37,007 nucleotides of DNA from Oscillospiraceae bacterium (GTDB lineage Bacteria > Bacillota > Clostridia > Oscillospirales > Ruminococcaceae). The notes under the pieces are model-generated. The model was not told the origin of the DNA. It did no database searches and saw nothing but the letters and a program-made list of their open reading frames with translations. The DNA lies in the NCBI GenBank assembly GCA_024404875.1, contig JAKSPK010000024.1, positions 1 through 37,007 of the forward strand, read 5' to 3'. Below, one piece after another: positions 1-37,007 of the stretch (positions are counted from its first letter, which is position 1; every line of letters starts with the position of its first letter). Both the position numbers and the translations under genes were made by a program.

Positions 1-4
1 GAGA

Positions 5-33
5 AAACCCGCTGTCAGCGGGCTTTCCTTTTC
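5..33 (-). terminator. Terminator after the ABC exporter operon
   Basis: On the minus strand a stem AAAGCCCGC pairs with GCGGGTTTT (one G-T wobble) around a 5-nt loop, with more T residues following. It lies just past the permease stop codon at 44-46, so it probably ends the ATPase-permease transcript. Confidence 0.7.
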
Positions 34-43
34 TATTTTTCAA

Positions 44-3000
44 TTACTGTGCATCGCGGAAATTGAGCTGGCGAATCCGGCTCAGCGCAATCAGATTTAC
101 CACGAGCGCAAAGAACAGCGTGATGAGCCCGGAGAACAGATACGCCTCCGGGATCGGGCCGCGGATCATTTGCAGCTCCACGCGCTCCAGCGACGACAGA
201 ATAATTTGCGATGCTACCTGTCCGCTGAGCAGTCCGAGCAGAATGCCGGCCGCAGTCGTCAGGATGTTTTCCTTGAGGATATAGCCGACTGTCTCGCCGA
301 TCGTAAAGCCATTGACTCGCATAACCGTCAGCTCGCGCTTTTTCTGGTTGAGCTGGATCATGACCAGATTGAGCAGCACGACAGCAGCCATCAGGCCGGC
401 CGTTCCGATCATGACATAGACCATTTTGTTCATCATATTGGAAACGATCTGATGCCGTGCGCGTGCTTCATCCGATGCCGTATAGCAAAGGAACGCGCTG
501 CATTTGCGCAGCTCTGACCGAAGCGCCGGAACATCGGCACGCGATGTCCGCGCAAGGACAGTGTTGTATTGGTATTCCCTTCCAAAGATCTCGCGTCCAA
601 AGGATTCGGAAAGATAGATGCTCCTTCCGGCATAGCTCTGATAGATGCCGCTGATCGGCACATCATGATATACACCTGCGGAATCCAGAATCGAAATGTG
701 ATCACCAACCGTCAGTGAATAGGTCTCCGCCAGACGGTTATAGATGTACACGCCCCCGTCCGGAATGCGATGCTCTGATTCGCGGCGGATATCGTAGAGA
801 TGCATATAGTCCGGCAGGGCATCCGGATCGACACAAAAGACCTGTGCGCCTTCCAGATTGTTGCCAATCCGCGTCAGCGTATCGAGCTGATAGACCTTCG
901 TATAATCGGTATCTGCATCCCGCAGTTTCTCAATGACCTCCTCGATCTCCGTCTCCGCAGCATCCGGCCTGAGCTGCACACAGGCATCGTAATCCGTGAT
1001 CTGCGTGAATTGCCGGTCAATCAGCTTGACATAAGAGAGCTTCATCGCAAAACCGATCATCAGCAGCATACAGCTTCCCGCGATGCTGATGACCGTCACA
1101 CCGACACGCTTCAGGTCGCTGCGGATATTGCGCAGGATCAGACCGGTATAGAGCGAACGCGTTTTCTTTTTGCCGGAGCGAATTTTGTTGCGGTGTACCT
1201 GCGGCATCTCACCGCGGAGCAGATCGGTCGCAGGGCGCTCAATCAGTCTGTTGCAGGCGATCCATGCAGAGAAGATGCCGAGCGCCGTTGCAAAGACCAC
1301 GCAGAGTGCCGAAGGCAGCAGCAGGAACGAGCGCGGGAATGACCCGAGCATCAGCGCCTGTGCCGTCGAGCTGAGCATCAGCCCCTCCAGCAGGAAATAG
1401 GCAAGCGCAATACCGCCCAATCCGCCGAGGAATGCGCCGAAGCCGCCGAAGATCAGGTATTTTGCCATGATCTCGCCGCGTGTAAAACCGAGCGCTTTTG
1501 TCGCGCCGATCAGCACACGCTGTTCATCGACAATCTTGCCGATCGTTGCATAGCAAACGAGCATACTGAGCAGAATGAAGATCGTGCTGAAGGTCTGCCG
1601 CATATTGACAAAGGTTTTCGCAGCACTGTTCAGACTGTTAAAGGAACGATTCATCACACGGTCGGTCAGGATCCAGCTTCCCGGCTGATAAGCCGCAAGC
1701 TGTGCCCTGGCATCCTCCAGCTCCTTCACGCCGGCTTCGTATTCCGCCTGCTTTTCCGCGAGCGTTTTGGTGCCTTCCTCCAGCTTCTCACTGCCCTCCT
1801 GCAATTCCTGCTTTCCTTCCTCCAGCTCCTCAGTGCCGGAGTTAATCTGTCCTTCAGAATCCTCGTATTTTTCCAGACCGGCGTTATATTTTTTTACACC
1901 ATCCTCATAGGCGCGGAGATTGGCCTCATAGGAGGCTTTGCCGACCTTGTATTCGGTCTCCTTCTCCTGATAGAGTGCAAGCGATCGGTCATATTCTGCC
2001 TTGCCTGCGGCATACTGCGCATTACCCTCATCATATTCCGCCTGCGCCGCCGTAAAGCGTGAAAGGCCGTCCTGATATTGCGCATAGCCCTCCTGATACT
2101 GTTTTTCGCTGTCATAGAGCCTTTGATACTCCGTGCGGAACTGAATCCAGGTATCCGAAGCCTCCGCCGCTGCGATGAAATCCTGATACTGCTCCTCAGA
2201 AAGACCGTTCTGATCAACCAGCAGATGATGTGTCAGCTCTTCATAAGTTCGTGTATAGTTCTCAGAAGAATCACGCACCGAACGCAGCGCCGGAGCAGCG
2301 CCAAACGCCGGATCCCAGACATCCTTGATGACAGCATTGACCATGCCGGTCATGGTCTCGATCGCGCTCTCCGTGGTATCTAGCGCCGCACGGCCGGCGC
2401 GCAGCTCAACCTCCGCATCCGTCAGCTTCTGACGGTTTTCATCGAGCTGGATCCGGCCCTCACGCAGTTCAGCCTCGTGGATCTCCAGCTCCGCCGCACC
2501 GTCATCAAGCTGCGCCTTTGCATCATCGAGCTGCTTCCGGGCGGAATCAAGCTGCTTCTTGGCATCATCAAGTGCCTTTTTCGCATCCTCAAGCTGCTTT
2601 TTTCCGTCAGTAATCTCTGTTTCGGAGGAACTGAGCTGTGCCTTTGCAAGTTCCAGCTTAGCAACCGCAATCTTGAGCTGTACATCGGCATCGCTGATCG
2701 TTGCGGCCTTTTCCTCCGCCTCCGATTTTCCGGCATCAAGCTGTGCCTTTGCCTCGACGAGTTTCTTCTCGCCGTCGGCGATGCGTGCACGCGCCGATGC
2801 GATCAGTTCCGCATCCCGCACGGAAGCGCGTTCCTTGCCGAGCAGAGAGATCTCCCGTTCGATCTTCTTGACCCGCTCCTCATATTCCTCTGAAAATGTA
2901 TCCATATTCTCCGTATCGGTACGGATCAGCATTCCGAGATAGGGTGCTTCGAGCTTGCTCAGATCAAGATCCTCCTGCATAACCAGCACCTCAAATCGGT

Positions 3001-3550
3001 CACTCTCACCATGCTGAAAATGATTCGGATGCAGAAAAATGCCCTTGACCGTCAGCTCGCTCGCGGTCAGAAAGTCCCCGGACGCCTTGCGCGGCGTGAC
3101 GGTAATCCGATCACCCTCCTTCAGGCCGAGGCTTTCGGCGAGCTGCTGTGCAATGGCGCATTCGCCGGATCTCTGCGGAAGGCCGCCGCTTTTGAGCGCA
3201 ACATGGTCGATGCGCTCTGTTTTAGATGCAATGTGAACAGTCGTCCTTTCGCCGCCGCTGTTCTCTGCAATCATATCGACAGCCGTAAATCCCTCGACAT
3301 CCGCAACGCCGCTGATCTGCCGGACGGCTTCGAGATCATCTTCCGTGATGCCGCGTGTGGACTGGATCTCGATATCGCGGTACTGCATATCACTATAGTA
3401 TTGGTTCGCCTTGCCGTAAAGCGAATCCATGCCGAACTGAAACGCCAGAAACGCGCTCGTTCCGAGTGTCACAACCAGAACGATTGAGATGAACGAAACA
3501 ATCTGTCCGCGAATATTCCGGACGGCATCCTTGAATTGTGTCCGCTTCAC
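44..3550 (-). CDS. FtsX/MacB-like ABC exporter permease with long extracytoplasmic coiled coil
   Basis: Permease subunit of 1168 residues, probably working with the ATPase just upstream; the substrate is unknown. One membrane helix lies near residues 12-36, followed by a MacB-type periplasmic segment. A very long heptad-rich stretch at about 240-620 is dominated by repeats such as AKKQLDSARKQLDDAKAQLD. An FtsX core with three helices follows at about 645-790, another helix near 815, a second extracytoplasmic domain, and a final FtsX core at about 1037-1160 with the typical KKRELTVMRVNGFT loop. That gives 1+3+1+3 helices. The start is GTG at 3548-3550, one base after the ATPase stop codon, with GGAG inside the end of the ATPase gene, so translation is probably coupled. 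The coiled coil is much larger than in ordinary MacB proteins and could reach across the thick wall or toward a partner. Confidence 0.9.
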   Translation of the reverse strand: MKRTQFKDAVRNIRGQIVSFISIVLVVTLGTSAFLAFQFGMDSLYGKANQYYSDMQYRDIEIQSTRGITEDDLEAVRQISGVADVEGFTAVDMIAENSGGERTTVHIASKTERIDHVALKSGGLPQRSGECAIAQQLAESLGLKEGDRITVTPRKASGDFLTASELTVKGIFLHPNHFQHGESDRFEVLVMQEDLDLSKLEAPYLGMLIRTDTENMDTFSEEYEERVKKIEREISLLGKERASVRDAELIASARARIADGEKKLVEAKAQLDAGKSEAEEKAATISDADVQLKIAVAKLELAKAQLSSSETEITDGKKQLEDAKKALDDAKKQLDSARKQLDDAKAQLDDGAAELEIHEAELREGRIQLDENRQKLTDAEVELRAGRAALDTTESAIETMTGMVNAVIKDVWDPAFGAAPALRSVRDSSENYTRTYEELTHHLLVDQNGLSEEQYQDFIAAAEASDTWIQFRTEYQRLYDSEKQYQEGYAQYQDGLSRFTAAQAEYDEGNAQYAAGKAEYDRSLALYQEKETEYKVGKASYEANLRAYEDGVKKYNAGLEKYEDSEGQINSGTEELEEGKQELQEGSEKLEEGTKTLAEKQAEYEAGVKELEDARAQLAAYQPGSWILTDRVMNRSFNSLNSAAKTFVNMRQTFSTIFILLSMLVCYATIGKIVDEQRVLIGATKALGFTRGEIMAKYLIFGGFGAFLGGLGGIALAYFLLEGLMLSSTAQALMLGSFPRSFLLLPSALCVVFATALGIFSAWIACNRLIERPATDLLRGEMPQVHRNKIRSGKKKTRSLYTGLILRNIRSDLKRVGVTVISIAGSCMLLMIGFAMKLSYVKLIDRQFTQITDYDACVQLRPDAAETEIEEVIEKLRDADTDYTKVYQLDTLTRIGNNLEGAQVFCVDPDALPDYMHLYDIRRESEHRIPDGGVYIYNRLAETYSLTVGDHISILDSAGVYHDVPISGIYQSYAGRSIYLSESFGREIFGREYQYNTVLARTSRADVPALRSELRKCSAFLCYTASDEARARHQIVSNMMNKMVYVMIGTAGLMAAVVLLNLVMIQLNQKKRELTVMRVNGFTIGETVGYILKENILTTAAGILLGLLSGQVASQIILSSLERVELQMIRGPIPEAYLFSGLITLFFALVVNLIALSRIRQLNFRDAQ

Positions 3551-3551
3551 C

Positions 3552-4772
3552 TTACCACTCCAAATCTGCCGCCTTCAGCGGCTTGACATTTTTCTTGATG
3601 CTGAAAATCCTGCCGCTGCGAAGCTTGACAACACGGTCAGCCATTTTTCCGATCTCCGGGTTATGTGTGATCATGATAACGGTCGTATGCTTGGTCTTAA
3701 CCGCACGCTCAAAGGCCTCCAGCACCTCAATACTGGTCTCATAGTCCAGCGCGGCAGTCGGCTCATCCGCAAGAATGAGCTTCGGATTTTTCACGAGCGC
3801 ACGGGCGATCGCAACGCGCTGCTGCTGACCGCCGCTCATCTGTGCAGGGAAGTTGTCCGCACGGCTCGTCAGGCCGACCAGTCCGATCGCCTCCTCCGGC
3901 GTCAGCGGATCGGGGCAGATCTCCGCGATAAAGCGGACATTATCAATCGCAGAAAGATTCGGCATAAGATTGTAAGACTGGAACACAAAGCCAATATAGT
4001 TCCGGCGGTACATCGTCAGCTCCGCCTCGGAGGGATGCGAATAGTCCTTCCCCTCGATCATCAGCGTTCCGTTCGTCAGCGAATCCATGCCGCCGATAAT
4101 ATTCATCATCGTCGATTTACCGCAGCCGCTCTCACCCAGAACAACCAGCAGCTCACCCTGATAGACATTGAGATTGATGCCCTTGAGGATCTTAACCGTT
4201 TCGCCGCCGCTCTCAAACTCCTTGGTGACATCCTGCAGCGAGACAAGAACCTCCTTATCCTCAGCCTCACCGATCGACAGTCCTTTTTCAGCGATCGTGA
4301 TCGCGGCAAGCGATGCCATGCGTTCGCAAAGCTGAAGCTGCTCCTGATCAAATTTACCGCCGCTTTTCTGGTTGATGAGCTGCACGCATCCGATCGTCTT
4401 TTCAAGATCATTCAGAGGCACACAGAGCATCGTCTCTGTCTCCATGCCGAGATCGTCGAAAACCGATCCGTCATAGCGCACATCCGAATGCGTATCCTCA
4501 ATGATAATGGATTTGCCCGTCCGCGTCACCACGCCCTCAATGCCGGCTCCGTTTTCAATGCTGATGCCGGAAACATCCACTGGGCCGCGGTGAAACATCG
4601 GATAAAGCCGATCCGTCTGCGGATCCAGCAGCCAGACCGCGCCGGCCTCACTGCCGATCGTATCTATAATGATGTCCAGACTGCCGGACAGCGCATCCTC
4701 CATGCTGTCCACTTCGAGCATCTGCTCCATAATGTGCCAGAGTGCTTTGTCAAACCGTTTCTTTTCTTCCAC
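3552..4772 (-). CDS. GAF domain fused to MacB/LolD-type ABC ATPase
   Basis: A 406-residue fusion. Residues about 1-170 look like a GAF sensor domain (segments GAVWLLDPQTDRLYP, GIEGVVTRTGKSI and MLCVPLNDLEKTIGCVQLIN). Residues about 178-406 are a complete ABC ATPase: Walker A GESGCGKST (about 213-221), Q-loop Gln near 265, signature MSGGQ (about 312), Walker B LILADE (about 332-337) and H-loop His near 370. It resembles the ATPases of lipoprotein, peptide or antibiotic exporters. A TTG two codons upstream lies only 2 nt from the GGAG and is an unlikely start; the GTG at 4770-4772 has 8-nt spacing and was chosen. The GAF part suggests that transport or ATPase activity responds to a small ligand or redox state, which is inference. 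Confidence 0.88.
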   Translation of the reverse strand: MEEKKRFDKALWHIMEQMLEVDSMEDALSGSLDIIIDTIGSEAGAVWLLDPQTDRLYPMFHRGPVDVSGISIENGAGIEGVVTRTGKSIIIEDTHSDVRYDGSVFDDLGMETETMLCVPLNDLEKTIGCVQLINQKSGGKFDQEQLQLCERMASLAAITIAEKGLSIGEAEDKEVLVSLQDVTKEFESGGETVKILKGINLNVYQGELLVVLGESGCGKSTMMNIIGGMDSLTNGTLMIEGKDYSHPSEAELTMYRRNYIGFVFQSYNLMPNLSAIDNVRFIAEICPDPLTPEEAIGLVGLTSRADNFPAQMSGGQQQRVAIARALVKNPKLILADEPTAALDYETSIEVLEAFERAVKTKHTTVIMITHNPEIGKMADRVVKLRSGRIFSIKKNVKPLKAADLEW

Positions 4773-4833
4773 CGGCAATACTCCTTTCTTTTTCCGAAAA
4801 TAATACCGAACAAGGCTGATGGTACAAATGACG

Positions 4834-4873
4834 AAAAACAGGCAGAGATGCCGCCAAGCCGTCAGACCGGCTT
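4834..4873 (-). terminator. Possible terminator after pyruvate kinase
   Basis: Two adjacent hairpins follow the pyruvate kinase stop on the minus strand: AAGCCG/CGGCTT at 4856-4873, and GGCA/TGCC at 4841-4852 followed by TGTTTTTC. The stems are short, so some read-through into the ABC genes is possible. Confidence 0.4.
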
Positions 4874-4895
4874 TGTGCGGTGTCGCTTGAAGTAT

Positions 4896-6320
4896 TTATT
4901 CGATCGTCTCAACCTTCAGCAGATTGGTCGTTCCGGAAACACCGAGCGGCACACCCGCCGTGATAACGACCAGATCACCCGGCTCAGTATATCCCGCGCC
5001 GCAGGCCGCAGCAACTGCGTGCCGGAACAGAGAATCCGTATCACTCTCTTCACTGATGACCAGCGGCTGCACACCCCACGACATATTCATCTGCCGCTGC
5101 ACCATTGCATCGGTCGTACAGGAAATAATCGGGAACATCGGACGGTATTTCGAAATCAGCCTTGCAGTCTCGCCGCCCTTCGTCACGGTCACAATCGCCG
5201 CTGCATCGAGATCATGTGCGGTCGTAACAGTCGCGTGCGCGATCGCATCTGCGATCGTGGCTTTCTGCGTTGCACGCGACATAAATTCGCTCTTATAGTC
5301 GATGCTCGCTTCTGTGGTCAGCGCAATCCGTGCCATTGTCTCGACGGTCTCGACAGGATGCTGACCTGCGGCGGTTTCACCGGAGGTCATAATCGCGCTT
5401 GTGCCGTCATAGATTGCATTCGCAACATCGGTGATCTCCGCTCGTGTCGGGCGCGGATTCGTCATCATGGATTCGAGCATCTGCGTCGCGGTGATGACCT
5501 GCTTTCCGGCTTCATAGCCCTTGCGGATCAGCTTCTTCTGGATATCAGGGATCTGCTCGAACGGGATCTCAACGCCCATATCGCCGCGCGCGACCATGAT
5601 ACCGTCGGCAGCTTCGAGGATCTCGTCGATATTGTTCACGCCTTCGCGGTTCTCGATCTTGGCAATGATGCGGACACCGTACCAGCCGAGCGACTGCGTG
5701 AATTTCCGGAGATAGCGGATATCTGCTCCGGTTCGCGCAAAGCTCGCCGCAATGAAGTCAAAGCCGAGCTTCGCACCGAATTCCAAATCCTCCATATCCG
5801 CATCGCTGAGATACGGCATGGACAGGTGGACATCCGGGAAATTGCAGGATTTGTGATTTGACAGAACGCCGCCGTGAATGACGCGGCATTCGATATCGGT
5901 CGCCGTGACATGTTCAATGCGCATCTCGACAAGACCGTCATTGATCATGACTGTATCACCGGGCTTGACATCCTTTGTCAGCCGAGCATAATTCACACTG
6001 CCGACCTGTGCATCACAGGGGACATCGCGGGTAGTCAGCGTATACACCGCACCGTCCTCGACGGTCGCGGGGCCGTCCGGAAATTTGCGTAGACGCACCT
6101 CCGGACCTTTGGTGTCGAGCATCGTCGCGACAGGGAGTCCAAGCTCCTCACGCAGACGCACGACCTGCTCAAAGCGCTGCTGATCCTTCACATAATCGGC
6201 ATGAGAAAAATTGAAGCGCGCAACATTCATGCCCGCCTGCATCATCTGACGCAAGACCTCATCCGAATCGGTCGCCGGGCCGACGGTGCAAACGATCTTA
6301 GTTTTTCTAATCTGCTGCAT
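4896..6320 (-). CDS. pyk: Pyruvate kinase
   Basis: Cytoplasmic glycolytic enzyme that transfers phosphate from phosphoenolpyruvate to ADP. Hallmarks: KTKIVCTVGPATDS at the N terminus, MLDTKGPEVR, the catalytic lysine segment IAKIENREGV, the metal and substrate loop VARGDMGVEIP, and the family signature ATQMLESMMTNPRPTRAE. At 474 residues it is the short form without the extra C-terminal PEP-utiliser domain found in Bacillus. The start at 6318-6320 (MQQIRKTK) is preceded by GAAGGAGGATGTACC; the open frame continues 12 codons upstream, but that extension has no ribosome site of its own. It has its own strong promoter and is probably monocistronic. Confidence 0.97.
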   Translation of the reverse strand: MQQIRKTKIVCTVGPATDSDEVLRQMMQAGMNVARFNFSHADYVKDQQRFEQVVRLREELGLPVATMLDTKGPEVRLRKFPDGPATVEDGAVYTLTTRDVPCDAQVGSVNYARLTKDVKPGDTVMINDGLVEMRIEHVTATDIECRVIHGGVLSNHKSCNFPDVHLSMPYLSDADMEDLEFGAKLGFDFIAASFARTGADIRYLRKFTQSLGWYGVRIIAKIENREGVNNIDEILEAADGIMVARGDMGVEIPFEQIPDIQKKLIRKGYEAGKQVITATQMLESMMTNPRPTRAEITDVANAIYDGTSAIMTSGETAAGQHPVETVETMARIALTTEASIDYKSEFMSRATQKATIADAIAHATVTTAHDLDAAAIVTVTKGGETARLISKYRPMFPIISCTTDAMVQRQMNMSWGVQPLVISEESDTDSLFRHAVAAACGAGYTEPGDLVVITAGVPLGVSGTTNLLKVETIE

Positions 6321-6364
6321 GGTACATCCTCCTTCAAAACGGGTGTGTTTTGCCAATACACTAT

Positions 6365-6393
6365 ATTATAGCATATAAACGCTTGAATTTCAA
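6365..6393 (-). promoter_or_regulatory. Sigma-A promoter for pyruvate kinase
   Basis: Minus-strand TTGAAA, exactly 17 nt, then TATAAT. It lies 45 bases upstream of the pyruvate kinase start. Confidence 0.85.
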
Positions 6394-6627
6394 CCCACAT
6401 ATCGAAAATACGCAGTTTTCAGGCGATTTCAGTGGTTAAGTCTGCTGATTGGTCAACATTCGGACAACTTTCATGTTTTTGAATGATGCGGGAAGATAGG
6501 ATTTTGGCAGCTTTTCGTATCTTTTATCCGTCTTCTCGCTTGGGCATTTTCGGCATGACTGTCGTCACTATAGCCCTTTTTCAATTTAATGTCAAGACAA
6601 TTATTCAGTACTTGCCTGCTTGCTTTG

Positions 6628-6813
6628 TCAAGCGTCAACTTCAGAAGTAAACCGCATTGTATAATCCATTATGGCAAACTGCGCATCCGCGACGGTAATC
6701 TCACCGTCCATATTGACATCATCCTTTTTGCAGGTCTCTGCCGCAGAAACGGGCGCGGCCATTGTGCTGCCGAGCATCAATGCTGCGGTCAGTGCTGCTA
6801 TCAATTTCTTTTT
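6628..6813 (-). pseudogene. Relic of a secreted dockerin-type protein
   Basis: The minus strand encodes KKKLIAALTAALMLGSTMAA, a clear signal peptide, followed by PVSAAETCKKDD and then VNMDGEITVADAQFAIMDY. The latter is one half of a type I dockerin (calcium-binding D-x-N-x-D-G, then DAxxxxxY). The frame stops soon after, at EVDA. A TAA stands where the start codon should be, and no ATG or GTG lies in frame before the signal peptide; only a TTG at the fourth codon is available, without a ribosome site. Normal dockerins carry two such half-repeats. It is best read as a decayed gene, though a leaderless small exported protein cannot be excluded. Confidence 0.55.
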
Positions 6814-6974
6814 TTATATTAGTTTCTGAAAAATTTCTTTGAAAGTAAGCATCAACCCAACCCGGCCACCATGCAAAAAAGAGCACAGTCAGTAATACTT
6901 TCAGTATAACACTTCACACAACCATCTCACCTGCCTCCTGTCTGTCATTCTATAAGCTTGTCACCGTGACACAC

Positions 6975-7073
6975 TTATTCTATTTCTGTGATTTTCCATA
7001 ACTTACTATCGGGCATAACATCCTCAGCGTTTCCTGCAAGCTGAACCTCTACATTGCTTTTGTTTATCACCAT
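6975..7073 (-). pseudogene. Short protein fragment of unknown origin
   Basis: A minus-strand frame reads MVINKSNVEVQLAGNAEDV and ends in KLWKITEIE before a TAA. It stays open a little further upstream, back into the terminator hairpin at 7103-7136, and has no ribosome site before the ATG. Its ordinary amino-acid composition suggests the tail of a lost gene. I do not recognise the family. Confidence 0.3.
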
Positions 7074-7095
7074 ATTATCGTTTTCAAATATAACA

Positions 7096-7136
7096 GAAAA
7101 AAGCTCACGTCAAATACAAAGCTTTTTGACGCGAGC
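7096..7136 (-). terminator. Strong terminator downstream of mini-gene copy A
   Basis: Stem of 12 pairs (7103-7114 with 7125-7136, one G-U wobble in the minus-strand RNA) around a 10-nt loop, followed on the minus strand by six T residues. It probably ends any transcript passing through the mini-gene at 7288-7410. Confidence 0.8.
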
Positions 7137-7221
7137 CCTATTTTATGCCTTTTCGAATAATCAGTTTGTTGTAATATAAGTTATTCCAGTCAACATTCTG
7201 TTTAAACATTTATGCCTTGAT

Positions 7222-7443
7222 GTTCTGCTTATGCTTATATTTTCAGTTTACTTATTCTTCTCATTCCTGATGAAAGATCTTTTCAACTTATCCCTTGATT
7301 TCAATTTCAGGTAATTCATTTGATTCAAGAGATCTGCCAGCTGAGGTTGTAATTACATCTTCATTGTCAAAAATTATTATTTCCATTTCAGGAACAACAT
7401 ATTTCTCCATATACTTCTCCTTTACTTCTTAACATATTCAGAA
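7222..7443. repeat. Duplicated ~220-bp block, copy A
   Basis: Nearly identical to 24287-24503, same orientation. The block holds the 40-residue mini-gene, its ribosome site and about 60 bases downstream. Inside the coding part only two residues differ. Similarity fades on the right within what, in copy B, are the last codons of a domain relic (SEYVKK-stop here, SESIN-stop in copy B). Confidence 0.9.
7288..7410 (-). CDS. 40-residue acidic mini-protein, MEKYxxPE family (copy A)
   Basis: Starts MEKYVVPEMEIIIFDNEDVI, continues TTSAGRSLESNELPEIEIKG and stops. It is acidic, has no cysteine, no signal peptide and no membrane segment. The ribosome site AAAGGAG lies 6 nt before the ATG. It is nearly identical to the copy at 24346-24468 (differences I/V at residue 13 and S/P at residue 32) and related to the one at 7941-8054. 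No promoter is seen between the hairpin at 7446-7476 and this start, so expression may need read-through. I recall similar short Clostridia ORFs with an EDVITTS core, but no described function. Duplication with preserved reading frame argues that it is a real gene. Confidence 0.75.
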   Translation of the reverse strand: MEKYVVPEMEIIIFDNEDVITTSAGRSLESNELPEIEIKG

Positions 7444-7445
7444 CA

Positions 7446-7476
7446 AGCGGCAGGTCAAACGCAATGACCTGCCGCT
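7446..7476 (-). terminator. Hairpin after the lipoprotein gene
   Basis: Perfect 12-pair stem AGCGGCAGGTCA/TGACCTGCCGCT with a 7-nt loop, just past the lipoprotein stop. The T tract on the minus strand is weak (TTGTTCT), so it may be leaky and allow read-through into mini-gene copy A. Confidence 0.7.
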
Positions 7477-7499
7477 GCTTATTCTCCTGATCGTTTTTT

Positions 7500-7928
7500 T
7501 CAGAAAATGTCAATCGGCAGAAGTTCATTCTCATCCGTTACTGATGGTTTCGGTGCAGTCGCATTTTCCGTTTGATGGGGTGTTGTATTCGTCTTCGCCG
7601 CAGTTGTCACGGACTGTTTTTTCTTTGATGCATCAGTCTGCTGTCCGGTTGTTGCAGCAGACGATTCTTCCGAACTGCCGTTCTTTGGTTTCGCTGTCTC
7701 GGCTTCATCAGAGTCATTCTGTACCGTTGTGACAGCCGCAGACGGCTTTTCGGGATCGGAAGCAGTTTCTGTTTTCGCATCGTTGACTTCTGTCTCCGTG
7801 CTGATATCCGTCACTTCCGTTCCGGTCGTTTTCGGAGTATCCTCCGTTTTCTGCTTATCGTTTGCACTGCATGCTGTGAGCAGGACTGCTGCTGTCAGCA
7901 GCCCTGCAAGCCAGATTCGTTTCTTCAT
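7500..7928 (-). CDS. Small Thr/Ser-rich lipoprotein
   Basis: 142 residues. The N terminus is a lipoprotein signal: KKR, a hydrophobic stretch, then the lipobox LTAC with Cys20 as the predicted lipidated residue. The rest is low-complexity, rich in Thr, Ser, Glu, Asp, Lys and Ala, with no globular domain visible, and probably extended in the wall. The C terminus is hydrophobic and acidic, NELLPIDIF, resembling the NELPEIEIKG tail of the 40-residue mini-proteins. It begins 12 nt after the mini-gene at 7941-8054 and is probably the last gene of the giant-protein operon. Function unknown; it could be a surface tether or spacer. Confidence 0.8.
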   Translation of the reverse strand: MKKRIWLAGLLTAAVLLTACSANDKQKTEDTPKTTGTEVTDISTETEVNDAKTETASDPEKPSAAVTTVQNDSDEAETAKPKNGSSEESSAATTGQQTDASKKKQSVTTAAKTNTTPHQTENATAPKPSVTDENELLPIDIF

Positions 7929-7940
7929 TGTTTCTTCCCC

Positions 7941-8054
7941 TTATGCGCCGAACGGATCTATTTCATCGCCTTCGTCCAGCTCCAGTGAATGCGTCAAAAT
8001 TTCTGCATTTGCAAATTCAATCATTTTCAGTTCGGGTTCAGCGTATTTTTCCAT
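7941..8054 (-). CDS. 37-residue acidic mini-protein, MEKYxxPE family (copy C)
   Basis: Reads MEKYAEPELKMIEFANAEIL, then THSLELDEGDEIDPFGA. It shares with the 40-residue copies the start MEKY, PE at residues 7-8, the I-x-F/F-x-N core, T-x-S at about 21-23 and an acidic tail. It has no cysteine and no signal peptide. The ribosome site AGGGGG lies 7 nt before the ATG. It sits 16 nt after the stop of the 1309-residue secreted protein and 12 nt before the lipoprotein, so all three are probably co-translated. It is diverged in sequence from the other copies, which supports selection on the shared positions. Confidence 0.75.
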   Translation of the reverse strand: MEKYAEPELKMIEFANAEILTHSLELDEGDEIDPFGA

Positions 8055-8070
8055 ATCAATTCCCCCTGTA

Positions 8071-11000
8071 TCAGTGCGCTGATGCAAAATATGTTTCAGC
8101 AGCATCCCAATAGAGATACAAGGCTTTGGCCGTATTCAGCAATGTATCACTCGGCGGATTGTTATAAACAGCATTGGCATAGCTGAGTGCGGAATAGGAA
8201 ATGGTGCAACCGCCGACCGTTATGGTATGCTGTGCATCCAGATCCTTTGCCGCGATATTGAACAGATCCACAGCGTATTCATTGGTATTGGTGAATTTTT
8301 TCGGTTTGACTGCTTCACCGTCCAGCTTGAATGCATAGCCGCTGATCGCGTTCTTGGTCTCAAAATTCATTCTTGCCGTTGTTTCCGTCATCAGAAGGAG
8401 CGACATGGAACGAAGTGTCAGCCCATCCGGAAGATCGCCTGTTATTGTCGCTGCAAATGCTGCAAAATCATCCGCAGTCAGAGCGTCAGCTTTGCTCTGA
8501 TATGCTGTATTCTGCGCATCTGTCCATGTTGACATAACATCCGTATTGTAATCGAAGTGAAGCTGTGCGGATTCGCCGTATTTCAGCATATTTCTGGCCA
8601 GTTCACCCAGTGCGTCCGTTCTGTCCTTAATTGAATCCAGATAGTCCGCAACACACGATGTATTGCTTGTACCCTTATACTCACCTTTGTTGTTATACAA
8701 GCTGATTTGAGCGCCGCTTGCATTCAGCACAGTCAGTTTCAGTTCGTCATGCATTTCCTTCGCATTCACCCAGTAGGTGAATTTGTAGCTGCCGTCAGAC
8801 TGCTTTGCACTTGCAGCATCATATTCCGCATCATTGATTGTGACGGTCGCATCGTCTGCAATGTCGCTCGGAATAATCAGATAGAAATTCATGCCGATAT
8901 CGCCGTTGAGCGTAACACTTGCCTTATCCAGAATAACATGATTATTCGTGACATTGACTGTAATCTTTCGCTCAATTCTGCCTGTCGCTGCATTGTAGCC
9001 ATTGATGTTGCTGTAGTCATAATTCTCATCATCGACATCAAGATATGCAAGATACTGCTCATTATTGACTGACGGCACGATCGTGCTGTCTGCCCACTTC
9101 CATGCACTGTCGGAAAGCGCTGCATCTGCAAGCGTCTGTCCGTATTCTACAGAAGCAGCTTTCGGAGTTGTCGGGCTGGTTGCTGTACCCTTTGCTGATG
9201 TGAAAGTCAGCTTAAGCGATTCGGTTTCACCGTTTCCGGCGGTAATAGTGAAATCCAGTTCAAATTCACCGACCAGATTCGGCGTTCCTTTCAGCATACT
9301 GTCCGAAAGAGACAAGCCATAATCTGCAGCAGGATCCAGACGGAATGTTACACCGCCGACCTCTGCCGCATTCTTGACATATTCCGCAAGCGAAATATTG
9401 GTGATCGACTTACCGTATTTCACGGAATAGCTTGTTTTCTTGCCGGTATCAAGCTGGATGGACGGATAAATGATCTCAATTGTCACGCTGCATGGAGAAA
9501 TCTTTTCCAGCGGAACACTCAGAACTTCACCGGTCGTACCATTTGTGATCTCATACTGATAAGTCGGATCCAAGCCCATAAGAACCGCATTGACAGCCGC
9601 TGCATCCGAATTCGAATACACGCCATCGGGAACAGAGAGCTTTTTACGGTCTGCTGTAAATTCAATATAATAGACAGGCATTGCGCCGAGCTTCGGATAT
9701 TTATCCGTTCCAAGCTGCTGTCCCCAGCTTCCGCCGAGATCTTTTGTGATTTCGCCGGTTGCCAGTGTAGAATCGTCAAAACCGATTACGATCAAACCAC
9801 CCATTCCCGATGCCATAGAATCAGAGCTTCCGAATAGTTCTTTCGCACTATCCTCAGCCGGCTTGATGTTCAGGCAGTTTGTCATTATGGAATAATCAGA
9901 ATCGAAGGCTCCGGCAATGGCGCCAATTGTTTCATAATCGGAACCATACAGCATTCCGAAATAACCGCAGTCCTTGATCGAAGTGTTCATTGTTTTGCCT
10001 GCAATGCCGCCCGTATTGGCATCATTCTGAACATAGGAATCTTCCACAAGCAGATTATTGATCGCACAACCGTCAACAGTACCGAACAGACCTGACGGTT
10101 CTTGGCTTCCGGAAGCATTCTTAATATACAAACCGCTGATCGAATGATTCTGACCGTCAAACGTGATATTTTTCGCATTCATCGGTATCCATTTCATCGG
10201 ATCCGTATTGACAACCGTACCGCTCTCATCCAGCAGCGATTCATTGATTACAATGTCATTGCAAAGAACCGCATCCATACCGGTGTCATCGTCTGCCGCA
10301 TTCAGCATTTTTGCATAGCTGAGCAGATTTCCAGGATTCTTGAGCTGATAAACACCGTCAACAACTTCCGGTTCTTTATATGCGCCGCAGACATCGCAGA
10401 TACCGTCAAGTGCCTGACCAACGTGTGTGCTGGTCCTGGTGCTGTCATTTGAACCGGCTTTTCCGGAACCCGCACATTCATCGACCAAATAGATCTCACC
10501 GTGTTCAGAACTTGCCACCGGAAATACATCGGGTTCTTCGCCGTTGTCGATATTCTGGAACCAGATTTCCTCAGAAAGAAGTTCGTTCATCTTCGCGCCC
10601 AGCGCTCCGCTGACTGCATCGCTTCTATCAAATGCTGTCAGTTCTGAGTCATCTTCTTCCGTCACAGGCACCTGTTCGTAAAAGCCGGTCGATTCATTGA
10701 ATTTTTCAACGCTGTATGCCCCTTTGTGATCGCTTGTCGGGTTATAATAACAATTTTCGATTGAGCCGTTTTCATACTGCGTTTCACAGATCGCGCCGAA
10801 GGAACCGTTTCCGACACAGTAGCAGTTTGAGATCTTGCCGACGACTTCTGTATCATACTCGTCGGTTGAATATTCTGAACATCCGTTAAATGATACGAGA
10901 TATTCGCCTTCGACAAAACAACAGGAGATCGTGCCTTTATTCGTTTGGACGATCGCACCGCCGCTGTCCGTCAGACCGAGATTGCAAATTGTGCTGTCAA

Positions 11001-12000
11001 AACGGATTTCCGTAAACAACGGCTGACCTTTCAATCCGCTGATGACATAGCCCTGTCCGTCGAATACCGCGTTTTTCAGATCCCTTTCCGGCAAAGGCTG
11101 TCCGTCAACTGCAATATTTGCTGTCAGTTTTGCGTTATAATCATACTCTTTGAATGTTTCGCTGTCAAGCTGACGTTTATTCTCGAGATACCAGCACAGT
11201 TCGCCGTAATTGCTGATCTCATAGTAATCATCTGACGGATCTTCAGTACCGTTGTCAATCAGCACAGGCTCACTGAATCCACCGCAGTTTGTGCAGCAGC
11301 CGTTCACTAAGTAACTGGTGCCATCCGGCCTTTGATGCGTACAATCTGCAATGGTGTATTCAAGTTCAACATAGGAATCGTAATTCAAGTGATAATGGTC
11401 AGCATATTCGTCCTTAACGCGATAGGTGATCGAATACGTTCCCGGTTCATCCGCAGACAAATCTCCTTCCGCCGTACAATATGCAGAAATATCTGTTTTC
11501 AGCTTCGGGGACTGTGAAACGCCCTTGACATACGGCAGCGTATCCTGCACATATTCCGGCGTACCCAGATTGATCGGACAAATCACAAAATTGAAATACA
11601 CATCCTCTGTCGTATTCCAGGGCCAGGCATAACCGTCCTTGAGCTTTGCAACAAGCTGATAGCTGCCGACTTCCTTCGCACTGATTCTGCCGTTTTCATC
11701 AACAATCAGATCACCGCTGTCAATCGGCAGCAAGCCAAGCTCATTGTTTCCGCCGGCGCCGACATCCATACAGGCAGGCATGACGATATATCCCAGATCG
11801 ACTTCATTGGAATACTGTTTGCCGGATTCATACTCATAATAGATATAATCGCCTGAATATTTCTGACCTTCATACTGATTCTGCTGCCAAGGCAAACTGC
11901 TGTACATTACGTCTGCAAATGCCGCATACTGCGGAAGCAACGCTATGGCAGTTACTGCCGCTGTCATCGCCGCAGCAGTACGCCGAATTGTTGTTTTCAT
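8071..12000 (-). CDS. Giant secreted GLUG-repeat protein with shared C-terminal domain
   Basis: 1309 residues with a Sec signal peptide (MKTTIRRTAAAMTAAVTAIA, cleavage likely after AFA). Cysteine-containing inserts lie near 218 (NGCCTNCGG) and 535 (DGICDVCG), each just before a repeat block. About 290-460 and 560-760 contain GLUG-like beta-helix units such as FDGQGYVISGL, FDGQNHSISGLYI and GGIAGKT, as seen in adhesins and wall proteins. Ig-like segments follow near 848 (SIQLDTGKKTSYSVKYGKS) and 943 (AASVEYGQTLADAALS). Residues about 1018-1309 form a domain homologous to the end of the 3985-residue protein (VTLNGDIGMNFYL, CVADYLDSI, TAKALYLYWDAAETYF). No LPXTG, SLH or dockerin anchor is visible. 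Probably a surface or matrix protein. Confidence 0.85.
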   Translation of the reverse strand: MKTTIRRTAAAMTAAVTAIALLPQYAAFADVMYSSLPWQQNQYEGQKYSGDYIYYEYESGKQYSNEVDLGYIVMPACMDVGAGGNNELGLLPIDSGDLIVDENGRISAKEVGSYQLVAKLKDGYAWPWNTTEDVYFNFVICPINLGTPEYVQDTLPYVKGVSQSPKLKTDISAYCTAEGDLSADEPGTYSITYRVKDEYADHYHLNYDSYVELEYTIADCTHQRPDGTSYLVNGCCTNCGGFSEPVLIDNGTEDPSDDYYEISNYGELCWYLENKRQLDSETFKEYDYNAKLTANIAVDGQPLPERDLKNAVFDGQGYVISGLKGQPLFTEIRFDSTICNLGLTDSGGAIVQTNKGTISCCFVEGEYLVSFNGCSEYSTDEYDTEVVGKISNCYCVGNGSFGAICETQYENGSIENCYYNPTSDHKGAYSVEKFNESTGFYEQVPVTEEDDSELTAFDRSDAVSGALGAKMNELLSEEIWFQNIDNGEEPDVFPVASSEHGEIYLVDECAGSGKAGSNDSTRTSTHVGQALDGICDVCGAYKEPEVVDGVYQLKNPGNLLSYAKMLNAADDDTGMDAVLCNDIVINESLLDESGTVVNTDPMKWIPMNAKNITFDGQNHSISGLYIKNASGSQEPSGLFGTVDGCAINNLLVEDSYVQNDANTGGIAGKTMNTSIKDCGYFGMLYGSDYETIGAIAGAFDSDYSIMTNCLNIKPAEDSAKELFGSSDSMASGMGGLIVIGFDDSTLATGEITKDLGGSWGQQLGTDKYPKLGAMPVYYIEFTADRKKLSVPDGVYSNSDAAAVNAVLMGLDPTYQYEITNGTTGEVLSVPLEKISPCSVTIEIIYPSIQLDTGKKTSYSVKYGKSITNISLAEYVKNAAEVGGVTFRLDPAADYGLSLSDSMLKGTPNLVGEFELDFTITAGNGETESLKLTFTSAKGTATSPTTPKAASVEYGQTLADAALSDSAWKWADSTIVPSVNNEQYLAYLDVDDENYDYSNINGYNAATGRIERKITVNVTNNHVILDKASVTLNGDIGMNFYLIIPSDIADDATVTINDAEYDAASAKQSDGSYKFTYWVNAKEMHDELKLTVLNASGAQISLYNNKGEYKGTSNTSCVADYLDSIKDRTDALGELARNMLKYGESAQLHFDYNTDVMSTWTDAQNTAYQSKADALTADDFAAFAATITGDLPDGLTLRSMSLLLMTETTARMNFETKNAISGYAFKLDGEAVKPKKFTNTNEYAVDLFNIAAKDLDAQHTITVGGCTISYSALSYANAVYNNPPSDTLLNTAKALYLYWDAAETYFASAH

Positions 12001-12036
12001 AGTATCATCTCTTTCTACATAGTGTTGAAGCAGAGT

Positions 12037-12059
12037 GGGCGGCGGTTTCCCACCGCCCG
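12037..12059 (-). promoter_or_regulatory. GC-rich hairpin between the two giant genes
   Basis: Inverted repeat GGGCGG/CCGCCC around a loop in the 72-nt gap between the giant genes. It has no T tract on the minus strand, so it is more likely an attenuator or RNA-processing and stability element than a full terminator. It could set unequal expression of the two giant genes. Confidence 0.4.
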
Positions 12060-12072
12060 CTGCACGGTCCGA

Positions 12073-15000
12073 TTATCTGTCGAAATATCTGTCGGCTGCC
12101 ATGCTGTAGAGATACAGTGCTTTTGCCATATCTGCAAACTTGGTATCGTGGCTGTACTGCCGCAGAACCTTTGCTGCATATGTCAGCGGGCTGTATTCCA
12201 CAGTAAGGGTATTCGAGCCGTCAGTAAATTCAAATGTAAATGTTTCACTGAGGTCAGAAGCACTGATATTGCTGAGTTCGACATAATACAGAGAATCCTT
12301 CTGCTGGATCGGGAGTGCCTGTTCGTCGGCCGTTACGCGCCAGCGCGAGATACTATTCGCTGTGAAATACAGACGGATCGCTGTATCGGATTCCAGAACA
12401 AGCGATGCAGATTTCAGCGTAAGCTGATTGTTTGTACTGCCTGTCTGCGTGAGCTGGTAATCTTCCAGCATATTGGCTTTCACGCCGGAGATTTCATCGC
12501 TGACAGGAAGTCTGTCATCTGTATGGTAGTCGAAATATGCCTGTGCGCAGCTGCCGTAATCCTGAAGTGCTGCTGTCAGACGATGAATTTCTTCAGAATA
12601 CTTGCCCTCTGTATCACTCTGAATCGCTTTCAGATAATCTGCAACACAATATGTAAAGCAGTTATTCGGAACTGTCTTTCCGCTCATGTACGAAAGCGGA
12701 ACAATACCGCCGCCGCCCGTGCGGACCTGAAGTGTAATTTCATCTGTCATTTCCTTTGCTGCAACAAAATGTGTCAGTTTGAATCTGCCGTCAGGCTCCG
12801 GTGTCAGGGAGCTGATCTTGATCTTCTGGTTATTGCTTTCGCTTGTGAGAAGGATATATGCCTTGCTGTCTGCAAGCAGTGTCTGCGGGATATGCGTGTA
12901 ATAATTCACACCGATCGAACCGTCGAGTGTCAGCGATGCGCCGTCCAGCACGAATGCATCTGAAATTGCGTGCCATGTGCATCTTGCGCTGCTGCTCAGC
13001 TGATACTTGGCCGCATCTGCACCCTCCAGCTTATTCGCTGTCGTTGTCAGATCCGTGTAGATGCTTGTGGTAGAATCATTTGTGCAGATCACCTTGACGT
13101 CATCGCCCTCGACCAGATTGGCCGGACGCGCTGCGATCGTTGCCTTGCCGTTTTTGTCAAGCATAATGTTGTCTTTGCCTGCTGTAAAGGTACCGCCGTT
13201 CATGGAGCCCCATTCGAGTTTCAGCGTTCTCGGCGAGATCGTCATTTCCACGCTCGGATTTTCACCCAGCGTATAGTTTGCTGCATCTGCGCCGATCAGA
13301 TTTGCCTCATAGGCAACATTGACTTTGCCGATCAGCTTATCTGCCGTACCGGACGAAAGGTTGCTGCGGTTCATATTAAGCTGAACCTCATCACCGTGGA
13401 AGAATCCTTCCGCAGTCGGAGCAACCAGAGCTGCATCAATGGTATTGAGCGATACAAAGTCTGTTCCGTCATAGCTGCGTTCCTCCGGAACAATACCTGT
13501 TATGGAGAGCTGATACGGATCAACGGTCACATGAACGGTCAGCGTACCGCTTGCGCCGCCTGCTGTACCTGCTGCTGTCGGAGTGATCTTCAGCGTATAT
13601 TCGCCTGCATCCTCCGGTGTTGTAACGGTATTGCCGTCCTTGTCGAGCCATTCGACATCAAACCATGTGCTGTCAGCGCCGGAGATTGCCTTACCGTTCT
13701 CATCGAGAACTGCGATCTTCGATGCATCGACAGATAGTGCGCCTGCATTCACGGTCGGATTCTTTCCGTCCGCTGTCAGGAGTGTTCTGGTTTCCTTGTC
13801 AAGTTTCAGGGCGCTGCCGTCCGGACTGAGGACACAGCCTTCCGCGCTGACATCCAGATTCGGCATTGTCCAATTTGCATAAAGCGTCATATTCTTGCAA
13901 ACTGCGGTGCTGAAGCTGAATTTTTCTGTCAGGGCTTCGTCTTTATACCAGCCTTCAAATTCGCCCCATTCGCTGACAGGTGTTTTCGGTTCTGCGACCG
14001 GCTTGCCGAGTACAGTGGTTTTTTCCAAATCTTCGACATCATCTGCAATGCCCATATCGAAGGAAACTGTCATGGTATCGCTGTATGCACCTGCGACTGC
14101 ATAAGCAACTGATGCAAGCTCATCTGCGGTCAGATCTTCACCGACGGTAAAGGTCACATTGTACTTTTCGTCTGCGATCGTCTGCTCGCCTGCGAATGTG
14201 TCATAATTAACGACATCGTTGTTGGTGTTCTTTTCTGCAATGACATTGCCGTCTGCATCATAGAGCGTGACATTGACATTACAGAGATACTGTTCCTGCA
14301 GGGACTGGTTGGTAATTGCGGAATTGACGGTTACACTGTCATCTGCATACGAAGCGATTGCCTGAATGCCGAACGGTGTATTGTCATCTGTACGCATGGA
14401 TTCGATCACAGCTGAACGTGTGCATCTGCATACTTCATCGCCGTCCTCAGATTCCACGGTTACAACCGCATAAACCGGAATGCCCTCTGCCGGGATCTCA
14501 TCGCTGAAAACATATGCACAATCCATGATATCTTCGACAGTCATCTGTACTTTTACGTCGCCCATGCCATCATCGATATTGGTCAGCAGATCTTTATCGG
14601 TAACGACCTGTTCTTTGATCAGAACAGTCTTTTCCTCGTCTGCGTATACGCGGACAACAAGCTGCTTTTCAGAAGTTGCAAGCGGGATTGCCAAGGTGTT
14701 ATTCAGCTGGATGTCCAGCGTTCTGAGACCGTTTTCAGCCTTGACGTTATAGCCCAGAACTTCGAGCTTCGGAGCATCGAGTATGAGCGTACCCTCTGCG
14801 GCTGCCTCTGCATCGCTTGTATTGTCTGCCGTGATATGGAAATCAATGTCACGGACAGATGCGCCGACCGTATATGCATACGGAATGGTAACGGATTCGC
14901 CCGGAAGCAGCGGTGCTTCCAACTGGATTTCATCGGTTTCTTTGTTGACCTTCACGCTGTTGACCGGTGTAATACCTTCATTGGTGAGCGTCAGAAGGAT

Positions 15001-18000
15001 CATGGTGTCCAGATTCGGAATAACTGCATTGTTATCATAAACTGCATTGGAAAGTGTCAGATATTCCTTGAATTCAAATGTTTCTGCTTTATAAATGCTG
15101 ACTTCCTTTGCTGTTGCGATTTCAACATAGCCATCCTTGGAATCTGCTTCATATTCTTCGATCTTTGCGTTCAACGCTGCACGATATGCCTCATCGGAAT
15201 CATACATACAGCTGTTGATCACCATCTGTGCTGCTGCCTCAGGTGTGACGGTAACCGGAACTGTCTCAAACTTGGTTTCTGTCAGAATCAGTTTGCCGCT
15301 GTTATCACCATCACCGACTGCATTCAGCTCAGATATGGTTGCCTTATGATCTTCGAGTGTCTTGAAGCACTGCGGAGGTGTCATGCCCTTTTCGCCGGTT
15401 GTAAGCGTATAGAGCTTTGCACCGTAAACAGATGTTTCAATGTAATCGGTCTGACCTGCTTTTTTGCCCTCAGTGAACGGAACTGCGGTCATTGCTGACC
15501 AGAATACGCTGAAATCATCAATGCTGTCGCCGCCGCAGATGGTGAAGATATCAGACATTGCGGAAGCATAGCCGCTCTTGGAAACACTTTCCGGGAAGGC
15601 AGGATCGAACGAGCCGTCCGATTCAATGCACATCAGCAGAATATCCTGTTTTTGGGTGTCAAACCATGCAAGAACGAAGTTATCGCCTGCTGTCGTGACC
15701 TGAAGACTTGTTTCATTGTTCTCGTTCATCGTCAGACGGATCGGGTTGGAAGCTGCGCCGCCTGTTACGGTCGAATAGAATACTTCAGTTGTATCGCCGG
15801 TCTGAACAGAATAGGTTACAAGCGCTGTACCGTCTGCCAGAATTGCAGTATCGCATCCGGTAATACCGCCGAACGAGCCGTCATACAGAGCTGCGGGTTC
15901 GCTCCAGCTGCTGCCGTTATAAATGCTGTAAACGAGAGAATCGTTCATAGAGGCTTCCAGCGGATTTTCAGAATCAATCGAGTAGGATGTCTTCCATACA
16001 ACGATTGCATTGCTGCCGCAGCCTGCGATCGAAGGTGTCATATCGGGCTGGAAATTGTTGGTGAGCTTCTGGGTTGTCCATTTGCCGTTGCTATAGACTG
16101 AAACGATCGTTTCAGTCGAGTTCATTGCGATTGCAAGGTCATCCAGATTGACTTCCGCAGAGTCATTCTTTTCCTTGGTTGTTTCATTTCTCTGCTGAGT
16201 CCATGCAGCATAGTAAACACCGTCAGAACCGCTCAGGTTAATATAGTAGTCACCGAAGTTCTTAACAGTTTCGCCTTCTGCTGCTTTTTCAGGATCATTG
16301 TTGATTTCTTCCTTTTCGGATTCAGACATTTCGCTGCCGGCTTCAGGGATCGGCTGGGAATCGCCGCCCTTTGTACCGAGAAGTATATCGTCTGCGGAAA
16401 CAATCGTGCCGCCGACCACGCCGCTGCCGTTTGCATAGCTGGCAACATTGTCATCGAGGAACAGGATCATCTGTCCGTCATCCGAATACATAATGGATTC
16501 GATTCTGCTGCTGTCCAAGCTGAACAGATTTTCTTTCGGTTTTGCCATAGTGCGCAGCTTCGGGACATTTTCCTCCACCGTATTCAATACGAACTGGATG
16601 GAATCATCGCTTACATTGCTGATTCTCATGCTCTGGAGCTGATCTGAACGCGAATTATAGAGACGCGGTTTTTCGTTCGGATCTTTCTTTGCGGCGTTGC
16701 TCCATGCATTCTGAATATACTTATACTGCGGAGTTTCAGCATATCCGGATGCGCTCACTTCAAACAATGTCGCTTCATAATTGAACATCAGAGCGTGTGC
16801 CTTGAACTTGAGTGCCAGACCGATTTCAGCGCCGAGTCCTGCACCGAAGCAGGCATTATCATCGCCCCATTTGCCGCACAGCAGCGCGAAATCAACGCTC
16901 AGGCCGCCTGATACCTCAATGCCGAATGTGACACCGATCACGTCGCTGTCCTGGCCGAGTGCTGCGTATACACTCAATCCGAATTTTGCACCGAGTCTTG
17001 TCAGGAAAACGCCTTCTCTGTCCTTTTTCTGATATTGGCCGATACCGTCTTTCGTAATTGCTGATTCATCAACAGTAATATACTTCTGACCGGTCTGGAA
17101 GCTGCCGCCCAGCGTACCCATGATCTCAAGATAAACCGGGATTCCGGGGCCTACGATCAAATTATCCTTAAAGATCTCTTTTTCGATCTCAAATTCCAGT
17201 CCGACATTGAGACCCTTATAGGAATATTCCCATGTCTTGGAATCCAGATCATAGTTCGCTTCCATAATACCGTAAAGGATCGGCAGCGCTTTTTTGATCT
17301 TCGGATCACTGTCATCATCATCGTTGTCGTCTTTTTCGGCTTCTTCGCGTTCCTTCTCAAAGAATTCGCTCATGTAATCATTGAACTGATCGTTATTGAG
17401 TTCTGTTCCTTCCTTCAGATAGGCCGCAATCGACGGTGTCAGATCAGACTTTTCATATTCATAATCATCGGAAGTACTACCGTATGTTTTCGTAGTGGTT
17501 TCGTTGTTGAAACTCTTAGAAAACTCTGCCTGTGCCGCATTGTCAACTTCGGAATCCTGTACAAGTTCATCCATTGCATTGATACCGAACATGATCTCAA
17601 AGCTGGTCGGATCTGCTGTCGGCAGGACGACACAGTTCATCTTCATCTGCACCGGAGATCTGCCCTGATTGATGATCGTAAAGAGCGATGAGCTGCAGGC
17701 GCTGATTGCCTGACCGGCCAGACCGTCTTCATTCAGCAGGCCGAGGACACCGTTCTTCGGATCGGTCAGTTCATCCTGAAGTGTCTGCTGAAGTTCCTTA
17801 ATATCATCCGGATCCATATCGTCCACAACTTCACCGTTCAGGAGCTTGTAGTCAACATCATGCTTGTCAAGTGTATTGCCGGAAGAATAGCTTTGCAGGC
17901 TCATCTGTGCATAATGCTTGTCTTCAAGCCAGCGCAGATTGCTCTTGTTAACTTTCATCACAAGACGGTTGGCAAGAACCGTAGAGAACGGATAGACATA

Positions 18001-21000
18001 CATCTTATCGCTCTGCATACTTGTTTCCTTGCCGATCTCTTTGCGCGTCACGCGGTTCACATAGCGCACTTCTATGTCTGTATCATCTGCGATGCCAGTA
18101 TAATTCGTTGAAGCGTCCTTTTCGATCAGTCCGTCAAAGCCGTCAAATACGGTATTCACGAGCAGATGAATCTCGGAGCTGTTGGCAGTTCTTCCGATAT
18201 ACTCAATATCCTTCGGAATCGCAGCCGTGTTCTTGGAATTGCTGTAGTAGATTTTTTCCGATTGGTAATTAATACCCTGATCTGTCGTTTTGCTGACCGG
18301 ATACAGCGTGACTTCGCCGAAATCATTTGTGATCTCAAACGGGAGCTTATAGCAGCCGTTCACATCCAGTTCAAATGCAAACATCACAGGGATGCTGTTT
18401 TCGTCCTCGGTGTCATCAAAAATCTGCTTGGAATTGAAATAAATCGTAAAGGTACCGTTCTGGTCTGTTGTAAATTTTACGCCGTTCAGACCGTTGGAAA
18501 CGCCGTTGCCGTCATCAGGAATATCCTTCGCAGTCAGCAGATCGGCTGCCGCAGCGTATTTGCTGTTTGCAAGGTCGATGTTGCCGTAAATATCCGTCTT
18601 GGCATCTCTGTAAGCGCCGCCGCGGACCGTTACGGTTGTATTCTTTGCATCCGGAAGCGTTACAAATACTGTATAGCCTCTCTTGAGCTTCAACAGATTG
18701 ACCGGATACAGTTCACCCTTTACAGCGCTGCCTGCACCGCTCAGAAAATCAGCTGTTTCAAATGCATTCTTATAGAAGTAACGTCCGCTCTCCGAATATG
18801 CGTGCATGACGCTGTCCTTCGCAAAGCCGTTCTCCTCATAGAGTGCAAGCTGACCCTGATCATTGGATTCAAATGAACGTTCTGTTCCCTTGCCGTCCGT
18901 ATAAGTGACCTTTGTTTTGATTGCCGGAGTGAACTGGAACAGATAGAGTTCCTTTTCAACGTCGTCAATGGTAATATCGACTTTCGTTGTCATGCCGGTA
19001 TTGGCATGGATCGCGGAAATGATACCGGAACCGTCACCGCTGCCCATGAGAGAAAGATGCACATCAGGAATGATCAGCTTGCCTTCCTTTTCCAGCTTGG
19101 AATTGCTGCCGAACAACTCATAATAAAGATTGGATTCCTTTTCGTCCTTTTCTGCATCATGTGTATCTTCATATCTCCACTTCATGACATCGGAAATCGA
19201 GCCCAGTCTGCCATTTGCAGCCGAAACGAATACCTCATCCGTCAGCCGCATCTGCTGCTGAATCTCTGCCAGTGTCAGGGATTTTGAAAGCGCCATTGTA
19301 TGCTTATCCGTATTCAGATTTGCGAGAATAAACGGACGCTTGGAGAGATCATAGGAGTCGCCGTTTCCGACGGTTTCATTGCCGATTGCAAGCTTCAGTT
19401 TGCCGTCATTGTAGACACCGGCGATTGCAGAAGCAATGGAATATTCGCCGTCTGCGGAGTTGCGTCCATAGAGATTAATCGCAAAGAAGTCTTTCAGGCT
19501 GTTATCCGGAATAGACAGAACCGCAGACGGAATCTTCAGTTCTGTTTCATTGCCGCTTGCCGCCGCGGAAGACAGCGAACCTTTGATGACCTCACTATTG
19601 TCGCTCATACGGATAACGGAATATCTGCCGTTAAAGCCGCTCTTTGCATCGAGAACATGATATGTCATTATCAGATCACTGGAATTGAGGCTATAGCCAC
19701 AGATATCATCCAGCATGAATCTGACAGGGCGCTCATTCACTCGGATCAATGCGCTGTCCTTGAAATCCTGTTTGCCCTCATACGGTTCTGCGAGAGACGC
19801 GGAAATAACTGCTTCATAGGAGAAACCGTTTTCGGGAGAAACCCGTGTCAGAACCTCTTCCGGAATCCGGAAGCTGGTCAGCGAATCCAAATATGTACCG
19901 ATATCTTCTGCTTCATAAACAGGTGTATCGTTAATACGCTTACCCGATTCATCCAGTGCAAAGACCTGAATGCGGTATGTTGTTTCGCTGACATCGAAAA
20001 AGCCTTCGTTTCTTCTGGCAACATTGCTGCTGAACAGAACGGAAAGCGGATCATCCTGATATACCTGAAGCTGCTTTGAAGCGGACGGAACCAACAGGTA
20101 TGTATCGGAAGTTATCATCAGCTTGACCGGCGACGAGGTGATATAAACATAATCCTTTCCTTCGACCAATGCAGCCTTTTCGCTCTGTGTTTTTGCATTC
20201 AGCGCTGCAATGCTGTTCGCAACGCGCAGCTTGAAGCGGATCGTGCCCTCCAGAGAGTCAGAGAAATCCAAAACTTCCAGCTTGGTGATACCATCTTCCG
20301 CAACTGTCCGGAATGTAACAGCAGCGTTCGTTTCCATCGGCTGAATGATCGTTGTTTCACCGCTGGCTTCGTCGGTATATTCTGCAATCCATGTAAACGC
20401 GGATGGTGTATCATAACCGGTACCGCGTGCATTCGTTTTGGTATAGCTGCCGGCTTTTTTGCCGTTATACCACGGCAGGGAGCTCGTGCTGACAGTTTCC
20501 GAAACAGCCGCTCTGCCGGTAGACATATCATAGCTGAGTGTCAGCGGATACTCATATACGCCGTCCGATACTTCATTGATCGAAGCCTGATATGCCAGCT
20601 TATTTGTAATGAATGTGCCCTCATGAGCGGCTTCTTTGATCGAAGGTGCGGTATATACATCGTGATCTTTTTCAAATGTGCTATAATAGTTGGTATAAGG
20701 CGCTGTACGGAACAGCTCAAAAAACATATCCGCACGGTAATCAGCATTATAGACTTCGATAGACTTCGCGATTGCATCATCAGCTGCCTGAATCGTCTTT
20801 TTTGTCCAGTAGTGCAGCGGAATACCGTTGATCGAACCGCCTTCACTCTCCATCTGCTCCAGCCATGCATCGCTGTACTTCAGACCAATCTGCTTCAGCG
20901 CGATAGAGGCATCAGACGGAACAGACTGTCGGTACTCCTTGGAATTTTCCATTATGTTGTTTTCTTCTGTCTGCTGTGAATAAGTATCGAATACATCGCT

Positions 21001-24000
21001 GTCAAGCAAATTGTCATAGGAAGTCAATGCGCTGCTGTACAACGGATTGAAGTACAGATATACTCTTTCCCTCGCCCAATCCGTCATCTTTTTCTTCATG
21101 AGCGCGTCATAGGTCTCATTGCGCTGGAAATACAGATCACCGTATCCGATATTTGCCTTATCGCTGATCTGATCCATCTGATAGAAGAACGGGACTTTCG
21201 ACTTGAATTCATAGGACAGTCCGTAATTGATTCTCGGAAGAACCTTCTTCGCATCAGAATAATCGGTCTGATCGTTGCTCAGATTCAGGAAATCCGTGTG
21301 GATATATGCCGTGCCGGAATAATCCACATCAGGTGTTGTACTCTCAACATAGAAATAGAGATAATCCACATAGTCCGGTGTACCGGATGGTTCCAGAACC
21401 GTATGACAATATACTTTCGTATCTGTCATGTTGGTGCAGTCATCCACATACATAGACGGAATAAAGCTCAGGCATGAGGTATCAGCCTCAACAAAGATCT
21501 GATCCATTGCCCATTGCTTCGCGTCATTTGTCGGCTCACCGGTCGTGCTGTCAGTACGAATCGGAATACGATACTCAATAAGCTGACCGTCCATATAGCT
21601 GCCCGACGGCGTCGGCTTCAGTGTTTTCGTAGCCGAATCGAAAACATATTCTGTTTTCTCATTGACATAAGACCAGCTTGCCTTTGAGAAATCCAGTACA
21701 TTCGGTATTGTTGTGATCGAATCGTCACCATTGCGGTGTACCATCTGATCAGGCGTCGAAGTATCATAGATCTGCTTGTTGGCTTCAACTTCCGGAACAA
21801 AACTGATGATTTCACCGGTTTCCTCATCTGTCGGATTGAGAGAGGCAAGATCAAAATTCACGCATGAAGCTTGCTGACAGTTCCGAGAACCATCCTCCGA
21901 ATACAAACTATCATACCATGTTTTTGTATCGACTGATTCTTTGGGTGCCTTTGGATCACGTTCACGGGTATGCAAGGAAAAACCTTCAGCCAATGAACCT
22001 GTCGCATCCGCATAAGTGTATTCCTCACAAGTGAGGCTATCTATCTTGAATTTCTTATTTGCGCCGACGCGGAAACGCAGATACTGATAGCCGTCTTCAC
22101 CTATGAATGTATCCTGCTCCAGCAGATCTTGTGATGACTGATTATCCTTTCCGGGGATCGCCTCAACATAGGATTCCTGTGAAGAATCCTCATAGGTCAG
22201 CCAGAGCGTATACTGACAGGGAATCTCAAGCTGATTGAGGGCCTTCTGATAGGCCTCCTTCTCATCGTCAGTCAGCGTTACGTTGATCGTATTGTTATTT
22301 TCATCCGAGTCCTGATAGCTGCCGATCTCAAATCTTCTGCCGCTCGGTGTCAGACTGGTATTCTTCTTCATCTTGAATACAAGATAATCACCAATATAGC
22401 GAGCTGAATCAATGAAATATTCGCCGGAAACCCTCGATGTGTCGAAGTCCACCCGCCATTCCAAAAAACTGTTCTCTATCTTGCTCGCCTGGGCACCTTC
22501 CATCCACGCATTTACGGAAGCGTTGTAACCCACAATTCCGCCGTCCGTATAATCGCAGCTGCTCTGCGGATGCAATACCAGTTCCCATGTTTTGCTGCCT
22601 TTTGTAACGGTATTTGCCGCAGTGTTCCAAACGATTGTTGTACCATTCTCACTCTTATATGTGGTTTCGTTCTCAGCAGCGCCGTCCTGCGGTTGCAATG
22701 TCTCCTGAAGCACCTTTTCACCGGAAAACAGATGACCGCTATAGATATTCACCACATTATCGTCAAGATCAAGTTCATAGATCATACCATTCTCTTCAAA
22801 ATGAATGATATGCGATCCTGCACCATGTCTGTTCGGTCCGTCTGCATAAGCCGGCGTCAGCGTATTCGAGCTGAGGCGCGTATTTTCCTCTTGTGCAGAA
22901 AGATATTCGTTATCAGTTACACAAGGCAGAACGCAGACCTTACTCGTTACATAATGCAGATTGGTATCTTTCATCTGAATATCAGGTGAATACAGTTCCA
23001 GTTCAAATTCACGATAACAGTTCGGAGAAGCTGCCGTAAATGTCAGTGTGGTATCTTTTGCAACCTTGATCCAGCCCTCAGAATCGTTCACAGTCTGCGT
23101 GCTGATCTCTTTTCCGTTATCAAAATTCACTTTGGAAAGCTTGATATCGCCAAGACCGTCTGTCACATGAATCCGGAAGAAAACCTCGGCAGTTCGGTCA
23201 GCCGCGCAATCCGACATTAACGCAGAAAGTGTAAAGCTTCCTTTGCTGTCCATCTGCGTATGGCCCCATGTGTCGCCCAGAGCGCACAGACTGCGGCTGC
23301 CGTACACCTCTTTTTTCGTCTCATACTTGAATGAATCCAACTCGACATCCAGCTTCGGCATTTTCCGTTCGATCTTCAGGGAATTGCCTTTTGCATCCGC
23401 GGTCATTTCATCGTCTACCCGATCCGGATAAGTCGAAGGGCCCACCGGCGACTTCGGCAGAACAAGGTTCATGCCGTTCATCCGGAAACGCTTTGAGATA
23501 TCTCTTTGCAGACTCTGCTCCATCGTTGCCAGCGAAGGATCATCCGGATCAATATCGCCGTTCCTGACACCCTTTGCCACATTGGCAAAGGCCATGAGGT
23601 AGTCCTTGTAAGTCAGCAAAACAGCGACTTCTCCCCATGTCAGTTCCTCGCCCTCGGCCATAACTGTTTCATCTGCGGTATGGTGTTCAGCCATTTCGCG
23701 CAGTTCTTCCTCGGTCACATTCTGTCCGTTGATATTGTAGCTTTCAACAGGCAGGATATCACCATTCCGGTCGATCACGCCCTGCTTATACAGCGTGTAC
23801 AATACTTCCTCTGCATCATACTGATCGCCGCCGTATTCCTGCACAGCTGCGACCAGATCATCCGGAAATTTCATGCCGGACTTTTCAGCCGCTGCAGAGA
23901 TCTCGGCAGCCATGACCTGTGCCACATCCATCGGCAAAAATCCCGCTGTCATCGTGAGTGCAGCTGTAAAAGCCAGCACACGTTTCCATGTTTTACTGCT

Positions 24001-24030
24001 TGTATACAACTGCTGTTTTTTTTGCTTCAT
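12073..24030 (-). CDS. 3985-residue secreted multidomain surface protein
   Basis: Start ATG at 24028-24030 (MKQKKQQLYT) has GGGAGG eight nt upstream; the frame continues 41 codons further but without a ribosome site. Signal peptide to about residue 41 (ending VMAA). Most of the first 2500 residues are beta-rich and unrecognised. A glycine-rich strand region (about 2307-2430, e.g. FGAGLGAEIGLALKF) precedes a repeat region resembling a beta-propeller (about 2635-2850, e.g. YSIYNGSSWSEPAAL). CARDB-like segments follow at about 3087 and 3217, a Listeria-Bacteroides repeat at about 3332-3391 (FEGWYKDEALTEKF), a YDG-type domain at about 3504-3605, and the C-terminal domain shared with the 1309-residue protein (about 3692-3985). 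No LPXTG or SLH anchor. The unbroken frame over 12 kb argues for strong selection. Function unknown; adhesion or matrix building is a guess. Confidence 0.88.
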   Translation of the reverse strand: MKQKKQQLYTSSKTWKRVLAFTAALTMTAGFLPMDVAQVMAAEISAAAEKSGMKFPDDLVAAVQEYGGDQYDAEEVLYTLYKQGVIDRNGDILPVESYNINGQNVTEEELREMAEHHTADETVMAEGEELTWGEVAVLLTYKDYLMAFANVAKGVRNGDIDPDDPSLATMEQSLQRDISKRFRMNGMNLVLPKSPVGPSTYPDRVDDEMTADAKGNSLKIERKMPKLDVELDSFKYETKKEVYGSRSLCALGDTWGHTQMDSKGSFTLSALMSDCAADRTAEVFFRIHVTDGLGDIKLSKVNFDNGKEISTQTVNDSEGWIKVAKDTTLTFTAASPNCYREFELELYSPDIQMKDTNLHYVTSKVCVLPCVTDNEYLSAQEENTRLSSNTLTPAYADGPNRHGAGSHIIHFEENGMIYELDLDDNVVNIYSGHLFSGEKVLQETLQPQDGAAENETTYKSENGTTIVWNTAANTVTKGSKTWELVLHPQSSCDYTDGGIVGYNASVNAWMEGAQASKIENSFLEWRVDFDTSRVSGEYFIDSARYIGDYLVFKMKKNTSLTPSGRRFEIGSYQDSDENNNTINVTLTDDEKEAYQKALNQLEIPCQYTLWLTYEDSSQESYVEAIPGKDNQSSQDLLEQDTFIGEDGYQYLRFRVGANKKFKIDSLTCEEYTYADATGSLAEGFSLHTRERDPKAPKESVDTKTWYDSLYSEDGSRNCQQASCVNFDLASLNPTDEETGEIISFVPEVEANKQIYDTSTPDQMVHRNGDDSITTIPNVLDFSKASWSYVNEKTEYVFDSATKTLKPTPSGSYMDGQLIEYRIPIRTDSTTGEPTNDAKQWAMDQIFVEADTSCLSFIPSMYVDDCTNMTDTKVYCHTVLEPSGTPDYVDYLYFYVESTTPDVDYSGTAYIHTDFLNLSNDQTDYSDAKKVLPRINYGLSYEFKSKVPFFYQMDQISDKANIGYGDLYFQRNETYDALMKKKMTDWARERVYLYFNPLYSSALTSYDNLLDSDVFDTYSQQTEENNIMENSKEYRQSVPSDASIALKQIGLKYSDAWLEQMESEGGSINGIPLHYWTKKTIQAADDAIAKSIEVYNADYRADMFFELFRTAPYTNYYSTFEKDHDVYTAPSIKEAAHEGTFITNKLAYQASINEVSDGVYEYPLTLSYDMSTGRAAVSETVSTSSLPWYNGKKAGSYTKTNARGTGYDTPSAFTWIAEYTDEASGETTIIQPMETNAAVTFRTVAEDGITKLEVLDFSDSLEGTIRFKLRVANSIAALNAKTQSEKAALVEGKDYVYITSSPVKLMITSDTYLLVPSASKQLQVYQDDPLSVLFSSNVARRNEGFFDVSETTYRIQVFALDESGKRINDTPVYEAEDIGTYLDSLTSFRIPEEVLTRVSPENGFSYEAVISASLAEPYEGKQDFKDSALIRVNERPVRFMLDDICGYSLNSSDLIMTYHVLDAKSGFNGRYSVIRMSDNSEVIKGSLSSAAASGNETELKIPSAVLSIPDNSLKDFFAINLYGRNSADGEYSIASAIAGVYNDGKLKLAIGNETVGNGDSYDLSKRPFILANLNTDKHTMALSKSLTLAEIQQQMRLTDEVFVSAANGRLGSISDVMKWRYEDTHDAEKDEKESNLYYELFGSNSKLEKEGKLIIPDVHLSLMGSGDGSGIISAIHANTGMTTKVDITIDDVEKELYLFQFTPAIKTKVTYTDGKGTERSFESNDQGQLALYEENGFAKDSVMHAYSESGRYFYKNAFETADFLSGAGSAVKGELYPVNLLKLKRGYTVFVTLPDAKNTTVTVRGGAYRDAKTDIYGNIDLANSKYAAAADLLTAKDIPDDGNGVSNGLNGVKFTTDQNGTFTIYFNSKQIFDDTEDENSIPVMFAFELDVNGCYKLPFEITNDFGEVTLYPVSKTTDQGINYQSEKIYYSNSKNTAAIPKDIEYIGRTANSSEIHLLVNTVFDGFDGLIEKDASTNYTGIADDTDIEVRYVNRVTRKEIGKETSMQSDKMYVYPFSTVLANRLVMKVNKSNLRWLEDKHYAQMSLQSYSSGNTLDKHDVDYKLLNGEVVDDMDPDDIKELQQTLQDELTDPKNGVLGLLNEDGLAGQAISACSSSLFTIINQGRSPVQMKMNCVVLPTADPTSFEIMFGINAMDELVQDSEVDNAAQAEFSKSFNNETTTKTYGSTSDDYEYEKSDLTPSIAAYLKEGTELNNDQFNDYMSEFFEKEREEAEKDDNDDDDSDPKIKKALPILYGIMEANYDLDSKTWEYSYKGLNVGLEFEIEKEIFKDNLIVGPGIPVYLEIMGTLGGSFQTGQKYITVDESAITKDGIGQYQKKDREGVFLTRLGAKFGLSVYAALGQDSDVIGVTFGIEVSGGLSVDFALLCGKWGDDNACFGAGLGAEIGLALKFKAHALMFNYEATLFEVSASGYAETPQYKYIQNAWSNAAKKDPNEKPRLYNSRSDQLQSMRISNVSDDSIQFVLNTVEENVPKLRTMAKPKENLFSLDSSRIESIMYSDDGQMILFLDDNVASYANGSGVVGGTIVSADDILLGTKGGDSQPIPEAGSEMSESEKEEINNDPEKAAEGETVKNFGDYYINLSGSDGVYYAAWTQQRNETTKEKNDSAEVNLDDLAIAMNSTETIVSVYSNGKWTTQKLTNNFQPDMTPSIAGCGSNAIVVWKTSYSIDSENPLEASMNDSLVYSIYNGSSWSEPAALYDGSFGGITGCDTAILADGTALVTYSVQTGDTTEVFYSTVTGGAASNPIRLTMNENNETSLQVTTAGDNFVLAWFDTQKQDILLMCIESDGSFDPAFPESVSKSGYASAMSDIFTICGGDSIDDFSVFWSAMTAVPFTEGKKAGQTDYIETSVYGAKLYTLTTGEKGMTPPQCFKTLEDHKATISELNAVGDGDNSGKLILTETKFETVPVTVTPEAAAQMVINSCMYDSDEAYRAALNAKIEEYEADSKDGYVEIATAKEVSIYKAETFEFKEYLTLSNAVYDNNAVIPNLDTMILLTLTNEGITPVNSVKVNKETDEIQLEAPLLPGESVTIPYAYTVGASVRDIDFHITADNTSDAEAAAEGTLILDAPKLEVLGYNVKAENGLRTLDIQLNNTLAIPLATSEKQLVVRVYADEEKTVLIKEQVVTDKDLLTNIDDGMGDVKVQMTVEDIMDCAYVFSDEIPAEGIPVYAVVTVESEDGDEVCRCTRSAVIESMRTDDNTPFGIQAIASYADDSVTVNSAITNQSLQEQYLCNVNVTLYDADGNVIAEKNTNNDVVNYDTFAGEQTIADEKYNVTFTVGEDLTADELASVAYAVAGAYSDTMTVSFDMGIADDVEDLEKTTVLGKPVAEPKTPVSEWGEFEGWYKDEALTEKFSFSTAVCKNMTLYANWTMPNLDVSAEGCVLSPDGSALKLDKETRTLLTADGKNPTVNAGALSVDASKIAVLDENGKAISGADSTWFDVEWLDKDGNTVTTPEDAGEYTLKITPTAAGTAGGASGTLTVHVTVDPYQLSITGIVPEERSYDGTDFVSLNTIDAALVAPTAEGFFHGDEVQLNMNRSNLSSGTADKLIGKVNVAYEANLIGADAANYTLGENPSVEMTISPRTLKLEWGSMNGGTFTAGKDNIMLDKNGKATIAARPANLVEGDDVKVICTNDSTTSIYTDLTTTANKLEGADAAKYQLSSSARCTWHAISDAFVLDGASLTLDGSIGVNYYTHIPQTLLADSKAYILLTSESNNQKIKISSLTPEPDGRFKLTHFVAAKEMTDEITLQVRTGGGGIVPLSYMSGKTVPNNCFTYCVADYLKAIQSDTEGKYSEEIHRLTAALQDYGSCAQAYFDYHTDDRLPVSDEISGVKANMLEDYQLTQTGSTNNQLTLKSASLVLESDTAIRLYFTANSISRWRVTADEQALPIQQKDSLYYVELSNISASDLSETFTFEFTDGSNTLTVEYSPLTYAAKVLRQYSHDTKFADMAKALYLYSMAADRYFDR

Positions 24031-24133
24031 CCTATACGCCTCCCAATAAATTATCCTATAGCCCTGAGCAAAACACCGCAAAAGACGGTAAAAAGGCAAA
24101 TCAAAGCAATCATTTTCAAATTTGCCACTATAA

Positions 24134-24162
24134 AATATAGAAACAACCAGCATTTTTGTCGT
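24134..24162 (-). promoter_or_regulatory. Weak candidate promoter for the giant-protein operon
   Basis: Minus-strand ACGACA, 17 nt, TATATT, about 105 bases upstream of the 3985-residue gene. The -35 match is only four of six. A TTGACA at about 24173-24178 has no -10 at good spacing. Confidence 0.3.
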
Positions 24163-24191
24163 ATAATATATCTGTCAATTAATGCCGATAA

Positions 24192-24239
24192 GCTGTTTCC
24201 GGAGTGATTTGGCTTTTCTGCGGTCGTTCCGGAAACAGC
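24192..24239 (-). terminator. Long-stem hairpin after mini-gene copy B
   Basis: Perfect 12-pair inverted repeat GCTGTTTCCGGA/TCCGGAAACAGC with a 24-nt loop. On the minus strand it is followed by TTATCG, so no clean T tract. It separates mini-gene copy B from the giant-protein operon and may act as terminator or 3' stabiliser. Confidence 0.45.
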
Positions 24240-24286
24240 GCGGTTGTTCCTTATTTTGTTCTGTGAAGAATCCGTGTGCAGTGACA

Positions 24287-24503
24287 TTCTGCTTGTATTT
24301 TCAGTTGACTTATTTTTCTCATTCCTGATGAAAGATCTTTTCAACTTATCCCTTGATTTCAATTTCAGGTAATTCATTTGGTTCAAGAGATCTGCCAGCT
24401 GAGGTTGTAATTACATCTTCATTGTCAAAAACTATTATTTCCATTTCAGGAACAACATATTTCTCCATATACTTCTCCTTTACTAATTAATAGATTCAGA
24501 AGC
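24287..24503. repeat. Duplicated ~220-bp block, copy B
   Basis: Same orientation and nearly the same sequence as 7222-7443. The two copies bracket the giant-protein operon, about 17 kb apart, so they could recombine and delete everything between them. Here the block runs into the last codons of a domain relic, which suggests this is the more ancestral context. Confidence 0.9.
24346..24468 (-). CDS. 40-residue acidic mini-protein, MEKYxxPE family (copy B)
   Basis: Starts MEKYVVPEMEIIVFDNEDVI and continues TTSAGRSLEPNELPEIEIKG. It differs from copy A at two positions only. The ribosome site AAAGGAG lies 6 nt before the ATG. It begins 14 nt after the stop of a 50-residue ORF that is the remaining end of a giant-protein C-terminal domain, the same spacing as between the 1309-residue protein and mini-gene copy C (16 nt). 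The mini-gene therefore kept its frame while its neighbour decayed. No signal peptide, cysteine or membrane segment. Function unknown. Confidence 0.75.
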   Translation of the reverse strand: MEKYVVPEMEIIVFDNEDVITTSAGRSLEPNELPEIEIKG

Positions 24504-24635
24504 GGCTTTGTAATAAAGGCAGAGTGCTTTTGCCGTATGTATTAGGTTATTGTCATCTGAATTTTCAAGTACAGCCGTAACATAATTGAATGCACTGAAT
24601 GTATATGTACATCCGAAAGTATTTTTCGTTTTCAT
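24483..24635 (-). pseudogene. Relic of the shared giant-protein C-terminal domain
   Basis: A 50-residue frame beginning MKTKNTFGCTY. Its segment FSAFNYVTAVLENSDDNN followed by LIHTAKALCLYYKAASESIN aligns with the last ~45 residues of the 1309-residue protein (YSALSYANAVYNN, LLNTAKALYLYWDAAETYF) and of the 3985-residue protein (TYAAKVLRQYS, MAKALYLYSMAADRYF). The body of that large protein is gone. A good ribosome site (GGAGG, 5 nt) and an ATGA overlap with the preceding frame mean it may still be translated, perhaps only to couple to mini-gene copy B. Confidence 0.6.
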
Positions 24636-24871
24636 ATATACCTCCTGCCCCCCAAATAGATACACAAGCATTGTACATACTTTAATGTGTCGTTGAACGC
24701 TTTCTGATAGGAAGCATTCATTATGATATGATTTGCAGAATTGTCAAGCTGTAGTATGTAGTTTGAATGAATACTTCCTCTTTTATCATCTGTTATCATC
24801 ATTGTAACATGCCAACTTCCACAAAGTTCCACAAAGTCAAAATATTTTTTGGATTTTGGCACTTTGCACAA
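24632..24871 (-). pseudogene. Second, more degraded fragment before mini-gene copy B
   Basis: A frame of up to 79 residues opening with TTG (first ATG near residue 24), without a ribosome site. Its last 25 residues (NASYQKAFNDTLKYVQCLCI, then YLGG) weakly resemble the DTLLNTAKALYLYWDAA end of the shared C-terminal domain. The earlier part (GSWHVTMMITDDKRG) is unrecognised. It overlaps the next frame by TGA/ATG. It is probably a scrap of another domain copy, suggesting repeated duplication and decay here. Confidence 0.35.
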
Positions 24872-25217
24872 TAAGCCGAGTTCATTTCATTTGTTTTAGC
24901 CGAATAAATACGATTAAGCCATGGTTTCCACCGTGTTGTAATTAAATATTTTTCTTTGAGTTCGCTTTCTTCCTGATGTTATCACTTCAGTTCTATACTA
25001 CATTACGGCAACAGGAAACCTGAAAAGCACATTTATCTTGACAATAGAGCGTGACCTTTGCACTGGCTTAGGATCACACGCTAATGAGTTTAGCATTTCG
25101 GCTGTGCTTACGCCTTTTTCATGTGAGCGGCAGTGTTCTTTGTCATTTTCGACTCAGCCGCTCATATATCGAATATACATTTTCTCGTCATAATTATGTT
25201 ATTATTCCGAATTCTTC
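24872..25217. other. AT-rich intergenic region without recognisable genes
   Basis: No coding frame with a ribosome site was found on either strand. The only structure is an 8-pair inverted repeat TGAGCGGC/GCCGCTCA with a ~25-nt spacer near 25124-25164. A TTGACA near 25038 has no matching -10. It may be further decayed remnant DNA. Confidence 0.5.
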
Positions 25218-25232
25218 ATGACACATAAGAGG

Positions 25233-25268
25233 AACAGCCGCCGGTGCGTAAAAGCACCGGCGGCTGTT
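25233..25268 (-). terminator. Strong hairpin after the flavin reductase-like gene
   Basis: Perfect 15-pair stem AACAGCCGCCGGTGC/GCACCGGCGGCTGTT with a 6-nt loop. The T tract is short on both strands, but the stem is very stable. It lies 66 bases past the stop codon and probably ends the spo0A-flavin reductase transcript. Confidence 0.7.
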
Positions 25269-25334
25269 GTTGGTCTATTGCTGCTGCACAGCAGCATGTT
25301 CATTTCCTATCGGGTATGTGGGCACGGCCTGCCA

Positions 25335-25856
25335 TTAACAAGAGGCAGCCGGCTTCCGGTAGACTGCGAGGATCTCGCCAAGATACATTCTGTGCGTATC
25401 ACCGTCGGAATAAAAGCTCGCCGCCACATCCTTCGGCAGCTCAGAGATCTCCAGATCCGCCGCGAACCGCTTCCGGCAAACGAAAACAGTCTCCGCCTCC
25501 TCATAGCTCACAGCGCCGTCCTCCAGCGTGACGGGATGCAGTCCCGCTTCTGCCGCCTTATCGCAGTCGCGGCCGCTGTGTGCACCGCAGAACGCCAGTG
25601 CACTGCGGTTCTCCTCCGGGAACAGCGAAATCGTAAATGTATCCTGATCCTGCATAAAACCGTAGGTATGACGCGAATGCCGGACATAGCAAGTCAGCAT
25701 CGGCTGATTCCACATAATACCCATTGCGCCCCATGAGCAAGTCATGCAGTTCCAGCCGGTTTCAGCAGTACCCGCTGTCAGCAGGAACCACTGCTTGCCG
25801 ATCGCTGTGAATGGATTGCCGTTCCACTGATCCGGGCTGATCTTTTCAAATGACAT
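25335..25856 (-). CDS. Flavin reductase-like FMN-binding protein
   Basis: 173 residues with the split-barrel flavin reductase pattern: NPFTAIGKQWFLLTAG, then NCMTCSWGAMGIMWNQP (the family's substrate/FMN strand), YVRHSRHTYGFM, DTFTISLFPEENRSAL, and a late acidic segment ending HRMYLGEILAVY. Members reduce flavin with NAD(P)H or bind FMN as small redox proteins; the exact substrate here is not evident. The length matches the family. The ribosome site AGGAGG lies 7 nt before the ATG. It starts 43 nt after the spo0A stop with no terminator between them, so co-transcription with spo0A is likely. Confidence 0.85.
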   Translation of the reverse strand: MSFEKISPDQWNGNPFTAIGKQWFLLTAGTAETGWNCMTCSWGAMGIMWNQPMLTCYVRHSRHTYGFMQDQDTFTISLFPEENRSALAFCGAHSGRDCDKAAEAGLHPVTLEDGAVSYEEAETVFVCRKRFAADLEISELPKDVAASFYSDGDTHRMYLGEILAVYRKPAASC

Positions 25857-25899
25857 AATTCTTCCTCCTTGATTATTCGATTCCTGTGCACATTCGGTC

Positions 25900-26655
25900 T
25901 CAGGAACGATTTTGCAGACGCAGCTTATCCGTAATCAGGGCAATGAATTCCGAATTCGTCGGCTTGCCCTTGCAGGTGTTGACCGTGTAGCCGAAAAACG
26001 CATTCAGCGTATCGAGATTGCCTCTGTCCCATGCGATTTCAATCGCATGACGGATCGCACGCTCAACACGGGAGGGCGTTGTGTGGAATTGCTCTGCAAC
26101 ACGCGGATAAAGCTGCTTTGTGACGCTGTCAAGCAGCGCCGGTTCATGGTAGGCATTCACGATCGCGCAGCGCAGATAATGATACCCCTTGATATGCGCG
26201 GGCACTCCGAGCTGGTGGATGATATCCGTGATCGTGATCGCGAGATCCTGCCCTTCTCGGCTGCTGATCGCACCGAGGGGCTGCTTGTTTGTCAGAAGCG
26301 CGATGCGTTCGCCCAATACTTTGAGGTCGAAAGGCTTCAGCATGAAATATGCTGCGCCGCTTTGCATCACCTGTTGTTCAACAAAGCTGTTGTCATAGGA
26401 AGATGTAACAATGAATGCAGGATGCTTTCCGCTCTCTGCATTTGCTTTTTTCATCAGTTCAATGGCATCCATATGCGGCAGAATCGCATCAACCACCACA
26501 ACATCCGGCGTATCATTCCGTATGGATTCGAGAACGGAGTTGCCGTTCTTTGGTCTCGTATATGCGTACATTCCCTGTGAACGCAGGACACTGGCGCAGG
26601 ATACGCCGTACTCCGCCGTGTCATCACCAATCAGAACCTTGACTTGCTTTTGCAT
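25900..26655 (-). CDS. spo0A: Sporulation master regulator Spo0A
   Basis: 251 residues. The N-terminal receiver domain has the acidic pair Asp11-Asp12, phospho-acceptor Asp56 ([12 protein letters not shown]) and the conserved lysine in FMLKPFD. The C-terminal Spo0A DNA-binding domain covers about 135-251, with [20 protein letters not shown], the recognition region [18 protein letters not shown] and [20 protein letters not shown]. When phosphorylated it binds 0A boxes (TGTCGAA-like) to start sporulation and related programmes. The start at 26653-26655 has AGGAGGT 6 nt upstream; the upstream extension of the frame has no ribosome site. All key residues are present, so the organism belongs to a spore-forming lineage, whether or not it still sporulates. 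Confidence 0.97.
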
Positions 26656-26684
26656 GGTTCTACCTCCTTTTGCTTTATGTTTCC

Positions 26685-26713
26685 ATTTTATCATGCATTG
26701 TTTGGAAATGCAA
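26685..26713 (-). promoter_or_regulatory. Sigma-A-like promoter for spo0A
   Basis: Minus-strand TTGCAT, 17 nt, TAAAAT, about 30 bases upstream of the spo0A start. Confidence 0.55.
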
Positions 26714-26743
26714 GAGCAAAGAAGGACGAAGATGCTTGTATTT

Positions 26744-26750
26744 TGTCGAG
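26744..26750. promoter_or_regulatory. Possible Spo0A box upstream of spo0A
   Basis: TTTTGTCGAGAA contains TGTCGAG, one mismatch from the consensus 0A box TGTCGAA, about 30 bases upstream of the spo0A -35. It would allow autoregulation, as in Bacillus. A single seven-base match is weak evidence. Confidence 0.3.
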
Positions 26751-26830
26751 AATGCGGCACGAAAGCGAATTGATGAAAACGCACGCATTTTCGTACATAT
26801 TATGCCGTTTGCCGTGCAACGGGCGACGAT

Positions 26831-27406
26831 TTATGCATCTCGTTGCCGAGGCGGGGGGACATTTGTCGAGTCCTGCTGTGCGGATCCTGTATCATCAGAA
26901 AGAATCGGAGGTGACGGACGGTTTTCGTCTGCATCACGCTTCGCACGCCGCCGTGCGACCGCATCATAGGAAAAATAGCGTGTCAGCGTCAGCAGCAGCA
27001 GCAGCAGCAGCGGGACAGCGTTCCACATCATGCCGTTCCGCCAGACAGTCGAAGCTGCGTGACCGAAACTCTGCTCGGTCTGACCGCTCCAGCCGAAGCT
27101 GTCTGCGATGCCGATCGCTTTCAGCAGGATACCGAGCATCGGCAGATATGCAGCGATGCCCAGGATCGCCGCAGGCAGATCACGCCGCAAAAAGCAAAGG
27201 ATCACGGCAAGTGTCATTGCGCCCGCGAGCGCGAAGTACCATTTTCCGAATGCCGCAAATTCCGCGCCGTAGTGGACGGCGTGCATGATCCAGCCTTCAG
27301 CGACTGCGCCGCCCAGCAGCCAGACAAACAGCAGCAGACTCAGCACCAGCAAAATATTTCCGGCAATGCGCAGGATGCCGCGGCGCTTCGGGAATTGTTG
27401 TTGCAT
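26831..27406 (-). CDS. Four-helix membrane protein of unknown function
   Basis: 191 residues starting at MQQQFPKRRG, with CGGAGG 6 nt before the ATG. Hydrophobic stretches lie at about 12-37, 55-75, 82-105 and 126-145. The last contains a run of seven leucines, encoded by a nearly pure CTG tract, which appears as CAG repeats on the plus strand around 26990-27013. A charged tail (ARRRAKRDADENR) and a polar, Pro-rich C terminus follow, probably cytoplasmic. No family recognised. It lies between valS and spo0A with its own promoter, so it is probably a separate unit. Confidence 0.65.
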   Translation of the reverse strand: MQQQFPKRRGILRIAGNILLVLSLLLFVWLLGGAVAEGWIMHAVHYGAEFAAFGKWYFALAGAMTLAVILCFLRRDLPAAILGIAAYLPMLGILLKAIGIADSFGWSGQTEQSFGHAASTVWRNGMMWNAVPLLLLLLLTLTRYFSYDAVARRRAKRDADENRPSPPILSDDTGSAQQDSTNVPPPRQRDA

Positions 27407-27462
27407 AGATGTTCCTCCGGATTCTTGACGAATCATATAGTGGTGCCAAACTCGTCAATCAT

Positions 27463-27491
27463 ATTCTAGCATATTCTGGCAAAAATGTCAA
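27463..27491 (-). promoter_or_regulatory. Sigma-A promoter for the membrane protein gene
   Basis: Minus-strand TTGACA, 17 nt, TAGAAT, 57 bases upstream of the start at 27406. Confidence 0.75.
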
Positions 27492-27629
27492 CCAGCCGGG
27501 CAGCACAGATGCATTCACAGCCCCTCTATTACAAAATCACGCCGCTATTCACGGCTTCTGTGCAGCTGCTTCTCCAGAATATGAGGAGCAGTCACTTAAC
27601 AAAAGCTGTGAACAGCAGCGTGTGTTTCA

Positions 27630-27680
27630 ACAAACAAAACGGGCGCGGCGTTGCTTTTAGGCAGCACCGTTCTGAGCCCG
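27630..27680 (-). terminator. Terminator after valS
   Basis: On the minus strand CGGGC pairs with GCCCG, with an inner CGG/CCG-type pairing, and is followed by TTTTGTTTG. A second short hairpin GCCTG/CAGGC lies just before it. Located directly past the valS stop. Confidence 0.55.
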
Positions 27681-27693
27681 CCTGCCGACAGGC

Positions 27694-30309
27694 TTATTGC
27701 CAGCTTGCGACGGATTCCAGAACCTTCGCGAGCTTTTCCTTGGCCTTCGCGAGCTTCTCACGCTCATTCTGGATAAGCTGTGCAGGCGCCTTTTCGACAA
27801 AGCCTTCATTGCTCAGCTTCTTCTGAATGATCTCGATGTCGCGGCGAACCTTCGCTTCCTCCTTCGCCAGACGCGCAAGCTCCTTTTCCTTATCAACGAG
27901 CTGCTCCATCGGAATGAAGATACGAGCACAGTCGGTCACAGCGGTCAGTGCATTCTTGAAATGATAATCCTGACCGAACTCCAGCTCGGATGCGCTGACC
28001 ATATTCTCGAAGAAGATGCTGCACTCGGAGAAGAGATCAACCTCCATTGTCTCGAAGTAAAGCTTTGCTTTGACGGAATTCGGTACATTCAGCTCGGTGC
28101 GGCTCATGCGGATTGCCTTGATCGCAGCAATGACCTTTTCAAAATCCTTTGCCGCAGCAGAGAAATCAAGCTCTGTCTGCCAGACCGGGAACTGTTCCTG
28201 AATAATCATGCTCTCACCGTCGGTCAGCACCTGCCAGATCTCCTCAGTAATGAACGGCATGAACGGATGCAGCAGCTTCAGCATTCCGCGCAGCACCCAG
28301 ACCAGCACCTGCTCAGCATCCGATCTGGTCTTGCCGCCTGCACGCATTCTCGGCTTGGTCAGCTCGATATACCAGTCGCAGTACACATCCCAGATGAAGT
28401 CATAGAGCTTTGCAGACGCAACGCCCAGCTCGAAGTGATCGAGATTGTCGCCGACATCCTTTGCAAGCTGATTGAACTTTGAGACAACCCACTGGTCTTC
28501 CATGCGGAGCGTTTCCGGCAGGCCGGTGAAGCGGAAGTCATCCGGCAGATTCATCATGACATAACGCGAAGCGTTCCAGAGCTTATTCGCGAAATTGCGC
28601 GCTGCCTTGACCTTGTCATCCGTAAAGCGCATATCGTTTCCGGGCGAATTACCGGTCGCGAGCATAAAGCGAAGCGCGTCTGCGCCGTAAGTATCAATGA
28701 TCTCCAGCGGATCAATGCCGTTGCCGAGCGACTTGGACATTTTTCTGCCCTGCGCATCGCGGACAAGGCCATGGATCAGCACTGTCTTGAACGGCACCTC
28801 ATCCATATTCTCCATACCGGCGACGATCATTCTGGAGACCCAGAAAGTGATGATGTCATAACCGGTGACGAGCGTATCGGTCGGATAGAAGTATTGCAGA
28901 TCATCGGTCTTTTCCGGCCAGCCAAGCGTCGAGAACGGCCACAGTGCCGAGGAGAACCATGTATCCAGCGAATCCGGATCCTGCCGCATCGGCTTGCCGC
29001 ACTTCGGGCAGACTGCACTGTCCTCAGCCGTGACGGTCAGTTCGCCGCAGTCGTCGCAGTAGAATGCAGGGATGCGGTGTCCCCACCAAAGCTGACGGGA
29101 GATACACCAGTCGCGGATATCCTCCATCCAGTTGAAATAGAGCTTATCGAAACGCTCCGGAACAAACTTGATGCGGCCGTCACGCACGGCTTCGATCGCC
29201 GGCTTTGCCAGCTCGTCCATCTTGACAAACCACTGAAGCGAGACACGCGGCTCGACGGTCGTTCCGCAGCGATAGCAGGTGCCGACATTGTGAACGTGCG
29301 GCTCAACCTTGACGAGATAGCCGCCCGCCTTGAGATCCTCAAGGATCGCCTTGCGCGCCTCGTATCTGTCCATGCCGGCATACTTCGGATAATCCTCTGT
29401 GATCTTTGCATCAGCGGTCATGACATTGATAACCTCAAGATTATGCCGCTGTCCGACCATGAAGTCGTTGGGATCATGCGCCGGTGTGATCTTCACAACA
29501 CCGGTACCGAAGTCCATATCGACATAGCTGTCCGCAACAACCGGAATCTCTCTGCCGACAAGCGGAAGGATCAGCTTTTTGCCGACGACATTCTGATAGC
29601 GCACATCCTTCGGATTGACTGCAACGGCAGTATCACCGAGCAGCGTTTCCGGACGCGTGGTTGCGAGGAACATATAGCCGCTGCCATCCGCAAAGGGATA
29701 ACGCAGATGCCAGAAGCTGCCCTCCTGCTCCTCATAAGTAACCTCTGCATTGGAGATCGAGGTCAGGCAGTGCGGGCACCAGTTGATGATGCGCTCGCCG
29801 CGGTAGATATAGCCCTTCTCGTAATAGTTGACAAACACTTCCTTGACGGCAGCAGAACAGCCCTCGTCCATTGTGAAGCGTTCACGCTCCCAGTCGCAGG
29901 AGGAACCGAGCTTCATAAGCTGCTGGTCAATCCGGCCTGCATACTGCTCCTTCCATGCCCATGCGCGCTCCATGAAGCCATCTCTGCCAAGATCGGTCTT
30001 GGTAAGGCCTTCCTTACGGAGTGCCTCAACGATCTTTGCTTCGGTCGCGATCGCAGCATGGTCGGTGCCGGGCAGCCAGAGCGTCGAATAGCCGCTCATG
30101 CGCTTCCAGCGGATCAGGATATCCTGAAGCGTTTCGTCAAGCGCGTGTCCCATATGAAGCTGTCCGGTAACATTGGGGGGCGGAATGACGATCGTATAGG
30201 GGATCTTCTTCGGATCAGCCTCGGCATGGAAGCATCGTCTGCTCATCCACTGCTGATAGATGCGGTCTTCAAAGTTCCCGGGATCATAGTTCTTTGCGAG
30301 TTCCTTCAA
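27694..30309 (-). CDS. valS: Valyl-tRNA synthetase
   Basis: Class I synthetase of 871 residues that charges tRNA-Val in the cytoplasm. The HIGH-type motif is in PPNVTGQLHMGHALDE near residue 50, with the CP1 editing domain around 190-340. Zinc-type clusters CYRCG and CDDCG...CPKCG follow, then KMSKS in GRKMSKSLGNGIDP. A tRNA-binding anticodon domain leads to a C-terminal coiled-coil arm rich in Lys, Glu and Leu (KEKELARLAKEEAKVRRDIE), as in other ValRS. Length is normal. The start is TTG at 30307-30309 with AGGAG 10 nt upstream. Expression is controlled by the T-box leader immediately upstream. Confidence 0.97.
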   Translation of the reverse strand: MKELAKNYDPGNFEDRIYQQWMSRRCFHAEADPKKIPYTIVIPPPNVTGQLHMGHALDETLQDILIRWKRMSGYSTLWLPGTDHAAIATEAKIVEALRKEGLTKTDLGRDGFMERAWAWKEQYAGRIDQQLMKLGSSCDWERERFTMDEGCSAAVKEVFVNYYEKGYIYRGERIINWCPHCLTSISNAEVTYEEQEGSFWHLRYPFADGSGYMFLATTRPETLLGDTAVAVNPKDVRYQNVVGKKLILPLVGREIPVVADSYVDMDFGTGVVKITPAHDPNDFMVGQRHNLEVINVMTADAKITEDYPKYAGMDRYEARKAILEDLKAGGYLVKVEPHVHNVGTCYRCGTTVEPRVSLQWFVKMDELAKPAIEAVRDGRIKFVPERFDKLYFNWMEDIRDWCISRQLWWGHRIPAFYCDDCGELTVTAEDSAVCPKCGKPMRQDPDSLDTWFSSALWPFSTLGWPEKTDDLQYFYPTDTLVTGYDIITFWVSRMIVAGMENMDEVPFKTVLIHGLVRDAQGRKMSKSLGNGIDPLEIIDTYGADALRFMLATGNSPGNDMRFTDDKVKAARNFANKLWNASRYVMMNLPDDFRFTGLPETLRMEDQWVVSKFNQLAKDVGDNLDHFELGVASAKLYDFIWDVYCDWYIELTKPRMRAGGKTRSDAEQVLVWVLRGMLKLLHPFMPFITEEIWQVLTDGESMIIQEQFPVWQTELDFSAAAKDFEKVIAAIKAIRMSRTELNVPNSVKAKLYFETMEVDLFSECSIFFENMVSASELEFGQDYHFKNALTAVTDCARIFIPMEQLVDKEKELARLAKEEAKVRRDIEIIQKKLSNEGFVEKAPAQLIQNEREKLAKAKEKLAKVLESVASWQ

Positions 30310-30345
30310 AGTGATTCAGCTCCTTTTCATTTTTGCGTACAGAGA

Positions 30346-30590
30346 CAAAAATCGCCCCGAACGCACAATCAATTACGTTCAGGGCGAATAATTCCTTATC
30401 CGCGGTACCACCTGAATTCGGCACTCCGCAGGCGCGAAGCAGCCGCACTCTTTCCGGCGGCAGAGCGCCGCCTTTCCGGTGAATGCTCGGAACGCGACCT
30501 TCGATGCGGCAGCGGGACGCTTTCACCGGCCGCGTCCTCTCTGTCACGCTGTTTGCGCATTTACTCCTCGTTCGTCATGGCATTTACAGA
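30346..30590 (-). promoter_or_regulatory. T-box riboswitch for valS
   Basis: The minus strand carries the conserved T-box AGGTGGTACCGCGG (about 30401-30414), followed by a terminator: CGCCCTGAACG pairs with CGTTCGGGGCG and is followed by TTTTTG. The alternative pairing with the T-box gives the antiterminator. In stem I, GAGGAGTAAA on the 5' side faces CGAAGGTCGCG on the 3' side; GTC there is a valine codon and the likely specifier. Uncharged tRNA-Val should let transcription continue into valS. The specifier assignment is by eye and needs folding. Confidence 0.9.
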
Positions 30591-30597
30591 TAATTCT

Positions 30598-30626
30598 ATT
30601 ATAGCAAGGAAATCGCAGCCCGTCAA
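30598..30626 (-). promoter_or_regulatory. Sigma-A promoter for the T-box/valS transcript
   Basis: Minus-strand TTGACG, 17 nt, TATAAT, immediately upstream of the T-box leader. Confidence 0.85.
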
Positions 30627-30832
30627 GCGCTTCACAGATTTTCGTCATTTTGCACAACCCAGTAGATCAGCAGCGTATATTTGTGCGGCGGGAAGAAATG
30701 GACGCCGCCTGTGTATGCCGCAAATCGCAAGGGCGTTTCAGTCAAATCGTACTATAATAAAAGCAGAATGCCTTCATCGCTTGACAATGCGTTAAAATGT
30801 GTGATAAAAACGCTCCCAGTGTGAAAAAGCGC

Positions 30833-30861
30833 TTGACAAACAGCCGCATTTGTGTTATGAT
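30833..30861 (+). promoter_or_regulatory. Sigma-A promoter for rpmG-secE-nusG-rplK-rplA
   Basis: TTGACA, 17 nt, TATGAT. A second TTGACA at 30781-30786 with ATAAAA 17 nt later could be a weaker upstream promoter. The leader to rpmG is about 170 nt; it starts with a small hairpin CCTC/GGAG followed by TTTTTG near 30869-30890, which looks attenuator-like. Confidence 0.8.
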
Positions 30862-31036
30862 AAGGATACCTCTTTGCGGAGGCGTTTTTGTTGTGCCCCG
30901 CAGACTGCTGCCGACTCCTTTGTGCTTCGGTCCCGGCGCTGTCTGCAATCCGCTGAAAGAGGGAGGCAAACTTTCTTCCGCAGATGTGCCCTGCGGCGCA
31001 TTTTATGCGGAAAAACTAATACAGGAGGTGCCGACC

Positions 31037-31186
31037 ATGCGTGTTAAGATCACACTTGCTTGCACAGAGTGCAAAAACAGAAACTATGTTTCTAAAAAGA
31101 ACAAGAAAAACGATCCCGACAGACTCGAAATGATGAAGCACTGCAGACACTGCAACAAGCATACGCTGCATAAGGAAACAAAGTAA
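31037..31186 (+). CDS. rpmG: 50S ribosomal protein L33
   Basis: 49 residues, normal for L33. It starts [20 protein letters not shown] and has paired Cys-x-x-Cys motifs (CTEC and CRHC), so it is the zinc-binding form of L33. The basic middle [17 protein letters not shown] is typical. The ribosome site AGGAGG lies 8 nt before the ATG. First gene of the cluster; secE follows after 57 nt. Confidence 0.95.
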
Positions 31187-31243
31187 GAATCCGCGGCCGC
31201 CTGCCGCAGTCTGAACGCTGCGCCGGGCAGAAAGGAACAAATC

Positions 31244-31513
31244 ATGGCGAAGGACAAGACGCTTGCGGTTTCCGAAGCAGAGGGCAAGTCGGAAGGCAAG
31301 AAGAAGGAAAAGTCCAAGAAGCAGGGCGGAATCGGCAAATGGTTCAAGGATCTGAAGCTTGAGCTCAAAAAAGTCGTCTGGCCTGACAAGAAAACGGTGG
31401 TGAACAACAGCATCGTTGTGTTCGCGGCCATGCTCGGATTCGCCGTCATTACGGCACTGCTGGATCAGGGCTTCCTCTGGCTCTTCCAGTTTGCGATCAG
31501 CGGTAAATCGTAA
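31244..31513 (+). CDS. secE: Preprotein translocase subunit SecE
   Basis: 89 residues. A Lys/Glu-rich cytoplasmic N terminus is followed by the conserved amphipathic segment FKDLKLELKKVVWPDKKTVV and one membrane helix (SIVVFAAMLGFAVITALLD), the single-helix form typical of Gram-positive bacteria. With SecY and SecG it forms the Sec channel, which the giant proteins in this window would need. The ribosome site AAAGGA precedes the ATG. Confidence 0.95.
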   Translation: MAKDKTLAVSEAEGKSEGKKKEKSKKQGGIGKWFKDLKLELKKVVWPDKKTVVNNSIVVFAAMLGFAVITALLDQGFLWLFQFAISGKS

Positions 31514-31580
31514 GCAGTACTGCGCAATGCGAAGCACAGAACACATATGCGCAATTTGATGGAGAAAGCAGGGAAAGATC

Positions 31581-32120
31581 ATGCAAGAAAATGAAGCACC
31601 GAAGGCAGAGTGGTATGTAATCCATACCTATTCCGGCTACGAAAACAAGGTTGCGCAGAGTATCATCACAAAAGCGGAGAATCAGCAGCTCACCGATAAA
31701 ATCCTTGAGGTGCAGATCCCCACGGAAAAGGTTCATGAGATCACGGACGGTAAGGAGAAATCTTACGACAGAAAGATCTTCCCCGGCTATGTCCTCGTAC
31801 ACATGATCCACAATGACGAGGTTGCTTACCTGATTCGCAGCATCCGCGGCGTAACAGGCTTCCTCGGTTCAGAGCCCACAAAGCCCATTCCGCTCACACC
31901 GAGCGAAATCGCGGCGATGGGCGTCGATCTCGGCGAGACCGTCGAGATCAATCTCAGCGTCGGTGATCCCGTTCGGATTGTCGGCAATGCCATGGACGGC
32001 TTCACTGGTACCGTTCAGAGCATCGACACGGAGGCAGGCACCTGCATGGTTCTCGTCTCTATGTTCGGTCAGCAGACTCCGACAGAGTTCCCGCTGACAG
32101 AGGTCGTGCGCGAAAACTGA
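31581..32120 (+). CDS. nusG: Transcription termination/antitermination factor NusG
   Basis: 179 residues. The N-terminal NGN domain has WYVIHTYSGYENKVAQSI and the RKIFPGYVLVHM-type strand; the C-terminal KOW domain (about 126-175) has VGDPVRIVGNAMDGFTGTVQ. It binds RNA polymerase and modulates elongation and pausing. Normal length and normal position between secE and rplK. Confidence 0.97.
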   Translation: MQENEAPKAEWYVIHTYSGYENKVAQSIITKAENQQLTDKILEVQIPTEKVHEITDGKEKSYDRKIFPGYVLVHMIHNDEVAYLIRSIRGVTGFLGSEPTKPIPLTPSEIAAMGVDLGETVEINLSVGDPVRIVGNAMDGFTGTVQSIDTEAGTCMVLVSMFGQQTPTEFPLTEVVREN

Positions 32121-32185
32121 TTTATCAGAAGATCCGCCCGCAGGGAATGCAGACAGCACATTCCCGGCAGACTGACAGTGCTGTC

Positions 32186-32231
32186 GTGGGAGAGACCGGT
32201 ACAGCTTGTGTCCGTTCTCGCCATATACCAC
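32186..32231 (+). promoter_or_regulatory. Possible L1-binding leader before rplK
   Basis: GTGGGAGA...TCTCGCC...ATACCAC: GTGG pairs with CCAC as a closing stem, with GAGA/TCTC inside. It ends 22 bases before the rplK start, just ahead of the ribosome site TGGAGG. It shares the bracket GTGGGAG...ATACCAC with 32702-32750. Feedback by ribosomal protein L1 on the rplK-rplA mRNA is established in other bacteria; assigning this hairpin is inference. Confidence 0.5.
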
Positions 32232-32253
32232 ATTATTTGGAGGTTAAATTAAC

Positions 32254-32679
32254 ATGGCTCAAAAAGTAGTTGGCTTTATTAAGCTTCAGATCGCCGCAGG
32301 CAAGGCAACTCCTGCTCCGCCTGTTGGTCCGGCGCTCGGTCAGCACGGCGTCAACATCATGGGCTTCTGCAAGGAGTTCAATGAGCGTACAAAGACTGAA
32401 GTCGGGATGATTATCCCGGTCGTCATCACCGTCTATGCTGACCGCACCTTTACCTTTATCACCAAGACGCCGCCTGCTGCCGTTCTCATCAAGAAGGCCT
32501 GCGGCATCGAAAAGGCTTCCGGTGTTCCGAACAAGAACAAGGTCGCAACCATCACCAAAGAGCAGATCAAGCAGATCGCTGAAAAGAAGATGCCCGACCT
32601 CAATGCAGCTTCCCTCGAAGCAGCAATGAGCATGATCGCGGGTACCGCTCGCTCGATGGGTGTTGTCGTCGCAGACTAA
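32254..32679 (+). CDS. rplK: 50S ribosomal protein L11
   Basis: 141 residues, normal. The N terminus [20 protein letters not shown] leads into [20 protein letters not shown], the hallmark L11 segment, and the C-terminal RNA-binding domain ends [14 protein letters not shown]. It binds the GTPase-associated centre of 23S rRNA. The ribosome site TTGGAGG lies 9 nt before the ATG. rplA follows after a 100-nt leader. Confidence 0.97.
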
Positions 32680-32701
32680 TCCACCAGCTGCCTTTCTCCC
32701 C

Positions 32702-32750
32702 GTGGGAGGATATTTCCGTCAGCCGGAGCAAGTAGCTTCCGGCATACCAC
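32702..32750 (+). promoter_or_regulatory. Possible L1-binding leader before rplA
   Basis: GTGGGAGGATAT...GGCATACCAC encloses a strong inner stem GCCGGAGC/GCTTCCGGC. The outer GTGG/CCAC and flanking bases match the leader before rplK. It ends 29 bases before the rplA start. It is probably a mimic of the L1 site on 23S rRNA, used for feedback. Confidence 0.5.
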
Positions 32751-32779
32751 AGATTCGATGATAAAGGAGTATTTCATAG

Positions 32780-33475
32780 ATGAAACACGGTAAGAAATAT
32801 GTCGACAGCGCAAAGGCGCTCGACAGAACCAAGCTCTATGAGCCGAATGCGGCTCTGGGCACAGTTTGCCAGCTCGCAAAGGCAAAGTTCGATGAGACCG
32901 TTGAGGCTCATATACGCCTCGGCGTTGACTCCCGTCACGCAGACCAGCAGGTTCGCGGTGCTGTCGTTCTCCCGAACGGTACCGGTAAGTCCGTCAGAGT
33001 TCTCGTTTTCTGCAAGGAAGATAAGTACGAAGCAGCAAAAGCTGCTGGTGCTGAGTTTGTCGGCGGTCTGGATCTCGTTGAGAAGATTCAGAAGGAAGGC
33101 TGGATGGAGTTCGATGTCGTCATCGCTTCTCCGGACATGATGGGCGTCGTCGGCCGTCTCGGTAAGATCCTCGGCCCGCGCGGCATGATGCCGAACCCGA
33201 AGGCCGGTACTGTTTCTCCGGATGTCGCAAAGGCAGTCCAGGAGGCAAAGGCCGGTAAGATCGAGTACAGACTCGACAAATCCAACATCATTCACTGCCC
33301 GATCGGCAAGGTTTCCTTCGGCACTGAGAAGCTTGAGGAGAACTTCAACACACTGCTCGAAGCAGTCGTCAAGGCAAAGCCGGCAGCAGCAAAGGGTACC
33401 TACCTCCGCTCTGTCACCGTCGCTTCTACGATGGGCGTCGGCGTTCCGGTTCTGACCACGAAGTTTGGTGTTTGA
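32780..33475 (+). CDS. rplA: 50S ribosomal protein L1
   Basis: 231 residues, normal. It contains [20 protein letters not shown], the [20 protein letters not shown] signature and [20 protein letters not shown]. It forms the L1 stalk of the large subunit and represses its own operon in many bacteria. The ribosome site AAAGGAG lies 9 nt before the ATG. The usual next genes, rplJ and rplL, are not here; a strong terminator follows. Confidence 0.97.
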
Positions 33476-33483
33476 TTTTACGC

Positions 33484-33522
33484 ATTGCGGGGAGGCTGTA
33501 TAGTCTTCCCCGCAATTTTTTT
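33484..33522 (+). terminator. Terminator after rplA
   Basis: Stem ATTGCGGGGA/TCCCCGCAAT followed by a run of seven to eight T residues, a textbook intrinsic terminator 8 bases past the rplA stop. Confidence 0.92.
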
Positions 33523-33628
33523 ATCCGGATGCTGCTGCAATACCGATTGCAGCAACATCTGCAATCTATCTCCAATATATTTCGTCAATATACAGTCTTT
33601 GATAATCAAAAAAATTCATGGAAAGCAC

Positions 33629-33657
33629 TTGACTTTTTGATCCAAATATGGTATAAT
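33629..33657 (+). promoter_or_regulatory. Promoter for tRNA-Lys
   Basis: TTGACT, 17 nt, TATAAT, ending 14 bases before the mature tRNA 5' end. Confidence 0.85.
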
Positions 33658-33671
33658 AAATTGTGTGATTT

Positions 33672-33744
33672 GAGAAATTAGCTCAGTTGGCAGAGCATCT
33701 CCCTTTTAAGGAGAGGGTCGAGGGTTCGAACCCCTCATTTCTCA
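33672..33744 (+). tRNA. tRNA-Lys (anticodon UUU)
   Basis: Complete cloverleaf: acceptor GAGAAAT pairs with ATTTCTC, D arm GCTCAGTTGGCAGAGC, anticodon stem TCTCC/GGAGA around loop CTTTTAA giving anticodon TTT (reads AAA/AAG), T arm GAGGGTTCGAACCCCTC, discriminator A. CCA is not encoded. A mobile element lies directly downstream, so the tRNA 3' end is its probable integration site. Confidence 0.97.
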
Positions 33745-33761
33745 CTCATGAATATTTCGTA

Positions 33762-33802
33762 AATACGCTGTTTTCCTGTATTGGGAGAACAGCGTATTTT
33801 CT
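33762..33802 (+). terminator. Terminator after tRNA-Lys
   Basis: Stem AATACGCTGTT/AACAGCGTATT (11 pairs, with further TCC/GGA pairing inside) followed by TTTCTTT. It ends the tRNA transcript and may lie inside the integrated element if the junction is the tRNA 3' end. Confidence 0.8.
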
Positions 33803-33815
33803 TTGGGACACTGTT

Positions 33816-33837
33816 TGAGGGCTCTATGAGGGCTCTA
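33816..33837. repeat. Tandem 11-bp repeats between tRNA and integrase
   Basis: TGAGGGCTCTA occurs twice back to back (33816-33826 and 33827-33837). Short direct repeats between the tRNA junction and int are typical of arm-type integrase or excisionase binding sites. The function is inferred from position. Confidence 0.6.
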
Positions 33838-33844
33838 CACGCAA

Positions 33845-33878
33845 AAGAGGAATTCGCCGGCTTGGGTGAATTCCTCTT
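33845..33878 (-). terminator. Terminator after the integrase gene
   Basis: Perfect 11-pair stem AAGAGGAATTC/GAATTCCTCTT just past the integrase stop. T residues follow on both strands, so it may work in both directions. Confidence 0.8.
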
Positions 33879-33885
33879 TTCTTGC

Positions 33886-35118
33886 TTATTCTGCCTTACG
33901 GTTATCGTCGCCGGATGTCTCATCAGGCTTCTTATGCTGAGAAATAAGCATGGCCTGCAATGCATTGGCTGCTTCTGTATCCGCGTCCTTGATCGCGTGG
34001 AGATAGCGCTGTGTCGTTGCGAGATTGCTGTGACCGAGCCGCGACTTCACCTGCTGAAGGTTCACGCCGGAATACAGCAGCAAAGTTGCCGAGGTGTGCC
34101 GCAGGCAGTGAAACTTGCGGACTTTGAAGCCGTTGCGCTTCAAAAACTTCCTGAACTGCTTGGACGGCGTCTGATTGTGCATGACGGTGCCGTCCCATTG
34201 CGTGAACATCCAGCCCTCATCGTGCCAGGCTGTACCAAGCTCCTCTGCAATATGCTGCTTTTCCTCTTTCAGGAGTTGGATCAGAGCGGAGACCTCCGGC
34301 GTAATAGATACGATGCGGACATCGTAGTCCTTCGGCGGTTTGGTTGCAGTCGGCTTGCCGCGCAGCTTGTATGCGGACCGCTGAAACAGAACCTTGTGAT
34401 TCTCGCAGTCGGCATCTGCGAATTTCAGAGCGACCAGTTCGCCCAGACGAGCGCCGGAGATGATTGCAAGCTGAATACAGACCTGGAATTGCAGCGGTTC
34501 ATTCTGCAAGGCATCAACGATTGCCGTTGCTTCCTGTTTGCTGAAGATCTCCACTGCCGGCTGCACGACCTTCGGCAGCGTCAGCTTCTTGGAATCTGCC
34601 GGACTGCTGGGGATGATACCGAGCTTGACCGCCTGCCGCATGATGCTTTGCAAGCAGACCAGTTTCCGCTGTACGGTCGATGCTGCGGGCATCTTTCCGT
34701 TTGGCTTGGGCGTTTCGGCGATCATCTGCACAAAGCGCTGCACATGGACGGGCTTGATCTCCGAGAGCTTCATATGACCGAGCGCCGGAATAATGAGCTT
34801 GTTGATATAATCAGTGTACGCTTCCAGAGTGCGAGGTGCAAGCGAATTCTTTACCAAATCGAGATACATTCCGCAGAACTTGGACAGTTTCATGTCCTGC
34901 TCCGAGCAGACCTCGCCTTGCTGGCAGCGGTTCTCAAAGTCAGCCGCAACCTTCTGCAATTCTTTCTGGATGCGCTTCTCCGTCCAGCCCTCCGGCACTT
35001 TCCAAGTGGTTTCAAAAGGTTTCAGCTTGTGACCTTCGTCATCATATCCGCGATAGACACGGATTCGGTAGGAGATAATCTCGCCCTGCTTGTTCTTTCT
35101 CGGTTCGATTCGTGCCAT
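33886..35118 (-). CDS. int: Tyrosine recombinase (integrase)
   Basis: 410 residues, typical for integrases of conjugative or mobilisable elements and phages. An N-terminal arm-binding region (with YRIRVYRGYDDEGHKLK) and a SAM-like core-binding domain (about 75-170) precede the catalytic domain. Catalytic residues: Arg224 (SGARLGE), His337 and Arg340 (FHCLRHTSAT), His363 (LGHS) and nucleophile Tyr372 (TTQRYLHA). The set is complete, so it is probably active. It sits 141 bases from the tRNA-Lys 3' end and points at it, as expected when the tRNA is the attachment site. The ribosome site AAGGAG precedes the ATG; the repressor gene ends 21 nt upstream. Confidence 0.95.
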   Translation of the reverse strand: MARIEPRKNKQGEIISYRIRVYRGYDDEGHKLKPFETTWKVPEGWTEKRIQKELQKVAADFENRCQQGEVCSEQDMKLSKFCGMYLDLVKNSLAPRTLEAYTDYINKLIIPALGHMKLSEIKPVHVQRFVQMIAETPKPNGKMPAASTVQRKLVCLQSIMRQAVKLGIIPSSPADSKKLTLPKVVQPAVEIFSKQEATAIVDALQNEPLQFQVCIQLAIISGARLGELVALKFADADCENHKVLFQRSAYKLRGKPTATKPPKDYDVRIVSITPEVSALIQLLKEEKQHIAEELGTAWHDEGWMFTQWDGTVMHNQTPSKQFRKFLKRNGFKVRKFHCLRHTSATLLLYSGVNLQQVKSRLGHSNLATTQRYLHAIKDADTEAANALQAMLISQHKKPDETSGDDNRKAE

Positions 35119-35139
35119 GTTCAGTCCGCTCCTTTCGAT

Positions 35140-36048
35140 TCAACCATTATTATCAGACTGCATCAAATCCTCCGATTCATCTGATTCAGAACGATTCTTA
35201 ACGCTGTGAATTCGTTCCATTACATCTTTTCCGTTGACTTTTAGGATCTCTTCACAGATTTTGCCAAACACTTCCTCTGTTGCATCATTTAGATACTCGC
35301 CGCGCTGAAACAGCTCTTGTTCGAGCCTGCGCATTCTTTCAACAACAGACCTTTCCAGACTTGTTCGCATCAGATTGGACAAATCCATTTGCAGCCCGGC
35401 GTATTCCTTGCTTTGCGCGTAATAGATTAAACGCTGTTTCTCATCATCAGAATCTGGCTCTTTGAACTGTGTTTCATAGTACAGAATCAAGGTAACATCA
35501 AAGTAAAGTGCAAACTTTTCTAATTCATCCGATAATCCAAGTCGCCGGGCCTCTGCAAAATCATACTCATCTGCATCCAGCAGTGATAAGGGCAGATCGG
35601 TATTCATTTCTTTGTTATACTTTTGCAGCAGCTTTGATCGCAGCGTGTAGATTTTCATGACATGGTCATGCGCTTTAATGGCATTTATCAGCATTCCCGG
35701 AGAGATATACTGAATAATCATATTCAGAAGGTACTCCGTTTCGGGAAACATCGGATTACCGATCAATTCCCAGATATGCTCTATCGTTTCCTGCGATAAT
35801 CCGGTTACGCCGCTTGCGGCCTGAATGTTGTAATCAGGTGTGCGAACATTTTTTAGTCCAAGGAGATAATCGGCGGAAACCTCAAAAAAGACAGCCATAC
35901 GCTCGATGATCTCCAAATCCGGACGGCGGGCGCCGTTTTCATATCGCCCGTAGGTCTGCTGTGTAATGCCGATTCCCTCTGCGACTTCCCGTTGTGAACG
36001 CTCTCCGCGCAGTTCTCTGACTCGTTCTGTGAATATGCTGATGTCCAT
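35140..36048 (-). CDS. XRE-family repressor of the mobile element
   Basis: 302 residues from MDISIFTERVREL, chosen because GGAGG lies 10 nt upstream; the frame runs 32 codons further without a ribosome site. Residues about 5-65 form a Cro/C1-type HTH (SQREVAEGIGITQQTYGRYE, then EVSADYLLG). The rest is helical with no domain I recognise. No ImmA-type protease gene is adjacent. It is probably transcribed with int from the minus-strand promoter at 36159-36187 and controls the opposing plus-strand promoter. Confidence 0.85.
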   Translation of the reverse strand: MDISIFTERVRELRGERSQREVAEGIGITQQTYGRYENGARRPDLEIIERMAVFFEVSADYLLGLKNVRTPDYNIQAASGVTGLSQETIEHIWELIGNPMFPETEYLLNMIIQYISPGMLINAIKAHDHVMKIYTLRSKLLQKYNKEMNTDLPLSLLDADEYDFAEARRLGLSDELEKFALYFDVTLILYYETQFKEPDSDDEKQRLIYYAQSKEYAGLQMDLSNLMRTSLERSVVERMRRLEQELFQRGEYLNDATEEVFGKICEEILKVNGKDVMERIHSVKNRSESDESEDLMQSDNNG

Positions 36049-36056
36049 TTGGCGTA
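36047..36056. promoter_or_regulatory. Candidate repressor box 1
   Basis: ATTTGGCGTA overlaps the repressor start codon. The same 10 bases recur at 36114-36123 inside the plus-strand promoter, and a related inverted copy (ATCGCCAAT) lies at about 36137-36145. These are plausible repressor operators. Confidence 0.4.
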
Positions 36057-36101
36057 AACCTCCGTTCGCAAATTCCAAATGTGTATCATCGGCGGAACCA
36101 C

Positions 36102-36130
36102 TTGACAAATTATATTTGGCGTAGTACAAT
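36102..36130 (+). promoter_or_regulatory. Element early promoter with operator inside
   Basis: TTGACA, 17 nt, TACAAT, reading toward the small HTH gene at 36246. The spacer contains the box ATTTGGCGTA (36114-36123), so repressor binding there would block RNA polymerase. Confidence 0.75.
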
Positions 36131-36158
36131 GGTATTATCGCCAATCATCACTATTGTC

Positions 36159-36187
36159 ATTATAGCAGATTGTGATTGGTTTGTCAA
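36159..36187 (-). promoter_or_regulatory. Repressor-integrase promoter
   Basis: Minus-strand TTGACA, 17 nt, TATAAT, a near-consensus promoter for the repressor and int genes. It faces the plus-strand promoter at 36102-36130, so the transcripts overlap and the polymerases run head-on. Confidence 0.8.
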
Positions 36188-36245
36188 GGGGGTGAAGCAG
36201 ATAATTTTCAGAAGCTTTGCGGAACCATAGGAAGGGGGAACAACA

Positions 36246-36440
36246 ATGAAGAAGGCAAATCAGGACATTCGTGACTATGCAGCACAGAAAGGGGGGTATT
36301 TCTGGGAGATTGCAATGCAGCTCGGCATCTCCGAGCCGACAATTACCCGCTGGATGCGCGTTGAACTGCCGGAGGACAAGCGCCGGGAGATCAGGCAGAT
36401 CATCGACAAAATTACAGACAGCAAGTCGAGCAATCCCTGA
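36246..36440 (+). CDS. Small helix-turn-helix protein of the mobile element
   Basis: 64 residues. The central segment YFWEIAMQLGISEPTITRWM is a helix-turn-helix, followed by a basic helix DKRREIRQIIDKI. Small proteins of this kind are usual early genes in Firmicute integrative elements and probably bind DNA as Cro-like or auxiliary regulators. The ribosome site GGAAGGGGG precedes the ATG. First gene under the plus-strand early promoter. Confidence 0.8.
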   Translation: MKKANQDIRDYAAQKGGYFWEIAMQLGISEPTITRWMRVELPEDKRREIRQIIDKITDSKSSNP

Positions 36441-36511
36441 ATGTCCTCAAAGAAGCAGAAGTGGATGTAACAGCTGTTTGATACAGCGCCGAGAGAAAGA
36501 GAGGTAATTAC

Positions 36512-36772
36512 ATGAACATGATGCTGAATCAGAACAACAATGTTCCCGTTATGAAAGGGATTATCGAATGCGCCGAGATCTTCGGCATCAGCCAGCATTA
36601 CTGCCGTCAGCTCGCTCTGACCGGCGCGGTCAAAGCGGTGCGCGTCGGGCGCGGCAAAATCCTTATCAATGTGCAGAGTATGGCGGACTTTTTCAACCAG
36701 TCTTCTATTCCGGAGCCGGAGAAGGACGCCCCGAAACAGGGCGTCCTCCGTCCGATTCCGGTCAAGATTTGA
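36512..36772 (+). CDS. Excisionase-like DNA-binding protein
   Basis: 86 residues with a winged-helix/MerR-like fold typical of excisionases: IIECAEIFGISQHYCRQLAL, then VKAVRVGRGKILINVQSMAD. It probably binds the attachment region or the element's own promoters to steer excision. Pro-rich C-terminal tail. The ribosome site GAGAGG precedes the ATG. Located between the small HTH gene and the ATPase gene. Confidence 0.75.
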   Translation: MNMMLNQNNNVPVMKGIIECAEIFGISQHYCRQLALTGAVKAVRVGRGKILINVQSMADFFNQSSIPEPEKDAPKQGVLRPIPVKI

Positions 36773-36787
36773 GAAAGGAGGGCGAAC

Positions 36788-37007
36788 ATGACAGATCAGA
36801 AGGAACCCATTGCACAGAACACCGCAGCGGAACCGGCTCCGCTGGAACAGCTCTCCCAGATGCAGCTTGAAATGCTGCGGATGCTCGATCCGACCTTTCT
36901 CGCAACGATCTCGATGAAAGAGCTGTACGAGCGGATCTTTCAGCGCAAGCCGCCGATCATTGACGGGCTGCTGAATGCCGGTACTTATCTGTTCGTCGGT
37001 GCGCCGA
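36788..37007 (+). CDS. AAA/RepA-type ATPase of the mobile element (partial)
   Basis: The first 73 residues are visible; the window ends inside the gene. After a Gln/Pro/Glu-rich N terminus comes MKELYERIFQRKPPIIDGLL, then NAGTYLFVGAP, which leads into what should be a Walker A motif just past the end. This start is typical of RepA/DnaB-like AAA ATPases in integrative elements, used in replication or mobilisation. The ribosome site AAAGGAGG precedes the ATG. Confidence 0.75.
   Translation, partial: MTDQKEPIAQNTAAEPAPLEQLSQMQLEMLRMLDPTFLATISMKELYERIFQRKPPIIDGLLNAGTYLFVGAP

Follow-up and report, generated by a model that had tools for sequence, protein, structure and literature searches.

What do the very short genes encode that lie close behind the genes of giant secreted proteins in some Clostridia? 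The window, by which we mean the whole stretch of 37,007 nucleotides from an Oscillospiraceae bacterium analysed here, contains three such mini-genes in addition to two genes ending in the same C-terminal domain (Table 1). The original prediction held that domain and mini-gene form a repeating module, and that the mini-proteins serve the domain or its export, for example as a cytoplasmic escort, a signal or a regulator. Judging from the sequences and from the analogy to a recently described peptide family, we consider it likely that the mini-genes instead encode the precursor peptides of an LPP-like RiPP, a peptide made by the ribosome and modified after translation.

Table 1. Features of the window that bear on the mini-genes.
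Feature	Positions	Strand	Remarks
Mini-gene 1, predicted RiPP precursor, 40 aa	24346..24468	-	YxxP leader, T-x-S, tail end NELPEIEIKG
Mini-gene 2, predicted RiPP precursor, 37 aa	7941..8054	-	16 nt 3' of the 1309-aa gene
Mini-gene 3, near-identical copy of mini-gene 1	7288..7410	-	38/40 residues identical
1309-aa secreted protein ending in the C-terminal domain	8071..12000	-	signal-like N-terminus judged by eye
C-terminal domain of the 1309-aa protein	8080..8937	-	domain profile A6, E 1.1e-72
Giant secreted protein, 4026-aa frame	12073..24153	-	likely start ATG 24030 by eye, giving 3985 aa
C-terminal domain of the giant protein	12076..12945	-	domain profile A6, E 5.4e-82
Relic of the C-terminal domain end, 5' of mini-gene 1	24498..24635	-	domain profile A6, E 7.1e-8
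215-nt direct repeat, copy 1	7229..7443		holds mini-gene 3
215-nt direct repeat, copy 2	24287..24501		holds mini-gene 1; 95% identical to copy 1
Lipoprotein, lipobox LLTAC, low-complexity linker	7500..7928	-	C-terminus NELLPIDIF resembles mini-protein tails

Within the window, two of the proposed junctions are found as described. The 37-codon mini-gene 2 (MEKYAEPE) starts at 8054, past the end of the 1309-aa gene at 8071, and mini-gene 1 starts at 24468, 14 nt after the relic ORF ends at 24483. The third mini-gene had been described as keeping only a trace of the domain end. Its 40-codon ORF (7410-7288) is present, but it is no case separate from mini-gene 1: both lie inside the 215-nt direct repeat, and the supposed trace is thus at most 19 nt of the relic ORF. 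All three mini-genes are intact frames with a ribosome-binding site each, which reads AAAGGAG in front of mini-gene 1. When the domain places were checked for downstream mini-genes, none was found behind the giant protein. A relative, G013, shows the same arrangement, with a 1333-codon frame upstream and a lipoprotein downstream of its mini-gene at C2. Another frame that ends in the domain, 4036 codons long, also lies 5' of this mini-gene. Neither the mini-proteins nor the C-terminal domain yielded anything useful in searches of Pfam, NCBIfam, and PDB, and the mini-proteins of the window matched none of the curated Pfam and NCBIfam models at E<=1.

The module of domain and mini-gene is real and far from chance. 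The mini-protein profile was built from two starting patterns, neither of which used the domain; one of these gave 12 matches, of which two (G000:C69 and G023:C108) were not mini-genes on translation and were dropped. The profile scan and adjacency count in 30 genomes of the window's genus revealed a mini-gene on the same strand 15-165 nt downstream of 70 of the 97 domain places, where about 0.016 were expected by chance for an assumed total of 86 Mb, and the domain profile A6 behind this count is biased in that 35 of its 36 rows come from genes next to mini-genes. At 10 further places the mini-gene follows at 691-751 nt. In general, the mini-genes sit 10-70 nt behind genes of large secreted proteins. 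By a crude heuristic, the upstream gene is secreted-like in 57/77 cases in the genus, 30/38 in the family and class, and 22/27 at named loci, compared to 82/495 control genes. The proposed restriction to one particular domain turned out to be too narrow. Outside the genus the domain is present in 42 of 74 upstream genes; the other 32 lack it at E<=0.01 and have different end sequences. Within the genus, the domain did not recruit 8 of 83 upstream genes, in a set that leaves out 9 of 92 mini-genes because the 90 nt before them reach no ORF of 150 aa or more.

The mini-protein family spans the Clostridia with up to 20 matches per genome. At E<=0.1 the profile has 96 matches in 20 of the 30 genomes of the genus, and matches were found in 51/396 family genomes and 51/391 class genomes. 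The consensus, M[KE]xYxxPELExxxFxxEDVITxS, is followed by a short, variable, acidic tail (median 14 aa). In 91 of the 92 sequences that were compared, the tyrosine (88/88), proline (76/89), threonine (88/91), and serine (87/91) are strongly conserved, and a leucine, methionine, isoleucine, or valine stands two residues past the proline position in 86/91. It is practically excluded that the mini-genes are frames open by chance on a conserved element of DNA or RNA. The frames are indeed very short, but residues are conserved across the 91 sequences, a Shine-Dalgarno-like site is present at 78 of 91 mini-genes, compared to 1006 of 8012 ATGs (12.6%) on one strand of 60 sequences, and third codon positions hold 55% of the nucleotide differences between related mini-gene pairs. 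This codon pattern in practice refutes the chance reading.

In relatives, a set of five genes is found alongside the mini-genes, coding for a leader-binding protein of PqqD type (RRE), an HprK-like kinase, a signal-peptidase-like protease, an NTP-transferase, and an ABC exporter. The RRE of the relatives matches Pfam PqqD (PF05402) above the cut-off (E 1.2e-18) and, among solved structures, TbiB1 (2.9e-10), TfuB1 (1.1e-7), 9x90 (1.5e-6), and LppB 9x8z (4.1e-5). The P-loop of the kinase is invariant in 19/19 sequences; its matches to HprK-type models are all below the cut-off, and the PDB contributes a weak match to PEP carboxykinase (E 0.026). The protease, for which signal-peptidase models also score below the cut-off, has an invariant S35, H75, and D90 in 20/20 sequences. 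The NTP-transferase matches PF14907 (NTP_transf_5) with E-values of 3.9e-50 and 1.8e-37, and the exporter combines ABC_membrane and ABC_tran domains with MsbA_rel as best NCBIfam match. One GATase domain is among the families listed (25 of 36) for 79 neighbouring ORFs. The kinase lies beside the mini-gene at 4 of the 80 loci from the genus (L047-L126) and at 15 of the 40 from family and class (L154-L193), and tblastn detected all five maturation genes at 10 of these 19 loci. Starting from the kinase, 37 of 80 named loci contain a mini-gene. Kinase and mini-gene also co-occur across genomes, which are not phylogenetically independent: both, mini-gene only, kinase only, and neither were found in 44, 7, 17, and 328 of the 396 family genomes, in 46, 5, 14, and 326 of the 391 class genomes, and in 14, 6, 1, and 9 of the 30 genomes of the window's genus. 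Counted at genus level, the corresponding numbers are 20, 3, 7, and 96 of 126 and 33, 2, 6, and 182 of 223.

The same five-enzyme set is known from the linear polyphosphorylated peptides (LPP), RiPPs of Bacilli described in May 2026 with the lpp cluster of Paenibacillus alginolyticus (Popov et al., Nat Commun 2026, PMC13381572), where it consists of an RRE, an HprK-like kinase, a SipW-like signal peptidase, an NTP-transferase, and an MsbA-like exporter. The mini-proteins have the layout of RiPP precursors, a constant leader, a near-invariant serine, and a variable tail, and share with LPP the YxxP leader including the YxxPx[V/L] start, the conserved serine just past the leader, the variable C-terminus, and the lack of a detectable lasso B2 protease. 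However, the leader continues as HQxIxFETxxS in LPP and as ExxxFxxEDVITxS here, and therefore we file the family as LPP-like and not as a strict member. It also differs in its short and acidic tails, in the many dispersed precursors per genome, and in the fixed place of the mini-genes behind secreted-protein genes together with a lipoprotein of matching tail. The better score of the RRE profile against a lasso RRE than against LppB also speaks against the LPP-like reading.

By analogy with LPP, the RRE would bind the YxxP leader, the kinase would phosphorylate the conserved serine as candidate site, the protease would remove the leader two to three residues before this serine, the NTP-transferase may decorate the phosphate, and the ABC transporter would export the peptide. 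The LPP kinase acts on serine but not on threonine or tyrosine (PMC13381572), which fits the serine conservation in the mini-proteins. Given that LppS cuts after threonine with phenylalanine at -3 (PMC13381572), an explanation of T-x-S by the -3/-1 rule of signal peptidases was dropped as unproven. One machine would often serve many precursors scattered over the genome. Maturation probably often happens in trans, because G020 has 13 mini-protein matches while its block of kinase, RRE, protease, and ABC genes is free of mini-genes in the 16 kb examined.

The mini-proteins could alternatively be unmodified small partners of the giants or their export, thus escorts, chaperones, or translational regulators, with the maturation genes as incidental neighbours. 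The tight coupling at 70/97 domain places and the excess of secreted-like upstream genes over the controls would agree with this, as would several genomes that have mini-genes and no detected kinase. We nevertheless regard it as improbable. Against it stand the co-occurrence with the kinase, a leader motif that matches RRE-bound leaders, the variable tail, and five tandem mini-genes directly before the kinase at L291. In addition, Faecalibacterium prausnitzii and a Lachnospiraceae draft genome combine the same leader with tails rich in Cys/Gly or Cys and with radical SAM genes. The escort role of the original prediction is therefore most likely wrong given the co-occurrence with the maturation set, and a regulator is equally unsupported, whereas they may act as a signal. 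Precursors of lasso peptides of the paeninodin or pseudomycoidin type, which are phosphorylated or phosphoglycosylated, are a very improbable alternative. HprK-type kinase, NTP-transferase, discrete RRE, and ABC exporter are reportedly common to those clusters (PMC8498205, PMC7533575), but the leader peptidase B2 (PF13471) was found in 0 of 23 machine- or mini-bearing genomes by a search that was positive in 2 of 14 control genomes, and on this ground the lasso reading was rejected. Paeninodin leaders also have WxxP where the tyrosine is present in 88/88 mini-proteins, and there is no cyclase among the Pfam families listed (25 of 36, with 79 of 151 neighbouring ORFs scanned).

Some genomes with mini-genes weigh against an LPP-like RiPP. 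An RRE was found in only 2 of 13 mini-bearing genomes without a 200-bit kinase match (G026 and G415), and among the other genomes of this test G027, G229, and G696 have a completeness of 94% or more. A similar doubt concerns the window's own genome (G000), in which the search of the draft, 86.9% complete in 114 contigs, revealed neither kinase nor RRE. Its mini-genes might be orphans, either remnants or precursors of an unrecognised machine, after loss of the system's machinery. The presence of only a relic of the domain before mini-gene 1 would agree with this, as would the recent copying of mini-gene 3. However, the draft state of the assembly, the intact frames with their ribosome-binding sites, and the relative G013, which retains kinase and RRE on separate contigs, make orphans rather unlikely. 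For a precursor of an LPP-like RiPP, the putative co-transcription with a secreted protein and a lipoprotein sharing the C-terminal motif suggests that the peptide, once exported, works at the cell surface in concert with the co-transcribed secreted or surface protein. Lipoprotein C-terminus and precursor tail are more alike within a locus than in any of 20000 permutations (0/20000) of 34 pairs, reduced from 39 and without L158, where the mini-gene is fused to the lipoprotein frame; several of the retained ORFs probably do not code for true lipoproteins, and their inclusion makes the test weaker, not stronger. At L249, for example, the tail IELPFVPAF compares to the lipoprotein C-terminus GELPFVPAE. 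It is conceivable, if doubtful, that giant, modified peptide, and lipoprotein are made together as a surface system in which the RiPP controls attachment or release of giant surface proteins. Peptide tail and lipoprotein C-terminus might then be two versions of one ligand, read by the C-terminal domain of the giant or another surface partner, and the RiPP would have a structural or regulatory job rather than that of an antibiotic.

The biological role of LPP is unknown according to its authors, and the main text of their paper does not mention Clostridi-, Lachnospir-, Oscillospir-, Ruminococcus, or lipoprotein (PMC13381572). New here are the clostridial branch, the large number of scattered precursors, their firm tie to secreted proteins, and the lipoprotein with precursor-like C-terminus. 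A single genome can hold more than ten precursors for one or few machines, and RiPP mining based on clusters may miss them. Prochlorosins are likewise made by one enzyme set from many dispersed precursors with shared leader and variable cores, although their enzymes and chemistry are unrelated. In many Clostridia of gut and rumen, an LPP-related precursor family is thus linked, at the level of single genes, to large secreted proteins and to a lipoprotein whose tail matches. This fixed genomic place gives a concrete hint at the purpose of such peptides, and opens the question of their role to direct binding and knock-out tests. Cultured strains with the kinase include Kandleria vitulina DSM 20405, Coprococcus catus VPIC661, Faecalibacterium prausnitzii APC923/51-1, and Ruminococcus flavefaciens Y1.

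The mini-proteins, short products of the MEKYxxPE type, probably form a family of RiPP precursors resembling those of the linear polyphosphorylated peptides (LPP), a reading for which gene order, conservation, and co-occurrence were observed directly. The starting DNA pattern, M[K/E][K]YxxP[E], was built without any domain information and found 12 places in seven of 61 relatives including the window's own genome, of which ten translated into mini-proteins and two did not. All seven mini-genes outside the own genome have a large ORF upstream, at gaps of 16-37 nt. A profile search of the genus (30 genomes) resulted in 96 matches in 20 genomes with up to 17 per genome, although the weakest few may be chance at the cut-off used (E<=0.1), and the profile also matched in 51 of 396 family and 51 of 391 class genomes (maximum in the class 20 per genome). 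Residues were counted in 91 of the 92 mini-proteins from fetched loci. The frame consists of Y (88/88), P (76/89), F (87/91), E (80/91), D (87/91), V or I (91/91), I (86/91), T (88/91), any residue, and S (87/91), followed by a variable tail with a median length of 14, which is net acidic in 88 of 91 cases and free of Cys. Between related mini-genes 55% of the differences are at third codon positions, and a stretch like a ribosome-binding site is present at 78 of 91 mini-genes compared to 12.6% of all ATGs. In Kandleria vitulina DSM 20405, a precursor-like ORF near the kinase (L266:5492-5830) encodes a ~90-residue tail in which Tyr, Ser, Asn, and Trp are frequent.

Features of the window in 5'-to-3' order of the minus strand
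Feature	Coordinates	Strand	Remark
Relic of the C-terminal domain	24635-24498	minus	first in order
Mini-gene 1	24468-24346	minus	after the relic
Giant secreted protein, ~4000 residues	to 12073	minus	C-terminal end is the domain
Secreted protein, 1309 residues	12000-8071	minus	C-terminal end is the domain
Mini-gene 2	8054-7941	minus	after the gene of the 1309-residue protein
Lipoprotein	7928-7500	minus	after mini-gene 2
Mini-gene 3	7410-7288	minus	after the lipoprotein

Mini-genes 1 and 3 sit in the two copies of a 215-nt repeat (95% identity), and the gene of the 1309-residue protein lies directly 3' of the giant gene with no mini-gene in between. The domain, about 290 residues long, ends the upstream ORF of 75 of the 83 mini-genes that are preceded within 90 nt by the end of an ORF of 150 aa or more; two of the eight ORFs without it come from another family. 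Searching the 30 genomes with the domain gave 99 matches, merged to 97 places, of which 70 are followed by a mini-gene after 15-165 nt, a further ten after 691-751 nt, and 17 by none within 1500 nt. The fraction with a mini-gene is somewhat inflated because the domain profile derives mostly from mini-adjacent genes. Beyond the genus, an ORF of this kind precedes 74 of 94 mini-genes, and the domain is present in 42 of the 74. A crude rule for signal peptides classed the upstream gene as secreted-like in 57/77 cases in the genus, 30/38 in family and class, and 22/27 at the named loci (80 named genome records with the kinase), versus 82/495 control genes of the same loci. Elsewhere in the window are a short secreted ORF, probably truncated, that by eye resembles the opening of a dockerin repeat (6628-6804), a phage-type integrase adjoining a helix-turn-helix regulator, which may mark the border of an integrated element (33886-36144), and a 1168-aa FtsX/MacB-type permease with an ABC ATPase frame also matching GAF (44-4778).

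Among the relatives listed, a conserved gene block adjoins mini-genes. It comprises a PqqD-family RRE (PF05402, E 1.2e-18), a nucleotidyltransferase (PF14907, Uncharacterised nucleotidyltransferase, E 3.9e-50), an ABC exporter, a signal-peptidase-like protein with an S24 match just under and signal peptidase I matches under the cut-off, and a kinase whose P-loop is invariant; the best-scoring models for this kinase, ScmC and HPr kinase, match weakly and stay under the cut-off. Ser, His, and Asp are kept in all 20 proteases, and the RRE profile matched the solved RREs TbiB1 (2.9e-10), TfuB1 (1.1e-7), 9x90 (1.5e-6), and LppB (9x8z, 4.1e-5). The kinase gene is present at 4/80 fetched mini-gene loci of the genus and 15/40 of family and class, and tblastn found all five block members at 10 of these 19. 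At L171 in genome G415, a mini-gene is flanked by RRE, protease, exporter, and NTP-transferase, and no kinase was found at E<=1e-10 in this complete-looking genome. With the kinase threshold at 200 bits or more, family genomes with both kinase and mini-gene, mini-gene only, kinase only, and neither number 44, 7, 17, and 328, and class genomes 46, 5, 14, and 326; in the genus, where all kinase matches at E<=1e-10 were taken, they number 14, 6, 1, and 9. Kinship was handled only by counting genera instead of genomes (20, 3, 7, 96 and 33, 2, 6, 182, in the same order of categories), the statistics otherwise ignoring phylogeny. The 80 named records contain a recognised mini-gene in 37 and a recognised RRE in 63 cases. 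At L291:766-1333 five tandem precursor-like ORFs lie directly 5' of the kinase; the record is titled Synergistaceae, a draft whose assignment may be wrong.

The block encodes the same enzymes as the LPP RiPP system (PMC13381572). According to that paper, RRE binding needs Tyr and Pro of YxxP, LppK adds several phosphates to core Ser3 and none to Thr or Tyr at that place, and LppS, aided by the RRE LppB, cleaves off the leader behind a Thr. No effect of LppN could be seen in the host employed, the end product escaped detection, and the authors state that the role of these peptides is not known. By analogy, the mini-protein leader would be bound by the RRE, a Ser phosphorylated, the leader removed, and the remaining peptide exported. 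Relative to the published consensus YxxPxVLxHQxIxFETxxS, the clostridial leader keeps YxxPx[L/M/I] together with a Phe, a Thr, and a Ser. It lacks HQ and FET, and its Ser comes two positions after the Thr rather than three. Therefore, we term the family LPP-like. A lasso peptide system was rejected, B2 being present in 0/23 genomes; HprK-type kinases and NTP-transferases are described for paeninodin and pseudomycoidin clusters, rumen bacteria included (PMC8498205, PMC7533575). A literature search, judged mostly from listings, found no description of the clostridial mini-protein family, its link to secreted proteins, or the lipoprotein. Radical SAM genes adjoin mini-genes with Cys/Gly-rich or Cys-rich tails in Faecalibacterium prausnitzii APC923/51-1 (L282:9456-11099) and a Lachnospiraceae draft (L287:10718-14851), and a second chemistry may draw on the same leader.

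Because precursors far outnumber kinases in many genomes (13 to 2 in G020, 17 to 2 in G004) and the G020 block, as read (L304), has no mini-gene, maturation in trans is likely the rule. In G013, which has a mini-gene locus like that of the window, kinase and RRE are present on separate contigs. The window's own genome (86.9% complete) gave neither a kinase nor an RRE match. Among 13 tested genomes with mini-gene matches, partly weak, and no strong kinase match, the RRE is absent in 11 and present in G026 and G415. The negative ones include G027, G229, and G696, which are 94-97% complete, and both matches in G027 are strong, so that in some places the precursors must be orphans or be served by a machine that was not recognised. 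In G027, which gave neither a kinase nor an RRE match, two tandem mini-genes lie between two large genes on the opposite strand (L312:8693-8977).

The lipoproteins carry tails reminiscent of the mini-proteins. We chose 70 lipoprotein ORFs with a low-complexity linker on the basis of N-terminus and composition, without regard to the tail; some of them are false. Their last 16 residues score higher against the mini tail from their own locus than against tails from other loci (mean score 19.9 versus 15.1, SD 0.79; 0/20000 permutations; 34 dereplicated pairs), with poor matches in many pairs (e.g. L080, L062, L173). Matching tails include DELPWVPANE and EDELPWIPA (L279), GELPFVPAE and IELPFVPAF (L249), PPEGKQVDPFAG and SPEGELLDPFE (L240), GDEIPEMDLFE and ENELPEIDLF (L124), and NELPEIEIKG and NELLPIDIF in the window. 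Among the 80 named loci, 15 have a lipoprotein of this kind ending at most 1.5 kb upstream of the kinase, and 12 of these 15 tails contain LPx[VIL], versus 0.8 after shuffling. That the exported tail and the tail of the lipoprotein share a target at the surface, possibly the domain at the end of the secreted protein, is a speculative and rather unlikely idea. At L158:8454-8996 the lipoprotein frame leads with no intervening stop into a complete mini-protein, which may be a natural fusion or reflect an overlapping start.
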